From Pseudomonadota bacterium (GTDB taxonomy: Bacteria; Pseudomonadota; Gammaproteobacteria; Steroidobacterales; Steroidobacteraceae): 64,000 nt of DNA. The notes beneath the pieces were generated by a model. The model searched no databases and was not told the origin of the DNA. It was given only the letters and a program-made list of their open reading frames with translations. The DNA is taken from positions 62,001 to 126,000 of the forward strand of contig JAJYUA010000006.1 in assembly GCA_021792755.1 (NCBI GenBank). Reading direction: 5' to 3'. Shown here piece by piece: positions 1 to 64,000 of the stretch. The translations under genes and the position numbers were made by a program. Each line of letters opens with the position of its first letter. The stretch's first letter is position 1.

Positions 1-1253
1 AGTTGGTCGCGCAGATGAACGCGAAGCTGCAATTTCCGGGCCTCACCAACACCTGGACCATGCCGGCCGCGGGCCGTCTCAACATGGAGCTCACGGGCAT
101 CAAGACGCCCGTGGGCCTGAAGATCCAGGGGCCGACTCTCGCGGGGATCGCTCGGGTGGGCCGTCGCATCAGCGATCTGCTCTCCCGCCTGCCCGAGGTC
201 GAGTCGGTGTTCGCCGAGCGGGTCGCGCAGGGCCTTTACATCAATATCGCGGTCCACCGGCTCGCGGCGGCCCGCTACGGCCTCACGGTAGGGGATGTCC
301 AAAGCGCCATCGAGTCGGGGATCGGCGGCAAGGACATCGCCGAGACGGTTCAGGGCCGTGAGCGCTTTCCGATCGATGTGCGCTACGCCTACGATTTCCG
401 CAACCACATCGCGCAGCTCGAGCGCGTCGTCATCGCTACTCCCACGGGAGCCCAGATCCCGCTCGATGAGGTGGCGACGATCACGTTCTCCCGAGGACCT
501 TCCATGATCCGGGATGAAGGCGGACAGCTCACCGGCTATGTGTATCTGAACCTCGGCACTTCGAACTACGGCGGCTTCGTGGCGCGCGCCAACCGGATCC
601 TTCACGAGAGGCTCGCGCTGCCTCGCGGGTACACCTATAAGTGGTCCGGGCAGTACCAGTTCGAGATGCAGGCGAAGCAGCGCCTCGAGCTCATCCTGCC
701 GCTCGTCTTCGTGGTGATCTTCCTGCTGCTGTATCTGCTGTTTCACTCCGTGGCCGAGGCGGCCCTGCTGTTCTTCCCGGCTTTGTTCGCGCTCATCGGT
801 GGGCTGCTGCTGCAATGGCTGCTCGGCTACGAATTCAGCGTCGCGGTGGCCATCGGCTATATCGCGCTCTTTGGCATCGCCGTGGAGACTGCGGTGGTCA
901 TGGTCGTGTACCTGCGCGCCGCGCTCGAGGCGCGCCTGAAATCGCACCATACCCTGACGCGCGAGGGGCTCGCGGCCGCCGCCATAGACGGGGCCGTGCT
1001 GCGGTTGCGCCCCGTGCTCATGACCGTGTGTGCCGTCATCGGCAGCCTCACGCCCATCCTCTGGGAGACGGGGATCGGCTCGGACGTGATGAAGCCGATC
1101 GCCGCACCGATCGTCGGCGGCATGGTGACCGCGACGATCGCCGTGATGATTCTGGTACCGATCCTGTTCGTCATGCTCAAGGAGCATGCGCTGAATCGCG
1201 GGACACTCGGGCATGGGGAAGCGGGAACTTCTTTCGGGGGCAGACAGCGATGA
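1..1253 (+). CDS. CusA/CzcA-family heavy-metal RND efflux permease (5' end outside window)
   Basis: Proton-driven inner-membrane pump of a tripartite metal exporter. Only the last 416 residues are present; the family is normally a little over 1,000 residues. Visible parts are the second periplasmic half (about 1-225) and membrane segments at about 229-247, 253-272, 279-302, 336-355 and 367-392. The conserved proton-relay Glu sits at fragment residue 295 (GIAVE). Compared with CusA, the methionines I equate with M573 and M672 are kept (M28, M168), but the M623 position reads Leu94 (ARYGLTV), and the RPKAMT motif reads RPVLMT, as in CzcA. The substrate (copper/silver or a divalent cation) therefore cannot be fixed. 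The partner adaptor and outer-membrane genes presumably lie upstream of the window. Confidence 0.9.
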   Translation, partial: LVAQMNAKLQFPGLTNTWTMPAAGRLNMELTGIKTPVGLKIQGPTLAGIARVGRRISDLLSRLPEVESVFAERVAQGLYINIAVHRLAAARYGLTVGDVQSAIESGIGGKDIAETVQGRERFPIDVRYAYDFRNHIAQLERVVIATPTGAQIPLDEVATITFSRGPSMIRDEGGQLTGYVYLNLGTSNYGGFVARANRILHERLALPRGYTYKWSGQYQFEMQAKQRLELILPLVFVVIFLLLYLLFHSVAEAALLFFPALFALIGGLLLQWLLGYEFSVAVAIGYIALFGIAVETAVVMVVYLRAALEARLKSHHTLTREGLAAAAIDGAVLRLRPVLMTVCAVIGSLTPILWETGIGSDVMKPIAAPIVGGMVTATIAVMILVPILFVMLKEHALNRGTLGHGEAGTSFGGRQR

Positions 1254-1433
1254 GGCGCAGCTCGCCTGGTGCTGCCAAGCGCGCGCACACCGTGTCGCAT
1301 CGAGCGCCACCGCCTTTGCCGTGCGGGCTGGCCTGTGCAATGCGGCGGCCCGCGGACTGTTTATGCGGATTCACGGCCGATGTTCTCGGGACGCGAGCCT
1401 TCGGCTATCGCCAATTCGACGGAGGTGACTATC

Positions 1434-1625
1434 ATGAGCAAGCGAATCTTGATCCCCCTGAGCCTTGCAGGCATCATGCTGGTATCAGGCGCGGCGTTCG
1501 CCGTGACGACTGCCGAGCTTCAGGCATGCTTCAAGGCGCATAGCCAGCTGCTGGAGAAGCCCGCGCTGCGCAACCTGTATACCTGTTGGCGAGTGCACGG
1601 GTATCTGATGAGGCGGCTGCGGTAG
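1434..1625 (+). CDS. Small secreted protein, 63 aa, unknown function
   Basis: Short gene with a clean ribosome site (GGAGGTGA at 1421-1428) five bases before the ATG. Residues 1-23 form a typical signal peptide (basic MSKR, hydrophobic core, cleavage after AFA). The mature part of about 40 residues is basic and carries two cysteines (about residues 32 and 50), so it could hold a disulfide or bind metal in the periplasm. It lies about 180 bases after the heavy-metal pump on the same strand and just before a strong hairpin, which suggests it ends that operon. I do not recognise a family. A role in periplasmic metal handling is only inferred from position. Confidence 0.6.
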   Translation: MSKRILIPLSLAGIMLVSGAAFAVTTAELQACFKAHSQLLEKPALRNLYTCWRVHGYLMRRLR

Positions 1626-1638
1626 ACGAGGCGCACTG

Positions 1639-1669
1639 GCGAACGCCGGCGCCTGCCGCCGGCGTTCGC
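1639..1669 (+). terminator. Strong hairpin after the small secreted protein
   Basis: A perfect 13-bp inverted repeat (1639-1651 and 1657-1669) with a 5-base loop starts 13 bases after the stop codon. No T-run follows, so it is a terminator-like or mRNA-stabilising hairpin rather than a canonical intrinsic terminator. Confidence 0.6.
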
Positions 1670-1689
1670 GACTTGCGGGTCCGGGCGTG

Positions 1690-3727
<2,038 letters not shown>

Positions 3728-4131
3728 CGGAGTCCGCAGGGCCGATTGCGTGTGTCGTGCCTCGTGCGGCCCATCCGGGCAGTCCGCAGGCGTAAGGGGC
3801 TTGCAGGTGGCCTTAAGGGGGATGCGGATCCGTGCGCCGAACATCGGCTGCGCTGCGAACGCCGTCTGCTGCTTCACAGCGTGTGCCGAATTGCGCCATG
3901 AGGGTGTCGGCGCACGAGGACGCCTGCCGGTGCCGTACGATGCCTGCGCCCGCTGCGGACCACTGCAAGGGAACCTGACTGGGATCGCGCCGTCAAACCG
4001 ATTTGAGGGTGCCCTGCGGCGCGGGTGCCGGGCTACTGTCGCGGGACCGTGCTGCTGCATCGGATCGCGCGGGTGAGCGGCGACGGTGCGCCGCCGGGCT
4101 CGAATCGCCACCGGCCGCATGCGGGAGATTG
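3728..4131. other. Intergenic stretch without recognisable gene
   Basis: About 400 bases between merA and the OpgC-like gene. It is GC-rich with no convincing reading frame, no merD/merE/merB similarity and no clear terminator. A promoter for the downstream gene must lie here but no strong box is visible. Confidence 0.5.
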
Positions 4132-5304
4132 ATGGCGCGTCGCAACGACCTGGACGCCCTGCGGGGTACGTTCTTGCTGTTGATGGCGGCGGTGCATCTG
4201 CCCACCGCGCTGAGCGCGTACGCGAACGAGCCCTTCGGCTATGCCTCGGCTGCCACGGGATTCGTCTTTCTGTCCGGATTCCTGGTCGGCTCGATCTACA
4301 CGCCGCTGATGGTTCAGCGCGGCTTCAACCATGTGCGCGGCCGACTCTTTCACCGTGCGCGCACGCTCTACGGCTACCATTTGCTGCTGCTCGCGATGAT
4401 TTTCATCGCCGCGGTAGCGGCGGTGCGCTGGTTCGGCAGCGCACCGTTGTACAACTATCTGGATGTTTTCTTCCGTCACCCCCTCTGGGCACTCGCGAGC
4501 AGTCCGTTGCTCCTCTACAAGCCGCCGCTGCTCGACATTCTGCCGATGTACATCGTGTTCTTGCTGCTCACGCCGGCAGTTCTGCGTGCGGGCGAGCGCA
4601 TCGGTTGGCTCCCCGTGCTGAGTGGTTCAGTCATGTTGTGGCTGTTCGCGCAGCTGCACGGCGCTCGCCTGCTGTATGGATGGGTGGCAGGGGCCGGCGT
4701 GCCGCTGCCGCTCGCTGCGTTCGGTGCGTTCAACTGGTTCGGCTGGCAGCTGCTGTGGGTGGCCGGCGTGTGGCTCGGCTCCGGTCAGCACCGCTGGGCG
4801 AGCGCGGACCTGCGCTGGACCCGCGCGCCGCTCGTGCTCGCCGCAGCCTCGACGATCGCCGTCGTGTTTCTCATCTGGCGCCATCACGCAGCCGTACTGT
4901 CCGTGCGGGTGACGGAGCATTCGGCGCTCGTCGACAAGTGGAAGCTCGGCCCGCTGCGCATCCTCGACGCGGTCGCGCTCGGTCTCGTGCTCACCCCGAC
5001 GCTGCTGCCGCTTCTGCGCCGGGCACGGCTGAAGGTGCTCGAACTTCTCGGCCGCAACTCCCTGCAGGTCTTTGCCGCGCATATCCCGGTGTGCGTGCTC
5101 GCCGATGCGCTGATCGGCCCGCCGCGCGCCCAGGGCCCGAGCGCCCTGGATCAGGCCCTGGTCGTCGCGCTCATGGCGGTCGTGATGTTCGCGGTCGCCT
5201 GGCGCTGCGATGCGGTCCACCGCTCCCGGCGCGCCTGCGGCGGAGCGCGGCTCGAGCGCACATCGCGCTCACGAGGCCGCGGCGACCGATGCGCAAGTCA
5301 TTGA
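4132..5304 (+). CDS. OpgC-like multi-pass membrane protein (acyltransferase-type)
   Basis: Integral membrane protein of 390 residues with about ten hydrophobic segments. It begins with MARRNDLDALRGTFLL, the start typical of OpgC-domain proteins, related to acyltransferase-3 enzymes that decorate periplasmic glucans or other surface sugars with acyl groups such as succinate. Conserved-looking elements are DxLRG near residue 6, GFVFLSGFLVG near 43-53 and LGRNSLQVFAAH near 305-316. The start was placed at 4132 because GGGAGA precedes it and the family motif follows at once; longer in-frame extensions are not protein-like. No glucan synthase genes are nearby, so the acceptor is unknown. The basic C-terminal tail is unusually Arg-rich. 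Confidence 0.75.
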   Translation: MARRNDLDALRGTFLLLMAAVHLPTALSAYANEPFGYASAATGFVFLSGFLVGSIYTPLMVQRGFNHVRGRLFHRARTLYGYHLLLLAMIFIAAVAAVRWFGSAPLYNYLDVFFRHPLWALASSPLLLYKPPLLDILPMYIVFLLLTPAVLRAGERIGWLPVLSGSVMLWLFAQLHGARLLYGWVAGAGVPLPLAAFGAFNWFGWQLLWVAGVWLGSGQHRWASADLRWTRAPLVLAAASTIAVVFLIWRHHAAVLSVRVTEHSALVDKWKLGPLRILDAVALGLVLTPTLLPLLRRARLKVLELLGRNSLQVFAAHIPVCVLADALIGPPRAQGPSALDQALVVALMAVVMFAVAWRCDAVHRSRRACGGARLERTSRSRGRGDRCASH

Positions 5305-5446
5305 TTCGGAGGTAGTTTGCAGGGCGGCGCTGCTCGAGCGCGGCGATGTGCGATCCGGGGCGCGGCGCGCGGCGCTGCAAGCGGCCGTGCGCCAACTCGT
5401 GCGCTGCGTCACAGGCGGCACAATCCGCATGGACTATGGTTCGCAC

Positions 5447-6160
5447 ATGTGCGAGCGATATGTGCTGCCGGATCAGGATCTGGCCGAGCGCGAACTTGCA
5501 CCCCAGTGCAGGTGGTGGCGCTTCTCGGCCAGTTTCAACGTGGCCCCGACTCGTTATGTCCCGGCGGTGCGGCTGTATGCCGGACAGTCCGAGGCCGTGA
5601 TGATGCGCTGGGGGCTGACTCCGGCGTGGGCCAACGGCGATGCAGCGGCCGGATTCTGGCTGCGCCTGGCGGCCGGATCGCTCGAGGACAGTCCGCTTTT
5701 TCGCGGCCCCTGGCTCAACAGCCAGCGCTGCATTCTTCCGTTCGCCGGGTTCTACACGTGGCGCTTGACCCCGGCGGGCTACCGCCAGCCGTATTTCGTC
5801 CATGCCCATGGGCGCTCCGTGTTCGCGGTCGCGGGCATCTGGGACCGCACCGAGACGGAGGACGGCGATGTGATCGAGGGTTGCACGATCCTCACAGTGC
5901 CGGCGTGTGCGCCGGTCGAGTCGGTCCAGAGTGCCACGCGCGAGATGCCCGCCATCATAGCCGCCGAGGACCTCGAAACCTGGCTGCGCGCAACTCCGGT
6001 CGAGGCGCGCGCACTGCTCAGAACGGCCCCTGAGGAGCTGCTGGCCAGCCACGCGGTCAGCCCGCGCATCAATTCTCTGGCCTGCGACGATCCGGAACTC
6101 GTGCGCGCGGTCGGAAATTTCACCCCCCGAGTATCGGTGGCCGCGAGCGCCCGGCTCTAA
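5447..6160 (+). CDS. SRAP-fold (YedK/HMCES-like) protein with altered active site
   Basis: SRAP proteins crosslink to abasic sites in single-stranded DNA through Cys2 and protect them. This 237-residue protein matches the family in length and landmarks: Cys2 right after the initiator Met (hence the start at 5447 rather than the ATG at 5429), FNVAPT, MRWGLTPAWA, RCILPFAGFYTW and REMPAII. Of the four active-site residues known for E. coli YedK (C2, N75, E105, H160), only Cys2 is clearly kept. The Glu position is Thr104 (GFYTW for GFYEW), the His position is Thr at about 164, and the NARxE segment is replaced by a WLRLAAGS-like stretch. It may still form the crosslink but process it differently, or may have lost activity. 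Confidence 0.8.
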   Translation: MCERYVLPDQDLAERELAPQCRWWRFSASFNVAPTRYVPAVRLYAGQSEAVMMRWGLTPAWANGDAAAGFWLRLAAGSLEDSPLFRGPWLNSQRCILPFAGFYTWRLTPAGYRQPYFVHAHGRSVFAVAGIWDRTETEDGDVIEGCTILTVPACAPVESVQSATREMPAIIAAEDLETWLRATPVEARALLRTAPEELLASHAVSPRINSLACDDPELVRAVGNFTPRVSVAASARL

Positions 6161-6253
6161 TCGAGCACCGCGCAGCGGCCAACTCTCGATCGGGGCATCC
6201 GCAGCCGGTTCGAGCTTTGCCCGCAGGTCCGTTCGCCGGGTGCTCCGGAGCGC

Positions 6254-7534
6254 TTACGCCTCGATGCCGACCGGCACCGGATAGCCGGCCCGGGGCAGCA
6301 ACACCCGCAGCAGCGGCCCGGTCATGACCGTCGTCACGACGGCCATGACGACCAGCATCGTGAAGACCTTCTGCGGGATGAATCCCAGGTCGAAGCCGAT
6401 GTTGAGCACGATCAGCTCCATCAGCGCACGCGTGTTCATCAGCGTGCCGAAGATCGCCGCCTCGAGAGGATTGAAGCCGCCGACGCGGCCGGCGAAGTAG
6501 ACCGGGATCATCTTGCCGAAGATCGAGGCAGCCAGGATGAGCGTGAGCCACCTCCAGTCCGACGCGCTCGTCAGTCCGAGCACATTGGTGCGCAACCCCG
6601 TGTAGGTGAAGAACACCGGCAGGAAGAACACGAGCACGAACTTCCCGACTTGAGCCCGCCACGCTGCGACGAAACGCCGGTCGCGATGGAACAGCAGCCC
6701 GGCGAGGAATCCGCCGAAGATGGTGAAGATGCCGAGCTTCGAGGTACACAGGCCGACGGCGAAGATCAGGCAGATGACCACCGTCATCAGATTGGGGGGC
6801 AGGTGCCCATCCCGGACGGGCATGCGCACGAGCAGCCAGCGGCAGAGGCGGCTCAAGCCGATCCAGGCCACGGCCCCGAGCAGGATGATGCCCCCGATCT
6901 GCACCGCGAGTCCGGTTGCCGAGAAGCGCGCCGAGGCGTACGCCGAGATCCCCGCCAGGAGCAGCCAGCCGGTCACGTCGTTGACCGCCGCAGCCGCGAT
7001 GGCGACGACGCCGATCTCGGTGTGTGTCAGGTCGAATTCGCGCAGGATCCGGCCGAGGATCGGCACGGCCGTGATCGCCAGGCCCACACCGACGAACAGG
7101 CTGTAGGTGAGCGGATCGATCGAGGGGGCGAAGTGGTGCGCGGAGAGTTCACCGATGCCGAATCCCAGCCCGAACGGCACGCCAATCGAAGCCGCGGCGA
7201 TCGCCAGTGCGGCATTGCGGTTGCGCGGCTGCGTGAGGTGCCCGAATTCGAAGTCCGCGCCGATCTGGAACATCAGCAGCATCAGCCCGATCTGGCTGAT
7301 GATGGTGATCGGCACGGACGTGCCGGCCCCGAACAGCGCCAGCGACGCAGCCGGAAAGAAGTGCCCGAACAACGAAGGTCCGAGCAGCAGCCCGGCGATG
7401 ATCTCCCCGATCACGCCCGGCTGTCCGAGGCGGCGCAGAACTTGATTGCCGATGCGTGCCACGGCAATCATGACGATCAGTTGCACGAGGACGCTGGAGA
7501 GCAGGCGCTCCGTCTGATCGACCGCTGAATGCAT
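6254..7534 (-). CDS. CPA2-family cation:proton antiporter (Kef/NapA type)
   Basis: Inner-membrane Na+ or K+/H+ exchanger of 426 residues with about 12-13 hydrophobic segments, as expected for the CPA2 core. Supporting motifs are IGEIIAGLLLGPSLFG near residue 42, TAVPILGRIL in a central helix, and NDVTGW, where Asn-Asp is the likely ion/proton site. There is no C-terminal TrkA-N/RCK domain, so it resembles the stand-alone antiporters rather than full Kef channels. The start is the ATG at 7534; a longer frame exists upstream but runs antisense through the halogenase gene. It is transcribed divergently from the halogenase across about 150 bases. A role in pH or salt homeostasis is inferred. Confidence 0.85.
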   Translation of the reverse strand: MHSAVDQTERLLSSVLVQLIVMIAVARIGNQVLRRLGQPGVIGEIIAGLLLGPSLFGHFFPAASLALFGAGTSVPITIISQIGLMLLMFQIGADFEFGHLTQPRNRNAALAIAAASIGVPFGLGFGIGELSAHHFAPSIDPLTYSLFVGVGLAITAVPILGRILREFDLTHTEIGVVAIAAAAVNDVTGWLLLAGISAYASARFSATGLAVQIGGIILLGAVAWIGLSRLCRWLLVRMPVRDGHLPPNLMTVVICLIFAVGLCTSKLGIFTIFGGFLAGLLFHRDRRFVAAWRAQVGKFVLVFFLPVFFTYTGLRTNVLGLTSASDWRWLTLILAASIFGKMIPVYFAGRVGGFNPLEAAIFGTLMNTRALMELIVLNIGFDLGFIPQKVFTMLVVMAVVTTVMTGPLLRVLLPRAGYPVPVGIEA

Positions 7535-7685
7535 GCGTGCGGACCCCCTACGTACTTGCAGGCAACGCCCGCCGGCACGCCGCGCGCAGGCGCGCCGATG
7601 AACAGGCAAAGTGGGTTTCCGGCACGGCCCGCGAGCGCGTGCGCTAGAATTAGTATGAACGGGGCAGGGGGCTTCAGGCAAGACC

Positions 7686-9185
7686 GTGAACGACCGGGGA
7701 ATTCGCAGCCTGGTGATCGTCGGCGGCGGTACGGCGGGCTGGATGGCCGCTGCCGCGCTCGCCAGGGCCTTGGCCGGGATCAATGTGCAGATCCGGCTGA
7801 TCGAGGCCGCCCACATCGAGCCGATCGGGGTGGGGGAGGCGACGATCCCGCCGATCATGGACTTCATCCGCCAGCTCGGCATCGATGAGAACGACCTGGT
7901 CCGCCAGATCAAGGCGACCTTCAAGCTCGGCATCGGCTACCGCGACTGGACCCGCCGGGGCGATTTCTACTTTCACCCGTTCGGTCCGGCCGGACCGGGG
8001 ATCGGCAACCTCCCGTTCCAGGCTTACTGGCTGAAGATGCGCCTGGAGGGCAAGGCGCAGCGGCTCGAGGAGTACTCGATTCAGGCCGCCGCGGCGCTGC
8101 GCGGCAAATTCTCGCGACCGGTGCACGCGCCCAACACCCCGCTCAACAAGTTGACCTACGCGCTGCACTTCGATGCCGGACGCTTTGCGCAGTACCTGAG
8201 CGGCTTTGCGCAGACGCACGGTGTGCAGCGCACCGAAGGCTACGTGCGGCACGTCGCACTGCGCGGCGAGGACGGATTCGTCGATTCCCTCACGCTCGAG
8301 TCCGGCGAGCAGGTGCACGGGGATCTGTTCATCGACTGCAGCGGATTGCGCGGATTGCTGATCGAGGAGGCGCTGCGCACCGGCTACGAGGACTGGAGCG
8401 CGTGGCTTCCCTGCGACCGGGCCGCGCTGGTGCACAGCGAGCGCAGCGCGCCGCCGAACCCTTATACCCTGGTCACCGCGCGCGATGCCGGCTGGCAGTG
8501 GCAGATTCCGCTGCAGCATCGCGACGGCAACGGCTACATCTACAGCGGCGAGTACTGCGCCGACGAGCAGGCCCGTGCGCTGCCGCTCGGCACGCTTGCC
8601 GGCCGCCCCCTCAGTGAGCCAGTGGCGCTGCGCTTCCGGCCCGGGCGGCGCAAAGCCGCGTGGAATAAGAACGTGCTCGCGCTCGGACTCGCGGCCGGTT
8701 TCTTAGAGCCGCTCGAGGCCACCTCGATCCACCTGATTCAGCGCGGCATCGCCATGCTGCTTAAGTTCTTTCCGGACCGGGACTTTTCCCCGGCCGACAT
8801 CGCTCGATACAACCGGACGCTGCAAGCCGATTTCTGCAGCGTGCGTGATTTTCTGCTCATGCACTACAGTCAGACCGAGCGCGACGGTCCGTTCTGGCAG
8901 CACTGCCGCGATCTGCCGCTCACCGCGAGCCTGCGCGAGAAGATCGAGCTGTTCCGCAGCCACGGGCGGCTGCTGCGCGAGGAGAGCGAGGTCTTCCCCG
9001 TGCTCAGTTGGCTGTCCGTCCTGGTCGGACAGCACGTCCTGCCACGTCGGTCCGAGCCGTTGCTCGACGGGCTGGACTCGAGCAAGATCCAGGTGCGCCT
9101 CGAGCAGCTGCGCGCCTCGGTACGCGAGAGCGCCGAGACCATGCCGGCGCACTGGGAGTTCATCCAAGCCCGCTGCGGCGCCTGA
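7686..9185 (+). CDS. Flavin-dependent tryptophan halogenase family protein
   Basis: FADH2-dependent halogenase of 499 residues. It shows the FAD-binding GGGTAGW (13-19), the GEATIP signature (50-55), the catalytic Lys80 in ATFKLGI (PrnA K79), the halogenase WxWxIP motif as WQWQIP, and the conserved Glu344 in FLEPLEAT (PrnA E346). All residues known to be needed for HOCl handling are therefore present. The GTG start at 7686 directly precedes the Rossmann fold. No flavin reductase, peptide synthetase or other biosynthetic gene is adjacent. In related gammaproteobacteria such proteins often sit near TonB-dependent receptors; here the nearest receptors are about 28 kb away. The real substrate (free Trp, peptide or another aromatic) is unknown. 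Confidence 0.9.
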   Translation: MNDRGIRSLVIVGGGTAGWMAAAALARALAGINVQIRLIEAAHIEPIGVGEATIPPIMDFIRQLGIDENDLVRQIKATFKLGIGYRDWTRRGDFYFHPFGPAGPGIGNLPFQAYWLKMRLEGKAQRLEEYSIQAAAALRGKFSRPVHAPNTPLNKLTYALHFDAGRFAQYLSGFAQTHGVQRTEGYVRHVALRGEDGFVDSLTLESGEQVHGDLFIDCSGLRGLLIEEALRTGYEDWSAWLPCDRAALVHSERSAPPNPYTLVTARDAGWQWQIPLQHRDGNGYIYSGEYCADEQARALPLGTLAGRPLSEPVALRFRPGRRKAAWNKNVLALGLAAGFLEPLEATSIHLIQRGIAMLLKFFPDRDFSPADIARYNRTLQADFCSVRDFLLMHYSQTERDGPFWQHCRDLPLTASLREKIELFRSHGRLLREESEVFPVLSWLSVLVGQHVLPRRSEPLLDGLDSSKIQVRLEQLRASVRESAETMPAHWEFIQARCGA

Positions 9186-9218
9186 CTGCCGTGTGCCGAC
9201 TCACACACAGGGGGCATT

Positions 9219-9848
9219 TTGAAGCCGCACCTCACACTGTCGATGGGACTCGTGCTGGCGTGTGCGTTGAACAGCGCATGCGGCGGCGTGATACAACCGG
9301 CGACGGCGGCCGTCGCGGTGCAGGTCGAGGTCATCTGCCCGGATGGTGCAGTGGGCCGGCCGCTCTTCGCAGCACTGCAGCAGGACCTGAAGACGGACGG
9401 TTACGCTCAAGACAAGCTCTTCCCGATGGTGTGACTGTTCGTCTATGCCGCGCCGAGCGTGAACAATCGCAAGAACCCGCACGGCTGGAGTATTGCCGTA
9501 GCCCATGGTTTTCTTCAACCACTGCTGTTGGCGGCGCTTCAGCTCATGAAGGGGAAGCCGCGCCCGACAGCGACAGATCCGACCGGGAGGCTCATCAGCC
9601 TGCTCATTCATTCCCAGAAAACGTTGACGTACCTCGGCGTCATCAACATCGATCGGCTCGATCAGCTCGATCAGCTCGATCAGAAGAAGATTCCGCTCCT
9701 TGCCGGCAACATCGTCAACACGTTCAGCAAGCGATGGCCGCCTCATGGTGCGATGGGACCGAAGCCGAAGCTGTTGCCGCAACTGGCGGGCGCACACCCC
9801 GGCGCAATCATGCGTGCGCCCGTGAGCGAGGGCCCGCCGAAGCCCTGA
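9219..9848 (+). pseudogene. Lipoprotein-like gene interrupted by an in-frame TGA
   Basis: One continuous reading frame is broken by a single TGA at 9432-9434. The N-terminal 71 codons encode a TTG-initiated signal with a lipobox-like cysteine (ALNSAC, residue 21). The same frame resumes at once and runs to 9848, with a secondary GTG at 9459 possible. Together they would give about 209 residues. The second part contains the repeat RLDQLDQLDQ, coded by 9-bp units around 9651-9683. I recognise no family. It lies 34 bases after the halogenase on the same strand. It could be a true pseudogene, or two short proteins. Confidence 0.5.
9651..9683 (+). repeat. 9-bp tandem repeat (GATCAGCTC-like units)
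   Basis: Three to four consecutive copies of a 9-base unit encode Asp-Gln-Leu triplets inside the interrupted lipoprotein-like gene. This is a typical slippage-prone microsatellite. Confidence 0.7.
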
Positions 9849-10428
9849 GGCGCTGCGCTCGGATGCTCACTGGGGCGCAGACCCTTGACGCGGCGCGCAC
9901 GCCGGCGCGACCGCAGCGGTTGGGATCGCGCAAGGCTTCAATGTCCCTACGAGGGGCATCCTGATTTCGGTGCCAACAGTGCGGCTAGGATTTCTCGGTG
10001 ATCTACAGGCTGAGGGGAGATTTCGTAGCTCAGTCAAGCGGTTGCTGTTCGGCTTGCTGGCAGGCCATGGTGTCGCCCTGCGGCAAGGTCCTGAACATGA
10101 ACGACTGGCAGTCGACGTAGCCGGGGCGGCGGTCGCACAATGCCTTGAAGCGCGCAATCTACACCGGCCGGGTGGCGGGCTACCAAGCCACGCAACCCGA
10201 TGAAAGGCAGGCTGTGGCGGACGCCCCGAGCCCGCTGGCCACCCTGAGCGGCTGCGCACGAGCCATCGAACCGACGGTTCAACCGCAGGCTTATGTTCAA
10301 TGACGCCTCCCTCGGGGCGATTCCGGGAGGCAGGCGAGGTGCCGGCCTTTCGTGAAGCGCCGCACTGATTTGCCGCGGATCGTCGGCTATTTTCCGCTCG
10401 ATGAATGCCATATTGCGAGGTGACTCCC
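9849..10428. other. Stretch without supported gene
   Basis: About 580 bases between the broken lipoprotein gene and the next gene. Frames on both strands are interrupted or low in plausibility. A minus-strand stretch around 10030-10160 reads somewhat protein-like but has no start, family or ribosome site, and may be a worn gene remnant. Confidence 0.4.
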
Positions 10429-10866
10429 ATGGAACTGCACCGCGGACACGTGCAAAAGGTGCGATTCAGTACGCATACGACCGGAAACGATGACTCGGTC
10501 TCGACTCATCACATTGCGGCCTTCGAGCTTGACGGGATTGCCGTGCAGGTGGTGGCGGGACGGCCAGTGATGATGGAAAACGGCGACGAGGTCATTGTCG
10601 CCGGCAAGATCAGGCGAGGAGTGCTGATGGGAGTTGCCTGCAACAATCTCTCACGCAAGATACTGGATCACCGGGGGTGGATGGTGTCTTTGCTCGTCGG
10701 GGTCGTCTTCAGCCTCGTCGGGCTCGTCGGTGCGATCGGCGCCGCTCTGGCGCACAGTCCATTTGGAGCGGCGTTCTTCCTGGTTTTTGCAGCCGTCGGC
10801 GCAGGTGCGACCCATGGAGGCATGCAAATCCTGCGGGCGAAGCGCCTGGTCCTGGCTGGCGCCTAG
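10429..10866 (+). CDS. Two-helix membrane protein, unknown function, 145 aa
   Basis: Begins after a good ribosome site (GAGGTGAC at 10417-10424), which favours the ATG at 10429 over the one at 10405. Residues 1-80 are soluble and beta-rich, with an OB- or barrel-like pattern (VQKVRFSTHT, GIAVQVVAGRPVMMENGDEVIVAG). Two membrane segments follow (about 86-108 and 113-133) and a short basic tail. The layout recalls small membrane-anchored beta-barrel (NfeD-like or DUF3592-like) proteins, but I cannot assign a family. It stands alone on the plus strand with no operon partner. Confidence 0.55.
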   Translation: MELHRGHVQKVRFSTHTTGNDDSVSTHHIAAFELDGIAVQVVAGRPVMMENGDEVIVAGKIRRGVLMGVACNNLSRKILDHRGWMVSLLVGVVFSLVGLVGAIGAALAHSPFGAAFFLVFAAVGAGATHGGMQILRAKRLVLAGA

Positions 10867-10877
10867 AGTCCGCTTTC

Positions 10878-11183
10878 TCACGCGTTGATCTTGCCGGCTG
10901 CAGGCGCACTTTGCGGACAGCCGCTGAGTGCCAGCGCGCCGATCATTGCGTGCGCTACGTCCTCGTCGTCGGCGAGCCAAGAAAACTGCATGAGCAGCGC
11001 TCGCGTGGCGCCGCGGATCCGGTAGCGGAAATTGTCGCGCCCTCGACGGCGAGCCGCCACAAAGTGACCAAACTGCCGGTCTAGCAGCGCGCCGAAGCGC
11101 GGCAAGTGCAGCCCGTCGATCCCATCGAGCGGATAGCGGCAATCTACCGCCTCTACCGATGGACGTTGCGAACGGTCCACCAT
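10878..11183 (-). CDS. Doubtful small ORF, 101 aa
   Basis: Minus-strand frame from an ATG at 11183. It has a fairly natural composition (YPLDGIDGLHLPRFGALLDR, DNFRYRIRGATRAL) and ends close to the convergent membrane-protein gene. There is no recognisable family, only a weak ribosome site, and the region is poor in other genes. It could be a real small protein or the worn tail of a larger gene whose front (11184-11500) has decayed. Confidence 0.25.
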   Translation of the reverse strand: MVDRSQRPSVEAVDCRYPLDGIDGLHLPRFGALLDRQFGHFVAARRRGRDNFRYRIRGATRALLMQFSWLADDEDVAHAMIGALALSGCPQSAPAAGKINA

Positions 11184-11706
11184 CCCCGCTCTGACAGGCC
11201 GGGCGACAATCGGCGCGATTCCCGGCGTCGTCATCGACCGGGACCGCACGCCACCATCGGTCGTTATTCCGATTTGACGGAGCGCCGTACGGACGGTACG
11301 TGTTTCGCATCCGCAGGTCGCCGTGGCGAAGCCAATGCGAAATGGCGCCGAAGAGGCAGGCAGCCGGTTACCCTGGCCGCCCACCGCTGCGCAGCGCGGC
11401 TGTCAGAGGATCATCACCCGTCACGGTCGGCCGCCGCTCATGCCGGCACCGGTCACGGATTCCATGGGCGTGCTAGCCCATCGGCGGACGCGAATCGAGT
11501 ATTGCGCGCCGCCGCGCATTACGTTAGCATGCTAAGCAATAGTCGGTGCCAAGGCGACGACTGGTATCCGTGAGAAGGAGCGTCACGATTCGACTTGCCA
11601 CGCATGTGCGGCAGGTGCGCTCGATGTGCCGAGGATGCACACAAATTACCTTTGTTCAATGGTGTTCCGCACGCGCGGCGTGCGGCAGCGATGCACTGGA
11701 GCTCGC
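11184..11706. other. Upstream region of the RND operon
   Basis: About 520 bases without a supported gene. It contains the palindrome at 11524-11535 and must hold the promoter of the efflux operon. Other frames here are short and not protein-like. Confidence 0.45.
11524..11535. promoter_or_regulatory. 12-bp perfect palindrome, possible MarR-type operator
   Basis: TTAGCATGCTAA lies about 170 bases before the outer-membrane efflux gene, in an otherwise GC-rich upstream region. Short AT-flanked palindromes of this kind are typical binding sites of MarR-family repressors, and the operon is followed by a MarR gene. The regulator-site pairing is an inference. Confidence 0.5.
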
Positions 11707-13227
11707 ATGACACGAAGCCCCGCTGCGCTATGGGCAGTCGCCTGCACGGGCGTGCTGAGCCTCGCCGGCTGTTCTTTTGCGCCCCGATATTCTCTGCCCG
11801 CGGTGCAGATGAAGTCGTACACGCACGCCCCCTCGCCGCATGCCACCGTGAGCGCCATCGGGCCGGCCGGACAGGCGCAGCAGTTCGACTACGGGGTCGC
11901 ACCGGCCGCCAATTGGTGGCGGCAGTTGCATTCGCCGCAAATCGATGCACTCATCCGTCAGGCACTGGCGAACAATCCGCGGCTGGTGCAGGAGCGGGCC
12001 AAATTGCGCGAGGCGCAGGCCGCGATGGCTGCCGCCGCAGGCATTTTCTACCCGCAGGTCAATGGAGACCTCGGCGCTTCACGGCAGCGCACGTCCTCAG
12101 CCGGTTCCGGCGGATCCTTCCCCGGGCGCATCTACTCGCTGTATTCCGGCGGACTCGCGGTCAGCTACTACCCGGATTTCTTCGGCGTCAACCGCTTGGT
12201 TTTCAAGGGCGAAAAGGCGCTGGTCGACTATCAGCGTTACCAACTCGATGCGGCCCGATTGACGCTGATCGGCAACGTCGCCACCGCCGCGATCGGCGCC
12301 GCTTCCGTGCGCGCGCAGATTGTGGCGACGCGCTCGATCATCGCACACGAGAGGAGCCTATTGAAGCTCACCGAAACGCAATATCACTTCGGTGCAGTGC
12401 CCTACTTGAGTGTGCTCACGCAGCGCGGCCACGTGGCTGCGAGCGAGGCGACGTTGCCGTCGCTGCAGCAGCAGTGGGCGGTCTACCGGCACGAACTCGC
12501 GATCCTGGTAGGCGAGCTGCCTGCGCAGTGGCGCGATCGCTCGCCGCGCATGAGCGAAGTGCGGCTACCGGTGCGGATTCCCGTGAGCTTGCCGTCCACG
12601 TTGCTGCAGCAGCGCCCCGACATCCGCGCCGCGGAAGCACAACTGCGCTATGCGGACGTCGAGATCGGCGTCGCCAAGGCGCAAATGTACCCGGCGGTGA
12701 CGCTGACCGCCCAGTTTGGTCAGGAGAGCACCGCACCCGCGGCGTTCGTGCATGCTGCAAGCAACATCTGGAGCATTGCAGGGGATCTGGTCATGCCGAT
12801 CTTCGCAGGAGGCACGCTCGAGGCGCAGAAACGCGAAGCGATCGCGTCCTATGAGGCGACATTTGCAGCGTACCGGCAGACGGTATTGGGGGCCTTCCAG
12901 CAGGTGGCCAACGCCCTGCGGGCGCTCCAGCACGACGCACAAACCCTGCGGGCCGAGGAGCAAGCGCTCGCCGCGAACCGTGCGGCCTTGCAGGTGGCCG
13001 AGACGAGTTACCGGGACGGCGCGGTCGATTACCTCTCGCTGTTGACCGCACAGGTTCAATACAGCAACGCGCGGTTGAGCTACATCCAGGCGCAATCGCA
13101 ACGATATCTGGACACCGTGAGCCTGTTCGTCGCGCTCGGCGGCGGCTGGACGGGGCAATTGCCGGCCGCTCAGCCGCAGCCGGCGGCGCGGTCCAGAGGA
13201 GCAGTCACAATGGCCGAGGAGAATTGA
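11707..13227 (+). CDS. NodT/OprM-family outer-membrane efflux lipoprotein
   Basis: TolC-like outer-membrane channel of the efflux system encoded by the next two genes. It has 506 residues, within the family range. The signal peptide ends in the lipobox LSLAGC (Cys22). Paired outer membrane efflux domains follow, with the typical repeats LIRQALANNPRLVQERAKLR and LLQQRPDIRAAEAQLR. The ATG at 11707 is chosen because GGAG lies just upstream and the lipoprotein signal begins there; an earlier in-frame ATG would add an unnatural leader. It ends 3 bases before the adaptor gene, so all three pump parts are one transcript. Confidence 0.92.
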   Translation: MTRSPAALWAVACTGVLSLAGCSFAPRYSLPAVQMKSYTHAPSPHATVSAIGPAGQAQQFDYGVAPAANWWRQLHSPQIDALIRQALANNPRLVQERAKLREAQAAMAAAAGIFYPQVNGDLGASRQRTSSAGSGGSFPGRIYSLYSGGLAVSYYPDFFGVNRLVFKGEKALVDYQRYQLDAARLTLIGNVATAAIGAASVRAQIVATRSIIAHERSLLKLTETQYHFGAVPYLSVLTQRGHVAASEATLPSLQQQWAVYRHELAILVGELPAQWRDRSPRMSEVRLPVRIPVSLPSTLLQQRPDIRAAEAQLRYADVEIGVAKAQMYPAVTLTAQFGQESTAPAAFVHAASNIWSIAGDLVMPIFAGGTLEAQKREAIASYEATFAAYRQTVLGAFQQVANALRALQHDAQTLRAEEQALAANRAALQVAETSYRDGAVDYLSLLTAQVQYSNARLSYIQAQSQRYLDTVSLFVALGGGWTGQLPAAQPQPAARSRGAVTMAEEN

Positions 13228-13230
13228 CCG

Positions 13231-14334
13231 ATGGCGAACCCCGAGCGGCGCATCGTATTGCGCACAGTGCTCATCGTCGCGGTGGCGATTGCAGTGATCG
13301 GCGGCATCAAGCTCTGGCGGGAGCACGCCGCGCGCGCAGCCCAGGCGCACCAGGGTCCGTACGAGGTGAGCGTCTCGGCGGCGCCGGTGGTCAAAGTGTC
13401 CTGGCGGTCGGAAATCCACACGGTCGCGAGCCTGGTGGCCACCTCCGGCGTCGATCTCACGCCGCAGCTGTCCGGGCAGGTGACCGGCATCTATTTTCAT
13501 TCCGGCGAGCACGTGCGCAAGGGCCAGCGGCTCGTGCAGCTCGATGACTCGAACCAGCTGGCGACGCTGGCGCAAGATCGGGCCGATGAGGCGCTCGCCC
13601 GCATCAATTTTCAACGGGCGCAGCATCTGTACGCCGCACGCGCCACCAGCCTTGCGGCACTGGATACCGCCAGAGCGGACGAGCAGAGCGCCAAGGCGGC
13701 CGTGGTCAACGTGCGTGCGACGCTCGCGAAACTGGCCGTGAGCGCGCCGTTCTCGGGCTGGATGGGGGTGCGCCAGATCAGCCTCGGCGAGTATCTCTCG
13801 CCCGGTACGGAAATCGCCGCACTCAATGTGTGGAGTCCGCTGCGGGCCGAATTCACCGTGCCGCAAGGGCAGAGCGGCCTGATCCATCCCGGCCAGACGG
13901 TCGCCCTGACGGTCGATGCCTTTCCGGGGCAACGGTTTGAGGGCCGGATCACGGCGGTCAATTCCGAGATCAATCCCAATACCCGCAACGTAACCGTAGA
14001 AGCCATCGTCCAGAATCCGCAGATGCGCCTGCGCCCCGGGATGTTCGGCGAGGCGCGAATCCTGGTCGGCACCGCGCGCTCACGCCTGGCCGTGCCGACG
14101 GTGGCGGTCACCTACAGCACCTTCGGGGATTACGTGTACGTCATCGAGACGCGCAAGGCGGGCAGCCATGAGCTGCAGGTGGCGGTGTCCACGCCGATCA
14201 GGGCAGGGCAGGCGCGCGGCTCGCTCACGGAAGTTCTCGCCGGTCTGCATGCCGGAGAGCACGTGGTGACAGCCGGTCAGATCAAGCTGCGCAATGGAAC
14301 GCCCGTCGTGATTCATCGGCGCGGCGCGCACTGA
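13231..14334 (+). CDS. RND efflux periplasmic adaptor (membrane fusion protein)
   Basis: Links the inner-membrane pump to the outer-membrane channel. It has 367 residues with an N-terminal membrane anchor (about 10-27) instead of a lipobox. A lipoyl half-motif follows (GQVTGIYFHSGEHVRKGQRL), then an alpha-hairpin of about 50 residues containing the Ala-rich repeat around DTARADEQSAKA, and the barrel segment SAPFSGWMGVRQISLGEYL. The short hairpin resembles the MexA/AcrA-related single-anchor adaptors of the HAE-1 type. It starts 3 bases after the channel gene and ends 17 before the pump gene. Confidence 0.92.
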   Translation: MANPERRIVLRTVLIVAVAIAVIGGIKLWREHAARAAQAHQGPYEVSVSAAPVVKVSWRSEIHTVASLVATSGVDLTPQLSGQVTGIYFHSGEHVRKGQRLVQLDDSNQLATLAQDRADEALARINFQRAQHLYAARATSLAALDTARADEQSAKAAVVNVRATLAKLAVSAPFSGWMGVRQISLGEYLSPGTEIAALNVWSPLRAEFTVPQGQSGLIHPGQTVALTVDAFPGQRFEGRITAVNSEINPNTRNVTVEAIVQNPQMRLRPGMFGEARILVGTARSRLAVPTVAVTYSTFGDYVYVIETRKAGSHELQVAVSTPIRAGQARGSLTEVLAGLHAGEHVVTAGQIKLRNGTPVVIHRRGAH

Positions 14335-14351
14335 GAACCAGGGACGGCGCG

Positions 14352-17300
14352 ATGCGTTTTACGGACATTTTCGTACGTCGGCCGGTGCTTGCCACGGCCT
14401 TGAGCCTGGTCATCCTGCTGCTCGGACTGCGCGCCTGGACCGAAATGGCGGTGCGCCAGTATCCGAAGGTCACGAGCACGCTGGTGACCGTGACCACCGC
14501 CTACCCGGGTGCCAGCTCCTCGACCGTGCTCGGGTTCGTGACCGCACGGCTCGAGCAGGCCATCGCCTCTGCGCCGGGCATCGACTACATGACGGCCACG
14601 AGCTCGCAGGGCACCTCGACGATCACGGTGTACATGCGGCTCAACTACAACCCGAATGCCGCCGTTGCACAGATCATGTCCAAGGTGCAACAGGTCCAGA
14701 ACCAGTTGCCGACCGGCACCCAGGCGCCGGTGATCAATGAAACCGTCGGTAACCAGACCGCGCTGATGTACCTGGCGTTCTACAGCAAGACGCTCAGCCA
14801 GCAGCAGGTGAATGACTACGTGTTGCGCGTCGTGCAGCCGGCGATCCAGGGGGTCAAGGGCGTCGGTCAGGCGCAGATCGTGCCGGCCGGCACCGGTCCG
14901 AGCGGCGACAGCTTCGCGCTGCGCGTGTGGCTGAATCCGAACCGTATGGCGGCCCTGGGGGTGACTGCGGCGCAAGTGTCCGCGGCGCTTGCCTCAAACA
15001 ATTACATCAGCGCCGTAGGGCGCACCCGCTCGACCAATATTGCACGGCCGATCCGCGCCGATACGATCCTGCACAACGCCGGCGAGTTCCGCAGTCTCGT
15101 CGTGGCACATTCCGGCAATACCCTGGTGCGCCTGGGTGATGTGGCCAAGGTGGAGCTCGGCGGCCAGAATTACAATCAGGCCGTCTATTACAACGGCAAG
15201 CCGGCCGTTTTCATCGGCGTCTTCGCCACTCCGAATGCGAACAGCCTGTCGGTGGCCAAAGGCGTACACGCCGCGTATGCGCAATTGAAGCGCTCGCTGC
15301 CGCCAGGCATCGAGGCGGCGATTCCGTACGACGGGAGCGTATTCATCCAGAAGTCGATCCATGAGGTCATGACGACCATAGCGATCACGCTCGCCGTGGT
15401 CGTGATCGTGATCTTCCTGTTTCTCGGCTCGCTGCGTTCGCTGCTCATTCCGGCCGTGGCCATCCCCCTGGCAATCGTGGGCGGCGGCATCTTCATGATC
15501 GCCTTCGGCTACACCATCAATCTGATTACGCTGCTCGCCGTCGTGCTTGCCATTGGATTGGTCGTGGACGATGCCATCATCATCGTCGAGAACATCCACC
15601 GGCACATGGAAGAGGGGATGAGCGGATTCGATGCGGCGATTGTCGGGGCACGCGAGCTCGGCAGCCCGATCATCGTGATGTCGACCACGCTCGCGGCCGT
15701 GTTCGCGCCGATCGCGCTGACCGGCGGATTGACCGGAAGCCTGTTCTCGGAGTTCGCTTTCACGCTTGTCTTCACGGTTGCGGTTTCAGCCGTCATCGCA
15801 CTCACGCTCTCGCCGATGCTCTCGTCAAAGGTGCTGCGGCCGTCACCGTCGCATGGCTTCGCCCATGCGCTCGATGCCGGATACGAGCGTCTGCGCCACG
15901 CGTACGATCGCTCGCTTGCGGCGGTGCTCAAGTATCGCTCGGCCGCACTGGTGGTGTCCGCGGTGGTCCTCGTGTCGATTCCGGTATTGTTCTTCGGCAC
16001 ACCGAGCGAACTGGCGCCGACCGAAGATCAGGGACTCATCCTGGTCTCGGCGACCGGCCCCGCGACGGCGACGCTGCATTATCTGAATCACTATTCCCGC
16101 CAGATCGCGCATATTTTCAGGAGCTTTCCGGAGACCAAACAGGTCTTCCAGATCAACGGCATATCCCTCAGCGGGGCGGCCGATAACGCCCTGATCGGCG
16201 GGATGAAGCTCAAGCCCTGGAGTGAGCGCTCCAAGACGCAGATGGCGCTGATGCCTGAGGTGCAGCAAAAGCTCAATCGCCTCACCGGCGTGCAGGCCGC
16301 AGCCTTCCCCAGACCGACGCTGCCGGGCTCCGCAGGCGGCTTTCCGGTGCAGTTCGTCATCACCTCAAGCAGCCGCTTCGGCAAGATCGATCAGGTGGCC
16401 AACGCTCTCATCGGCAAGGCGATGCAAAGCGGTCGATTCGCGTTCCTGACCAAGGATCTGCGCTATGACTCCCCCGCAGTCGTCCTGCACGTCAACCGCA
16501 ATCTTGCCGGCGACCTCGGCATCAATATGGCCGACATTGCCGACAATCTCGAGCCTTTGCTCGGCGGCAACTACGTCAACCGGTTTGACATGTCCGGCCA
16601 CAGCTACAAGGTCATCCCGCAGGTCTCGAACCGGTTCCGTGCTCATCCCTCGATGCTGCGGGATTACTACATCCACAGCGGTACGGGAGCGCTGATTCCG
16701 CTCTCGACGCTGATGAGCGTGCGCACGGAGGTGCAACCGGAATTCCTGCCGCAGTTCCAGCAGCTGAACTCCGCGACGATCCAGGGGGTCATGGCGCCCG
16801 GCGTGACGCTCGGACAGGCGCTGACGTACCTGAAGACGGAGGCGAAGAAGATCCTTCCGCCCGGGTTCGGCATCAACTATGCCAGCGAATCACGGCAGTA
16901 CATTCAGCAGGGCCACGCGATCATCATCAGCTTTGCGCTTTCCGTCATACTGGTGTATCTACTGCTCGCCATGCAATTCGAGAGCTTCCGAGATCCCCTG
17001 ATCGTTCTGGTGACGCTGCCCATGGCGATCACGGGAGCCCTGGTGTTCCTGTACCTCGGCGCCGCGACGATCAATATCTACACGGAAGTCGGGTTGATCA
17101 CCCTCATCGGATTGATCACCAAGCAGGGCATTCTGATCGTGCAATTCGCCAACGTGATCCAGCAAAGCGAAGGCCTGGACCGCAACGCTGCGGTAGAGAA
17201 GGCCTCTAGCATCCGTCTTCGTCCGATTCTGATGACGACCGGCGCAATGGTCTTCGGCGCGCTGCCGCTCGTCTTTGCGACCGGCCCCGGCGCGGTGAGC

Positions 17301-17435
17301 CGCTTCGATATGGGGCTGGTGATTGCCGCGGGCCTCGCCATTGGCGCGTTGTTCTCGCTGTATGTGGTGCCTGTCGTGTACACGTACCTGGCGCGGGACC
17401 GGCGCACCAGCGTCGCTGCGGACGCGAAGCCGTGA
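14352..17435 (+). CDS. HAE-1 family RND multidrug efflux permease
   Basis: Proton-driven inner-membrane drug pump of 1,027 residues, the normal length for MexB/AcrB relatives. It starts with the family signature MRFTDIFVRRPVLATALSL. The paired aspartates of the proton relay are near residues 406-407 (GLVVDDAIIIVENIH). Two large periplasmic domains and twelve membrane segments are evident from the hydrophobic pattern, and the second half repeats the fold (GLITLIGLITKQGILIVQFAN). Drug rather than metal export follows from the HAE-1 type sequence. Last gene of the channel-adaptor-pump operon. Confidence 0.93.
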   Translation: MRFTDIFVRRPVLATALSLVILLLGLRAWTEMAVRQYPKVTSTLVTVTTAYPGASSSTVLGFVTARLEQAIASAPGIDYMTATSSQGTSTITVYMRLNYNPNAAVAQIMSKVQQVQNQLPTGTQAPVINETVGNQTALMYLAFYSKTLSQQQVNDYVLRVVQPAIQGVKGVGQAQIVPAGTGPSGDSFALRVWLNPNRMAALGVTAAQVSAALASNNYISAVGRTRSTNIARPIRADTILHNAGEFRSLVVAHSGNTLVRLGDVAKVELGGQNYNQAVYYNGKPAVFIGVFATPNANSLSVAKGVHAAYAQLKRSLPPGIEAAIPYDGSVFIQKSIHEVMTTIAITLAVVVIVIFLFLGSLRSLLIPAVAIPLAIVGGGIFMIAFGYTINLITLLAVVLAIGLVVDDAIIIVENIHRHMEEGMSGFDAAIVGARELGSPIIVMSTTLAAVFAPIALTGGLTGSLFSEFAFTLVFTVAVSAVIALTLSPMLSSKVLRPSPSHGFAHALDAGYERLRHAYDRSLAAVLKYRSAALVVSAVVLVSIPVLFFGTPSELAPTEDQGLILVSATGPATATLHYLNHYSRQIAHIFRSFPETKQVFQINGISLSGAADNALIGGMKLKPWSERSKTQMALMPEVQQKLNRLTGVQAAAFPRPTLPGSAGGFPVQFVITSSSRFGKIDQVANALIGKAMQSGRFAFLTKDLRYDSPAVVLHVNRNLAGDLGINMADIADNLEPLLGGNYVNRFDMSGHSYKVIPQVSNRFRAHPSMLRDYYIHSGTGALIPLSTLMSVRTEVQPEFLPQFQQLNSATIQGVMAPGVTLGQALTYLKTEAKKILPPGFGINYASESRQYIQQGHAIIISFALSVILVYLLLAMQFESFRDPLIVLVTLPMAITGALVFLYLGAATINIYTEVGLITLIGLITKQGILIVQFANVIQQSEGLDRNAAVEKASSIRLRPILMTTGAMVFGALPLVFATGPGAVSRFDMGLVIAAGLAIGALFSLYVVPVVYTYLARDRRTSVAADAKP

Positions 17436-17584
17436 GGGTAATCACAACGCGAGAGCGGCAGGGGAAAGCGTTTACGCGCTGCGATGCCTGGGCTGCCGGA
17501 TGAGGTTTCAATTTACCCTCGGGGTCGGCTTACAGGCGCGTGGGCGGCGCGCTGAGGCGGCTCATATGCGCCGCCTTTGCGAGG

Positions 17585-18175
17585 ATGGAGAGGGCTGCGC
17601 ACGGCGGGCCGGTGCGGCGGTCGAACGAGGAGTTGCGCGGGTTGCCTAAGTCCTCCGAGGATCCGGGAATCGGTGCGCTTCTCGGTGAAACCGGGCGTGC
17701 GTGGCGTTACCGGCTCGATCAGCGCCTCAAACCGCTGGGATTGAGCCAGGCGAAGTGGATTACGCTGCTGAAGCTTTCTTGCGCCGATGACGGCATGACC
17801 CAGACCGAGCTGGCCGCTCGCCTCGGCGTGGAAGGTCCCACGCTCGCCCGGCTGCTGGATCGCATGGCGGCTGACGGCTGGGTCGAGCGGCGCGAATCGG
17901 ATGCAGACCGACGCAGCAAGACCGTGCACCTTCGTCGCAAGGCCTGCGCGCTGCTCGAGCAGATCAACGCCGTGGCGATGCAACTGAACGCCGACCTGCT
18001 GGAAGGTGTGCCGGCAGGCGACCTTCGCTGCTGCATGGCAGTATTGCGACGCATCAAGGAGCGGGCACTCTGCCTGGACACCGCTGCCGAAGGGGGTGAG
18101 GCATCGCCGAGCGGCGGAACCGCAAAGAGTGCGCACCGTAGCGCCAGCGTACGGGTACGAAAGAAGAACGAGTAG
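17585..18175 (+). CDS. MarR/SlyA-family transcriptional regulator
   Basis: Winged-helix dimeric regulator that typically represses an efflux operon and releases it on drug binding. The core (IGALLGETGRAWRYRLDQRL, then MTQTELAARLGVEGPTLARLL as recognition helix and DRRSKTVHL as wing) is complete. The start is uncertain: the ATG at 17585 gives 196 residues, but TTG at 17633 or 17642 would give a more usual length and has GAGGAG nearby. It follows the RND pump by about 150 bases on the same strand, so the likely target is the pump operon. The C-terminal 35 residues are Ser/Arg-rich and not part of the fold. Confidence 0.85.
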   Translation: MERAAHGGPVRRSNEELRGLPKSSEDPGIGALLGETGRAWRYRLDQRLKPLGLSQAKWITLLKLSCADDGMTQTELAARLGVEGPTLARLLDRMAADGWVERRESDADRRSKTVHLRRKACALLEQINAVAMQLNADLLEGVPAGDLRCCMAVLRRIKERALCLDTAAEGGEASPSGGTAKSAHRSASVRVRKKNE

Positions 18176-18289
18176 AGAACGCCGCGCGGGTGCCGGCCAC
18201 GCCAGCGAAGGCGCGCAGGTTTTCCGGTAGAGCGCGGCAGACAAGCTGTAAGGAGTGAGCCGGATTACGCGGCCGGCCGCGGCCGAGAG

Positions 18290-18447
18290 CATCGTAAGGC
18301 CGTCGTTGGTCCACGCCTGCGAGCCGACTGCATGGTCGCAGAAGAACAGTCCGGCGGGATCGTATTTGCGCCTGCTCCTGGCGAGCCGCGGGTGTTTGGC
18401 GCCCGAGAATGCCTCCTGCCATCCCTTTTTGAGGTAGTTCGGCCACC
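18290..18447 (-). pseudogene. C-terminal remnant of a BBE-type FAD-linked oxidase
   Basis: On the minus strand, codons from about 18447 give WPNYLKKGWQEAF, then RLARSRRKYDPAGLFF and HAVGSQAW. This is the pattern of the berberine-bridge-enzyme C-terminal domain that closes the FAD-linked oxidase fold. Nothing of the main FAD domain remains upstream, and the frame runs on without the family's natural stop. A clean break at about 18447 joins it to the permease remnant on the other strand. Confidence 0.65.
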
Positions 18448-18448
18448 G

Positions 18449-18830
18449 CCTCTGGCCTCAAAGTCGGCGAGACCGTGCCCTTGGGACCCTACCGCGACCC
18501 CTACACGGTCGTCGGACTGACGCGCGGGATGGATTGAGCTCAAGCGGTGATCCGATGGGCTGGGTGACGCTCCTCGACGCGCAGGCGCTGCAATTCGCCG
18601 TGCCGCCGGCGCTCGCGCTCGGACTGCGCGCCTTCGCGATCGGTCTTGCGCTCATCGAGCAGGTGAAAGGACGGTTCCCGAGCCGGGTGCAGATCGAGCC
18701 GCGGGACCTTTTGATCATTCTCACCATCGTCGTCGCGGTCTGCTTGCCGGGTCGATGCTCGGCGTGAGGGCTGCGCTCAAGGTCAATGCGGCGGAGGCCC
18801 TGGCCAAGTGGCTGAGACTGCCGCCGCCAG
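18449..18830 (+). pseudogene. Remnant of a DevC/FtsX-type ABC transporter permease
   Basis: Fragments in changing frames: GLKVGETVPLGPYR and TVVGLTRGM up to about 18535; then DPMGWVTLLDAQALQFA; then ALIEQVKGRFPSRVQIEPRD with a hydrophobic helix; and after another shift MLGVRAALKVNAAEAL. These are the periplasmic-domain motif and the last helix of DevC-type permeases in the right order, but the central part is deleted and at least two frameshifts are present. Paired with the following ATPase remnant as in DevBCA or MacAB-like exporters. Confidence 0.65.
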
Positions 18831-19431
18831 GCAGCCCCGCATCGAGCTGCGCGCCATCAACAAGTACTTCGGCGGCGGCGAGACACGCGTCGATGCGCTC
18901 GTCGATATCGCACTCACGGTTATGGGTGGCGAGCGCGTCGGACTGCTCGGCCCTTCCGTGTGCGGCAAGAGCACGCTGCTCAACGTGATCGGCTGCGTGA
19001 CCTAGCCCACGAGCGGCTGGATGCGACTTGACGGTGAGCCGGTCTACGACGGGCGGTTCCTTCGCCGCGACCTGCGGCGGCTTCGTCTGCGGAAAATCGG
19101 CTGCATCTTCCAAACTTACAGCCTGCTGCCATTCATCAACGCCACTGAAAACGTCGCCGAAGCAATGGAGCTCGCCGCAACTCGGCCCAAGGAGGCTCGC
19201 CGGCGCGCGCAGGCGCTACTCGATTATTTCGATATGCACCAGATGCGCGTCTATCCGTCCGAGCTCTCCGGCGGCATGGCCCAGCGCGTGCCGATCGCGC
19301 GCGCAATCTCCAACACTCCACACGTCATCCTCGCCGATGAGCCGACCGCGCCGGCCGACTCGGCACGCACGCAGGTGGTGATGAGCCTGATCGGGCCTGC
19401 GCCGTTCGGCAAGTTGCGCCTACCCCGGTAA
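18808..19431 (+). pseudogene. Broken ABC transporter ATPase (DevA/LolD-like)
   Basis: One frame holds all the ATPase landmarks but is cut by an amber codon (TAG at 19003-19005). The Walker A region reads GPSVCGKSTLLN, where a Val replaces the usual Gly. The signature is LSGGMAQRVPIARA, and Walker B/D-loop is VILADEPTAPAD. The tail after the D-loop is missing, so the H-loop part is not recognisable. It overlaps the permease remnant and is clearly non-functional. Together with the BBE and DevC pieces it marks a decaying, recombined segment. Confidence 0.8.
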
Positions 19432-19511
19432 CAGGATGTGTCACACGATTCTGTGCAAGATGAATCGTGCCCCCCGGAGACGCCTGCGGTGTCATCGACT
19501 CGGAGAACCGC

Positions 19512-19967
19512 CTACCGGCCGCCCCGGGCCTCATTGACCATGTTGTCACCCTTCAGAGGATTCACGACCTTGATGCCGGCGATCGCCTGGCCATCGTTGA
19601 AATCCTCGCTCAGGAGTTCATCGGCATCGACTTCCTCGGCCGATGCCACGATGAGCGCATCCCAGAAGGAAATTCGGGCCAGATCCGAGATTTCTGTAGC
19701 ACGTGTGACGGTTTCGACCGTCGTGGCGTGGTGTACCCAGACGCCATATGTCTTGATGACTTCTCGTGCCGTGGAACGTGCAATAGGCGTAGCGAGCTTT
19801 TGCGTCGCGTTGACGTAAAACTCCTGTAACACCTGGACGGAAAGCCGGCCAGTCCCTGAATCCCACAGCTCGCGCAGCCTCGCCGTCGCACGCTCACGCT
19901 TCACGCCTGCGTCCAGGTCGTGCGCGTGGATCAGGATATTGCTATCAACGAAGGCGACGGCGCTCAT
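19512..19967 (-). CDS. PIN-domain toxin (VapC-like)
   Basis: Ribonuclease toxin of 151 residues. The PIN acidic residues are present: Asp in FVDSNILIHAHD, Glu in LQEFYVNAT, Asp in SFWDALIVASA, and a late acidic residue in LLSEDFND. These form the Mg-binding site that cuts RNA in VapC toxins. The ATG at 19967 lies inside the end of the antitoxin gene, the usual translational coupling of toxin-antitoxin pairs. The protein is slightly longer than the typical 130-140 residues. It sits next to pseudogenes, a common place for such stabilising modules. Confidence 0.85.
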   Translation of the reverse strand: MSAVAFVDSNILIHAHDLDAGVKRERATARLRELWDSGTGRLSVQVLQEFYVNATQKLATPIARSTAREVIKTYGVWVHHATTVETVTRATEISDLARISFWDALIVASAEEVDADELLSEDFNDGQAIAGIKVVNPLKGDNMVNEARGGR

Positions 19968-20193
19968 GCAGCTCTTCGCGCCGCAAAGGCACTCCCCCCA
20001 GGGACAGAGGATTCTGAAAGAGCGACAGCGCCCGCCTGCGCGCCGATGCATACCGCGCGTCTTCATCGACAAGCTCACGCAGCTCATCTGCCAGCAGTGC
20101 GCTCACGCTTTGCCCGCGCCGTGCAGCCACTGCCCGCGCCTTCTTCAAAAGCCCGGGCTCGATCGCTACCGTGATGTTCGCTTTAGCCGCCAT
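19945..20193 (-). CDS. Ribbon-helix-helix antitoxin (VapB-like)
   Basis: Small DNA-binding antitoxin of 82 residues with an N-terminal ribbon-helix-helix pattern (NITVAIEPGLLKKARAVAAR, then SVSALLADELRELV). The C-terminal part should wrap the PIN toxin. It overlaps the toxin gene by 23 bases. The ATG at 20193 touches an inverted repeat that is the obvious autoregulatory site. Confidence 0.8.
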   Translation of the reverse strand: MAAKANITVAIEPGLLKKARAVAARRGQSVSALLADELRELVDEDARYASARRRALSLFQNPLSLGGVPLRREELHERRRLR

Positions 20194-20211
20194 TCACGTA
20201 AAATACGTGAA
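20193..20211. promoter_or_regulatory. Toxin-antitoxin operator, 8-bp inverted repeat
   Basis: TTCACGTAAAATACGTGAA: perfect 8-bp arms (20193-20200, 20204-20211) with a 3-base centre, beginning at the antitoxin start codon. Position and symmetry fit binding by the ribbon-helix-helix dimer, giving autorepression that also covers the start codon. Confidence 0.65.
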
Positions 20212-20488
20212 GGCGCGCTCGGCGTCAATCAGCGTCGCGCCAGCGCCGCCCGGACGGCCAACGCATGAAGGACGGTACCGAAGCGCAGCACTTGAGGCGG
20301 AACATCGTCTAAGGGCAACAACGAGGGGTAGCGAGCAGCCGCTCATCAGATGAACCCTCACGCCGAGCTGTAGCGCCGCAGTCGTCAGCTGCTCTGGGGT
20401 GGCGGGAATGTACATGCCCGCTGACGTCACCACGTACCCGTCCGCACTGGCTGCGCGGCCGTGCGGATGGACGTCATCGTAGCGGCGC
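20194..20488. other. Stretch between toxin-antitoxin pair and truncated methyltransferase
   Basis: Apart from the operator at its left edge no gene is supported. A minus-strand frame continues through it (reading ADGYVVTSAGMYIPATPEQL among others) and may be the decayed end of a gene once joined to the methyltransferase, but no family is recognisable. Confidence 0.35.
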
Positions 20489-20734
20489 CTATCCTCGTGC
20501 GAGCAGGGCAGGATCAGCATCGATACCGGTTACCACTTCGCCTCGGCATGCGATGAGGCGCGCGAACGTTCCATCGCCGCCGCCGGCGTCAAGGACATCG
20601 GCGCCTTTCACAGAACCCATCAGATCGAGGATCACGCGCTGCTCGAGCGACTCGGTGATGGCGCCGAGCCCGGACGCGCACCAGGACTGATAGTCCGCTG
20701 GGCTGATTCGGATTGGCGCAGGCGTCGCCCTCAC
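20489..20734 (-). pseudogene. Truncated SAM-dependent methyltransferase
   Basis: GTG at 20734 overlaps the stop of the cysteine desulfurase gene (GTGA), so the gene was once translationally coupled to it. The 81 residues contain the N-terminal helix region and SAM-binding motif I (VLDAGGGDGTFARL) with the acidic end of motif II (GIDADP), then stop. Class I methyltransferases need at least another 100 residues, so catalysis is unlikely. Its partner genes suggest a lost thiol- or metal-methylating function, which is inference. Confidence 0.6.
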
Positions 20735-21849
20735 GCGAGCGCGCGAGCCAAGTGCTCCACGACCGCCTCGATCTCCTCCTGCGTCGTGTGGCGGCCGAGA
20801 CTGAAGCGAATCGCACCCATCCCGATCTCGGGGGACACCCCCATGACGGCAAGGACGGGCGACGGGAGCACCTGCCCGGAATGGCAGGCCGAACCGGTCG
20901 ATGCGGCGATCTCGGGCATCGCTTCGAGGACGGCGGCGCCCACCTGGTCGACAAACGAGACGTTGAGTGTGTTCGGCAGACGCAGATCTGGATGCCCATT
21001 CAGGACGACCCGGCTGCCGAACCGTCCTTGAAGGCGATCCCAGAAGAGGTCGCGCAGGCGCTGCATCTCGGGTACAAAACTCAAGTTTTGTGCGCTCACG
21101 CAAGCCTTGCCGAGGGCGCCTGCCAACAAGGCGCTCTCCGTACCGGCGCGCCGTCCCATCTCGTGACCCGCCCCGTGGATCAGGGGTTCCAAGCACGTTC
21201 CGGCGCGGATGTACAGCGCACCAATCCCCTTGGGCGCGTAGAGCTTGTGTCCGGCGATGGACAGAAGATCAACTCCAAGGTCCTCCGCGCGTGTCACGAT
21301 CTTGCCCACCGACTGAGCGGCATCGGTGTGAAAGAGGACACCGCGCTCTCGGGCGATCCGCGCACACGCCTCGATCGGCTCGATCGTCCCGATCTCGTTG
21401 TTCGCGTGCATGATGCTGACGAGCAGGGTGTCGGCGCCGATGGCGCGTCGCAGATCGTCCGGATTGATTAGACCTGTGCGATCGACGGGCAGGCGCGTGA
21501 TGCGGGCGCCGCGATGCTCGAGGAACGCGCACGGCGCGAGGATCGAGGGATGCTCGATTTGCGTCGTGATGATGTGAACCGGCCGATCGCCGGCGGCGAA
21601 GTAGACGCCCTTGAGCGCCAGGTTGTTCGCCTCGCTCCCGCCGCTGGTGAAGACCACTTCCTCTGCGGTGCAGCCGAGGAGGGCGGCGACCTCTTCGCGC
21701 CCCGTTTCCACGAGCCGCTTCGCAGGCGTTCCGGCCCAGTGCAGGCTCGAGGGATTGCCATAGGCGCCCTCAATCGCCGCGCGCATCGCCTCGGCGACGC
21801 GTGGATCGACCGGCGTGCTCGCGTTGTAATCGAGATAAATGCGGCGCAC
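20731..21849 (-). CDS. Cysteine desulfurase (NifS/IscS-like)
   Basis: PLP enzyme that takes sulfur from cysteine as an enzyme-bound persulfide. It has 372 residues. It shows IYLDYNASTPVDP at the start, the PLP lysine in SIAGHKLYAPKG, the His in FHTDAAQSVGK, and the active-site cysteine in STGSACHSG. The GTG at 21849 was chosen because the family fold begins two residues later; the longer upstream frame runs antisense through the DsrE gene. It starts 4 bases after the DsrE stop, so the two are one unit. No iscU, iscA or suf genes are nearby, so it is more likely a dedicated sulfur donor than the housekeeping Fe-S enzyme. Confidence 0.9.
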   Translation of the reverse strand: MRRIYLDYNASTPVDPRVAEAMRAAIEGAYGNPSSLHWAGTPAKRLVETGREEVAALLGCTAEEVVFTSGGSEANNLALKGVYFAAGDRPVHIITTQIEHPSILAPCAFLEHRGARITRLPVDRTGLINPDDLRRAIGADTLLVSIMHANNEIGTIEPIEACARIARERGVLFHTDAAQSVGKIVTRAEDLGVDLLSIAGHKLYAPKGIGALYIRAGTCLEPLIHGAGHEMGRRAGTESALLAGALGKACVSAQNLSFVPEMQRLRDLFWDRLQGRFGSRVVLNGHPDLRLPNTLNVSFVDQVGAAVLEAMPEIAASTGSACHSGQVLPSPVLAVMGVSPEIGMGAIRFSLGRHTTQEEIEAVVEHLARALA

Positions 21850-21853
21850 GGTA

Positions 21854-22207
21854 TCAGAAAGCGATGACTTTGTCGGCAGCAAGCGTCTCGGTGGCAAGAT
21901 CATCCATCGTGCTTCGCCGGGCTCCTTCGAAGAGCTCTGCCTCCGTGAGCCCCCGAGCGTCCATGCAGGTGCCACAGAGGAGAACCTGGCCCTTGCCCGC
22001 GAGTACGCGTTTGAGCATGCGCTCGAGGTTGTAATAGCCGTCCGGAGTCTTCTGCCCGGCACGGGCCGAGGCGACCGCGTCGGCCATCAGAAAGACGGAA
22101 AGCTGCGTGACCGTGTCTTTCTTTTGCAGCGCGAGTGCGAGGCGCAGCGCGTTGTAGCAATGCTCCGTGCCGTAGGGCGGGTCGTTAAGGATGAGAAGTA
22201 TCTTCAT
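21854..22207 (-). CDS. DsrE/DsrF-like sulfur-relay protein
   Basis: Cytosolic protein of 117 residues with the DsrE fold: MKILLILNDPPYGTEHCYNA at the N-terminus and the conserved cysteine motif LLCGTCMDARGL near residue 83. In this family such cysteines carry persulfide sulfur between partner enzymes. It directly precedes the cysteine desulfurase (4-base gap), suggesting it accepts sulfur from it. The ATG at 22207 begins the first beta strand. The extra N-terminal sequence in the same frame is not protein-like. Confidence 0.85.
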   Translation of the reverse strand: MKILLILNDPPYGTEHCYNALRLALALQKKDTVTQLSVFLMADAVASARAGQKTPDGYYNLERMLKRVLAGKGQVLLCGTCMDARGLTEAELFEGARRSTMDDLATETLAADKVIAF

Positions 22208-22429
22208 AATGCATCTCTCACTTCGCCCGGCGAGCGAGCCGCTCCTGAGTAAATGGGTACAGTCAGCGCTGCTGGTCATGCCGCACGGTCGACAGTCCGC
22301 TGCATCGTTCGCTCCCTGAGCGGGACACTGCTCGCGCCAGGCAGGTAACCGTGATAAAGCTCATCGACCGGACAGACAGCGAGGAGTATCACGGTCCCGC
22401 TGTGCTCCGTGAGCGATGGCTCAAGACAG

Positions 22430-22675
22430 TCAATCGCCGAGCGTGCGCCGACGATCCTCGAACTCCTCCTTATCGATCTCGCCACGCGCGTACCGCTCCT
22501 TGAGAATGTCCAGTGCCGTGCGCCCGGGTGGTGCATGAGGTGGCTGGATCGGGTGAGAGGGACCCGCAAGCCAGCGGACGAGAAGAACCGCGGCCGCAAT
22601 CACCAGTGCCAGTACGAGGATCATAAACAGCGGACCCAAGAACATGCCGTACCACCCTCCGCCCCAATCCATCAT
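22430..22675 (-). CDS. Small SHOCT-domain membrane protein, 81 aa
   Basis: One membrane helix (about residues 9-31, FLGPLFMILVLALVIAAAVLL) is followed by a Pro-rich linker and a C-terminal SHOCT motif (ALDILKERYARGEIDKEEFEDRR), which mediates oligomerisation in many short bacterial proteins. The N-terminus is Trp/Gly-rich (MMDWGGGWYGM), typical of the small proteins found beside copper and other metal-resistance genes. It is isolated from its neighbours by about 220 and 320 bases, so it may have its own promoter. Confidence 0.8.
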   Translation of the reverse strand: MMDWGGGWYGMFLGPLFMILVLALVIAAAVLLVRWLAGPSHPIQPPHAPPGRTALDILKERYARGEIDKEEFEDRRRTLGD

Positions 22676-22992
22676 GTAGCGACCGCACACATACCGCTCA
22701 GGAGCAGGCAGCTGTTGAGCCAAAGACGAAGCAGGCGACAGACCAATAGCGCCCGTTCCATAAGTTAGAGTCGTTGACGCTCTGTTCATACGTCCCGTCC
22801 CGCAACCGTGAGGGTTTATACAATGGTTTGAGCGACTGTCCACGCCACACGTCTGCCACGGGCACCTCGCGGATTTTGGAGCGAACGGCGTCTCGACGGA
22901 ATTCGGATAAATGCGTATTCATCCGCTGCATTCCAGCCGGTGACGCGAGCGTTGAATGCATCTGGCCGCGGGAGCCGGCCTGCAATGCGCGG
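22676..22992. other. Gap between SHOCT gene and membrane-protein gene
   Basis: About 320 bases. A minus-strand frame from an ATG at 22922 to 22698 would give 74 residues (MNTHLSEFRRDAVRSKIREV at the start) but has no family or good ribosome site. I do not count it as a gene. Confidence 0.4.
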
Positions 22993-23475
22993 CTATCGCG
23001 CATATTGCGACTTGCATGCCCGGCCCGCTTGCCGCCGAGCGCGAAGCACCAGAATGTTTGCGCCCACCAGGCAGAGAAAGCCCGCGCCTTCGATGCCGAT
23101 CGATTCGACCTTCAAGCCCGGTGGCAGCAATTTGCTCGCGGTCACGAGGAGGAATCCGGCCACCCCGAGGAGCACCACGAGACGGTTTCGGTCCCGCCGG
23201 TAGGAGGCGACGAGACCGGTGGCCGCCAGCGCGGAGAAGAACACGATGACCGGCGCGCGGAAGGGAATGGCGATGCTGATTCCGATCAGTGACAGGATGC
23301 TCAGCACCGCTGTGATTCCGTAGCACGTGAGCATCGCCATGATCGTGCCTGCAGGCGCCAGCCACCTGCCACGCCCGACGGTGTCCGCTCGCCGAGATTC
23401 GGAATGGTCATTCGACACGGCTGACGCCTCGGCTAGCAGGCGATCTTTATCGCGATCGAATTGCGCCTGGCTCAT
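22993..23475 (-). CDS. Four-helix membrane protein, MerC-like in layout, 160 aa
   Basis: About 45 soluble residues are followed by four hydrophobic segments (about 46-68, 69-90, 98-118, 124-145) and a basic tail. The first helix contains MLTCYGITAVLSILSLIG; Cys in this position is reminiscent of MerC/MerF-type mercury carriers, but the second vicinal cysteine is absent. Its ATG overlaps the stop of the ArsR-rhodanese gene (ATGA), so the two are translationally coupled. A role in moving a thiol-reactive solute or sulfur species across the membrane is inference. Confidence 0.65.
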   Translation of the reverse strand: MSQAQFDRDKDRLLAEASAVSNDHSESRRADTVGRGRWLAPAGTIMAMLTCYGITAVLSILSLIGISIAIPFRAPVIVFFSALAATGLVASYRRDRNRLVVLLGVAGFLLVTASKLLPPGLKVESIGIEGAGFLCLVGANILVLRARRQAGRACKSQYAR

Positions 23476-24134
23476 GCCGCCGTCGCCACGGGCCGTCCTG
23501 CGGCCCACCATTGAGGATACCCGTCCGCGAGGCGGCGCGCGTCGTAGCCTTTGGCCCGAAGCGCGGCGACGGCCTCCACGGCGAAGACGCAGTAGGGGCC
23601 GCGACAGTAGGCGATGACCGGGCGCTCGGTGGACAGCTCGTGCAGGCGGCGCTTCAGCTCGTCAAGCGGGAGGCTGATCGCACCACGGATGTGTCCGGCG
23701 GCAAATTCCTCCGCGGGCCGCACATCGATCAGGGTCACGAGGCCGCGCCGCAGCCGACGGGCAAGTTCCTCGTGGGACAACGGCTCTAAGGTGTCGCGCT
23801 CATGAAAGTAGCTGTGAACGATTCGATCGATCTCAGCAACCCCGCGCTCGGCCGTACGGCGCAACGCCGTCAGCAGATCCATCACGTCCCGATCCGCTAG
23901 GCGATAGAGCACCCGCTTGCCGGAGCGTCTGGCGGTCACCAAGCCGGCCCGGCGCAAGAGCTGCAAGTGCTGCGAAGCGTTCGTGACCGTCAGGTCCGAA
24001 AGCTCGGCCAGTGCCTCGACGCCTCTTTCCCCCTGCGCCAGGAGCTCGATCAGCTCCACGCGATGGCCGTTGGCGATGGCCTGCGCGACGAGCGCGAATT
24101 GCTCGAAGATGTGTTTTGCGCCGCTGTTCGCCAT
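23472..24134 (-). CDS. ArsR-family regulator fused to a rhodanese domain
   Basis: Residues 1-95 are a winged-helix ArsR domain (recognition region TVTNASQHLQLLRRAGLV), and residues 122-215 are a rhodanese domain with active loop C177-R-G-P-Y-C182. The rhodanese cysteine can carry persulfide or react with arsenic, so the protein may sense sulfane sulfur directly. The ArsR part lacks the usual CxC metal site. Comparable regulators (BigR/SqrR/YgaV type) control MBL-fold persulfide dioxygenases, and exactly such a gene lies divergently next door across a 100-base region with an inverted repeat. It starts the minus-strand operon with the four-helix membrane protein. Confidence 0.88.
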   Translation of the reverse strand: MANSGAKHIFEQFALVAQAIANGHRVELIELLAQGERGVEALAELSDLTVTNASQHLQLLRRAGLVTARRSGKRVLYRLADRDVMDLLTALRRTAERGVAEIDRIVHSYFHERDTLEPLSHEELARRLRRGLVTLIDVRPAEEFAAGHIRGAISLPLDELKRRLHELSTERPVIAYCRGPYCVFAVEAVAALRAKGYDARRLADGYPQWWAAGRPVATAA

Positions 24135-24146
24135 CGTGCTAGCATC

Positions 24147-24166
24147 ATTCCAGTAATAATTGGAAT
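24147..24166. promoter_or_regulatory. Inverted repeat in divergent promoter, likely ArsR-type operator
   Basis: ATTCCAGTAATAATTGGAAT: 6-bp arms ATTCCA/TGGAAT with an 8-base AT-rich centre, 13 bases from the regulator start and 70 bases from the MBL gene. Imperfect AT-rich dyads of this size are typical ArsR/BigR sites. It is the only AT-rich island in this region, so it probably also contains promoter elements for both directions. Confidence 0.7.
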
Positions 24167-24235
24167 ATATAGCGCTGAAGACCTGAACTTGTCAAGAAGT
24201 TCCGCCGTTGGAGCAGGGCGGACGAGGAGAGTTCG

Positions 24236-24976
24236 ATGATCGTTCGCCAGTTTCTCAGCGCCGATCCGGTGGCGCTTTCGTATGTGTTCGGCTGCGGCGG
24301 CCGGGCGCTCGCCGCCGTGGTCGATCCCGTAGGACCCATTGCGCCCTACCAGCGTGCCGGCAAGTCAACGGGCATGCGCATTCGTTATGTGATCGACACT
24401 CATATCCACGCCGATCATGTCTCTTCGGGGCGCGAGCTCGCCGCCGCCACGGGCGCCGCGTACGTCCTTTTCCGTGGTGCGCCGGTGAACTTCGCCTTCG
24501 ATGCCGTCGAAGACGGCACGGTACTCGAGCTCGGCAACGTGACCGCTGAAGTGCTGCATGTACCGGGGCATACACCCGAGCACATTGCCCTGCTGGTCAC
24601 CGACCATACCCGGGCCGAGGAACCCTGGCTCGTGTTCACCGGGCACACGCTCATGGCGGGCGATGTCGGTCGCACGGAGCTCGCGAGCAGCGCGGCGGAA
24701 GGGGCGCGCGCGCTCTTTGGGAGCCTGCAGCGTCTGAAGGCTCTGCCCGACTACGTGGAGGTGCTCCCTGGAGCGTATGCCGGCTCAGTCTGCGGCCGAG
24801 GTTTGAGCGGCAAACCCGCCTCGACAATCGGCTTCGAGAGGCGATACAACGCGGCATTCGCGGCGACCGACGAGGCTGAGTTCGTGCAAATCATGCTGGG
24901 CGAGACGCCACCGGCCCCGGCGAACGCTGCCGAGCACCGTGCGGCCAACGCCGGCCGAGCTTGCGCGCCGAGGTAG
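24236..24976 (+). CDS. MBL-fold hydrolase, persulfide dioxygenase/ETHE1-like
   Basis: Metallo-beta-lactamase-fold enzyme of 246 residues. The metal motif THIHADH is near residues 60-66, the third ligand lies in VPGHTPEH near 107-114, and the GDVGRTEL motif near 142-149. The FTGD aspartate of ETHE1 and glyoxalase II reads His here (FTGHTLMAGD), a variation found in a subset of this family. Persulfide dioxygenases oxidise glutathione persulfide to sulfite; the divergent ArsR-rhodanese regulator fits that role. GAGGAGAG lies seven bases before the ATG. A plain thioesterase or glyoxalase II-like function cannot be excluded. Confidence 0.8.
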   Translation: MIVRQFLSADPVALSYVFGCGGRALAAVVDPVGPIAPYQRAGKSTGMRIRYVIDTHIHADHVSSGRELAAATGAAYVLFRGAPVNFAFDAVEDGTVLELGNVTAEVLHVPGHTPEHIALLVTDHTRAEEPWLVFTGHTLMAGDVGRTELASSAAEGARALFGSLQRLKALPDYVEVLPGAYAGSVCGRGLSGKPASTIGFERRYNAAFAATDEAEFVQIMLGETPPAPANAAEHRAANAGRACAPR

Positions 24977-24981
24977 CACTC

Positions 24982-26250
24982 GTGTCGCTCGCCACAGCGG
25001 GCGCGGGGACTGCTGCTCACCCGCGGGGCATCCGGGTCAATCTCGGGCAGTTCACCCTGCAGACCGTGCAGGTGTTCTTCGTCGGACTCGTCATCGGCAT
25101 GGAGCGCGCGGTGCTGCCAACCGTTGCGGGCGATTTTGGAGTGGCCCGCGGTGCCTTTCTCTACCTCGCGAGTTTCGTACTCTCCTTCGGCCTAGTGAAG
25201 GGCACGCTCAATCTCGTGGCCGGAGGCCTCGCAGACCGATTCGGCCGCAGACCCGTCCTGCTCGCCGGATGGCTTGCCGCCATCCCAATTCCCCTGCTGA
25301 TCTACTTCGCGCCCAACTGGTGGTGGATCGTCGCGGCGAATGCGCTACTCGGCCTCAATCAGGGTTTTACCTGGACGATGACCGTCACCAGCCAGATTGA
25401 TCTGGCGAGCAACCATCAGCGCGGGCTTGCCGTTGGCATCAACGAGGCCATCGGTTACATCGCCGTAGGTCTCGCCGGACTTGGGGCGGCGTACCTCGCT
25501 CACCGATTCGGCGCCCGGCCGGCATTGCTGCTGTTTGGTCTCGTTACGATCGCTGTGGCGCTGGGGTCGCTCGTGCGAGTGCGCGATACCCTTGCGTGGG
25601 TCCATGCGGAACACGCCGAGACGCACGGAGCCGGGCCGGCCGGCGAGTCGGCGAGTCTTGCCGCCACCTTCCTGAGGATTTCCTTTCGCGACCGAGCGGG
25701 AAGCGCGCTGTGTCAGGGCGGAGTGGTCAACAAGATCGCCGATACCCTGGTGTGGGTGATGTTCCCGCTGTACTTCACGGCGCACGGCGCGGGACTGGTG
25801 CAGATCGGCTGGTTGACGGGAATGTACGCGGTGATCTGGGGGCTCTCTCAGCTCTGGACAGGGCACCTGGCCGATCGCATCGGTCGCAAGCGGCCGGTGG
25901 TCGCGGGTTTCTTCCTGCTCTCCGGAGGAATTGCCTTGACCGGGTTTGGGCGAGGGGAGGGACTCTGGCTGCCCGCTGCCGTGATCATGGGCGTCGGGAT
26001 GGCGCTCCTGTATCCGAACCTGATTGCCGCGATGTCCGACCGGGCGCCACCCCTCATTCGCGGCAAGGCACTCGGCACGTACCGCTACTGGCGTGATACC
26101 GGCTATGCCATTGGAGCGCTGCTTCTCGGGTCGATCGCTCAATTTTCGCACGCCGCGCTGCCGGCGATCTGGATCACTGCGGTACTCGTGGCTGCCTCTG
26201 GCCTATGGATTGCGCTTGCGGTGGAGGACAGCTGCGGTATCAGGAGCTGA
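24982..26250 (+). CDS. MFS transporter
   Basis: Twelve-helix major facilitator of 422 residues with motif A in both halves (GGLADRFGRRP and GHLADRIGRKRP). The GTG at 24982 is preferred: GAGGT lies seven bases upstream, whereas the TTG at 24961 overlaps the hydrolase gene without a ribosome site. It is 5 bases after the hydrolase stop, so both are one transcript under the same operator. In this context it may export sulfite, thiosulfate or a thiol-bound toxicant. The sequence itself gives no substrate. Confidence 0.88.
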   Translation: MSLATAGAGTAAHPRGIRVNLGQFTLQTVQVFFVGLVIGMERAVLPTVAGDFGVARGAFLYLASFVLSFGLVKGTLNLVAGGLADRFGRRPVLLAGWLAAIPIPLLIYFAPNWWWIVAANALLGLNQGFTWTMTVTSQIDLASNHQRGLAVGINEAIGYIAVGLAGLGAAYLAHRFGARPALLLFGLVTIAVALGSLVRVRDTLAWVHAEHAETHGAGPAGESASLAATFLRISFRDRAGSALCQGGVVNKIADTLVWVMFPLYFTAHGAGLVQIGWLTGMYAVIWGLSQLWTGHLADRIGRKRPVVAGFFLLSGGIALTGFGRGEGLWLPAAVIMGVGMALLYPNLIAAMSDRAPPLIRGKALGTYRYWRDTGYAIGALLLGSIAQFSHAALPAIWITAVLVAASGLWIALAVEDSCGIRS

Positions 26251-26548
26251 TCAGTAGACACGGGTGCCGGATTGCACAACAGGCAACCGCTGCTGTCCTC
26301 GGTCAGTGGCTTCAGCGAACTGATTTGCCTGGCGGCGCGCCCGGTTTCAAATCCTGCAACATGTCGGCACAGCGAAATTCCGGTAACTGTCAGCCAGAAA
26401 ACTCAATGGCTTACGACTGATTTGACCATAAACCCGCAAGTCCTTTACAAATAGCCACTTGAGCCTCGTCGCAGCGAATTCTGTCAAATACCAATACAAA
26501 TTCCGGTAACCTGAGTATTCATCCAGATTATATACGTGACACGCCTTT
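26251..26548. other. AT-richer gap before the insertion sequence
   Basis: No gene. It contains two copies of the 13-mer AAATTCCGGTAAC (26375-26387 and 26498-26510), the first inside a TGTCGG-led element resembling one at 28621. Composition is less GC-rich than the neighbours, suggesting foreign DNA. Confidence 0.5.
26362..26389 (+). repeat. TGTCGG...CGGTAAC element, copy 1
   Basis: About 28 bases beginning TGTCGGCACAGCGAAATT and ending CGGTAACTG. A similar element lies at 28621-28648. It could be the worn end of a lost transposon. Confidence 0.4.
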
Positions 26549-26798
26549 ATGGTAAAGGCTATGAATAAGCTTGCGCTTCCGACGCTGGCCGCCTCTCTCC
26601 GAGAAGCCTTCGGCGGCGCGATACTGGCCGAGATGAGAGGAAGTCGACCTGCGCCTCAAGATCGGCCCTAAAGGGGCTTGGATTAGCCAGGATGGGGAAC
26701 CGGTAGGGGAATTATTCGACGGTACTGGAAGTCTTGAGGTAGGCGTAGACGAAGACAGTGTCGCCATCGCCCCCTCCGGGACCGCCGTCGTAGCCTAA
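26549..26798 (+). pseudogene. Small frameshifted ORF, unknown
   Basis: From ATG 26549 (or 26561) one frame reads NKLALPTLAASLREAFGGAI and then, near 26640, protein-like sequence continues in another frame as DLRLKIGPKGAWISQDGEPV, VGELFDGTGSLEVGVDEDSV to a stop at 26798. Together they would make about 82 residues. A single indel would restore the gene. I do not recognise the family. It lies about 80 bases from the insertion sequence, in the same AT-richer patch. Confidence 0.35.
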
Positions 26799-26880
26799 GT
26801 TGTGGAGAGACCGAACATGGCTCTTCGACGAGAGAGCGATCCAAATGTGAGAGAGACTGGAAAAGCAGTGGCGCCTCCTA

Positions 26881-28086
26881 GTGTAGTGGTGCGTAAATAG
26901 ATAGACATATTTCGCCCGTTGTGGTATACTGCTGGGGTGAGCAGAAACCCCGCAGTGACGTTGAAGCTGGAACCGGACGAGCAGGAACTGTTGGAAGGCT
27001 GGTTACGGGCGCACGGAACGCCACAGCAGGTGGTGAAGCGCTGCCGGATTGTGTTGTTGGCACATCAAGGTCATGCGGATGTGGAGATTGCCGAGGAGCT
27101 TGGGCTGAATCGGCACACGTGCCGGCTATGGCGGGAGCGCTTCACACGCGAGGGGCCGGAAGGCTTGTGGGAGGTGGCCGAGGGACGGGGGCGCAAGCCG
27201 CAGGCGGGCTTGGCGCAACGGATAGTTGAGGCGACTGTGAGCAGCAAACCGGCCGGCCAGACCCACTGGAGCACCCGTACAATGGCGAAAACCCAGGGAG
27301 TGGATGCGAGTACGGTGTGCCGAATCTGGCAGGAGCATGGGTTGCAGCCGCATCGGCAGGAGACCTTCAAGCTCTCGCGCGACCCGCAGTTTGTGCCAAA
27401 GCTACTGGACGTGGTGGGGGTGTACTTGAATCCGCCCCAGAACGCGGTGGTGTTGTGCGTGGACGAGAAGACCCAGATTCAGGCCCTGGATCGGACGCAG
27501 CCAGGCCTGCCGATGAAGCGAGGACGCTGCGGAACGTGGACGCCCGATTACGTGCGTCACGGCACCACGACGCTCTTTGCCGCCCTCAATGTGGCAGCCG
27601 GCACAGTCAGCGGCCGTTGTTTCCCGCAGCATCGGCACCAGGAGTTTTTGCGCTTCCTGCATCAGCTCGACGCCGAGTATGAGCAGGAACTCGACTTGCA
27701 CTTGGTTCTGGATAATTACGGCACTCACAAGACTCCGCAGGTACAACGCTGGTTGGCGCGGCATCCGCGATTCAAGGTGCATTTCATTCCGACCAGTTCC
27801 AGCTGGCTCAATATGGTCGAACGCTGGTTTGGCGATTTGACCGGCAAAGCGGTCCGGCGCGGCAGCTTCGCCAGCATTCCGGACTTGGTGGGCGCCATCG
27901 AGGAATTCATCGCGGCCTGGAATCGTGATCCCAAGCCTTTCATCTGGCAGGCGCGCGCGGAGGACATCCTCGCCAAAATCGAACGCTGCCGCCGACGGTT
28001 GGAACAAATCCAGCCCGGTTGTACTGTCCGCAGACGGAGAAAGAAGGCCGCCTGAGATGTGTATAGCTATTTGCGCATCACTACAC
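26881..28086 (+). mobile_element. IS630-family insertion sequence, complete, 1,206 bp
   Basis: Terminal inverted repeats of about 29 bp: the left end reads GTGTAGTGGTGCGTAAATAG and the right end, reverse-complemented, GTGTAGTGATGCGCAAATAG, with only a few mismatches. The element is flanked on both sides by TA (26879-26880 and 28087-28088), the target-site duplication of the IS630/mariner group. One intact transposase gene fills it. All parts are present, so it may still be mobile. Confidence 0.9.
26937..28055 (+). CDS. IS630-family transposase
   Basis: DDE transposase of 372 residues. An N-terminal helix-turn-helix region (ADVEIAEELGLNRHTCRLWR) is followed by the catalytic domain with Asp in CVDEKTQIQALD, Asp in LVLDNYGTHK and Glu in NMVERWFGDL, the D-D-E triad of the family. 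The frame is uninterrupted. Start taken as the GTG at 26937 after GGGG; a TTG at 26919 would add six residues inside a possible promoter (TATACT at 26925-26930). Confidence 0.92.
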   Translation: MSRNPAVTLKLEPDEQELLEGWLRAHGTPQQVVKRCRIVLLAHQGHADVEIAEELGLNRHTCRLWRERFTREGPEGLWEVAEGRGRKPQAGLAQRIVEATVSSKPAGQTHWSTRTMAKTQGVDASTVCRIWQEHGLQPHRQETFKLSRDPQFVPKLLDVVGVYLNPPQNAVVLCVDEKTQIQALDRTQPGLPMKRGRCGTWTPDYVRHGTTTLFAALNVAAGTVSGRCFPQHRHQEFLRFLHQLDAEYEQELDLHLVLDNYGTHKTPQVQRWLARHPRFKVHFIPTSSSWLNMVERWFGDLTGKAVRRGSFASIPDLVGAIEEFIAAWNRDPKPFIWQARAEDILAKIERCRRRLEQIQPGCTVRRRRKKAA

Positions 28087-28088
28087 TA

Positions 28089-28538
28089 GCCTTCCGCGGC
28101 GGCGTGTTCCGGGTTCTCGAAGACAGTCTCGGCACCGCCTGGGCGCTGCTCCTTTCGGCCGCCATCTTCGGCCTCCTGCACGCCCTCAATCCCGGTGCGA
28201 CGGTACTCTCGACTCTGGCAATTGCGCTTGAGGCCGGGCTGTTGCTCGGAGCAGCTTATGCTTTCACGCGCAACCTGTGGTTCGCGATCGGGCTGCATCT
28301 GGGGTGGAATTTCACCGAAGGCGGCGTTTTTGGCGTTTCCGTTTCCGGCTTCTCGGCCGGCAAGGGCGCATTTGCCGTTGCCCTGAGCGGACCCACGCTG
28401 CTGACGGGCGGAAAATTCGGACCCGAAGCATCGATCGTTGCGGTCGCTGTGTGTCTCGCGATGGCTCTGGTTCTGATCGCACTGGCCGTACGAAGAGGAC
28501 TCTGGAGACCCGCGCGCGCACGCCTCATCCTTGACTGA
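28089..28538 (+). pseudogene. CPBP-family intramembrane protease, N-terminus lost at the IS630 junction
   Basis: The coding sequence begins exactly at the right edge of the insertion sequence. It reads RGGVFRVLEDSLG, then FGLLHALNP and GLHLGWNFTEGG, the second and third conserved motifs of CPBP (CAAX protease/bacteriocin-processing) membrane proteases, with three to four hydrophobic helices. The first motif (EExxxR) is reduced to its final Arg and the N-terminal helices are absent. They are not visible on the other side of the element either, so a deletion accompanied or followed the insertion. A hybrid frame starting in the IS at 28059 could express a fragment, but catalysis is unlikely. Confidence 0.8.
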
Positions 28539-28620
28539 CGGCGGCGCCAAGAAACACGACGGTATAAGAGAGCACGTGGATCAGCGAACCCGTCCGGTAT
28601 TCCACGTCTTGCCTGACGCG

Positions 28621-28648
28621 TGTCGGTGCAACCAGATTTCGGTAACGC
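28621..28648 (+). repeat. TGTCGG...CGGTAAC element, copy 2
   Basis: Begins TGTCGGTGCAACCAGATTTC and continues GGTAAC. About 20 of 28 positions agree with the element at 26362, in the same orientation. Confidence 0.4.
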
Positions 28649-28700
28649 GGCGGACCGACACAACAAGTCGAGGAGAAGGAGGACGGCATCTATAATTTAA

Positions 28701-28716
28701 CATAATATATATTATG
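28701..28716. promoter_or_regulatory. 16-bp perfect AT palindrome, orphan operator-like site
   Basis: CATAATATATATTATG is fully symmetric and lies in a short AT-rich island preceded by TATAAT (28691-28696). It looks like a promoter overlapped by an ArsR- or RHH-type operator, but no intact gene starts from it. Confidence 0.45.
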
Positions 28717-29306
28717 CGTACTATGAGTGGAAGTTCCCGCCGCACGCGACAGCCCTGGCTCACTCGTCAAGCCACCTCGGCTCTGCCGTGCCGAGTTGGC
28801 GCGCCGGCTGGTCCCAGCACAGGGCTGCCTCACCAATCCGGATGGGAGGCAGAAGTCGGTCGCGTGCTCGATCTGCACGTGATGGCGCGTATCGCGGCAG
28901 CCGCCGCCGGTCGCATGATCGAGCGCTCGGACGGGCAGCGGCACGGGCTTGTCCGCTCCTTTCCATGTCATACCGCGCTCAGCGATGCCGGTGCTCATCT
29001 GCACGAGACTGTACTCCGCCACCGGCCGCTCCGTTTCGGTTCCACCATTGCGCCCACGAGTTGCCTGCGTGGCGTAAGCGATCGGACGCAGCTTGCGGCC
29101 GCCCTCATCCACCGGCGGCCGCGCCGGCGCACACCGTGCGCGTGGCAAGTCAAGGAACTGCATCACACCGACCCGCACCGCGCCCGCTCGTCCGCCGGCA
29201 ATGCCCGCTGGTCGGATGCCTCGCGAATATGGGCGCCTTGGCGCGGAATCCGGGGTGGCGATTCATTAGACTGCGCCCCTAACGCATTTTGGGAGCGGCA
29301 GAACCC

Positions 29307-29903
29307 GTGCGAGATTCGACATCGGGCCGAGACTTTCGCCTGAGACGGCGGCGGGGATTTACCCTCCTCGAGCTGATGGTCACCCTGGCCGTCGCCGCCA
29401 TACTGCTCGCCATCGCCGTGCCGGCCTTGAGAGTGTTCATCCAGAACAACCGCGAGGACGCCGAGGCGGACTCGCTCCTCTCGAGCCTCGACTACGCCCG
29501 CAGCGAGGCGGTCAAGAGAGACGCGAACGTCGAGGTGTGCGCCTCGGCGGTCGACACCAGCACCACCCCGACCTGCAGCGATTCGACGGCGTGGAACACC
29601 GGTTGGATCGTCGCAACGACCGGTCAGGCGCCCACCGTGCTAGAGGTGAAATCTGCGCTCGCGGGCGGCAACACTCTCTCCGGGACGTTCAATGGCGCCG
29701 CGGTCACCCAGGTCACCTTCGAGCCAAACGGCTTCGTCGAGGCCGCGGCCGGCTCCGGGCTGTACAACACCACCTATTTCACGCTGTGCGATGCCCGTGG
29801 CGCGCAGTACGCCCGGGATATCGAAGTGAGCGCGGTGGGCGCGGCCCAGGCTTCCCCGAAACCCGGCCAGACGATGACCGGTCAAGCGCTCACCTGCCCA
29901 TGA
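29307..29903 (+). CDS. fimT: GspH/FimT-type minor pseudopilin
   Basis: First gene of the minor pilin operon. It has 198 residues: a short basic leader with the prepilin peptidase site G|FTLLELMVTLAVAAI (Glu5 present), one N-terminal helix, then a GspH-like C-terminal domain with cysteines that may pair (VCASAV...PTCSD; TLCDA...LTCP). GTG 29307 is used with GGAG 11 bases before; TTG 29289 is an alternative. The protein would prime type IV pilus assembly in the inner membrane and become part of the pilus tip. Its stop overlaps the pilV start (ATGA). Confidence 0.85.
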   Translation: MRDSTSGRDFRLRRRRGFTLLELMVTLAVAAILLAIAVPALRVFIQNNREDAEADSLLSSLDYARSEAVKRDANVEVCASAVDTSTTPTCSDSTAWNTGWIVATTGQAPTVLEVKSALAGGNTLSGTFNGAAVTQVTFEPNGFVEAAAGSGLYNTTYFTLCDARGAQYARDIEVSAVGAAQASPKPGQTMTGQALTCP

Positions 29904-30562
29904 GGTCACCTGTGAGGTCGATTTCAGTGCGCACCCGCGATCCCACGAGCAGGCTGCCGGCGCTCTTCGGTCCGGTTGCCGCGGCCACAGCCGATACAGC
30001 GACTGCGCGCAGGCAATGCGCCGCCGGCGGTGGCGCCGTTGCGCGCGTGGGCGGCTTCACCCTGGTTGAGGTGCTGGTCGCGGTCCTGGTCATCAGCATC
30101 GGCATGCTCGGCGTCGCGAAACTGGTGCTCGCCGCCGTAACGGCGAACGACAGCGCCTATTTTCGCACCCAGGCCGCCAACCTTGCCTATTCGATTCTCG
30201 ATGCGATGCGGGCGAACCGCGCCTACGCGAGCACGACGAGCGGATACCAGCTCTCGCTCAGCCAATCTCCCAACGCGACCATCATGTGCGATGCCTTGGG
30301 CAGCGACTGTACGCCTGCCGAGATGGCACAGTACGACCTGTACCGCTGGCGGGCGCAGCTCGCCAGCGCGCTTCCGCAGGGCAACGGCCAGGTGGCCATC
30401 ACCCCTGCGCCCGCTTCCGGTCAAGTCGCTACCGCGACCATTACGATTCAGTGGGACGACAGCGTCGCGCAATGGGCGTTGGTGAACGACAGCAACGCCC
30501 ACGGGACGGCGACGGACACGACGCCGGATACCCAGACCTTCACCCTGGAGAGCGCGCTGTGA
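29900..30562 (+). CDS. pilV: Type IV pilus minor pilin PilV
   Basis: 220 residues. The prepilin site G|FTLVEVLVAVLVISIGMLG is characteristic of PilV. It is preceded by an unusually long leader of about 52 residues, so the true start may lie further in; the ATG at 29900 overlaps the fimT stop and fits translational coupling. The C-terminal domain has one Cys pair (IMCDALGSDC). Works with FimT, PilW, PilX and PilY1 in the tip-priming complex. Its end overlaps the GTG of pilW. Confidence 0.85.
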   Translation: MRSPVRSISVRTRDPTSRLPALFGPVAAATADTATARRQCAAGGGAVARVGGFTLVEVLVAVLVISIGMLGVAKLVLAAVTANDSAYFRTQAANLAYSILDAMRANRAYASTTSGYQLSLSQSPNATIMCDALGSDCTPAEMAQYDLYRWRAQLASALPQGNGQVAITPAPASGQVATATITIQWDDSVAQWALVNDSNAHGTATDTTPDTQTFTLESAL

Positions 30563-31764
30563 GCCTGATCACTCATGGCCATGAGTCGCGAGCGCGCGCG
30601 CGCAGCGGTGCCCGGGGCTTCTCGCTCATCGAGCTGATGATCGCCTTGACGCTGGGATTGATCGTGACCGGTGCCGTCATCGCCACGTTCGTCAGCGTCC
30701 ATTCCGCTTCCAAGGATACCGCGGCGATCGGCGAGCTCGCCGACAACGGCAGGATCGCGATCGACATTCTGCAAGAGACGCTGCGCGGCGCCGGCTACAT
30801 GGCCTGCAACAGCACCATGTGGGGGGGGCAGATGGTGGTGAAGGGCGGTCTGGGCGTGAACCAGTCGCCGCTGCAGCAGGATTTCAGCGAGGCGCTCGCC
30901 GGCTACGAAGCCCAATACAATGGAGCAGACACGGGTCCGGGCTCGAGCATCACGCTCTCTGAAAATCCACCGGGCGTCACTGCGCAGTCGGACTGGACGA
31001 CTTCAGCCGGCCTTGGCGGCACCCTCGACTCCACGGTGATCAGCGAGGGCCAGATGAAAAACGACGCCGCACTGCCGATCCAAGGCAGTGATGCCATCGC
31101 GGTGCACACCACCTACCCGGAGGTCGATCCCGTGTACACGACCGCAGCATCCGGGGCGAGCTCCGTGACCGTCCAGAGCGCCGCCGGCCTGAGGCAAGGC
31201 GAGACTGCGATCGTCTCGAATTGCGCTCAATCCGTGGTGGATGAGATAGACGACGTGAGCGGCGACACCGTTCGGTTCGACCAGTCGTTGGGCCAGAGCT
31301 TCGGCGCCGGCTCGCAGGTGGGGGTGTTCGACACCATCGTCTTCTACATCGGCACGGGAAGGGATGGCGACGGCGCCCTTTACACCTTCTCGAGCGCCGG
31401 GCAGCCGCAATTTGATACCCCGCCGGCGGAGCTCGTGCCGGATGTCGAGAACATGCAGATTCTCTACGGCGTAGACACCAACGGCTCGATGGCCGCCACC
31501 GAATACGTCACCGCCGACCAGGTTTCCGCCGCCGAGGCGGGCAATCCGGACTGCCAGCCGCTGCCCGGATCCGGTCCGGTCGACTTCAACTGTGTGATCA
31601 GCATCAAGATCGCGCTGCTGGTCGCAAGCCCTCCTGGCGCCGTTCCAATGCCCACCCAGGCGCGCACGTTCGACCTGCTCGGCACACGAGTCACTGCACC
31701 CATCGATACGCGCATGCGCCAGGTCTTCGAGACGACCGTGTCGCTGCGCGACACCACCAATTGA
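30559..31764 (+). CDS. pilW: Type IV pilus minor pilin PilW
   Basis: 401 residues, normal for PilW. The prepilin site is G|FSLIELMIALTLGLIVTGAV at about residue 20. A long C-terminal beta-rich domain includes the typical ETLRGAGYMAC stretch. GTG 30559 overlaps the pilV stop (GTGA). Minor pilin of the tip complex; Cys residues (YMAC, VSNC, NPDC, FNC) could form two disulfides. Confidence 0.9.
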   Translation: MSLITHGHESRARARSGARGFSLIELMIALTLGLIVTGAVIATFVSVHSASKDTAAIGELADNGRIAIDILQETLRGAGYMACNSTMWGGQMVVKGGLGVNQSPLQQDFSEALAGYEAQYNGADTGPGSSITLSENPPGVTAQSDWTTSAGLGGTLDSTVISEGQMKNDAALPIQGSDAIAVHTTYPEVDPVYTTAASGASSVTVQSAAGLRQGETAIVSNCAQSVVDEIDDVSGDTVRFDQSLGQSFGAGSQVGVFDTIVFYIGTGRDGDGALYTFSSAGQPQFDTPPAELVPDVENMQILYGVDTNGSMAATEYVTADQVSAAEAGNPDCQPLPGSGPVDFNCVISIKIALLVASPPGAVPMPTQARTFDLLGTRVTAPIDTRMRQVFETTVSLRDTTN

Positions 31765-31781
31765 GTCTTCCCGGATCCGCC

Positions 31782-32336
31782 ATGACCGCCCAGGCAACCC
31801 GACCCACAGCCCCCGCACCACGGCAACGCGGCGCCGTACTGTTCGTCGCGCTCATTTTCCTTCTGGTGCTGACCTTGCTCGCCGTGATGCTCGCCCGCAT
31901 GGAGACCACCGAGGAGCGGATGGCGGAGAACGACGCCAACCAGGACCTCGCGCTCGAGGCCGCCGGAGCGGCGCTGCGGTTCGCTCAAATGAACCTGCGG
32001 ACGGGTAACCCCCAGTATTCCGACTTTTCCCAAAATGGCGCGGGGCTCTACACCCTCGATCCGGCGCAGGGCAGCCAGTATTCCCTCATCAATTGGCAGG
32101 ATCCCGGCACAGCGGTGCTCACCTACAACGGCCTGGCGCCCGGTTCGGTTTCCGCGCCGCCGGAATTCATCATCGAGAAACTCACGGGATTTGGCTTGCG
32201 GTCGGGCATGAAGCTCGGCGACGGGGGTTACGGCGGCAACGGAACGGTGGAAGTCTATCAGATCACCGCCGTCGCAACGGGCGCCGACCAGACCGGCAGC
32301 GCGGCCCTGCGCAGCATCTACTACATGGTGGAGTGA
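31782..32336 (+). CDS. pilX: Type IV pilus assembly protein PilX
   Basis: 184 residues. The N-terminus QRGAVLFVALIFLLVLTLLA followed by RMETTEERMAEN is the PilX pattern, which lacks the classical GF-type cleavage motif. The start is the ATG at 31782; a TTG at 31761 overlapping the pilW stop is possible. Located between pilW and pilY1 as in most gammaproteobacterial operons; it helps PilY1 enter the pilus tip. Confidence 0.85.
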   Translation: MTAQATRPTAPAPRQRGAVLFVALIFLLVLTLLAVMLARMETTEERMAENDANQDLALEAAGAALRFAQMNLRTGNPQYSDFSQNGAGLYTLDPAQGSQYSLINWQDPGTAVLTYNGLAPGSVSAPPEFIIEKLTGFGLRSGMKLGDGGYGGNGTVEVYQITAVATGADQTGSAALRSIYYMVE

Positions 32337-32339
32337 GTC

Positions 32340-35300
32340 ATGAGCACCCGCAACTCAGCGCATCGCAGGCTGTACCAGGGAGGCATTGCGCGCCGGCTGC
32401 TGTTCGCCGCGCTCGCCGCCGCATGGACCTCCGGCACCGCATTTGCGGCCGCGCCCTCGCTCAATCTCGCGCAGACACCGCTTACGGTGACGATACCCGC
32501 CCATCCCCAGGTCGTCATTGCGATCGGCAATTCACAATCCATGGACGGCACGCTGGCCGGCGCGATCATGACCGGCGCGGGCTCGCTCGGCTCCGGGGAC
32601 TCCCTCCTGGCGAGCTCGAGCTCGCCGGTCGATTACTCGGTGCCGGCCGGCTTCACGCCCCCGATCGATGCCGGATCGGGCGGCAGCGCACCGAACACGG
32701 TGCCCTGCCCGTCGAACTCGAGCGAGCTGTGCGACAACTCCGCGAGCCGCCTCAATGTGGCCAAGGCCGCCATCGCATCGGTGCTGCAGTCGTTTCTCGC
32801 CGATACGGATTTTTCCCTCATGGACTATCAGACATCGAACCTCGGCGAGTACCAGACGTGGCTTTACGCCATGAGCCCGTCGGACGGCCCGTTCGTGTTC
32901 ACCAATTCGCAGACCTCGGGCGACAGCTACATAGCCAATCCGTGCTATGACTACACCAACCTCTCATCGGGAAATACCGTCTACCAGGACTGCGCGAACA
33001 TAGCCGCGAGCGGCCAGGTGACGATAGCGGGCGGACTTACCCTCGCGACCGCCCCCTACATGCAGGTGAGCGACACGAGCGACGATCCCGCCATCAACGA
33101 CGTGCTGTATGCGTCGCCGTATCAGATCGATCCGGTCTGCCTGGTATACGGAGGCCCGAACCCGGCGAACCCCTGGCCGCCGAATTACGATCTGGCTGAT
33201 TACAACGCGAACCCGAACAACATCTCCGAGTCCTATTCCGGACAGGTCAATTACTGCGCGACCGAGACCACCCCGACGAACGCGGGCTATGTGCCCTACT
33301 CGCCGCAGACGATGTACATCGCGCGGGGATTCGGCTTTGACGCCACCTCTCAGTCCTACGAGCCGCCGAGCGGCGGGTACTGGGCGCCGCTCGTCACCTT
33401 CGCGCAGGGTGAGGCCGGGCAGAGTCCGACGCCATCGACCATCAGCACCGCGCTCTCCTACTTTACACCCTATCTCGCGCCCGAGACCAACTCGACCGGC
33501 ACGAGCGAGATCAAGGCGAGCGCCGAGCAGTCCCCGCTCGCGGGGCTGTTGGGCAACGCGTTGAATTACTTCAAGTACGCGAACCCGCCCTCCTCGAACG
33601 GCTGCACGGCCCAGCGCTACGTCATCCTGCTCACCGACGGGCTGCCGACCAAGGACCTCTCCGGCGCCTCCTGGCCGCCGCCGGGCTCGACGGCGGCCGA
33701 GGAGTATGGCGAGACCGTGGCGTTCAACAGCGACGGATCGCTCGATGCGAGCGGCACCAACGATCAGGCGGTGCTCGATACGATCGCCACTCTTCAGTCC
33801 TTGAAACAGGCGGGCATCAAGACGTATATCGTCGGTCTCGGCTCCGGGGTGACAGGATCGGTTGCGAGCCAGGTGCTCACCGCCATGGCGATCGCGGGCG
33901 GCACCTCGAATTACTTCGCGGCCACCGATCCGACCACGCTCGTCAAGGATCTCGACGGCATCCTGGCTCAGGTCCAGCAGGCGACGCAGTCCGTTTCCTC
34001 CTCGGCAGTCAACTCCACCGGCATTCACGTGGGCTCACTCGCCTTCCAGGCCCAGTTCAACACCTCCGACACCTATCAGGACTGGACGGGAAACCTGTAT
34101 GCGTTTCCGATCAATCCCGCGACCGGGGTCGTGGACACGAATCCCTCGGATGCCGTCTGGAATGCGCAGGCGCAGCTCGACGCCCTTCCCTGGCAATCGA
34201 GGCTGATCGCGACCTGGGATCCGGTGAGCAAATCCGGCATCCCGTTCGAGTGGACCTCCGGGAGTCCCACCTCCGGCATCGGCAGCACCACGGCACTCGG
34301 GCAGCAGCTCAGCACCAATCCGGCGGACCCGAGCGGCCAGGACGCGCTCGATTACCTGAGGGGCGACCGGGCGCTCGAGCAGGTGAACGGCGGGCCGTAT
34401 CGCACGCGCTCTCACGTGCTCGGCGATATCGTCGACAGTGCCCCGCTTTACGTCGGGCCGCCGAACGGGCCGTACCAGGGAGCCTCGTACACGCAGTTTG
34501 AGCAACAGTATGCGAACCGCACGCCGGTCATCTACGTGGGAGCGAACGATGGGATGCTGCATGCGTTCGATGCGCAGACCGGCCAGGAGCTGTTCGCCTA
34601 CATTCCGAATGCCGTGTTTCCGAATCTGATCAAGCTCACCTACCCGCTCTACAACCAGAACCACCTGTTCTTCGTCGACGGCTCCGCGGGCGCCTGGGAC
34701 GTGCAGTTCGGCGACGGCTCCTGGCACACGGTCCTCGTGAGCGGAGAGGGGGCAGGCGGCGAGAGCGTCTTCGCGCTCGATGTGACCAATCCGGCCGCCA
34801 TGACCACCGAATCGAGCGTCGCACAGAACGTGCTCTGGGAGTTCACCGACACCGATCTGGGCTACACGTTCGGCACCCCGCAGGTCGCCACGACGAATGC
34901 CGGGACATTCGTGTTCTTCGGCAATGGCTACGACAGCGCCTCGGAGACCCCCTACCTCTACGCGCTCGACCCCCAGACGGGCGCGGTGGCGGCGAAGATC
35001 GACCTGTGCAGCTTCGATACGAGCGCCTGCAATCCCAATGAGCCGAACGGGCTCTCCGCCGTCACGGTGGTGAACAGCAGCGGCAGCCTCACCGGCGCGA
35101 ACGTACTGTACGCGGGCGATCTGCAGGGCAATGTCTGGCGCGTCGACCTCTCGAACAGCAACCCGGCCGATTGGACCGCTTCGCTCCTGTTCAAAGCCGT
35201 CGATTCTTCGGGCAACCCGCAGCCGATCACCATGGCGCCCATCGTGACCCTCAATCCGGATTTCCCGCGGCTGCCGGGACTGATGGTGTTCGTCGGCACC

Positions 35301-35975
35301 GGGCAGCTGCTGACCACGAGCGACCTCGCTTCCACCCAGGTCCAGAGCCTGTATGGCCTCTACGATGCGATGCCCAACGGCTCGGTCATCACGCGCTCGC
35401 AGCTCGTGCAGCAGACGATCACCGCGACTACGGTGACGACCGTCAACGGCACCACGGTCGATGCTCGAACGGTCACATCAAATCAGGTTGACCTGCCGTC
35501 AAAGATGGGCTGGTACATTGATTTCAGCCTCTCCCCGGGCGAGGCGGTCGTCACGGAGCCGGCTCTCATCGACGGGGCTCTGTTCGTCACGACCGATCAG
35601 CCGTCGGGAATCAGCTGTGAGGGCGGGTTCAACTCCTGGCTGTATGCGTTCGATTACCGCGACGGCGGCCTGTTCCCCGTGCCCATCTTGGATGCGACCG
35701 ACAGCGGAACGGTGTCCTCGACCGAGCCGAACGTGTCCGGCGTGTCGCTTGGCAATGTCTATGCGTCGGGGCCGCGCACCGCCTCGGGCTCGTTCGGCGC
35801 CGCCAATCAGGCCATTTTCGTCAATGAGTCCGGCAGACCGACCAGCGCGGGCGCGGACACCGGCTACGTCACGGGAAGCGGCACGGGCGTCTCGAACAAT
35901 GACCCCATTTTGACGAAGCTCGCGAGGATTGGCGGAATGGGCCGCACGGCCTGGTGGGAAATCCGCAACCAATGA
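32340..35975 (+). CDS. pilY1: Type IV pilus tip adhesin/regulator PilY1
   Basis: 1,211 residues. Signal peptide to about residue 37. The N-terminal half is a von Willebrand A-like domain (AIGNSQSMDG at 61-70, LLTDGLPTKDLSG near residue 430, YIVGLGSGVTG near 497). The C-terminal half is the PilY1 beta-propeller (VIYVGANDGMLHAFDAQTG, LFFVDGSAGAWDVQFGDGSW, VLVSGEGAGGESVFALD). In the MIDAS-like loop DxSxS the first Asp is Gly63, so metal-dependent adhesion may be altered. I see no clear EF-hand-like calcium loop. It starts 3 bases after pilX. PilY1 controls extension and retraction and surface attachment. Confidence 0.92.
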   Translation: MSTRNSAHRRLYQGGIARRLLFAALAAAWTSGTAFAAAPSLNLAQTPLTVTIPAHPQVVIAIGNSQSMDGTLAGAIMTGAGSLGSGDSLLASSSSPVDYSVPAGFTPPIDAGSGGSAPNTVPCPSNSSELCDNSASRLNVAKAAIASVLQSFLADTDFSLMDYQTSNLGEYQTWLYAMSPSDGPFVFTNSQTSGDSYIANPCYDYTNLSSGNTVYQDCANIAASGQVTIAGGLTLATAPYMQVSDTSDDPAINDVLYASPYQIDPVCLVYGGPNPANPWPPNYDLADYNANPNNISESYSGQVNYCATETTPTNAGYVPYSPQTMYIARGFGFDATSQSYEPPSGGYWAPLVTFAQGEAGQSPTPSTISTALSYFTPYLAPETNSTGTSEIKASAEQSPLAGLLGNALNYFKYANPPSSNGCTAQRYVILLTDGLPTKDLSGASWPPPGSTAAEEYGETVAFNSDGSLDASGTNDQAVLDTIATLQSLKQAGIKTYIVGLGSGVTGSVASQVLTAMAIAGGTSNYFAATDPTTLVKDLDGILAQVQQATQSVSSSAVNSTGIHVGSLAFQAQFNTSDTYQDWTGNLYAFPINPATGVVDTNPSDAVWNAQAQLDALPWQSRLIATWDPVSKSGIPFEWTSGSPTSGIGSTTALGQQLSTNPADPSGQDALDYLRGDRALEQVNGGPYRTRSHVLGDIVDSAPLYVGPPNGPYQGASYTQFEQQYANRTPVIYVGANDGMLHAFDAQTGQELFAYIPNAVFPNLIKLTYPLYNQNHLFFVDGSAGAWDVQFGDGSWHTVLVSGEGAGGESVFALDVTNPAAMTTESSVAQNVLWEFTDTDLGYTFGTPQVATTNAGTFVFFGNGYDSASETPYLYALDPQTGAVAAKIDLCSFDTSACNPNEPNGLSAVTVVNSSGSLTGANVLYAGDLQGNVWRVDLSNSNPADWTASLLFKAVDSSGNPQPITMAPIVTLNPDFPRLPGLMVFVGTGQLLTTSDLASTQVQSLYGLYDAMPNGSVITRSQLVQQTITATTVTTVNGTTVDARTVTSNQVDLPSKMGWYIDFSLSPGEAVVTEPALIDGALFVTTDQPSGISCEGGFNSWLYAFDYRDGGLFPVPILDATDSGTVSSTEPNVSGVSLGNVYASGPRTASGSFGAANQAIFVNESGRPTSAGADTGYVTGSGTGVSNNDPILTKLARIGGMGRTAWWEIRNQ

Positions 35976-36025
35976 CCTTCGCGGGAGCGCCCCTTGCGAG
36001 CTACCATTACGGTGAGGAGAGCAAG

Positions 36026-36322
36026 ATGAGCACGAGAGACCTCGCAGCGGCCGTGGCGGCCGTGACGCTTGCGGTGGGCCTTGCGCCCGGCACGGCTCGG
36101 GCGAACAAACTCGTTTACGATATATCGGGCGAGGTGACAGCCGTGCCGATCGGTCAGAGCATCACGGTGAACGGCCGGACCTACCGGATCGCCCCGGGCA
36201 GCCTCGCGAAGCGGCAGGTGAGCGACATCATCCAGGGCGAGAGGGTGCGGGTGATACTCGATGCGCCGGCGGACTCGAAGTCGGCGCAAGTGGTGGCGGT
36301 CCATGCAGCCCGCGGCCGCTAG
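36026..36322 (+). CDS. Small periplasmic protein within the pilin operon, 98 aa
   Basis: The ATG at 36026 follows GAGGAGAG by five bases. The signal peptide (1-26, ending ARA) is followed by about 70 residues with a small beta-barrel pattern ([48 protein letters not shown]). The C-terminus overlaps the pilin gene. I do not recognise the family; the strand pattern resembles OB-fold or PilY2-like accessory proteins that sit between pilY1 and pilE in pseudomonads, a position it shares. PilY2 identity is possible but unproven. Confidence 0.65.
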
Positions 36323-36785
36323 CCTGCGGGCAAGGGCGCCGCGGGCGGCGGCCTCGCGCGGGTTTACGCTGATCGAGCTGATGGTCACCATCGCCATCAT
36401 CGGCATCCTTTCGGCCATAGCGATTCCGGCCTACCGGGCGTACGTGGAGCGCTCCGATCGCACCGATGCAACGACGACGATGTTCAACGACGCGCAGATC
36501 CTGCAGCGGTGCTACTCGCAGACTTATAACTACCAGGACTGCCTCACCACCACGGTCCCGACCGGCGTGACGGGGGTGGCCGCCGGTCCGATCGCCTCCC
36601 CGGAGGGCTACTACGACATCACCGTGGAGCCGACGGCGGCCGATGAGTACACGATCGCGGCCACGCCGGCGGCGAATTCCCCGCAAGCCTCCGACACGGA
36701 GTGCACCAAGTTCATCCTTCAGAGCAATGGGGAGCAAAGCTCCGAGGGAACCGCCACAAGCGAGACCTGCTGGGGCAGCGAATAG
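36303..36785 (+). CDS. pilE: Type IV pilin PilE-like (minor pilin)
   Basis: 160 residues. A leader of about 30 residues precedes [21 protein letters not shown], the strict class a type IV pilin motif with Glu5. The C-terminal domain is short, with [13 protein letters not shown] and a final ETC that can form the D-loop disulfide. It overlaps the previous gene by 20 bases and ends the operon. Position after pilY1 marks it as PilE, a bridge between the minor pilin tip and the major pilin, rather than PilA. Confidence 0.88.
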
Positions 36786-37197
36786 GCGCTCCGACCTCGG
36801 GGTTCCCGATCGGCCCGCGTGCTGCGCTGCGGGCGGGGGCTTCGCCGGGGATCCCTCGCTTCGGTCGCGAGGCGCGCTGCTCGCGCCTGCACGCCTCGAT
36901 GGGCTGGACCGCTTGCGGGCAAGGTCGATGCCCCGTCCCGCCGCGACCGGCACGAGCGCCTCGCGCGGCTCGCCGATCCGCTCGTGCCCGCCGGCGCAGG
37001 CAAGAAGTGCCACCCGCCCGTTGATCGGCACGGGGTAGAGCTTGCGGGTGAGGCTGATGCGGGTGCGCTCGCGGCAATTGCCGGCCGGCTACACAGGCGA
37101 GCGCCGCGGACTTGAAACCGCACGGCCCAGCCCCACCACTGCCGGAACCGAACCGTTTCCCGCGGGTCGAACCTGCGGATATCTACCGGAGCACGCC
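36786..37197. other. Intergenic stretch after the pilin operon
   Basis: About 410 very GC-rich bases. A minus-strand frame (VPINGRVALLACAGGHERIG around 36960-37030) looks slightly protein-like but has no start or family. Otherwise nothing is supported. Confidence 0.4.
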
Positions 37198-37599
37198 ATG
37201 GATTACCAGACCGCGGAAAACCAAGCCATCCAGCTGCAGAATCAGGCCAATCAGGTCGCCCAGGAATTCAAGGAGCTGGCCGACAAGCTGCAGTCCAAAG
37301 TGACCGACCCCTCGCTCTCGCGCGAGCTGATGCTCGATCTGCGGGAGGCGGCGGTCGCCATGCAGCAGCAGAACCAGTCCTCGGTCGCGCTCATCCAGCA
37401 GATGGCCGAGTACATCCACTCGCTCGAGACGCACATCAACTCCCAGCCCCAGCAGACCTACCAGACCCGCGGCTGGTCGCAGCAGTCCTACGCCGGCTCC
37501 GGCGGGGGCTTCATGAGCAACGTCATGTCGGGCCTCGGCATGGGCGCGGGCTTCGGGCTCGCGAGCGATCTGGTCGGCAGCCTCTTCAGCGCGCTCTGA
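37198..37599 (+). CDS. Gln-rich coiled-coil protein with glycine-zipper tail, 133 aa
   Basis: No signal peptide. Residues 1-85 are a heptad-patterned, Gln/Asn-rich coiled coil (IQLQNQANQVAQEFKELADK, AAVAMQQQNQSSVALIQQMA). Residues 86-108 are a polar linker. The tail is Gly-rich and hydrophobic (FMSNVMSGLGMGAGFGLASD, LVGSLFSAL), resembling a glycine zipper that could insert in or associate with membrane. A similar tail occurs in the protein at 46729-47547. Stands alone; function unknown. The ATG at 37198 starts the heptads. Confidence 0.65.
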   Translation: MDYQTAENQAIQLQNQANQVAQEFKELADKLQSKVTDPSLSRELMLDLREAAVAMQQQNQSSVALIQQMAEYIHSLETHINSQPQQTYQTRGWSQQSYAGSGGGFMSNVMSGLGMGAGFGLASDLVGSLFSAL

Positions 37600-37656
37600 A
37601 GGAGCGCGCTCTGCGCGCACCCATGAGCGCCCGCGCCGGCTCGGACCGCCGCGGAT

Positions 37657-40500
37657 TCAGCGAAGCCTCCAGGTGAGGTCGAGCCCGGCGGTGAGGGGCG
37701 GGTTGACGGTGTAGCGGGTGAATGCCGCCGTCTGCAGATCGATCTGCGGCTGCGGATCGAGCAGCACCTGCTCGTTCGTCACGTTCTCCACGAACAGCGC
37801 CGCCTTCCAGCGCCCGCCATCGAGCCCCAGGCGCAGGTTCACCTGGCTGTACGAGGGCAGGTGCACCATGTACTGGCCGATGTTCCACAGCGTGATCGTC
37901 TCCCCGTACGGCGCGTCGGTGCGCGAGCCCACGTAGTCCCATTCCAGCGAGGCGAACGCCGCGAGCGTTGCGGACAGATCGCCCCGCCAGTGCAGGTCCG
38001 CCGCAGCCGTCACGCTCGGAATATCGGGCACCGGCGTGCCGGCCGGATAGCCGATGATGGCGCTGCCATCGACGAAGCGGGCATGGGTGTAGCCGCCGTT
38101 TACGTGCAGGGCCCAATCCCTGCCCAGCAGCGCGCGCATCTCGGCCTCCATCCCCTCGATCCGGGCATCGGCTCCGTTGGCCGTGATGCCGAAGCCGGCG
38201 AGGTTCGTCGCGAGCTGCGGATGGAGCCAGCGCTCGTAATACGCCGAGACATCGAGCGTCAGGCGCCGGCGCAGGAAGGCGGATTTCTCCCCGAGCTCGT
38301 AGCTCCATACCGAGTCGGAGCGGAACCGGGTCGGGGCCTGGAGCAGCAGATCGGGATTGCAGCGGCCCGGGCCGAGGAGCTTCTCCTGCAGGCCGCACTC
38401 GTTGCCCACCAGCACAGCGTTGCCGTTGGTGGCATGCGCCACCGGGATGGGCTGGTTGACTCCGCCCAGGCGAAAGCCCTTCGATACCGTGGCGTACACC
38501 ATGTGGTTGCGGTCGAGGGTGAATTTCACGCCGAGCTCGGGCACCGTGCCTTCAGCGCCGTTCGAGGCCGAGGTGTCGTACGGCACCGCGTTGCCCGCGA
38601 AGCCGTACACCGTGAAGAGCCCGTACTCGCGATTGGACTGGGTCAGGCTGTAGTGATAGTGGCGCAGTCCCACGGTGGCGGTGAGGTGTGGCGAGATACG
38701 CCAGGAGAGCTCGCCGAACTGCGAGCTCTGGTTGATGTCCTGCGGCTGATGATCGACGTAGATATTCGGTCCGCCGAGCACCGGCGCGGCCTCGGGCGCG
38801 AGCACCCACAGATCCCAGGTCGAGCGCAGATCCTGATAGAACCCGCCCACGAGCCACTCGAGCGCTCCGGAGCCGGTGGAGGCGAGGCGCAGTTCCTCGC
38901 TCACCTGGCGGGTGTGGTCGCGCTCGCTCGCCCCCGGGGCGCCGGGCGCAGGTCCGGTCGGGCCGAGCCCCCCGGGAGCGCCGTACACGGGGAAGGTCGC
39001 GTTGAGCGATGCGGCGGTTTCCTCGGTGGCGTCCTGGGACACCCGGGTGTCGCGATTCCAATAGCCGCTCGCCGAGATCACCTTGATCGCCGGCAGCCGG
39101 TACACGAGCGTCAGGCTCGCCAGCGCGAAGCGGTCGCGCTGGGGCTCCGGCGTGGCGTAGATCTGCCAGTGCGCCTCGATGCGCGGCATCACCGGATGGG
39201 TGGGAGCACCGTTGACATCGACGGCGTCGGGGGCGCCCTGGCGGGTGAGCTGATACATCGCAAGCGGCAGGATCGAGAGGTGCTTCACGGGCTTCCACAG
39301 CATCGAGGCGCGCACCAGGTCCACCTCGGTCGTGTTGACTCCGCCGATCCTCTCCTGCAGCGGGGCGGTGTAGAAATTCGTGGGCCGTGACACCGCGGGG
39401 AAAGTGCCGGCATCGACCGCGACCGCCCCGTTTTCGATGACCCGGCGCTCGATCCAGCCGCTTTGCCGCTCCAGGGAGGCGGCGATCCGCAGCGCCGCCG
39501 AGCTTGCGAGCGGCAGGTTGACCATGCCGTTCTCGGTGCGATTCACGCCGCCGCCCGAGACGGTATCGGAGAGGATCGTCTCGCCCGCGGCCTCGAACCG
39601 CCTCAGCCTCGGGGCGTTCGGCACCAGGCGGATGGTGCCGCCCATGGAGCTTGCGCCATAGAGAGTGCCCTGCGGGCCGCGCAGCACCTCCACCCGGTTC
39701 AGGTCGTAGAGGTCAAGATCGATGACCACCTTGCCGAGCTGCGCCGAGGCCGGCGCGGACAGCGGAACCTCCCCGAGGTAAAGGCCCACCATGGAGGTGT
39801 TGCCGCCCGAGGAGTTCAGGCCCCGCATCTCGAATTCGGTCTGTCCGGGTCCGGCGGTGCGCATGGCGAGCCCGGCGATCGACTGGGCAAGCGAATCGAA
39901 ATCCGTAAATCCCCGCCTTGCCATTTCCGAGGCGGTGATTGCCGTGATGCTCGCCGCCGTGCTCTGCACGGTGGTCGCACGTTTGGTCGCGGTGACGATG
40001 ATCTGGGCGAGGTGCTTGGGCTGAGGGCTGAGCCTGTTCCACCGCCGCCGCGTGCCCCGCGCACGCTTGGGTGTGCGTGTGAGGCGCCGCGGGAGGGACG
40101 TCTGCGCTCGCACGGTCCCTGTGCCCGCAGGGCGCCCGGAGGATCGAGCGGGCGTGCGCGGCACGATGGCGATCGCCGAGCCGCTGACCAGCCGGAACGA
40201 AAGGTCCGTCCCGCTGAGCAGACGCCGCAGCGCCCGCGTGATCGTGAAATAGCCCTGAAGTCCGGGCGCGCGCAGGCCCCTCACGGCGCCCGCCGAGGAG
40301 AGCAACGTGATATCGGCCTGTCGCGCGAAGGCGGTCAGCGCCGCGGCGAGCGGCCTCGCCGGGATATCGAAGCGATGCAGGGACTGGGCCGCCTGCGCCC
40401 GGGAGCCGACCCAGCCGATCGCGGCCAACAGCCACAGGCCCCGGAGGCGCCCGCCGGACCGGCGAGTCGGCCGGGCCCCCGCGGGGCGGGGTGAACCCAT
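37657..40500 (-). CDS. TonB-dependent receptor with N-terminal STN signalling domain
   Basis: Outer-membrane active-transport channel of 947 residues. Order: signal peptide, STN domain (about 45-105, FDIPARPLAAALTAFARQAD), a basic linker, TonB-box/plug starting at IIVTATKRA, and a 22-strand barrel ending in an aromatic-type LTWRLR. STN domains pass a ligand signal to a FecR-type anti-sigma factor, and such a gene lies upstream in the same orientation. It is a close paralogue of the next receptor (plug motif LNSSGGNTSMVGLYL in both). The ligand is unknown; siderophore, vitamin or oligomer uptake are the usual cases. ATG 40500 follows AAGGTG. Confidence 0.9.
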   Translation of the reverse strand: MGSPRPAGARPTRRSGGRLRGLWLLAAIGWVGSRAQAAQSLHRFDIPARPLAAALTAFARQADITLLSSAGAVRGLRAPGLQGYFTITRALRRLLSGTDLSFRLVSGSAIAIVPRTPARSSGRPAGTGTVRAQTSLPRRLTRTPKRARGTRRRWNRLSPQPKHLAQIIVTATKRATTVQSTAASITAITASEMARRGFTDFDSLAQSIAGLAMRTAGPGQTEFEMRGLNSSGGNTSMVGLYLGEVPLSAPASAQLGKVVIDLDLYDLNRVEVLRGPQGTLYGASSMGGTIRLVPNAPRLRRFEAAGETILSDTVSGGGVNRTENGMVNLPLASSAALRIAASLERQSGWIERRVIENGAVAVDAGTFPAVSRPTNFYTAPLQERIGGVNTTEVDLVRASMLWKPVKHLSILPLAMYQLTRQGAPDAVDVNGAPTHPVMPRIEAHWQIYATPEPQRDRFALASLTLVYRLPAIKVISASGYWNRDTRVSQDATEETAASLNATFPVYGAPGGLGPTGPAPGAPGASERDHTRQVSEELRLASTGSGALEWLVGGFYQDLRSTWDLWVLAPEAAPVLGGPNIYVDHQPQDINQSSQFGELSWRISPHLTATVGLRHYHYSLTQSNREYGLFTVYGFAGNAVPYDTSASNGAEGTVPELGVKFTLDRNHMVYATVSKGFRLGGVNQPIPVAHATNGNAVLVGNECGLQEKLLGPGRCNPDLLLQAPTRFRSDSVWSYELGEKSAFLRRRLTLDVSAYYERWLHPQLATNLAGFGITANGADARIEGMEAEMRALLGRDWALHVNGGYTHARFVDGSAIIGYPAGTPVPDIPSVTAAADLHWRGDLSATLAAFASLEWDYVGSRTDAPYGETITLWNIGQYMVHLPSYSQVNLRLGLDGGRWKAALFVENVTNEQVLLDPQPQIDLQTAAFTRYTVNPPLTAGLDLTWRLR

Positions 40501-40822
40501 GGTGCACAGCACCTTGAAGAGTCGCTTGTAATTACTTGATATTATTTGATGTATCAGTTGTGAGCAGCGACCACGGCGCCAGGCTCCTTCCCCCGCCCAG
40601 CCGAATCATGCCCCTCCATTGGCCGAGCCATGATGGCGCGTCCGCCCTGCTCTTGACAAGCGCCCTGCCTGCACTGCACGGCCCACGCCGCGCGCACCGC
40701 CCCGCCCCGATCGCTCCAGCCTGAGGGGGGTGCACGCGAGCGCCGCAGCGGTCGGCGCGATGCCTCGATCCGCAGGCATCGCCGCCGCCGCGGGCGCCCG
40801 CAGCGCCTCGCCCCCCTCCCGA
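40501..40822. other. Gap between the two receptor genes
   Basis: About 320 bases. The end next to the STN receptor is AT-rich (TTACTTGATATTATTTGATG) and probably carries its promoter; no gene is seen in the rest. Confidence 0.5.
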
Positions 40823-43429
40823 TTACTTCCCGAAGCGGTAGCTCACGTCCATGCCATACGTGATCGGCTGATTGACGATGAAGCGCGTGTACTGCGGAAT
40901 CGCAATGTTGATCTGCGGCAGCGGATCGAGCAGCGTTTGCTTGTTCGTCGCGTTGTCGACAAACAGAGCCGCGGTCCATCTCGCCGTGCGAATCCCGGCG
41001 CGCAGATCCAATATCCCGTAGGACGGCAGATTGATCTCGGTCTGGTTGATGTTGTTGAGATATACCGTGACGCCGTACGGCAGGTCGTACCGCGACCCGA
41101 CATAGCTGTAGGTGGCATTGCCGATGAACGTCGCCTCGTCCGTCAGGTAGTGATGGTAGTTGAGCGACACGGAGCCGGTGACCTTGGGCGTATCCGGCAC
41201 GGAATATCCGGCGGGTATGCCGTCGATGGCGCTGTTGGTCAGGAATTTGCTGTGCGTGTACCCCCAGTCCGTCGCGAAATCGAAGCCGTCGCCGAGATCG
41301 GCGCGGAACGAGGTCTCCATGCCGTAGATGTTGGCGTCACCGCCGTTCACGGTGAAGCCGAAGCCGGCGATGTTCGTCGCGATCTGCGGACTCATCCAAC
41401 GCTCGAAATACCACGTCATGTTGAAGAGAGCGCGATGGTGGAAGAACTCGTTCTTGGTTCCGATCTCGTAGTCCCACACCGAATCCGACCTGAACTGCGG
41501 CACGCCCTGTGAGTTGACATTGGGAAAGTTGGCGAGCTGCGTGTAGGTGGTGCCAGCCTGGGTGGGCGTGGCGGAAAGCTTGGCCTGCAGGCCGCATTGC
41601 TGAATCACCACCAGCGACGAGGGCGCCTGGCAGTCCGCGGGCGTCACCGGGTGATTGTAGCCGACGAAGGGCTGATCCGTGCCGCCCAGGCGAAAGCCCT
41701 TGGCGATGGTGAGGTACAGCATGTGATCGGAGTCGATCTGCCAGGTGAGGTTGAAGCGCGGATTGGTTCCACTCGCGCTGCCGCCCGCGCTGGTGACCAA
41801 GGCCCTGGTGTTTCCGGCCACCGTCGGCGTGCCGCTCAGCAGATTCTCGAAGCCGTACGGGGTGAAATCGCCCCACTCGGTGTTCCTCTGGGCATAGGAG
41901 TAGTGGTACCAGCGCACTCCCGCCGAGGCGGTGAGGCCGTGGGCAAACTCCCAGGAGATGTTGCCGAAGAAGGCGTTCTGCAGAATGGTCTGCGGCTGGT
42001 AGTCGACGTAAATATTGGCGAGAGCGCCCGCCTGCGGCATGACCGACCACATGTCCCATTCGGACTCCAGGTCCTGGTAGTAGTATCCCGCGAGCCACTG
42101 CAGCGGTCCCCCGCCCGTGGAGGCGAGACGAAACTCCTCGCTCACCTGGCGGGTGTAATCCCGCTCCTCGACCCCGGGGCCGAACGGGCCCGGGCCGGTC
42201 GGGCCGAGCCCGTTGCCGCCGAAGCCGTCGTTGCTCGGGGACGGGTAGGGGTAGGCGGGATCGGACGGATTGACGTTGTAGGGATAGGCCTGCGTGGCCG
42301 ACCCCAGACCCGAGGAGCTCTCATTTTCCTCGGTGCCGTCCTGCGAGAACAGGGAATGATTCGACCACAGGCCGGTGATCGAGGTGAGGCCGATGTCCGG
42401 CGTGACCGCGTATTCGACCTTGAAGCTGCCCAGCGTGAAGCGATCCCATTGCGGCTCGGAGGTCTGGTAGATCTCGTAATGGCCCTTCGGATTCGGCATG
42501 GTCGGGTTGGCCGGGGAGCCGTTGACGTCGACCGCATTCGGCGCGTTGGCCGTGTCCTTCTGCCACATGATCATCGGTATGATCGTGAGCCGGTCGTTGG
42601 GCTTGTAGAGCAGGATCGCGCGGAACGAATTGTCCGTCGAGGAGTTCACGCCCGTGGTGGTCGAGCTGATCGGCGCCGTGTAGAAATTGCCGGGCCGGTA
42701 ACACGGAGTGCTCGCGCAGGTGTCCGACTGCACGGAGTTGTCGGCGAGAACGTAGCGGTTGAGCCAGCCACTGGTCGAGGAGGCGGAACCGACCAGCCTC
42801 AGGGCGACCGTCGAGCCGAGCGGCAGGTTCACCATGCCGTTTTGCGCGAAGTTTATGCTGCCGCCGGAGCCGGTGTCCGAGACGATCGTCTCGCCGCTGG
42901 CGTCGAAAGTGCTCAGTTGCGGCATGGCGGGAATGAGCCGGATCGTTCCACCCATGGAGCTCGATCCGTACAGCGTCCCCTGCGGTCCGTGCAGAACCTC
43001 CACCCGCTGCAGATCGTAGAGGTTGGGATCGATGATCACCTTGCCGAGCTGTTCGGAGGCGGGAGCCGAGAGTGCGATATCGTCCAGGTACACTCCGACC
43101 ATCGAGGTGTTGCCGCCGGAGGAGTTCAAGCCGCGCATCTCGTATTCGGTTTCATTCGGACCGGAGGTGCGCATCGCAAGACCCGGAACGCCCTGCGCCA
43201 GGGTGTTGAAATCCGTCAGGCCGCGATTGGCGATGTCGGCGGCGGTGAGCACCGTCATGCTGATCGGCGTATCCTGCGCAAGGGTCTTGCGCTTGGTCGC
43301 GGTGACGATGACCTCGGCGAGCTGCCCGGGAGGGGCGGCGCCCGGTTGAGCGGCAGGTGCGAGGCCGGAGACGCTCGACCCGAGGCTCGCCGCCACCGCC
43401 AGGGCCACCAGGTGGTTTGTACGCATCAT
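40823..43429 (-). CDS. TonB-dependent receptor without STN domain
   Basis: 868 residues: signal peptide (1-27), TonB-box/plug (VIVTATKRKT, RGLNSSGGNTSMVGVYLDDI) and beta-barrel ending YGMDVSYRFGK. It is the tandem paralogue of the downstream receptor, sharing the loop motif ERDYTRQVSEEFRLAST and Gly/Pro-rich insert GLGPTGPGPFGPG, but lacks the signalling domain. It lies between fecR and the STN receptor, so a pair of differently wired receptors may share one regulator. Ligand unknown. Confidence 0.9.
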   Translation of the reverse strand: MMRTNHLVALAVAASLGSSVSGLAPAAQPGAAPPGQLAEVIVTATKRKTLAQDTPISMTVLTAADIANRGLTDFNTLAQGVPGLAMRTSGPNETEYEMRGLNSSGGNTSMVGVYLDDIALSAPASEQLGKVIIDPNLYDLQRVEVLHGPQGTLYGSSSMGGTIRLIPAMPQLSTFDASGETIVSDTGSGGSINFAQNGMVNLPLGSTVALRLVGSASSTSGWLNRYVLADNSVQSDTCASTPCYRPGNFYTAPISSTTTGVNSSTDNSFRAILLYKPNDRLTIIPMIMWQKDTANAPNAVDVNGSPANPTMPNPKGHYEIYQTSEPQWDRFTLGSFKVEYAVTPDIGLTSITGLWSNHSLFSQDGTEENESSSGLGSATQAYPYNVNPSDPAYPYPSPSNDGFGGNGLGPTGPGPFGPGVEERDYTRQVSEEFRLASTGGGPLQWLAGYYYQDLESEWDMWSVMPQAGALANIYVDYQPQTILQNAFFGNISWEFAHGLTASAGVRWYHYSYAQRNTEWGDFTPYGFENLLSGTPTVAGNTRALVTSAGGSASGTNPRFNLTWQIDSDHMLYLTIAKGFRLGGTDQPFVGYNHPVTPADCQAPSSLVVIQQCGLQAKLSATPTQAGTTYTQLANFPNVNSQGVPQFRSDSVWDYEIGTKNEFFHHRALFNMTWYFERWMSPQIATNIAGFGFTVNGGDANIYGMETSFRADLGDGFDFATDWGYTHSKFLTNSAIDGIPAGYSVPDTPKVTGSVSLNYHHYLTDEATFIGNATYSYVGSRYDLPYGVTVYLNNINQTEINLPSYGILDLRAGIRTARWTAALFVDNATNKQTLLDPLPQINIAIPQYTRFIVNQPITYGMDVSYRFGK

Positions 43430-43730
43430 GATCTGACTCCCAAGATGTTGTAGGAACGGGCGCGCCGGCGCCGCCAGCCCGCCTCGGTCGATGCACTGCC
43501 CCCCCTCGCACGGCCTGGGGCCCGCCCGCCCGGGCCTCGATGCCGCGTCCGGGAGCCGCGCCGGCGGATCCGGCGGGCTCTAGCCATGACGACGGGCGAA
43601 CGGGAAAAATCCGCCACTCCCGGCGCCGGTCTTGTGTCAGACGCTGCAATTTCCGCACCTGCGCACAGGGCAGTTTCGTTGCGTTCAGGCAACAAAATTG
43701 CCCTCAGGCGCGGCTCGCCCCTGCGGCAGA
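43430..43730. other. Promoter region between fecR and the first receptor
   Basis: About 300 bases without a gene. It should contain the promoter read by the upstream ECF sigma factor; I cannot identify its boxes with confidence. A short AT-richer patch (CAACAAAATTG at 43689-43699) is the best candidate region. Confidence 0.4.
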
Positions 43731-44768
43731 CTAGCGCGGCTCGATGAGGATTCGGTTCGGCGGGCGGTGGATGACCCGCACGGGCAGTGCGGTGGCGAGC
43801 GCCTTGAAGAACCCGGGGGCATCGTTGGTCCTGAACCGGCCGCTGATGCGCAGCCGCCCGACCACCGGCCCCTCGAGCACGATGCGCGCGCGGGTGTAGC
43901 GAGCGACCGCGGCGGCCGCCTGCGCGAGCGGCTCATCGTCAAACACCAGCGCCCCGTGGCGCCACGCGAGATCGGCCGCGAGCCGCCGGCGGCTCACCGC
44001 GACGACCTTCATGCGCCCGCCGTCGATCGACAGTCGCTCACCGGCGCTCAGGGCGCGGACCCGCTGCGGGCCGAGCGCGAGCGGGAACGGGCCGAAGCCC
44101 TGTGCGGGGCCGCTCCCGGTACGCACCTCGACCCGCCCCTCATTGACCAGCACATCGATGCGCCGGTCGGTGTGCAGCCGCACCTCGAAGCGGGTGCCGA
44201 TCGCCTGCACCACCGCCTCGCCGGCGTGGACGAAGAACGGCCTGGCCGGATCCGGCGTGTCGTGGAAATGCGCCTCGCCCCGCAGCAGGTAGATGTCGCG
44301 GCGAGCACGGCTGAAGCGGACCTCGATCCGCGTGTGGGTATTGAGGACGAGCACCGAGCCGTCCGTGAGCGTCACGGTGCGCTCCTGCCCCACGGCGGTG
44401 GAAAACTCCTGCGTGCCGGCCACCCGTGTCAGCCACCAGCCCGAGCCGATCACCGCCAGCGACAGCGCGGCCGCGGCGACCCAGCGCAACGAGCGCGGCC
44501 CGCGCGGGTCGCGGGGGTCGCTTCGGCGAGTGGCCGGCGCCAGGGTGGCGATTCTCTCCTCGCGTTTGCCTGCAGAGAGCCGATCGAGCGAGCGCCAGGT
44601 CTGGCTGAGCTCCCCGAAGGCGCGGCGGTGGCGGGCGTCCTGGCGCAACCAGCTCGCAAGCTGCGAGCGCTCCTCGGGGGTGAGCACCCCGCGATCGAGC
44701 CGCCAAGTCCACGCGGCCGCCTCCTCGTCGACCTCGGCTTGCGGCTTGAGCCTCACCACCCTGTTCAT
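43731..44768 (-). CDS. fecR: FecR-family anti-sigma factor
   Basis: 345 residues: cytoplasmic DUF4880-like N-terminus (EEAAAWTWRLDRGVLTPEER), one membrane helix (about 94-112), the FecR domain (VGQERTVTLTDGSVLVLNTH, FFVHAGEAVVQAIGTRFEVR) and a C-terminal DUF4974/STN-like domain. It holds the ECF sigma factor inactive until the receptor's STN domain reports ligand. Its ATG overlaps the sigma gene's stop (ATGA). Confidence 0.92.
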   Translation of the reverse strand: MNRVVRLKPQAEVDEEAAAWTWRLDRGVLTPEERSQLASWLRQDARHRRAFGELSQTWRSLDRLSAGKREERIATLAPATRRSDPRDPRGPRSLRWVAAAALSLAVIGSGWWLTRVAGTQEFSTAVGQERTVTLTDGSVLVLNTHTRIEVRFSRARRDIYLLRGEAHFHDTPDPARPFFVHAGEAVVQAIGTRFEVRLHTDRRIDVLVNEGRVEVRTGSGPAQGFGPFPLALGPQRVRALSAGERLSIDGGRMKVVAVSRRRLAADLAWRHGALVFDDEPLAQAAAAVARYTRARIVLEGPVVGRLRISGRFRTNDAPGFFKALATALPVRVIHRPPNRILIEPR

Positions 44769-45337
44769 GGGCTTTCCCCGTCCGAGCGCTTGCGCAGCGG
44801 CGGCTCGACGTCCGGCTCATCGAGCAGTCCCAGCTCTCGCAGCCGGTCCCGGCAGCGCACCAGCCCTTTCGTCACGTGCTTCTCGATGGTGCTGTGCGCC
44901 ATGCCGAGCACTTCGGCGATCTCCTCGTGCGAGAGCTGGTAGACCTTGCGCAGCACGAACACCCGCCGGCAGACCGGCGGCAGCTCGTCCACCGCGGCAC
45001 AGAAGGACTCGAACCGGCGGCGCGTATCGGCCTTCTCGTCAGGCCCCGCCTCAGAGGATGAGACGTCCAAGGGCTCGAAATCCGCCACCGGGTCAGTGGC
45101 ACGGGCGGCCGCCTGGCGGGCGCGGTCCACTGCGAGGTTGCGCGCAATCCGAAAGATCAGCGCGCGCGGCGATTCGACCTCCTGCCCTTGTGGCATGGCG
45201 CACACGCGCACATACGCTTCCTGCACCAGGTCGTCGATGTCTTCGGCGCCGGAGGTGAATTTTCGCAGATACCGGTGCAACGCGACCCGGTGCCCGAGAA
45301 TCTGGCTCAGCAGCTGCTTGCGGCGCTCATCGACCAA
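44765..45337 (-). CDS. fecI: FecI-like ECF sigma factor
   Basis: RNA polymerase sigma factor with region 2 (YLRKFTSGAEDIDDLVQEAYVR) and region 4 (LSHEEIAEVLGMAHSTIEKHVTKGL). Start: the TTG at 45337 has a strong GGGGAG five bases before and leaves a normal promoter gap to the divergent antiporter; it gives 190 residues. The ATG at 45394 would extend it to 209 but has no ribosome site. Controls transcription of the receptor genes together with FecR. Confidence 0.88.
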   Translation of the reverse strand: MVDERRKQLLSQILGHRVALHRYLRKFTSGAEDIDDLVQEAYVRVCAMPQGQEVESPRALIFRIARNLAVDRARQAAARATDPVADFEPLDVSSSEAGPDEKADTRRRFESFCAAVDELPPVCRRVFVLRKVYQLSHEEIAEVLGMAHSTIEKHVTKGLVRCRDRLRELGLLDEPDVEPPLRKRSDGESP

Positions 45338-45429
45338 GCTCGCTCCCCGACTCGCACGGCAGTCGTGTCCGGGAGTGTACCCATGCCATGCCATAATCTG
45401 AAGTCCGCGCCTGTGCTTAAGGACGTGGC

Positions 45430-46680
45430 ATGCCTATCTTTACCCTGGTCTCGGCCGTGATTGCCGTGGTCGCCTTGAGCAGCTATGCGACCCATAAGCT
45501 CGTGCGCCTGCCCGAATCGATCGGCATCACGGGCGTGGCGCTCATGATCTCGGTGGTCACCGTGGCGGTGGGTCCGTTCGTGCCGCAGGTGACCGCCTGG
45601 GGCATGCAGGTGGCAAAAGCGGTCAACTTCCCCGCGCTCGTGTTCCACGGCGTCCTCGGCCTGTTGTTGTTCGCCGGGAGTCTGCACGTCGATGTCGTGG
45701 GCCTCGCGCGCGCGCGCTGGGTCGTGATGCTGCTCGCCACCGTGGGTGTGGTCATCTCGACCGCTGTGATTGGATGGACCTTCTTCTACGTGACGCGCCT
45801 GTTGGGGACACGGCTGCCGATGCTCGACTGCCTGCTGTTCGGGGCGCTCATCTCGCCCACCGATCCGATCGCGGTCTTCGGGCTGCTGAAGAAGGCCCGC
45901 GTCCCGCAGTCCCTGCTCACCAAGATCACCGGCGAGGCCCTGTTCAACGACGGCACCGGCGTGGTGCTGTTCGTCGTGCTGCTCGGGCTGACCGGCACGG
46001 GTATGCCCAATGTCCAGCACGTGGCGATCCTCTTCGCCCGGCAGGTGTTCGGCGGGATCGGCTTCGGTCTCGCGCTGGGGTTTGCCGGCGTGCTGCTGCT
46101 GCGCACCGTCGACAGCCCGACCGTGGAGATCCTGATCACCCTCGCCATGGCCACCTCCGGCTACGCCGCGGCCGAGGCGCTCGCGGTCTCGGCACCCATC
46201 GCCACGGTCGTCATGGGACTCATGGTCGGCAACGACAGCCGCAGGTTCGCCACGCCCTCGCCCACGCGCGAGCGGCTGTTTGTGTTCTGGGAGCTCACGG
46301 ACGACCTGTTGAACCTGCTGGTCTTTGCGCTGGTGGGCCTCGAGCTGACGGCCCTCGCCGGCGCGGTGCGCGAGTACCTGCTGCCAGCGGCGGCGGCACT
46401 GCCGCTCGTGCTCGCGGCGCGCTACATCAGTGTCGGGATACCGGCCGGTCTGATGCGGCCCTTTATGGAGTTCGAGCCGCACTTCGTGAAGCTCATGACC
46501 TGGGCGGGGCTGCGCGGGGCGCTGTCCATCGCGCTGGCGTTATCGCTGCCCGCCGGAGAGCCCCGGGAGCTGATCGTGACCGCCACTTACCTCATAGCGG
46601 TCTTCAGCATCCTGGTGCAGGCCACGACACTCGGGCCGCTGCTGCGGCGCTGGGTCGGCACGAGCCCGGCGGCGCCCTGA
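45430..46680 (+). CDS. CPA1-family Na+/H+ antiporter (NhaP-like)
   Basis: Inner-membrane exchanger of 416 residues with 12-13 helices. Conserved CPA1 motifs: FGALISPTDPIAVFGLLKK near 138-155, GEALFNDGTGVVLF near 172-185 with the Asn-Asp ion site, and WAGLRGALSIALALSLP near 359-375. It has no C-terminal regulatory domain. Transcribed divergently from fecI. Probably exports Na+ or K+ and regulates internal pH. It is the second antiporter in the window, from a different superfamily than the one at 6254. Confidence 0.92.
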   Translation: MPIFTLVSAVIAVVALSSYATHKLVRLPESIGITGVALMISVVTVAVGPFVPQVTAWGMQVAKAVNFPALVFHGVLGLLLFAGSLHVDVVGLARARWVVMLLATVGVVISTAVIGWTFFYVTRLLGTRLPMLDCLLFGALISPTDPIAVFGLLKKARVPQSLLTKITGEALFNDGTGVVLFVVLLGLTGTGMPNVQHVAILFARQVFGGIGFGLALGFAGVLLLRTVDSPTVEILITLAMATSGYAAAEALAVSAPIATVVMGLMVGNDSRRFATPSPTRERLFVFWELTDDLLNLLVFALVGLELTALAGAVREYLLPAAAALPLVLAARYISVGIPAGLMRPFMEFEPHFVKLMTWAGLRGALSIALALSLPAGEPRELIVTATYLIAVFSILVQATTLGPLLRRWVGTSPAAP

Positions 46681-46728
46681 GCGGCTCACCGTCCCTGGAC
46701 TGCCGCGCTCGGGCAGGCTTGCCGAGGC

Positions 46729-47547
46729 TCAGGTCCAGCCCCCGCCATCATCCCCTGCGTCCCCGCTCCCATCGTCCCAGGAGCCCGGATCGGACATGCC
46801 GAAGTCGTTGCCGCCCATGTCGGCGTTGACCTGAGGATCGATCGGCTGACCGGCGTTGGCATCGGGGATCATCCCGCCGCCCGGGTTGCCCCCGAGCAGG
46901 TGATCGACCAGCCCCTCGCCCGCGGCCATGCCGGCGCCCATGGCAAGGCCCGTGCCGAGTCCGCCCAGGAGTCCGGAGCCGCCCCCGGGGCCGTACCCGG
47001 GCGCGCCGCCCGGCGGATAGCCGCCGGGCCCCATCGGCCCAGCCGGTCCGCCCGGGGGCATGCCGCCGGGGGCCTGGCCCGGGTAGGCAGTGTAGCTTGC
47101 CGCCGCCATGCGCCGGCGCACGATCATCCACACGACGATGACCCCGCCGATCAGCAGCAGTGCCCAGCCGAGATTCGAGCCATGGCGGTGGGCCGAAGGC
47201 GAGCGTGCGAGCCCGGCGCCCGGGGCTTGTCCGAGCTGCCGGCGCAGCTCGCGCACCGCCTCAGCGCTCGCAAACGGCAAACCCGGCGCAATCGACTCGG
47301 CCTTGGCGAGCTGCTGGCGCGCGAGGCCGAAGTTGCTGGCGCGGGCATCGATCTCGGCCGCCACGAAGTGCGCCTTGGCGCTGCCGGGGTGATCGCGCAG
47401 CACCTGCTCGATCATCTGCTGGGCTTGCGCAACATGGCCGCCCTTGAGTGCCAGGTAGATCTGATGCGCGTTGGGATCAGCCGCCAGGGCTGTCCCGGCG
47501 AGCAGCGCGAGGGCAAGGCCCAGGGGAAGGGTCAATCGTTTCAGCAT
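46729..47547 (-). CDS. TPR-like membrane protein with Gly/Pro-rich tail
   Basis: 272 residues: signal peptide (to about 22), one to two TPR-like helix pairs (IYLALKGGHVAQAQQMIEQV, KAHFVAAEIDARASNFGLAR), one membrane helix (about 126-144), then a Gly/Pro-rich cytoplasmic region, a glycine-zipper segment (GLLGGLGTGLAMGAGMAAGE) and an acidic Asp/Gly-rich end. The helical repeat part lies in the periplasm. The Gly-rich segment resembles DUF1517/DUF2076-like proteins and the tail of the protein at 37198. No operon partners; function unknown. Confidence 0.7.
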   Translation of the reverse strand: MLKRLTLPLGLALALLAGTALAADPNAHQIYLALKGGHVAQAQQMIEQVLRDHPGSAKAHFVAAEIDARASNFGLARQQLAKAESIAPGLPFASAEAVRELRRQLGQAPGAGLARSPSAHRHGSNLGWALLLIGGVIVVWMIVRRRMAAASYTAYPGQAPGGMPPGGPAGPMGPGGYPPGGAPGYGPGGGSGLLGGLGTGLAMGAGMAAGEGLVDHLLGGNPGGGMIPDANAGQPIDPQVNADMGGNDFGMSDPGSWDDGSGDAGDDGGGWT

Positions 47548-47757
47548 GGGACTCCCGGTGGCGGACCCGGTTGAGGTCCTTGAGGTTCAATCCCCCGGCC
47601 GCGGGCCGGGCTCATCGAGGCCTGTGGCCGACCTGGGGCCGCGCGGGCGGCACTGCAAGCCCTCAGACCTCGCCTGTGGCCCATTATAGGACAGGTGCCG
47701 ATCACCCCGAGCGGGCCGCAGGGACGCGCCGGGCTTCCCCGGCCAGAGAGGCGGCCG

Positions 47758-49389
47758 TCATCTGCGCAGGATGAGCATCTCTTGCGGGGGCGAGCGCACT
47801 CGGATGCGCGGGCCGCGCACGCGCTTGGCCGCGAGCGCCGGGGAGCCAAGCCCGCTCGGCGCCGGGCACGAGCTGCTCGAGGGATCGGCCATATAGCCAA
47901 GCGCAGCGCTCAACACCGCCTCGTTCGGATCCCCGAGCGGGTGCGAGAAATCATCCGCCACCGAGCAGCCGGGGAGCGTCACGCCGGGGGAGGAGGCGGT
48001 GTTCGCCGGCGAGAAGCCGTCCCCGAAGTCCCCGAACCCCTGGGCGTTGACGCCCTTGAACTCGATGGAGAAGTAGGTCGTGCCGCAGTTGTCCTGCGGA
48101 TAAAACCCATAGGGCTTGCCGCAGGTAGTCGAGCCGAACTGGTACACCTGTACCCCGACGCCGCGCAGCCCGTTGATGATCGTTTCGCTCGCCGAGCAGG
48201 TATCCGGTCCGGTCAGCACGTACAGCCGCGACAGGTCAAGTGTCGGCAGGGGTTGCCCGGCGCTCACCGAGAGCCCCTGAGTGGTGTCGAGGAACGGCAC
48301 CGGGGTGATGGGCTTGCCCGTGACGGGGTTGGTGCTCGGGTGCTGGTCGTTGAACTGTTGCAGGTAGAAGGTCTCGCCGGCCGTGAACTGCGGGCCGGCG
48401 ATCATGTAGGACAACTCGCTCGCCAGCTCGAGCAGGCCCCCGCCGTTGTAGCGCAAATCGAGCACCAGGTTCCTCACGCCGTCGGTCTTCAGGGTATCGA
48501 TCGCCTGGATCAGCTCCGATTCGGCCGCCTCATCGACCTGGTCGTTGTACAGGATGTAGCCCACCGTACCCGCGGCGCTCGAGAGCGTCCTGACCAGCAG
48601 GACCGGCTGGTCGGTGACGGGCTCGGCCTGCAAGGTGAAGGTGCGGGGCGTGCTCGAGCCGGGATCGAGCACGGTGAAGGTGTGCGTCTCGCCCGCCGTC
48701 GAGGGGGACAGGGCCGCGTTGATGGTATCGATGCTGGCCGTGTCGGTGGCGTTGACCACATCGACGCCGTCGACCGAGAGCAGTTGGTCCCCGCGCACCA
48801 GGTCCGCCGGCGAGGCAGCCGCCGGCGTGCCTGGGAGCGTGTAGGCGACCTCGATCTGGCGTGGCGGGGAGGCCTGAACGATCGCCCATTGGACCCCGTA
48901 GCCCACCGACTGCCCGTACTCCATGGCCTGCCACTGCAGCGTCGGATAACTGAAGTGGAAGCGGTCCTTGGGCGCGCCGTTGGCATCCGTCTGGGTGGTC
49001 TTCATCAGATCGAAGTACTGGGGAGTCGTATACAGCGAGGGATCGACGTCCTGAACCTCGTCGTACCAGTAATACAGATCGTGGGTCCAGGAGCGCAGCC
49101 AGTTGTTCTGATCCGTGACCGTGCCCTGGACGTCGGGGTAGGCTTGGTGGGTGTACGGATCGACACCCGTACGCGGCGTCGCGCATTCATTGGCGAACGT
49201 GGATGCGGGTTGGTAGAGCCCCGGCGTCCACGAATCGCTGCTCGCGGGCGTGCGGGTCCCCGTGCCGCCGGAGGCGGGACTGCCGCCGCCGCAGGCGCTC
49301 AGCGCCAGCCCCGCGAGCGGCACCATCCAGCGAGCGGCCCGCAACACCGCGCGCGCCTTGGCTGAAGAGCCCAGGGTCCCGCCCGGCAT
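47758..49389 (-). CDS. S41-family (C-terminal processing) peptidase-like lipoprotein
   Basis: Lipoprotein anchored through the Cys in LAGLALSACGGGS. An N-terminal domain (WLRSWTHDLYYWYDEVQDVD) precedes a PDZ domain (GDQLLSVDGVDVVNATDT) and the S41 catalytic fold: LVLDLRYNGGGLLELASELS, the Ser nucleophile in TCSASETIINGLRG and the Lys of the dyad in TTCGKPYG. This order is typical of the larger S41 peptidases of proteobacteria. The start was set at the ATG 49389 (543 aa); a TTG at 49413 with GGGGAGG upstream is a strong alternative. Likely periplasmic or surface protease, substrate unknown. Confidence 0.85.
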   Translation of the reverse strand: MPGGTLGSSAKARAVLRAARWMVPLAGLALSACGGGSPASGGTGTRTPASSDSWTPGLYQPASTFANECATPRTGVDPYTHQAYPDVQGTVTDQNNWLRSWTHDLYYWYDEVQDVDPSLYTTPQYFDLMKTTQTDANGAPKDRFHFSYPTLQWQAMEYGQSVGYGVQWAIVQASPPRQIEVAYTLPGTPAAASPADLVRGDQLLSVDGVDVVNATDTASIDTINAALSPSTAGETHTFTVLDPGSSTPRTFTLQAEPVTDQPVLLVRTLSSAAGTVGYILYNDQVDEAAESELIQAIDTLKTDGVRNLVLDLRYNGGGLLELASELSYMIAGPQFTAGETFYLQQFNDQHPSTNPVTGKPITPVPFLDTTQGLSVSAGQPLPTLDLSRLYVLTGPDTCSASETIINGLRGVGVQVYQFGSTTCGKPYGFYPQDNCGTTYFSIEFKGVNAQGFGDFGDGFSPANTASSPGVTLPGCSVADDFSHPLGDPNEAVLSAALGYMADPSSSSCPAPSGLGSPALAAKRVRGPRIRVRSPPQEMLILRR

Positions 49390-49590
49390 CCGCCGGTACG
49401 CCTCTTGCTCCAAGCACCCTCCCCGCTGGTCGCCCCTGGCCGGATACAGGTGGATCATTTTGTCTTAAGACGAGCGAGCCGGTGCGAGCGGCAACGCACT
49501 GCTGCGTGCATGGGGTGCGCCGCGTGCCCGGCAACCCAGCCATTATGGGAACTCAAGGGGTCGAGCGCCACAAGATCGTCGGGCCGGGCG

Positions 49591-50358
49591 CTAAGTGATG
49601 CCGGCCAGCAGGTCAAGAACGTACCGCCGAGCGTTCCAGCACGCTTCCCCCAGCGCTTGCCCGCGGGCCAACCCAGCCGCGATAGCCGAGGCGAGCGCGC
49701 AGCCGGTGCCGCGCAGAGTGCCGGCGAGGCGCGCCGAGGAGAGCCACTCTCGCGTCCCATCGGCCCGAGCGAGCAGGTCGGCCGCCTCGGTGCCGGCGGC
49801 ATGGCCGCCTTTGATGAGCACCGCCCGCGGTCCGCGGGCGAGCAGCTGCGCCGCCCATGCGAGCCGTGTCGCGGTGTCGGACCCGGCCTGCGGCTGTCCG
49901 CCGCACAGGCGAGCGGCCTCCGGAATGTTGGGTGTCAGGAGCGTGGTCATGGGGAAGAGCCGCTCCTGCATCGCGCGCCGCCCCGCCTCATCGAGCAGCT
50001 CCCCGCCCGAGGACGAGCGCAACACCGGGTCGAGCACGAGCGGAACGTCCCGCTCGCGCGGCAGGCTCTCGGCGACGGCCTCGACCGCCGCGGCCGTGCC
50101 CAGCATGCCGATCTTGACCGCACCGACGCTGCGCGACTCGAGCGCCGAGAGGATCTGCGCGCGGATCAGCTCCGGCGGCACCGGATGCACCGCCCACAGG
50201 CGCGAGTCGCTTTGCGCGGTCACCGCCGTGAGGGCGATGAGCGCCTCAACCCCCTGACTCTCGAGCGTGCGCAGATCGCGCGCCAGCCCCGCCCCGCCAC
50301 TGCTGTCGGAGCCTGCGATGACCAGCACCGCGGGCGCCGTCGCTGCGGATGCGCTCAT
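49591..50358 (-). CDS. thiD: Hydroxymethylpyrimidine/phosphomethylpyrimidine kinase ThiD
   Basis: Phosphorylates HMP and HMP-P to HMP-PP for thiamine synthesis. 255 residues with the ribokinase-type pattern: VLVIAGSDSSGGAGLARDLR at the start, VKIGMLGT, and the GTGCALASAIAA anion hole with the catalytic region. Last gene of the thiamine operon, 4 bases after the ThiF-like gene. No thiE fusion. Confidence 0.93.
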   Translation of the reverse strand: MSASAATAPAVLVIAGSDSSGGAGLARDLRTLESQGVEALIALTAVTAQSDSRLWAVHPVPPELIRAQILSALESRSVGAVKIGMLGTAAAVEAVAESLPRERDVPLVLDPVLRSSSGGELLDEAGRRAMQERLFPMTTLLTPNIPEAARLCGGQPQAGSDTATRLAWAAQLLARGPRAVLIKGGHAAGTEAADLLARADGTREWLSSARLAGTLRGTGCALASAIAAGLARGQALGEACWNARRYVLDLLAGIT

Positions 50359-50362
50359 GCGC

Positions 50363-51403
50363 TCACTCTCCCAGCGCGATCAGCGCGATCTCGCGCGACT
50401 CGCGGGCAAGCAGCTCCCGGCCCGCCCGCCAGGCCCTCACACCCGAGCGGCAGCACAGCACCACCCGGGGGCCGGGCGGCAAAAGGTGCGCCTGCATCTG
50501 CTCGACGCCGAGGCGCAGCGCGGCGGGGAACGCGGAGACGGGGGCCTCGGTGAGGCTGCGCAGATCGACGATGATATCGGTCTCCCTCACCTGCCCCGGG
50601 GCGATGAAGCGCAGCTGCGGCTCGGCAGGCTCGACGGCCGAGGCGAACGAGAAGCCTCCGAAGCGCAGCGTGCGAAAGTCGACGCTCACCAGCCGGCCGA
50701 GCACCGGCGGATCGAGCTCGAGCAGATGGGCCAGTGTCATGTGCGCCTGCAGCGTCCCCATCACACCGACCGCCGTGCCGAGCACGCCGGAGCTTGCGCA
50801 GGAGCCGGCCTGGCCGGGCATGTCCGGAAACACCGCCCGGTAGCTCGGCGCTCCCCCGCAGAACGCCCCCACGTAGCCGGCGAGTCCCAACACCGAGGCG
50901 CTGACGAGCGCCCTGCCCTGGCGCCGGCACTCGTCGCTCAAGATGTAGCTGAGCGCCAGGCTGTCGGCCGCATCGACGATGAGCCCGGCGCGCGAGACCC
51001 ACGAGGCGGCGTTCGCCGGCGTGATCCGCTCGGCCGCCGCCTGCACCGAGATCTGCGGATTGAGCCTGCGCAGGCTCGCCCTGGCTGCGAGCGCCTTGGG
51101 CTGCCCGAGCTCCTCGTTGCGATAGAGCGGCTGGCGGTGCAGATTGGAGATCTCCACGCGGTCGGGGTCCACGATGAGCAGCCGCCCCACTCCCGCCGCG
51201 CACAGGTACTCGAGCACCGCGCAGCCGAGCCCGCCGGCGCCCGCCACCAGCACGCTGGCGGCGCCGAGGCGCGCCTGGCCCCGTGGGCCGACCTCGGGCA
51301 ACACCATCTGCCGGGCGTAACGCTCGTTACTCGGCCCTTCGCGGGCCTCGTCCCTGCGGGACGGGGCCTTCGCCGCGCTCGAAATCGCCGCCGGCGATTT
51401 CAT
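50363..51403 (-). CDS. thiF: ThiF/MoeB-like adenylyltransferase fused to a rhodanese domain
   Basis: Activates the C-terminal Gly-Gly of ThiS by adenylation so that sulfur can be added. 346 residues: an E1-like domain (ATP loop VAGAGGLG at 53-60, DRVEISNLHRQ) and a C-terminal rhodanese domain with active Cys in LCCRSGVRAW. The fusion can supply the persulfide sulfur itself. Only the first of the zinc cysteines of MoeB-type enzymes is present (GQAGSCASSG); the second CxxC is absent. Its ATG overlaps the thiE stop by one base. Confidence 0.88.
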   Translation of the reverse strand: MKSPAAISSAAKAPSRRDEAREGPSNERYARQMVLPEVGPRGQARLGAASVLVAGAGGLGCAVLEYLCAAGVGRLLIVDPDRVEISNLHRQPLYRNEELGQPKALAARASLRRLNPQISVQAAAERITPANAASWVSRAGLIVDAADSLALSYILSDECRRQGRALVSASVLGLAGYVGAFCGGAPSYRAVFPDMPGQAGSCASSGVLGTAVGVMGTLQAHMTLAHLLELDPPVLGRLVSVDFRTLRFGGFSFASAVEPAEPQLRFIAPGQVRETDIIVDLRSLTEAPVSAFPAALRLGVEQMQAHLLPPGPRVVLCCRSGVRAWRAGRELLARESREIALIALGE

Positions 51404-52035
51404 CACGCGCCCACCTCCGTGGGCCTGGCGGAGGAAATCGAGTCCGCGGTCACGAGCCAGGCCGCCACGCGCGCCTCGGGGTGGGAGGCGCGCACGATGT
51501 CGGTCACCACGGCGGCAGAATCGGCCCCGGCGATGAGCACACCGGGCAGCCGCCCGAGCGTGATGCCTCCGATCGCCACGAGCGGCCGCTCGCCGATGCG
51601 CCGCCTCCATTGCCCGATGCGTGTCAGTCCCTGCGGGGCAAAGGCCATGACCTTGAGCACGGTCGGATAGATCGGGCCGAGCGCGACATAGTCCGGCTCG
51701 AGACCGAGCGCGCGCTCGAGCTCCGCCTCATCGTGCGTGCTGATCCCGATGCGCACGCCCGCCCGGCGCAACGCCGGCACATCCGCCGTGTCGAGATCGC
51801 CCTGCCCGAGGTGCACAAAGTCGCAGCCCTCCTCCAGCGCGGCCTGCCAATGGTCGTTGACCACGAGCTGCGCCCCGGCGCGCGCGCACAGCCCCTTCGC
51901 GGCGGCGATCTGCGCGCGCAGCTCCTCGGCCGTGTGCTCCTTGATCCTCAACTGGATCAGTCGCACGCCGGCGGGCAGGAGGCGGCGCACCCACTCGCTG
52001 CTCTCGACGATGGGATAAACGCGTGGCAGTTTCAT
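51403..52035 (-). CDS. thiE: Thiamine-phosphate synthase ThiE
   Basis: Joins HMP-PP and thiazole phosphate. 210 residues, a TIM barrel with LIQLRIKEHT (family: QLR.K), VVNDHWQAALEEGCDFVHLG (the ND..A...GAD.VHLGQ motif) and VAIGGIT near the phosphate site. The Thr/Ser-rich pyrophosphate loop (GPIYPT) is present. It lies 3 bases after thiG in the operon. Confidence 0.92.
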   Translation of the reverse strand: MKLPRVYPIVESSEWVRRLLPAGVRLIQLRIKEHTAEELRAQIAAAKGLCARAGAQLVVNDHWQAALEEGCDFVHLGQGDLDTADVPALRRAGVRIGISTHDEAELERALGLEPDYVALGPIYPTVLKVMAFAPQGLTRIGQWRRRIGERPLVAIGGITLGRLPGVLIAGADSAAVVTDIVRASHPEARVAAWLVTADSISSARPTEVGA

Positions 52036-52038
52036 GGG

Positions 52039-52827
52039 TCACCCGAGGAAAGCGGTGCCGATCACCGGAGTGGAGGGGACCGCCATGTCCCTCGGCTCCA
52101 TGGGCCCGGCAAGATACGCCTCGCGTCCGGCCGCCACGGCGCGGGCAAACGCGCCCGCCATGCGCACGGGATCGACGGCCTGCGAGACCGCTGTGTTGAT
52201 GAGCACCGCATCGAAGCCGAGCTCGAGCGACTGCGCCGCGTGCGAGGGCACGCCGATCCCGGCATCGATCAGCATCGGTACCTCGGGAAAGCGGGCCCTC
52301 AGGGCCTTCAGGCCGAACAGATTGTTCAGTCCGCGGCCCGAGCCGATGGGCGAGCCCCAGGGCATGAGCACCCGGCAGCCGGCCTCCAGCAGCCGCTCGG
52401 CGCAGATCAGGTCCTCGGTGGTGTAGGGAAACACCTCGAAGCCCTCGCGGGCGAGGATCCGCGCCGCCTCCACCAGGGCGAACACATCGGGCTGCAGAGT
52501 GTCATCCTCGCCGATGACCTCGAGCTTCACCCACGGGGTGCCGAACACCTCGCGCGCCATGTGCGCGGTGGTCACCGCCTCCTTGACGGAGTGGCAGGCG
52601 GCGGTGTTGGGCAGCACGCGCACCCCCAGATCGCGGATGAGCGACCAGAAGCCCTGGCCCGCGCGCTCGCCGGCGGCCTCGCGCCGCAGCGAGACCGTGA
52701 CCAGCTGCGCGCCGCTCGCTTTCACCGCCTCGGTCAGGATCGCGGGCGAGGGGTAGCGCGCCGTGCCGAGCAGCAGCCGGGAGTCGAGCTCGACACCGTA
52801 GAGCCTCAGGCTGTCAGGAGTTGGCAT
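52039..52827 (-). CDS. thiG: Thiazole synthase ThiG
   Basis: Builds the thiazole phosphate ring from deoxyxylulose phosphate, dehydroglycine and ThiS-thiocarboxylate. 262 residues with the expected barrel; the Schiff-base lysine is in [27 protein letters not shown] and [10 protein letters not shown] are family signatures. It starts directly after thiS. Confidence 0.95.
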
Positions 52828-53025
52828 TCAACCCCCTTGCATGGGCGAGAGCACCTCGAGCCGGTCGCCCTCGGCGAGCCGCGCCGCCGCACGGGAGGAG
52901 GCCGGCACGAACTCGCCGTTGACCGCGGTGGCGACGACCGTGCCCCCGAGCCCGATCTCCTCGAGTGCGCCCGCCAGGTCTTGCGCGCCGATCTGCCGCC
53001 ACTCCCCATTCACCTGGATGTTCAA
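52828..53025 (-). CDS. thiS: Sulfur carrier protein ThiS
   Basis: Ubiquitin-like sulfur carrier of 65 residues ending in the required Gly-Gly (MQGG). The start is a TTG at 53025 that overlaps the thiO stop codon (TTGA), with GAGGTG six bases upstream; the first residues are then MNIQVNGEW, as in other ThiS. The ThiF-like enzyme activates its tail and ThiG consumes the sulfur. Confidence 0.93.
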   Translation of the reverse strand: MNIQVNGEWRQIGAQDLAGALEEIGLGGTVVATAVNGEFVPASSRAAARLAEGDRLEVLSPMQGG

Positions 53026-54014
53026 TGCATCACCTCGGGCGCTTCGCGCCCCGTCAACAACAGATCCGCCGCCCGGCGCGCGAGCGCCGGCGCGGCGAGG
53101 AAGCCGTGCCGGTACAGGCCGTTGACATACAGCGTGTCTGCCCGGCGGCACAGCCGCGGCAGGTTGTCGGGAAAGGCTGGCCGCACGCCGGTGCCGATCT
53201 CCACGATCTCCGCCTCGCCGAACGAGGGGTGCAGCGCGTAGGCCGCCCCGAGCAGCTCGAGCATGGAGCGGGCGCTGATGCGGGTGGCCTGATCGCTCTC
53301 GATCATGGTCGCGCCGATCATGAAATGCCCGTCGCCGCGGGGCACGATGTACACCGGCACGCGCGGGTGCAGCACGCGCACCGGGCGCGACAGCGAGAGA
53401 TCGGGCAGACGCACCACCAGCATCTCTCCCTTCACGCCCCGCAGGTCGGTCAGCACTTGGCGTGCGGCCAGCCCCGTGCAGTCGATGATGCTGTCCGCGC
53501 CGTGCGTCTCGCGATCAGGCGCAGTGGCGGCGCCGTAGCGGATCCGCCCGCCCAGGGTCTTCAGCCGTTGGGCAAGCGCGGCGAGCGCCGCGCGCGGGTC
53601 GAGATGACCTTCCTCGCGAAAGTACAGCGCGCGCTCGAACCGGCCGGCGAGATCGGGCTCGAGCGCGGCGATGGCCTGCCCGTCGAGCCACTCATAGCGC
53701 TCGGTGCGCCGCGCGAAGTGCTTGAGCTCCCCGCGGTCGCGGCCGTGCGCCACCACGAGGCTGCCGCCGAGCACGGTGCCGGGGAACTTCTCGCGCCACC
53801 ACGACAGGCTCTCGGCTCCGAGCTCGGCAATGAGCGGCTCGGCGCTCTCGAGCTCGCACCAGGGCGCGAGCATGCCGCCGGCATACCAGGAGCAGCAGCC
53901 CGAGCCCAGGCGCTGGGTGCGCTCGAGCAGCTCAACGGCGAGGCCGCGCTCGGCGAGCTCCACCGCGCACGCGAGCCCCGCGACCCCGGCGCCGATCACC
54001 GTGGCGCGCATCAC
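53022..54014 (-). CDS. thiO: Glycine oxidase ThiO
   Basis: FAD enzyme that oxidises glycine to the imine used by ThiG; the O2-dependent alternative to the radical enzyme ThiH, so it points to aerobic growth. 330 residues: FAD loop ATVIGAGVAGLACAVELAER, SGCCSWYAGGMLAPW, GATMIESD, and the C-terminal NGLYRHGFLAAPALA. It is the second gene of the operon, one base after thiC. Confidence 0.92.
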   Translation of the reverse strand: MMRATVIGAGVAGLACAVELAERGLAVELLERTQRLGSGCCSWYAGGMLAPWCELESAEPLIAELGAESLSWWREKFPGTVLGGSLVVAHGRDRGELKHFARRTERYEWLDGQAIAALEPDLAGRFERALYFREEGHLDPRAALAALAQRLKTLGGRIRYGAATAPDRETHGADSIIDCTGLAARQVLTDLRGVKGEMLVVRLPDLSLSRPVRVLHPRVPVYIVPRGDGHFMIGATMIESDQATRISARSMLELLGAAYALHPSFGEAEIVEIGTGVRPAFPDNLPRLCRRADTLYVNGLYRHGFLAAPALARRAADLLLTGREAPEVMH

Positions 54015-55982
<1,968 letters not shown>

Positions 55983-56178
55983 TCAAGCCGCCGACGATAG
56001 CCCCGCGCCGCCCGCCGGTCAACGCCGTCCGAGCACGACTCGCGTGTCTTTCCAGGCTGCACCGGCCCGCGCCACGACGCTCGCAGGAGCGTTGGCCTCT
56101 TGACCCCCCCGAGGCTTCCCATGACGCCGGCGGGCTCGGCCAGGCGCGTCTTTGCGCCGAGCGAGCCCCCGGGGGCGG

Positions 56179-56547
56179 TCACTCCCGGTGAACGGGGGTG
56201 TGGTGGCTCGCCTGGCCGCCCTTGCGTCCGGCCTCGGCCGCCAGGCGCCGGTTCTGCGAGAAGCTGCGCTTCTCGTCCGGAACGCTCTGGCCGCCCTTGC
56301 GTCCGGCCTCGGCCGCCAGGCGCCGGTTCTGCGAGAAGCTGCGCTTCTCGTCCGGAACGCTCTGGCCGCCCTTGCGCCCGGCCTCGGCCGCCAGGCGCCG
56401 GTTCTGCGAGAAGCTGCGCTTGTTGTCCGGTACCGCCCTGCCGCCCATGCTGGCGATCTGGCGCTGCCGCTCCTGACTCATGGATGCGAATCCACGGCCC
56501 GCAATGCCCTTTTGCGTCTGCGCTCCCTCATAAGTTGGCTGGATCAT
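56179..56547 (-). CDS. KGG-repeat stress protein (GsiB/YciG type)
   Basis: Small, very hydrophilic protein of 122 residues. After an N-terminal part (SMSQERQRQIASMGGRAVPD) come three 25-residue repeats of the form GRKGGQSVPDEKRSFSQNRR-LAAEA, and a last AGRKGGQAS. These KGG motifs are the 'stress-induced bacterial acidophilic repeat' seen in desiccation- and acid-tolerance proteins. The repeats are almost identical at DNA level, so copy number may vary. ATG 56547 follows AAGGAG by eight bases. Confidence 0.88.
   Translation of the reverse strand: MIQPTYEGAQTQKGIAGRGFASMSQERQRQIASMGGRAVPDNKRSFSQNRRLAAEAGRKGGQSVPDEKRSFSQNRRLAAEAGRKGGQSVPDEKRSFSQNRRLAAEAGRKGGQASHHTPVHRE
56212..56436. repeat. Three 75-bp tandem repeats in the KGG gene
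   Basis: Near-identical units at about 56212-56286, 56287-56361 and 56362-56436. The first two differ at almost no position and the third has a few changes. Each is exactly 25 codons, so copy changes keep the frame. Confidence 0.9.
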
Positions 56548-56626
56548 GATCACTCTCCTTCGATGGGGGTCACGAACTGATCCGATGCGGCCTCAGCCGC
56601 ACGACATATTATGACCTGACCTGCGT

Positions 56627-56658
56627 CCTGGGGGTTCCGGCAATGAAGGTCCCCCAGG
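56627..56658. terminator. Inverted repeat between ccm operon end and KGG gene
   Basis: CCTGGGGG (56627-56634) and CCCCCAGG (56651-56658) form an 8-bp GC stem with a 16-base loop, about 30 bases past the ccmI stop. A T-run is lacking, so it is a terminator candidate only. Confidence 0.4.
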
Positions 56659-56686
56659 GCTCGCCGGTCGGTCCTAGTCGCGCCAG

Positions 56687-57355
56687 TTAATTCTTTTTCG
56701 GCGCAGTAGGCGCCATATTTGCCCCAAGTTTGCTGTCGATGCCGGCAATTTCCCGCCTCAGCACGACTTTTACGTTCTCCGGCGGATTCATGGCAAGGAG
56801 CTTGCTGAAGCGCGCACGCGCCAGGGTGAGCTTGCCTTGGCGCAGCGCCGTCGCCGCCCCGAAAAACAGCGCCTTGGGCGAATTCGGATCAAGCACGAGC
56901 GCCCGATCGAAGAGCCGTCCCGCCCTGCCGTCGAGCGAGCTGTCGTGAATCATGATCATCGCCTCGGCTTCGTCGATCAGCGCCGGGGCGCTGCGTCCGT
57001 GCGCGACCTCGTCCGCCCGCTCGAAGGCCCGCACTGCCAGCGGATACTCCTGCAGGATGTCGTAGGAGCGGCCGAGCTTCAGCCAGTCATCGAGATCGCC
57101 CGGATGATCGTCGAGGTGGTGAACCAACACCTCGATCGGGGATTCGGGCGAGGCGATGCCCGGATTGAGCCGCCACGACCAGTTGCTGAACTTCAGATAC
57201 AACGCCGTCGATCCTCCGGCGAGCAGCACGCAGCTGAGGATCGCGGCCCAGGGCGCCGGCGGCAGCTGCGTGCGCAGCGGCCGGATGAGCGGGATCACGA
57301 CCAGGGCGGCGGCGATCGCGGTGAGCATCGCCGCGGAAAGGATAAATACGATCAT
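56687..57355 (-). CDS. ccmI: Cytochrome c maturation protein CcmI (short form)
   Basis: Holds the apocytochrome for haem ligation. 222 residues: two membrane helices (about 4-24 and 36-56) and a TPR part (LDDWLKLGRSYDILQEYPLA, ALFFGAATALRQGKLTLARA). Shorter than the roughly 400-residue CcmI of many species because the long C-terminal domain is missing. Its ATG overlaps the ccmH stop. Last gene of the ccm operon. Confidence 0.82.
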   Translation of the reverse strand: MIVFILSAAMLTAIAAALVVIPLIRPLRTQLPPAPWAAILSCVLLAGGSTALYLKFSNWSWRLNPGIASPESPIEVLVHHLDDHPGDLDDWLKLGRSYDILQEYPLAVRAFERADEVAHGRSAPALIDEAEAMIMIHDSSLDGRAGRLFDRALVLDPNSPKALFFGAATALRQGKLTLARARFSKLLAMNPPENVKVVLRREIAGIDSKLGANMAPTAPKKN

Positions 57356-57831
57356 CAGTTGTGCTTTCCTGGACTGGCAACGTCATCTTCACCGGGCACA
57401 TCCTCGTCGTTGTCGTCGGTGGCCGCCAACGCCGCGCGCCGGCGGATCACCCAGCCGGCGCTGACCGCGCCGGTGATCAGCAGCACGCCCGGGGCGAGCC
57501 ACAGCCAGGCTGTTTTCAACACGAAGGGGGGTTTGAACAGGATGAAGTAACCGTAGCGGGAGACGAAGAAATGGCGGATCTGCCGATCGCTCTTGCCGGC
57601 CAGCAGCATCTGGCGGATCTGCCGGCGCATGTCCGCGGCGAGGCTCACCGGGGAGTTCGCAAGCGACTCGTCCTGGCACTGCATGCAGCGAAAGCCGTGG
57701 ATCAGCCTCTCGTAACGGGCCTGCAAGGCGGGGGTCGGCATGCGCGTTGGCGCGATCGCGTGGGCAAAGGGCGCGACGAGCAGCGCGAGCGCGGTCAGCA
57801 GCGCCGTGCGCACCGGCGGGAGGCGCCTCAT
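57355..57831 (-). CDS. ccmH: Cytochrome c maturation protein CcmH
   Basis: Periplasmic thiol oxidoreductase that reduces the apocytochrome CXXCH site. 158 residues: signal/anchor helix, the conserved FRCMQCQDESLANSPVSLA with C49 and C52, a three-helix domain (ADMRRQIRQMLLAGKSDRQI) and a C-terminal membrane helix (about 113-133). Overlaps ccmG by four bases. Confidence 0.92.
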   Translation of the reverse strand: MRRLPPVRTALLTALALLVAPFAHAIAPTRMPTPALQARYERLIHGFRCMQCQDESLANSPVSLAADMRRQIRQMLLAGKSDRQIRHFFVSRYGYFILFKPPFVLKTAWLWLAPGVLLITGAVSAGWVIRRRAALAATDDNDEDVPGEDDVASPGKHN

Positions 57832-58373
57832 GAGCCCGCCACCGCATGTCCCCCGGGCAGCCGCGGCAGGAAATCCCGCCTCCAGGCCCCCGGCGTAATC
57901 GGGCCGATGTACTTGTACACGATGATGCCCTCGGGATTGACGAGGAAGGTCTCCGGGGCGCCGTAGACGCCCCACTGGATCGCCTCGAGCCCACCCGGAT
58001 CAAACGCGATCTTCTGGTACGGATCGCCCTCCCGGTGCAAGTAGGTGATCGCGTCCGAGCGCGTGTCCTTCCAATCGAGGCCGATCAACGGCACCACTCC
58101 TGTGCGGGCAATGGCGAGCAGCTCCGGCTCCTCCATGCGGCAGGAGATGCACCACGTGCCCCACACGTTGAAGAGGTACCAGTGTCCGCGCAGCTGCGCC
58201 GAGGTGACGAGCGTGCGGGGATTTGCAAGACTCGGCAGCGAGAAGACGGGCGCGGCCTTGCCGATGAGCGGCGAAGGCACCAGGTCCTTGCGCGGAGCCT
58301 GACGGATGCCGAGCGCGAGCAGCAGCGCAATCACCGCGAACACCCCGAGCGGTATGAGGTAGCGGCTCTTCAT
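57828..58373 (-). CDS. ccmG: Thiol:disulfide oxidoreductase CcmG (DsbE)
   Basis: Membrane-anchored thioredoxin-like protein, 181 residues: N-terminal helix (6-23), active site W74-C75-I-S-C78 in FNVWGTWCISCRMEEP, and the family features GAPETFLVNPEGIIVYKYIG. Passes electrons from DsbD to CcmH/apocytochrome. ATG 58373 overlaps the ccmF stop. Confidence 0.94.
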   Translation of the reverse strand: MKSRYLIPLGVFAVIALLLALGIRQAPRKDLVPSPLIGKAAPVFSLPSLANPRTLVTSAQLRGHWYLFNVWGTWCISCRMEEPELLAIARTGVVPLIGLDWKDTRSDAITYLHREGDPYQKIAFDPGGLEAIQWGVYGAPETFLVNPEGIIVYKYIGPITPGAWRRDFLPRLPGGHAVAGS

Positions 58374-60331
58374 TGCGTCCGGCCTCCCGCCGGCAGCGCC
58401 TTGGCCGCCGCCTCGGCGCTCGAGGGCTCGATGCGATAACGCTTGTCGGTGAGCGCAAGCAGGCCGCCGGCGGCCATGATGAGCGCGGCGATCCAGATGT
58501 ACAGCACCAACGGCCGCACCTGCAGGCGGAAGCTCCAGCGGCCGTTGCCGAGATCCTGACCGAGCGCGACCAGGATGTTGCTGCCGTCGTGGATGAAGAT
58601 CGCCGAATGCGTGGTCACGATGTGCTGCACCCAATAGGTGCGCTTGGCCGGGTACATCACCGTCACCGGCCTGCCGTCGCGCGTGACGATGATCCTCGCC
58701 TTCACTCCGCCATAGTTCGGGCCGTGAACCGCCTCGGTGCCCTTGAACTGGAACGTGTAGCCGCCGTCGCGGGCGCTCATCCCGTTCCTCAGCGCCACGT
58801 CCTGCTCGGCCGTGAAGGCCTGCACGGAGGTGATCGCGAACACGAAGATTCCGAGCCCGATGTGCGCAATGGTCATGCCGAGCACCGAGCGGGGGATGGA
58901 GATGCGCCGGCGCAGCCGCTCGATCGGATCGATCAGCGAGGAGATGATGATCCACGCCCCGAGCGTCATGCCGATCGGGGAGAGCACGCCCGCCCCGGTG
59001 AAGACGCCGAAGGCGACGGCACAGCCGATGACCGCCGCGGCTGCGAGCGCGAGCAACAGGATGCGGCCGCGCCCGCCGAGGCCGCCGCGCTTCCAGCGGG
59101 CGTGGATCCCGAGCGGCAGCAACGCCAGCAACGGCAGTATCGACATGAGGAACGTGGGATCGAAGTACGGCGGACCGACCGAGAGCTTGCCCAGGCCGAG
59201 GGCGAGGGAGACGATCGGGGCCATCTCACCGGCGAACACCGTGCCGCAGGCCGTCACGAGCAGGATGTTGTTGAAGAGCAGGAAGGACTCGCGCGCGGTG
59301 AGCTCGAAACCGGACTCGGATTTCAGCAGCGGCGCCCGCCAGGCGTACAGGGCGAGCGCCGCGCCGATCATGATGACGAGGAAGGTGAGCAGGAACTCCC
59401 CGCGCCCCGGACTCGCCACGAACGAGTGCACGGAGATGAGCACCCCGGAGCGCACGAGGAAGGTGCCGACCAGGCTGAGTGAGAAGGCGAGCACCGCGAG
59501 CAGCAGCGTCCAGCTCTTGAACAGGCCGCGCTTCTCGGTCACCGCCAGCGAGTGGATGAGCGCGGTGGCCATGAGCCAGGGCATGAACGAGGCGTTCTCG
59601 ACCGGATCCCAGAACCAGAACCCGCCCCAGCCGAGCGTGTAATACGCCCACCAGCTGCCCAAGGCGATGCCGCAGGTGAGAAACGCCCACGCCGCCGTCG
59701 TCCACGGCCGCGTCCAGCGCGCCCACTGCCGGTCGAGCCGACCTTCGAGCAGGGCCGCGCCGGCGAACGCGAAGGCCACCGAGAGTCCGACGTAGCCGGT
59801 GTAGAGCATCGGCGGGTGGATCGCGAGGCCCGGATCCTGCAGGATGGGATTGAGGCCCGCCCCGTCGGGCCAGGGCGGACTCACCCGCAGGAACGGATCA
59901 GAAGTGATCAGCGTATAGAGCAGGAAGCCCAGGCTGACGGTCCCGAGCACTCCCAGCACCCGGGCGGAGAACTCGCGCGGCAGGCGCGCGGTGCCGAAGG
60001 CGGCGGCCACCGTCCAGCAGTTGAGCAGGAAGATCCACAGCAGGAGCGAGCCGGAATGCGCCCCCCAGACCCCCGCGATGCGGTAGAACAGCGGCAGCGC
60101 AGAGTTGGAGTTGTGCGCGACGTAGAGCACCGAAAAATCGTTGGCCACGAACGAGGCCACCAGGCACCCCATGGAGGTCGCGACCATGACGAACTGCCCG
60201 GCCACGGCGGGGGTCACCGCCGCGGTCCAGCGCTCGCGCCCGAGCGCAGGCCCCGCGATGCCGAAGAAGGACTGCGCGCCCGCGAGCAGCAGGGCGAGGA
60301 TCAGGGCGAAATTGCCGAGCTCGGGGATCAT
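58370..60331 (-). CDS. ccmF: Haem lyase subunit CcmF
   Basis: Large membrane protein that ligates haem to apocytochrome c. 653 residues with about 15 helices; the WWD haem-handling motif is WGGFWFWDPVENASFMPWL, and conserved His residues flank it (LAIHPPMLYTGYVG; ATALIHSLAVTEKRG). Length and signatures are standard. ATG 60331 overlaps the ccmE stop. Confidence 0.96.
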   Translation of the reverse strand: MIPELGNFALILALLLAGAQSFFGIAGPALGRERWTAAVTPAVAGQFVMVATSMGCLVASFVANDFSVLYVAHNSNSALPLFYRIAGVWGAHSGSLLLWIFLLNCWTVAAAFGTARLPREFSARVLGVLGTVSLGFLLYTLITSDPFLRVSPPWPDGAGLNPILQDPGLAIHPPMLYTGYVGLSVAFAFAGAALLEGRLDRQWARWTRPWTTAAWAFLTCGIALGSWWAYYTLGWGGFWFWDPVENASFMPWLMATALIHSLAVTEKRGLFKSWTLLLAVLAFSLSLVGTFLVRSGVLISVHSFVASPGRGEFLLTFLVIMIGAALALYAWRAPLLKSESGFELTARESFLLFNNILLVTACGTVFAGEMAPIVSLALGLGKLSVGPPYFDPTFLMSILPLLALLPLGIHARWKRGGLGGRGRILLLALAAAAVIGCAVAFGVFTGAGVLSPIGMTLGAWIIISSLIDPIERLRRRISIPRSVLGMTIAHIGLGIFVFAITSVQAFTAEQDVALRNGMSARDGGYTFQFKGTEAVHGPNYGGVKARIIVTRDGRPVTVMYPAKRTYWVQHIVTTHSAIFIHDGSNILVALGQDLGNGRWSFRLQVRPLVLYIWIAALIMAAGGLLALTDKRYRIEPSSAEAAAKALPAGGRTQ

Positions 60332-60834
60332 CGGTTGCTCCCGGAATTGGCGGCCAGCTGCTCGATCGCGCGCGATTGCTGCGGCGTATACAGCGCCGGA
60401 TCGCGCGGGTCGCCGTGGCGGACGCCCCATGCCTGATGAATGCCCGGCGGGCGATAGTACTGATTGTGCTTGGCGAGCACCTGATCGGCGAGGAACACAC
60501 CGTCGGGCAGCAGCTTGCCGTGCACGATCACCCCGGCGTTCTCACGGAACAGGTCGGGAAGCACACCGGTGTAGATGACCGGCACCTCGTTCTTCAGGTC
60601 GGTGACATCGAAGTGCACCTCCATGCTGCCGGGCGTGCGGTAGACGCTCCCCTTGGCCACGAGGCCTCCCATGCGGAAGGTCTCCCCGGGATGGACCTTC
60701 CCGTCCACCACCTGCGTCGGAACGAAATAGAAATCGACGTTCTGGCGGAAGGCGCTGAGCACCAGAGCCCCGGCCACCGACACGCCGGCCACGATGCCGA
60801 GCACCAGCAGCAAACGACGCCGCCGCGGGGTCAT
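60328..60834 (-). CDS. ccmE: Haem chaperone CcmE
   Basis: Periplasmic haem carrier, 168 residues: N-terminal anchor helix (7-28), OB-fold beta barrel, and the haem-binding His123 with Tyr127 in LAKHNQYYRPP (HxxxY type, as in E. coli). The flexible C-terminal tail is Gln/Ser-rich. Overlaps ccmD. Confidence 0.95.
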   Translation of the reverse strand: MTPRRRRLLLVLGIVAGVSVAGALVLSAFRQNVDFYFVPTQVVDGKVHPGETFRMGGLVAKGSVYRTPGSMEVHFDVTDLKNEVPVIYTGVLPDLFRENAGVIVHGKLLPDGVFLADQVLAKHNQYYRPPGIHQAWGVRHGDPRDPALYTPQQSRAIEQLAANSGSNR

Positions 60835-61043
60835 ACCGACGGCTCCCCGGCGGCGCCGGCGAGGGCGGTCTCCTCCTGCACGGCGAGCCTGCGCCGCGCG
60901 GCCTGGTGCGCGCGGCGCAGCAGCCGCTTCGCCCAGTAGACGTTCAGGCCCATGACGGCGAATGTCACCGCGTAGGCCGGCCAGACAAAGGGGGCGTAGC
61001 CGCCCATGTCGAGGAAACCGTAAAAGGAGTGAAACGAGCTCAT
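60831..61043 (-). CDS. ccmD: Haem exporter protein CcmD
   Basis: Small one-helix protein of 70 residues: GFLDMGGYAPFVWPAYAVTF is the CcmD signature (short periplasmic start, Gly-Tyr-Ala, helix), followed by a basic cytoplasmic tail. It stabilises the CcmABC-CcmE complex. ATG 61043 overlaps the ccmC stop. Slightly longer than the E. coli protein. Confidence 0.92.
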   Translation of the reverse strand: MSSFHSFYGFLDMGGYAPFVWPAYAVTFAVMGLNVYWAKRLLRRAHQAARRRLAVQEETALAGAAGEPSV

Positions 61044-61777
61044 GTGCGAATCGCCTCGCGTACCCAGGTTGCCGTGCGCTCGCGCAGGAGCACCTCGCCG
61101 CGCAGGCGCATCATCAGTACCGCTCCGAAGAACAGCGTGAATCCCAAGAACATGACGAGCAGCGGCACCAGCATCGAGGGCGGCATGGTCGGCTTGCCCA
61201 AGTACATGACCGACGGCCCCTGATGCAAAGAGTTCCACCACACGACCGAATAATGAACGATGGGCACGTCGACCAGCCCCACGACTGCGAGGACCGCACT
61301 GATCCGATCGGCCCGCTGCACGTCCTCGAACGCCGCGCGCAGACCCATGTAGCCGAGGTACATGAAGAACAGGATCAGCTCGGAGGTCAACCGCGGATCC
61401 CAGGCCCAGTAGGTGCCCCACATCGGCTTGCCCCACAGCGAGCCGGTGACGAGCGTGGCGAGCGTGAACGAGGCCCCGATGGGGGCGCTCGCGGCCGCCA
61501 CGGCATGCGCCACCTTCATCCGCCAGATGAGCCCGATGCCCCCGGCGACTGCCACGATCGTGTACACCATGAGCGACAGCCATGCACTGGGGGCATGTAC
61601 GTACATGATGCGATAGCCATCCCCCTGCTGGTAGTCGGGGGGCGCGAGATACAACCCGCCGATGAGCCCGGCGACGATGAGCAGCGCCGCCGGCCATGCG
61701 AACCAGGGCGTGAGGCGGCCCGCCGTCCGATAGATATGGGGCGGGGAGGCGAGACGGTGAAACCAGGTCCAGGCCAT
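61040..61777 (-). CDS. ccmC: Haem exporter subunit CcmC
   Basis: Integral membrane protein, 245 residues, six helices. It loads haem on CcmE; the WWD domain reads MWGTYWAWDPRLTSELIL, with conserved His in YVHAPSAWLSL and in VPIVHYSVVWWN. Start at 61777 with basic MAWTWFHRLASPP, usual for the family. 13 bases after ccmB. Confidence 0.95.
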   Translation of the reverse strand: MAWTWFHRLASPPHIYRTAGRLTPWFAWPAALLIVAGLIGGLYLAPPDYQQGDGYRIMYVHAPSAWLSLMVYTIVAVAGGIGLIWRMKVAHAVAAASAPIGASFTLATLVTGSLWGKPMWGTYWAWDPRLTSELILFFMYLGYMGLRAAFEDVQRADRISAVLAVVGLVDVPIVHYSVVWWNSLHQGPSVMYLGKPTMPPSMLVPLLVMFLGFTLFFGAVLMMRLRGEVLLRERTATWVREAIRT

Positions 61778-61790
61778 TGCTCAGAAGTCC

Positions 61791-62528
61791 TCACTCCAGA
61801 TTGATGCGCACGGCCGCCGCGACGGCGAGCGGAGCCAATGTGAGCCCGAGCACCGCCAGGCCCGCAAGCAGCGTGAGCGGCGCCCCATAGGGCCGGGCCG
61901 CGATCGCCAGCTTCATCGCCCGCGCCCCGAAGATCAGCACCGGGATCTCGAGCGGCAGCGTCAGCAGCGACAGCAGCGCCCCCGCGCGCCTCACCCCCAG
62001 CGTGAGCGCCGCGCCCACCGCCCCGATGAGACTCAGCGTCACCGTGCCGATCGTCACCGAGGCCAGCACCCCCGGTAGCGCCGCGTTCGGAATTCCGAGC
62101 GCGGCGCCGGCGAGCGGCGCCATCAGCGCAAGCGGCAGGCCCGTGAGCAGCCAGTGCGCGGCGGTCTTGGCGATGAGCAGCCCGGTGAGCGAGCGGCCCG
62201 AGAGCGCGTATTGCTCGAGCGTGCCGTCCTGGGCGTCGTCGCGGAATAAAAACTCCAGGGCGAGCAGCGAGGATAGCAAAGCCGCCGCCCACACCACACC
62301 CGGGGCGATGTGGCGTAGCTTGGCCAGTTCCGGCGTGACGGCGAGCGGAAAGAGTGTGATGACGATCGCGAAAAACGCCAGCGGCTGCACCAGCTGGCTC
62401 GCCTTGCGCGAGGCGAGCTTGAGGTCCCGCGTGAGCATCAGGCGCGCCAGGGCGAGCGCCGAGGGCGCTTGCGGGTCCTCGGACATCAGCAATGGCTCCG
62501 TCGGGGCGCGAGCGGCAATCTCATTCAC
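61791..62528 (-). CDS. ccmB: Haem exporter permease CcmB
   Basis: ABC-type permease, 245 residues, six helices. Family features: RDLKLASRKASQLVQPLAFF and LLALEFLFRDDAQDGTLEQY, with later helix motif LPLEIPVLIFGARA. It pairs with CcmA to release haem-loaded CcmE. An internal ATG about 14 codons in is a possible later start. Overlaps the ccmA stop by four bases. Confidence 0.94.
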   Translation of the reverse strand: MNEIAARAPTEPLLMSEDPQAPSALALARLMLTRDLKLASRKASQLVQPLAFFAIVITLFPLAVTPELAKLRHIAPGVVWAAALLSSLLALEFLFRDDAQDGTLEQYALSGRSLTGLLIAKTAAHWLLTGLPLALMAPLAGAALGIPNAALPGVLASVTIGTVTLSLIGAVGAALTLGVRRAGALLSLLTLPLEIPVLIFGARAMKLAIAARPYGAPLTLLAGLAVLGLTLAPLAVAAAVRINLE

Positions 62529-63151
62529 AGCTGCAGCTCCAGGCGCCGCAGGCCCTGCGCGGAGACGGTCAGCTCATGGTGCACTGCGGCGATGGCAAGA
62601 CCCCCTTCGGCCAGGTGCTCGTCGATCAGCCGTCCGACGAGCCTCTGGCCTTCCGTATCGAGATTGGTGGTCGGCTCATCGAGCAGCCACAGCGGAACGC
62701 GCATCAGCGTGAGGCCTGCCAGAGCCGCTCGACGCTTCTGCCCGGCCGAGAGGGTGCGCACCGGCCGGTCCGCCCAGCGTGCGGCCCCCACCCGCTCGAG
62801 CGCCTCATCGATCCCGGCCTTCGAGAGCCGGCGCCGCACGCCCACCCAATAATGCAGATTCTCACGCGCGGTCAGCTCCAATTTGAGCGGGGGCTCGTGG
62901 CCGAGGTAAGCGAGCTGCGCATGGAAGGCCGGCAGATCTGCGCGCACGTCCGTCCCGCGCCAGCTGATCCGCCCCTCCTCGGGATAGGACAGGCCGCATA
63001 CCGTGCGCAGCAGGGTGGTTTTGCCCGCGCCATTTGGCCCGGTGAGCTGAAGGCAGTGCCCGCCGGTGATCGAGAAGTGCACCCCGCGCAGTACGTGGCG
63101 ATCGCCACGCCAGAGATGAACGTTCTCGCCCTTGAGTGTGGAATCGGACAT
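62525..63151 (-). CDS. ccmA: Haem exporter ATPase CcmA
   Basis: ABC ATPase of 208 residues: Walker A GPNGAGKTTLLR, signature LSAGQKRRAALAGL, Walker B LWLLDEPTTNLD and a late His in AAVHHEL. First gene of the nine-gene ccmABCDEFGHI unit; all following genes overlap or are separated by at most 13 bases. Confidence 0.95.
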   Translation of the reverse strand: MSDSTLKGENVHLWRGDRHVLRGVHFSITGGHCLQLTGPNGAGKTTLLRTVCGLSYPEEGRISWRGTDVRADLPAFHAQLAYLGHEPPLKLELTARENLHYWVGVRRRLSKAGIDEALERVGAARWADRPVRTLSAGQKRRAALAGLTLMRVPLWLLDEPTTNLDTEGQRLVGRLIDEHLAEGGLAIAAVHHELTVSAQGLRRLELQL

Positions 63152-63792
63152 GTCCCCCGATTGGAAGTCTTTGGCCCCGGAAGGTTCGCGGTAAGACCAA
63201 GTCTCGCCAATTTATCCGCACATCTCCATAGGCACCCTCCCGTATTGATTTGCGGCCCGTTTTGATCCAAGGCAAATGCCCGAATTCGGCACAGTCCTCC
63301 CCTTTTGCCTCGGTTCCCTCCTCACCCGTGGCTGTCGTCCTTGTCCAGTGGCTGCGCAGCGCGAAGGGGATGCCGCCCTCGAGCCCGTGCCGCCCCGGTG
63401 CTCAAGTAACGCTCCGCGGCCCTGAGCCGCGGTCCGTGAACCACCGCCGCGGACAGCCCGGCACAGATCCCCGAGCCGCGCGACTGAGCGACCGTCCTCA
63501 TGAGCTCGAAGACCCGCCGAGCGCGGACTCCGTTGATCGAGCATCGCAGAACGCGTCGCCGCCGAGCCGCAACAGGGTTGGCGTTCGCGGCAGCGCCCCC
63601 CTGGCGCGAGCCCCCGCCCGGGCCAGACGAAGCACTCCGAACGCCCGGGATTCGGACGAGTCGGTCACGGTGTACACTTTGGCGCTCTGCTGCAAGCCGG
63701 CGCCACGGAACGGCCGTGAAGCGACTTCGGGAACGCCAGCGAAGCGCGCGCGCTGCAGCGGGCCTCTCGCAAGGCATTGAGTTCAATAGTCT
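63152..63792. other. Long intergenic region between ccmA and tRNA-Leu
   Basis: About 640 bases. The first 150 contain less GC-rich sequence and should carry the ccm promoter. The rest is very GC-rich; frames on both strands are not protein-like, and I find no secG, which often precedes this tRNA in gammaproteobacteria. Confidence 0.5.
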
Positions 63793-63879
63793 GCCCGGGT
63801 GGCGAAATCGGTAGACGCAAGGGACTTAAAATCCCTCGGGGGCAACCCCATGCCGGTTCGAGTCCGGCCCCGGGCACCA
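63793..63879 (+). tRNA. tRNA-Leu (UAA anticodon)
   Basis: Folds as a class II tRNA: acceptor stem GCCCGGG (63793-63799) with CCCGGGC (63869-63875), discriminator A and encoded CCA (63877-63879), D-arm with GGTAGACGCAAGG, anticodon TAA in ACTTAAAAT, an extended variable arm around CTCGGGGGCAACCCCATG, and T-arm GCCGGTTCGAGTCCGGC. Variable arm and anticodon together identify tRNA-Leu reading UUA/UUG. Confidence 0.96.
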
Positions 63880-63885
63880 CTCAAG

Positions 63886-63992
63886 CATCCGCAGCCATCC
63901 GCCAGCATCCTGACCGCTCGGCAAATCCCCTGAAAACCCGTACTTTCCGTCCGCGAGCATCCGCCACCATCCGTTGGCAGCCTAGCACATCC
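63886..63992. repeat. Phased CATCC repeats just after tRNA-Leu
   Basis: Six CATCC copies start at 63886, 63896, 63906, 63958, 63968 and 63988. Spacings inside each group are 10 or 20 bases, i.e. whole DNA turns. The blocks AGCATCCGCAGCCATCCG (from 63884) and AGCATCCGCCACCATCCG (from 63956) are near-identical 18-mers 72 bases apart. The position next to a tRNA 3' end suggests an integrase/excisionase arm site of a mobile element that continues beyond the window. Confidence 0.55.
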
Positions 63993-64000
63993 GGGGGTAT

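Follow-up and report, generated by a model that had tools for sequence, protein, structure and literature searches.

The described ArsR-family sensors of sulfane sulfur share two cysteines that belong to the ArsR protein itself, and a range of targets is described for them (PMC12423496, available text). Repressors of the BigR, SqrR and SoxR types resemble the regulator analysed here in having the ArsR fold, two candidate sensor cysteines, and nearby genes for persulfide dioxygenase (PDO)-like, rhodanese and transport proteins. However, the regulator in the window (the whole 64,000-nucleotide stretch of DNA that was analysed) has no cysteine in its ArsR domain; its pair lies in the loop of a fused rhodanese domain. 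The cst and yrk clusters (S. aureus cst, B. licheniformis YrkD) also place a PDO-like MBL, DsrE, TusA and rhodanese under a sulfur-responsive repressor, but that repressor is CstR-like and not an ArsR-rhodanese protein. No MFS gene is among the 11 genes named for the B. licheniformis cluster in the available text of PMC9918477. The "SUL" modules of Arthrobacter plasmids share a plasmid-borne sulfur dioxygenase, rhodaneses and an MFS transporter with the present locus, but have a CsoR-family regulator and a TauE/SafE exporter (PMC6305408, sections available). Mer operons share a MerC-family protein, and a merA gene is present elsewhere in the window; unlike in mer operons, no merR, merT, merP or merA is among the genes identified at positions 20489–26250 by Pfam/NCBIfam searches.

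The locus is probably a variant of the persulfide-response module with an altered enzyme chemistry, and its ArsR-rhodanese switch probably senses a thiol or sulfur. A literature search, thin in subscription journals, found no paper describing this module or the ArsR-rhodanese switch in the texts available. In several phyla the switch can now be linked, together with an operator, to an enzyme and an exporter that move as a pair.

Gene content, regulator and operator

All genes named in a preliminary description of positions 20489–26250 were found. Pfam and NCBIfam profile searches of the encoded proteins assign their families and confirm the gene set around the ArsR-rhodanese regulator (Table 1). 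The frames are intact except that of the methyltransferase, which had already been described as shortened and is indeed an N-terminal remnant. Good matches of its relatives stop at 20495–20501, a continuation in another frame was rejected (one weak match, E 0.04, extends to 20423), and there is no second copy in the same genome at E ≤ 1e-5. By their coordinates, two pairs of frames overlap by 4 nt: arsR-rhodanese/merC-like and desulfurase/methyltransferase. The gene of the reported "four-helix membrane protein" is present, but its MerC-family identity had been overlooked, as had the SHOCT gene and the altered active site of the MBL.

Table 1. Features of the locus and its flanks (positions in the window).
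Feature	Position	Strand	Basis and remarks
PIN-domain gene	19512–20087		flanks module
Class I SAM methyltransferase, N-terminal remnant	20489–20734	−	profile and relative matches
NifS/IscS-like cysteine desulfurase	20731–21849	−	Aminotran_5, 228 bits; GTG start
DsrE-family protein	21854–22207	−	Pfam DsrE, 83.4 bits (cut-off 22.7); CGTC at residues 78–81
SHOCT-domain membrane protein	22430–22675	−	38.5 bits (cut-off 27)
MerC-family membrane protein	22993–23475	−	Pfam MerC, 29.7 bits (cut-off 27.6)
ArsR-rhodanese fusion regulator, 220 aa	23472–24134	−	ArsR and Rhodanese profile matches
Operator inverted repeat	24147–24166		ATTCCA-N8-TGGAAT (TTC-N12-GAA); 12 bp from regulator start codon
MBL-fold protein, persulfide-dioxygenase descent	24236–24976	+	Lactamase_B; fold and sequence comparison
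MFS transporter	24982–26250	+	MFS_1; GTG start, TTG at 24961 possible
IS630-type transposase	26919–28055		flanks module

The ArsR part of the regulator matches HTH_5 (32 bits, cut-off 22) and is over the curated cut-off of the ArsR/SmtB metalloregulator family NF033788 (72.3 bits, cut-off 55); the other part matches the Pfam Rhodanese profile (64.6 bits, cut-off 22.2). Its only cysteines are C177 and C182, both within the rhodanese loop CRGPYC. The motif CRGPxC (CRGP[YHFW]C) is retained in 111 of 116 regulator genes, the window gene counted, and 84 of the 116 show no cysteine among the first 110 residues. The cysteine positions rule out a BigR-type sensor. Of the earlier interpretation, a single conserved module built on an ArsR-rhodanese protein and an operator stands; the ArsR-domain cysteine pair of BigR/SqrR/SoxR-type sensors is absent from the window regulator.

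TGA codons in the ArsR-rhodanese genes of two genomes were rejected as selenocysteine codons: that of G053 is at the frame end, and the alignment of L081 (G154) is without an internal stop. The sequence patterns used gave no relative of the regulator on viral contigs.

Of the 16 loci with the window-type MBL, 14 have the spacing TTC-N12-GAA ahead of the regulator gene (shuffle mean 0.6); it is likewise found in 45 of the 77 loci of L045–L124 (shuffle mean 1.8) and in 11/17 loci of L136–L161 (shuffle mean 0.6). The operator suggested between the two divergent gene sets is thus borne out by the inverted repeat and its conservation above shuffles. A candidate regulator promoter, TTGACA-N18-TATATA (24195–24166, minus strand), was noted by eye and touches the operator; a consensus promoter scan reported no promoter, this candidate included.

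The MBL-fold protein and its metal site

The structure model of the window MBL (mean pLDDT 91.1) has 3tp9, 3r2u and 4chl as top Foldseek entries, and by fold and sequence the protein groups with CstB-type and ETHE1 persulfide dioxygenases, with which it shares the HxHxDH motif and the ligand His112. It keeps H56, H58, D60, H61, H112, C20 and C186, and the CstB-like entries 3r2u and 3tp9 have cysteines at the places of the last two. Unlike in ETHE1 and CstB, the iron-ligand Asp is replaced by His137 and the second-shell (hydrogen-bonding) His by Ala180. The 2-His-1-carboxylate iron triad of persulfide dioxygenases (PMC6060420, PMC12856154, both in part) is therefore absent, and Ala180 stands at the place of H171 of the A. 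caldus PDO, as aligned to 4ysb, on which the A. caldus model was built, and not to the A. caldus sequence itself.

In the A. caldus enzyme, changing the ligand Asp to Ala, Glu or His leaves 0.5–2% of the activity, the Asp-to-His variant is low in iron, and the second-shell His-to-Ala variant is inactive (PMC6060420, available sections). Because variants at both positions are nearly or wholly inactive, persulfide oxidation by the window MBL is in doubt. An ordinary persulfide dioxygenase is ruled out on ligand positions. The earlier label "persulfide-dioxygenase-like" thus holds for fold and descent, but does not extend to an ordinary dioxygenase, as two nearly indispensable residues are replaced. 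Both are nearly indispensable by the mutagenesis in the published text available, yet they have changed together in nature.

The two replacements are always paired: among the matches listed in the MBL clade scan there are 44 and 32 sequences of the two states and none mixed. The paired change has switched at least twice. Window-type rows preserve H56, H58, D60, H61 and H112 together with the new H137, which suggests that metal is still bound.

The residues at C20 and C186 are Cys in 33/33 rows of alignment A2. Of 21 H/A-type MBLs from the Sulfobacillus order, 14 display an in-frame TGA at both places, a sign that the two cysteines matter chemically. SelB and tRNA-Sec are present in the one Sulfobacillus-order genome checked, so that, on this one genome, TGA at a Cys place is accompanied by both in MBLs of this order; the window MBL itself has cysteines there. 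As candidate SECIS elements, recurring hairpins follow the TGAs, with weak folding z-scores (−2.6 to 0.8 in the TGA rows) and little covariation; the case for selenocysteine is based on TGA position, SelB, tRNA-Sec and the recurring hairpin, not on folding energy. Thus selenocysteine appears to take the place of both cysteines in some relatives, and the paired TGAs predict a selenoprotein. A word search of the available text of a 2026 review on prokaryotic selenoproteins did not find such a protein.

The window-type MBL is tentatively proposed to represent a new class of enzymes. Such an enzyme would combine the fold of persulfide dioxygenases with a natural three-histidine metal site like that of cysteine dioxygenase, would work with a cysteine pair for which Sulfobacillus-order relatives have two selenocysteines, and would be coupled to an ArsR-rhodanese switch and to an exporter of the MFS type. 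If so, the two or more switches of the paired change would mean a changed substrate or oxidant and not decay. It is unlikely, in our estimate, that the protein has ceased to be a metal oxygenase and instead serves, next to the exporter, in thiol exchange or binding based on Cys/Sec, which would fit either of the signals considered below. The near-complete loss of activity in the published single variants (text in part), the invariant cysteines and the paired TGAs agree with such a role, but the retention of all six metal-site residues in window-type rows argues against it.

Linkage and accessory genes

A conserved-neighbourhood search, as the preliminary description had proposed, shows MBL, MFS, DsrE and desulfurase genes co-occurring with ArsR-rhodanese genes in distant genomes; it is not the case that they never co-occur. 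Among 274 genomes of the same class, a full-length ArsR-rhodanese gene lies within 1.5 kb of the module-type MBL in 8 of 10 cases and an MFS gene within about 2.5 kb in 10/10. Loci found via the MBL (35) have ArsR-rhodanese within 7.5 kb in 28 and MFS in 32; for 22 comparison loci of other PDO-like MBLs the numbers are 0 and 1. Plasmids from Alphaproteobacteria, Deinococcota and Bacillota carry the core as well. A point against the mechanism proposed below is that only 5 of the 80 ArsR-rhodanese genes of the class have such an MBL beside them; most are without it.

Close to the module-type MBL, MFS is found in 43/46 loci, DsrE in 13 (CxxC in 12 of 13 aligned rows), SHOCT in five and the MerC-like gene in two. 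DsrE, desulfurase, methyltransferase and SHOCT are recurring accessories, and rhodanese genes recur near the module as DsrE and desulfurase do. In Cytobacillus, the core has genes for rhodanese, TusA, DsrE/F and another MBL protein nearby, surroundings that resemble the B. licheniformis sulfane-sulfur cluster (PMC9918477, available text).

The DsrE protein remains under the NCBIfam TusD equivalog cut-off (32.7 bits against 89.25). The desulfurase does not reach equivalog cut-offs, the nearest NCBIfam being NifS (413.7 bits, under the cut-off of 530.75), and has C323 in TGSACHSG and K203 in AGHKLY, which we take to be the motifs expected for the NifS/IscS mobile-loop Cys and PLP Lys; fold family, PLP Lys and loop Cys place it with NifS/IscS. 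The MerC-like protein passes the Pfam gathering score marginally and has no NCBIfam match; its three cysteines are all present in a relative (L126). The only solved-structure relative of the MFS protein is NorA (E about 5e-4).

The flanking IS630-type transposase and PIN-domain genes, the shortened methyltransferase and the differing gene order among relatives could indicate that resistance genes without a common function have come together by chance in a mobile island. This is very improbable given the linkage repeated in several phyla, the shared operator and the overlapping genes. For the ArsR-rhodanese/MBL/MFS core the linkage counts oppose it, and repeated linkage across phyla rules out chance assembly; the MerC-like gene (2/46 loci) may yet have joined by chance.

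Signal and proposed mechanism

The best explanation of the whole, given about an even chance of being correct, is a horizontally moving stress module under an ArsR-rhodanese repressor. The regulator would repress from the operator, which lies close to the start of its own gene and adjoins the divergent pair MBL-MFS, and loading of C177/C182 with sulfane sulfur or another thiol-reactive species would release it. The MBL-MFS pair would be the effector core: a persulfide or a related adduct of a thiol may be the substrate of the MBL, handled at its rebuilt three-histidine site with help from C20 and C186, and the product may leave the cell through the MFS protein. DsrE and desulfurase would make and carry sulfane sulfur for the same chemistry, with the MerC-like and SHOCT proteins as putative accessories.

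Sulfane sulfur and a thiophilic metal both fit as the signal. Of the sulfane-sulfur response proposed earlier, with a thiol-reactive metal as alternative, the sulfur signal is not established, and the alternative still stands given the merA, arsS and MerC context. On this alternative the module would answer thiophilic metal(loid)s such as Hg(II), As(III) or their organic forms: C177/C182 would chelate the metal, its transport would fall to the MerC-like and MFS proteins, sulfide or thiol ligands would come from the products of the sulfur genes, and the MBL would handle a metal-thiol or organometal adduct via its Cys (or Sec) pair. This is thought somewhat improbable. In its favor, besides the MerC-family gene, the window has a true merA (1916–3727), an RND permease gene just upstream of it that runs past the edge of the window, and an RND set at 11626–17435. 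In L041, L119, L135 and L145 a MerA over the cut-off is no more than 7 kb from the MBL, although these are only four of the 47 loci clustered; a partial match in L206, under the cut-off, was not counted. Annotated MerT-family and GDCCVxC genes are near L039 and L043, and merR1 is near L207, on the same Cytobacillus plasmid stretch as the core. The arsS evidence comes from a gene cluster present at 9 of the 80 ArsR-rhodanese loci from Gammaproteobacteria; the single representative tested is arsS, an arsenosugar gene (461 bits, cut-off 300). However, resistance genes collect on plasmids regardless of use, and the families to which DsrE, the desulfurase, rhodanese and the PDO-type MBL belong all handle sulfur.

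The gene cluster, its operator and its linkage

The frames at positions 20489–26250 of the window, part of a 3.76 Mb genome, agree with the preliminary description, which had placed here a candidate sulfane-sulfur response cluster built around an ArsR-rhodanese regulator. The cluster is flanked on the left by a PIN-domain gene and on the right by a transposase (Pfam DDE_3), which we take to be of the IS630 type. The PIN-domain gene and a small frame upstream of it adjoin the truncated methyltransferase and are perhaps a toxin-antitoxin pair.

Features of the window; the first eight families were assigned by Pfam/NCBIfam
Feature	Position	Strand	Remarks
ArsR-rhodanese regulator	23472-24134	minus	nearest operator
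MerC-family membrane protein	22993-23475	minus	second outward from operator
SHOCT protein	22430-22675	minus	third outward
DsrE	21854-22207	minus	fourth outward
Cysteine desulfurase	20731-21849	minus	fifth outward
Methyltransferase remnant	20489-20734	minus	outermost
MBL	24236-24976	plus	
MFS	24982-26250	plus	
Operator (TTC-N12-GAA)	24147-24166		12 bp from regulator start
PIN-domain gene and small upstream frame	19512-20193		
merA	1916-3727		true mercuric reductase; scores 590 bits as MerA (cut-off 454)
Tripartite RND efflux set	11626-17435		outer membrane, adaptor, permease
TPP riboswitch	55867-55988	minus	69.8 bits

The operator palindrome is found upstream of the ArsR-rhodanese gene at 14 of 16 loci with a window-type MBL (200 dinucleotide shuffles: mean 0.6, maximum 4), at 45/77 of the regulator genes in L045–L124 (200 shuffles: mean 1.8, maximum 7) and at 11/17 of those in L136–L161 (200 shuffles: mean 0.6, maximum 3), counts that include related loci, which are not independent. 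A few others among the 116 regulator genes fell outside these three test groups. A spacing of 12 occurs in 74 of the 116, and any other spacing from 6 to 17 in at most 4. By eye, the window operator touches a TTGACA-N18-TATATA promoter; a consensus promoter scan reported none.

In a survey of 274 genomes of the same class, an MBL threshold of E <= 1e-38 gave 12 places in 11 genomes; two of these places were set aside as a fused type (frames of 489 and 548 residues, 42% identity). A full-length ArsR-rhodanese gene lies within 1.5 kb of the MBL at 8 of the 10 remaining places, among which is that of the own genome. At the ninth (genome G237) the adjoining ArsR-like match is without rhodanese, and at the tenth (G239) no ArsR-rhodanese is present beside the MBL. 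An MFS match lies no farther than about 2.5 kb away at each of the 10.

Among the matches listed, 39 of 46 module-type MBL loci have an ArsR-rhodanese and 43 an MFS within 7.5 kb; most of these loci come from the best 80 matches of a longer list, so that the numbers should not be read as natural frequencies. Accessory genes within this distance are DsrE (13), desulfurase (8), methyltransferase (5), SHOCT (5) and MerC (2). The 22 listed loci with other persulfide dioxygenase (PDO)-like MBLs show one MFS within 7.5 kb and no ArsR-rhodanese, DsrE, desulfurase, methyltransferase, SHOCT or MerC. Eleven of the 46 are the window itself or were reached via the regulator; the other 35 display ArsR-rhodanese at 28 and MFS at 32. 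Two loci were excluded from the 46: L135 (in-frame TGAs), which is without full ArsR-rhodanese or MFS, and L210 (MBL in two pieces), which has the regulator only. Of 20 window-type MBL copies whose surroundings were read in the Sulfobacillus order, 18 are followed by an MFS match within about 2.1 kb (one such match is truncated at a contig end), and 8 are preceded, at about 0.7 kb, by an ArsR-rhodanese of nearly full length.

The nearest full versions of the module among the matches listed are L040 (a Methylocystis rosea plasmid), L126 and L128. The single genomes sampled from the window's own family and from its order each lack a full ArsR-rhodanese and a full MBL gene, a hint of horizontal gain. 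A nucleoside phosphorylase-like gene adjoins the module in L039, L125, L134, L205, L210 and L040; on the Methylocystis plasmid this frame is fused to a methyltransferase.

Regulator cysteines and MBL active site

The preliminary interpretation holds in part. The linkage counts and the palindrome bear out a conserved module of regulator, operator, MBL and MFS. His137/Ala180 of the MBL do not agree with an ordinary persulfide dioxygenase, nor do C177 and C182, the regulator's only cysteines, agree with the cysteine position of BigR/SqrR-type sensors.

Of 116 regulators, counting that of the window, 111 carry the loop motif CRGP[Y/H/F/W]C and three more CRG[A/R]xC; in 84 the first 110 residues are without cysteine. 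Known sulfane-sulfur ArsR sensors have in common two conserved cysteines within the ArsR protein itself (PMC12423496), whereas the candidate sensing pair of the window regulator is in the rhodanese loop. Because of this difference the regulator would at best, judging from its sequence, work like those sensors with the pair moved to that loop.

The MBL structure model (mean pLDDT 91.1) matches CstB-type and ETHE1 persulfide dioxygenases, and the sequence agrees. The iron ligands of these enzymes are two His and one Asp (PMC6060420 and PMC12856154). In the window MBL, however, His137 replaces the ligand Asp and Ala180 replaces the second-shell His that bonds to it. An alignment of 76 MBLs (leaving aside L112, L135, L282 and the majority of the far outgroup rows) shows this His/Ala pair (H/A) in 44, Asp/His (D/H) in 32 and a mixed pair in none; mixed pairs are likewise absent from a second set of 97, where L135 is unreadable. 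With the two columns removed, a single H/A clade is rejected (AU p 0.008). Three changes are needed on that tree, two forced by starred branches, and two on another tree; gain and reversal are not separable, and long branches meet there. In A. caldus PDO, PMC6060420 gives 0.5–2% activity when the ligand Asp is changed to Ala, Glu or His, low iron for the His variant (which is compared to cysteine dioxygenase), and inactivity when the second-shell His is changed to Ala. Since these variants are nearly or fully inactive, the window-type MBL is either a metal enzyme that works in another way or not an oxygenase at all.

Sulfur or metal as the possible signal

A sulfane-sulfur module has about an even chance. 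It is suggested by the DsrE with its CxxC (12 of 13 aligned rows from listed module-type loci), the desulfurase, the rhodanese, the descent of the MBL from PDO, and the Cytobacillus arrangement, where the core is near rhodanese, TusA, DsrE/F and a second MBL gene. A module for a thiophilic metal is a somewhat less likely alternative, consistent with the MerC-family gene within the cluster, with merA about 17 kb away and RND genes near, and with MerA over the cut-off near L041, L119, L135 and L145. In addition, 9 of 80 gammaproteobacterial ArsR-rhodanese loci share a gene cluster with a representative that scores 461 bits as arsS; another representative, which resembles ArsM, did not reach the cut-off. 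The two readings may share chemistry.

The same 80 loci (L045–L124) display a divergent gene, presumably sterol-desaturase-like, at 47, a gene with rhodanese, which we take to be TVP38-like, near 41, and a DsrE gene cluster at 16. An RND permease fragment lies upstream of merA, and merR, merT and merP were not recognised by eye in the frames adjoining it.

Predicted selenocysteine forms in the Sulfobacillus order

The MBL of L135 (Sulfobacillus harzensis, positions 10001–10744) has an in-frame TGA exactly at the places of C20 and C186, columns that are Cys in 33/33 rows of an alignment of MBLs (A2), the window's own MBL having Cys at both. The one S. harzensis genome examined has SelB and tRNA-Sec, both over the cut-off, and a second MBL of this kind.

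From 42 genomes of the order, 21 H/A copies were read (among loci L135, L240–L256, L264–L282): 14 have TGA at both places, 3 Cys/TGA, 3 Cys/Cys, and one breaks off past its TGA at C20. Apart from these, the copies contain a single stop, a TGA close to the C-terminus (query position 244). The ligand columns, readable in 20 copies, are H/A in all 20. Stops are absent from the D/H copies read from this order, most of which carry Asp instead of Cys at place 20; thus C20 varies in the wider family.

The main text of a 2026 review of prokaryotic selenoproteins does not contain the words ‘lactamase’, ‘MBL’, ‘dioxygenase’, ‘hydrolase’ or ‘persulfide’. The PDO-like MBL is predicted to be a double-selenocysteine protein in the 14 TGA/TGA copies of the Sulfobacillus order. 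A consensus fold gives a hairpin after the TGAs, with weak folding z-scores; 15 of 17 rows have GGUCG as the loop of the hairpin behind the second TGA, and this hairpin is absent from the two Cys/Cys copies folded.
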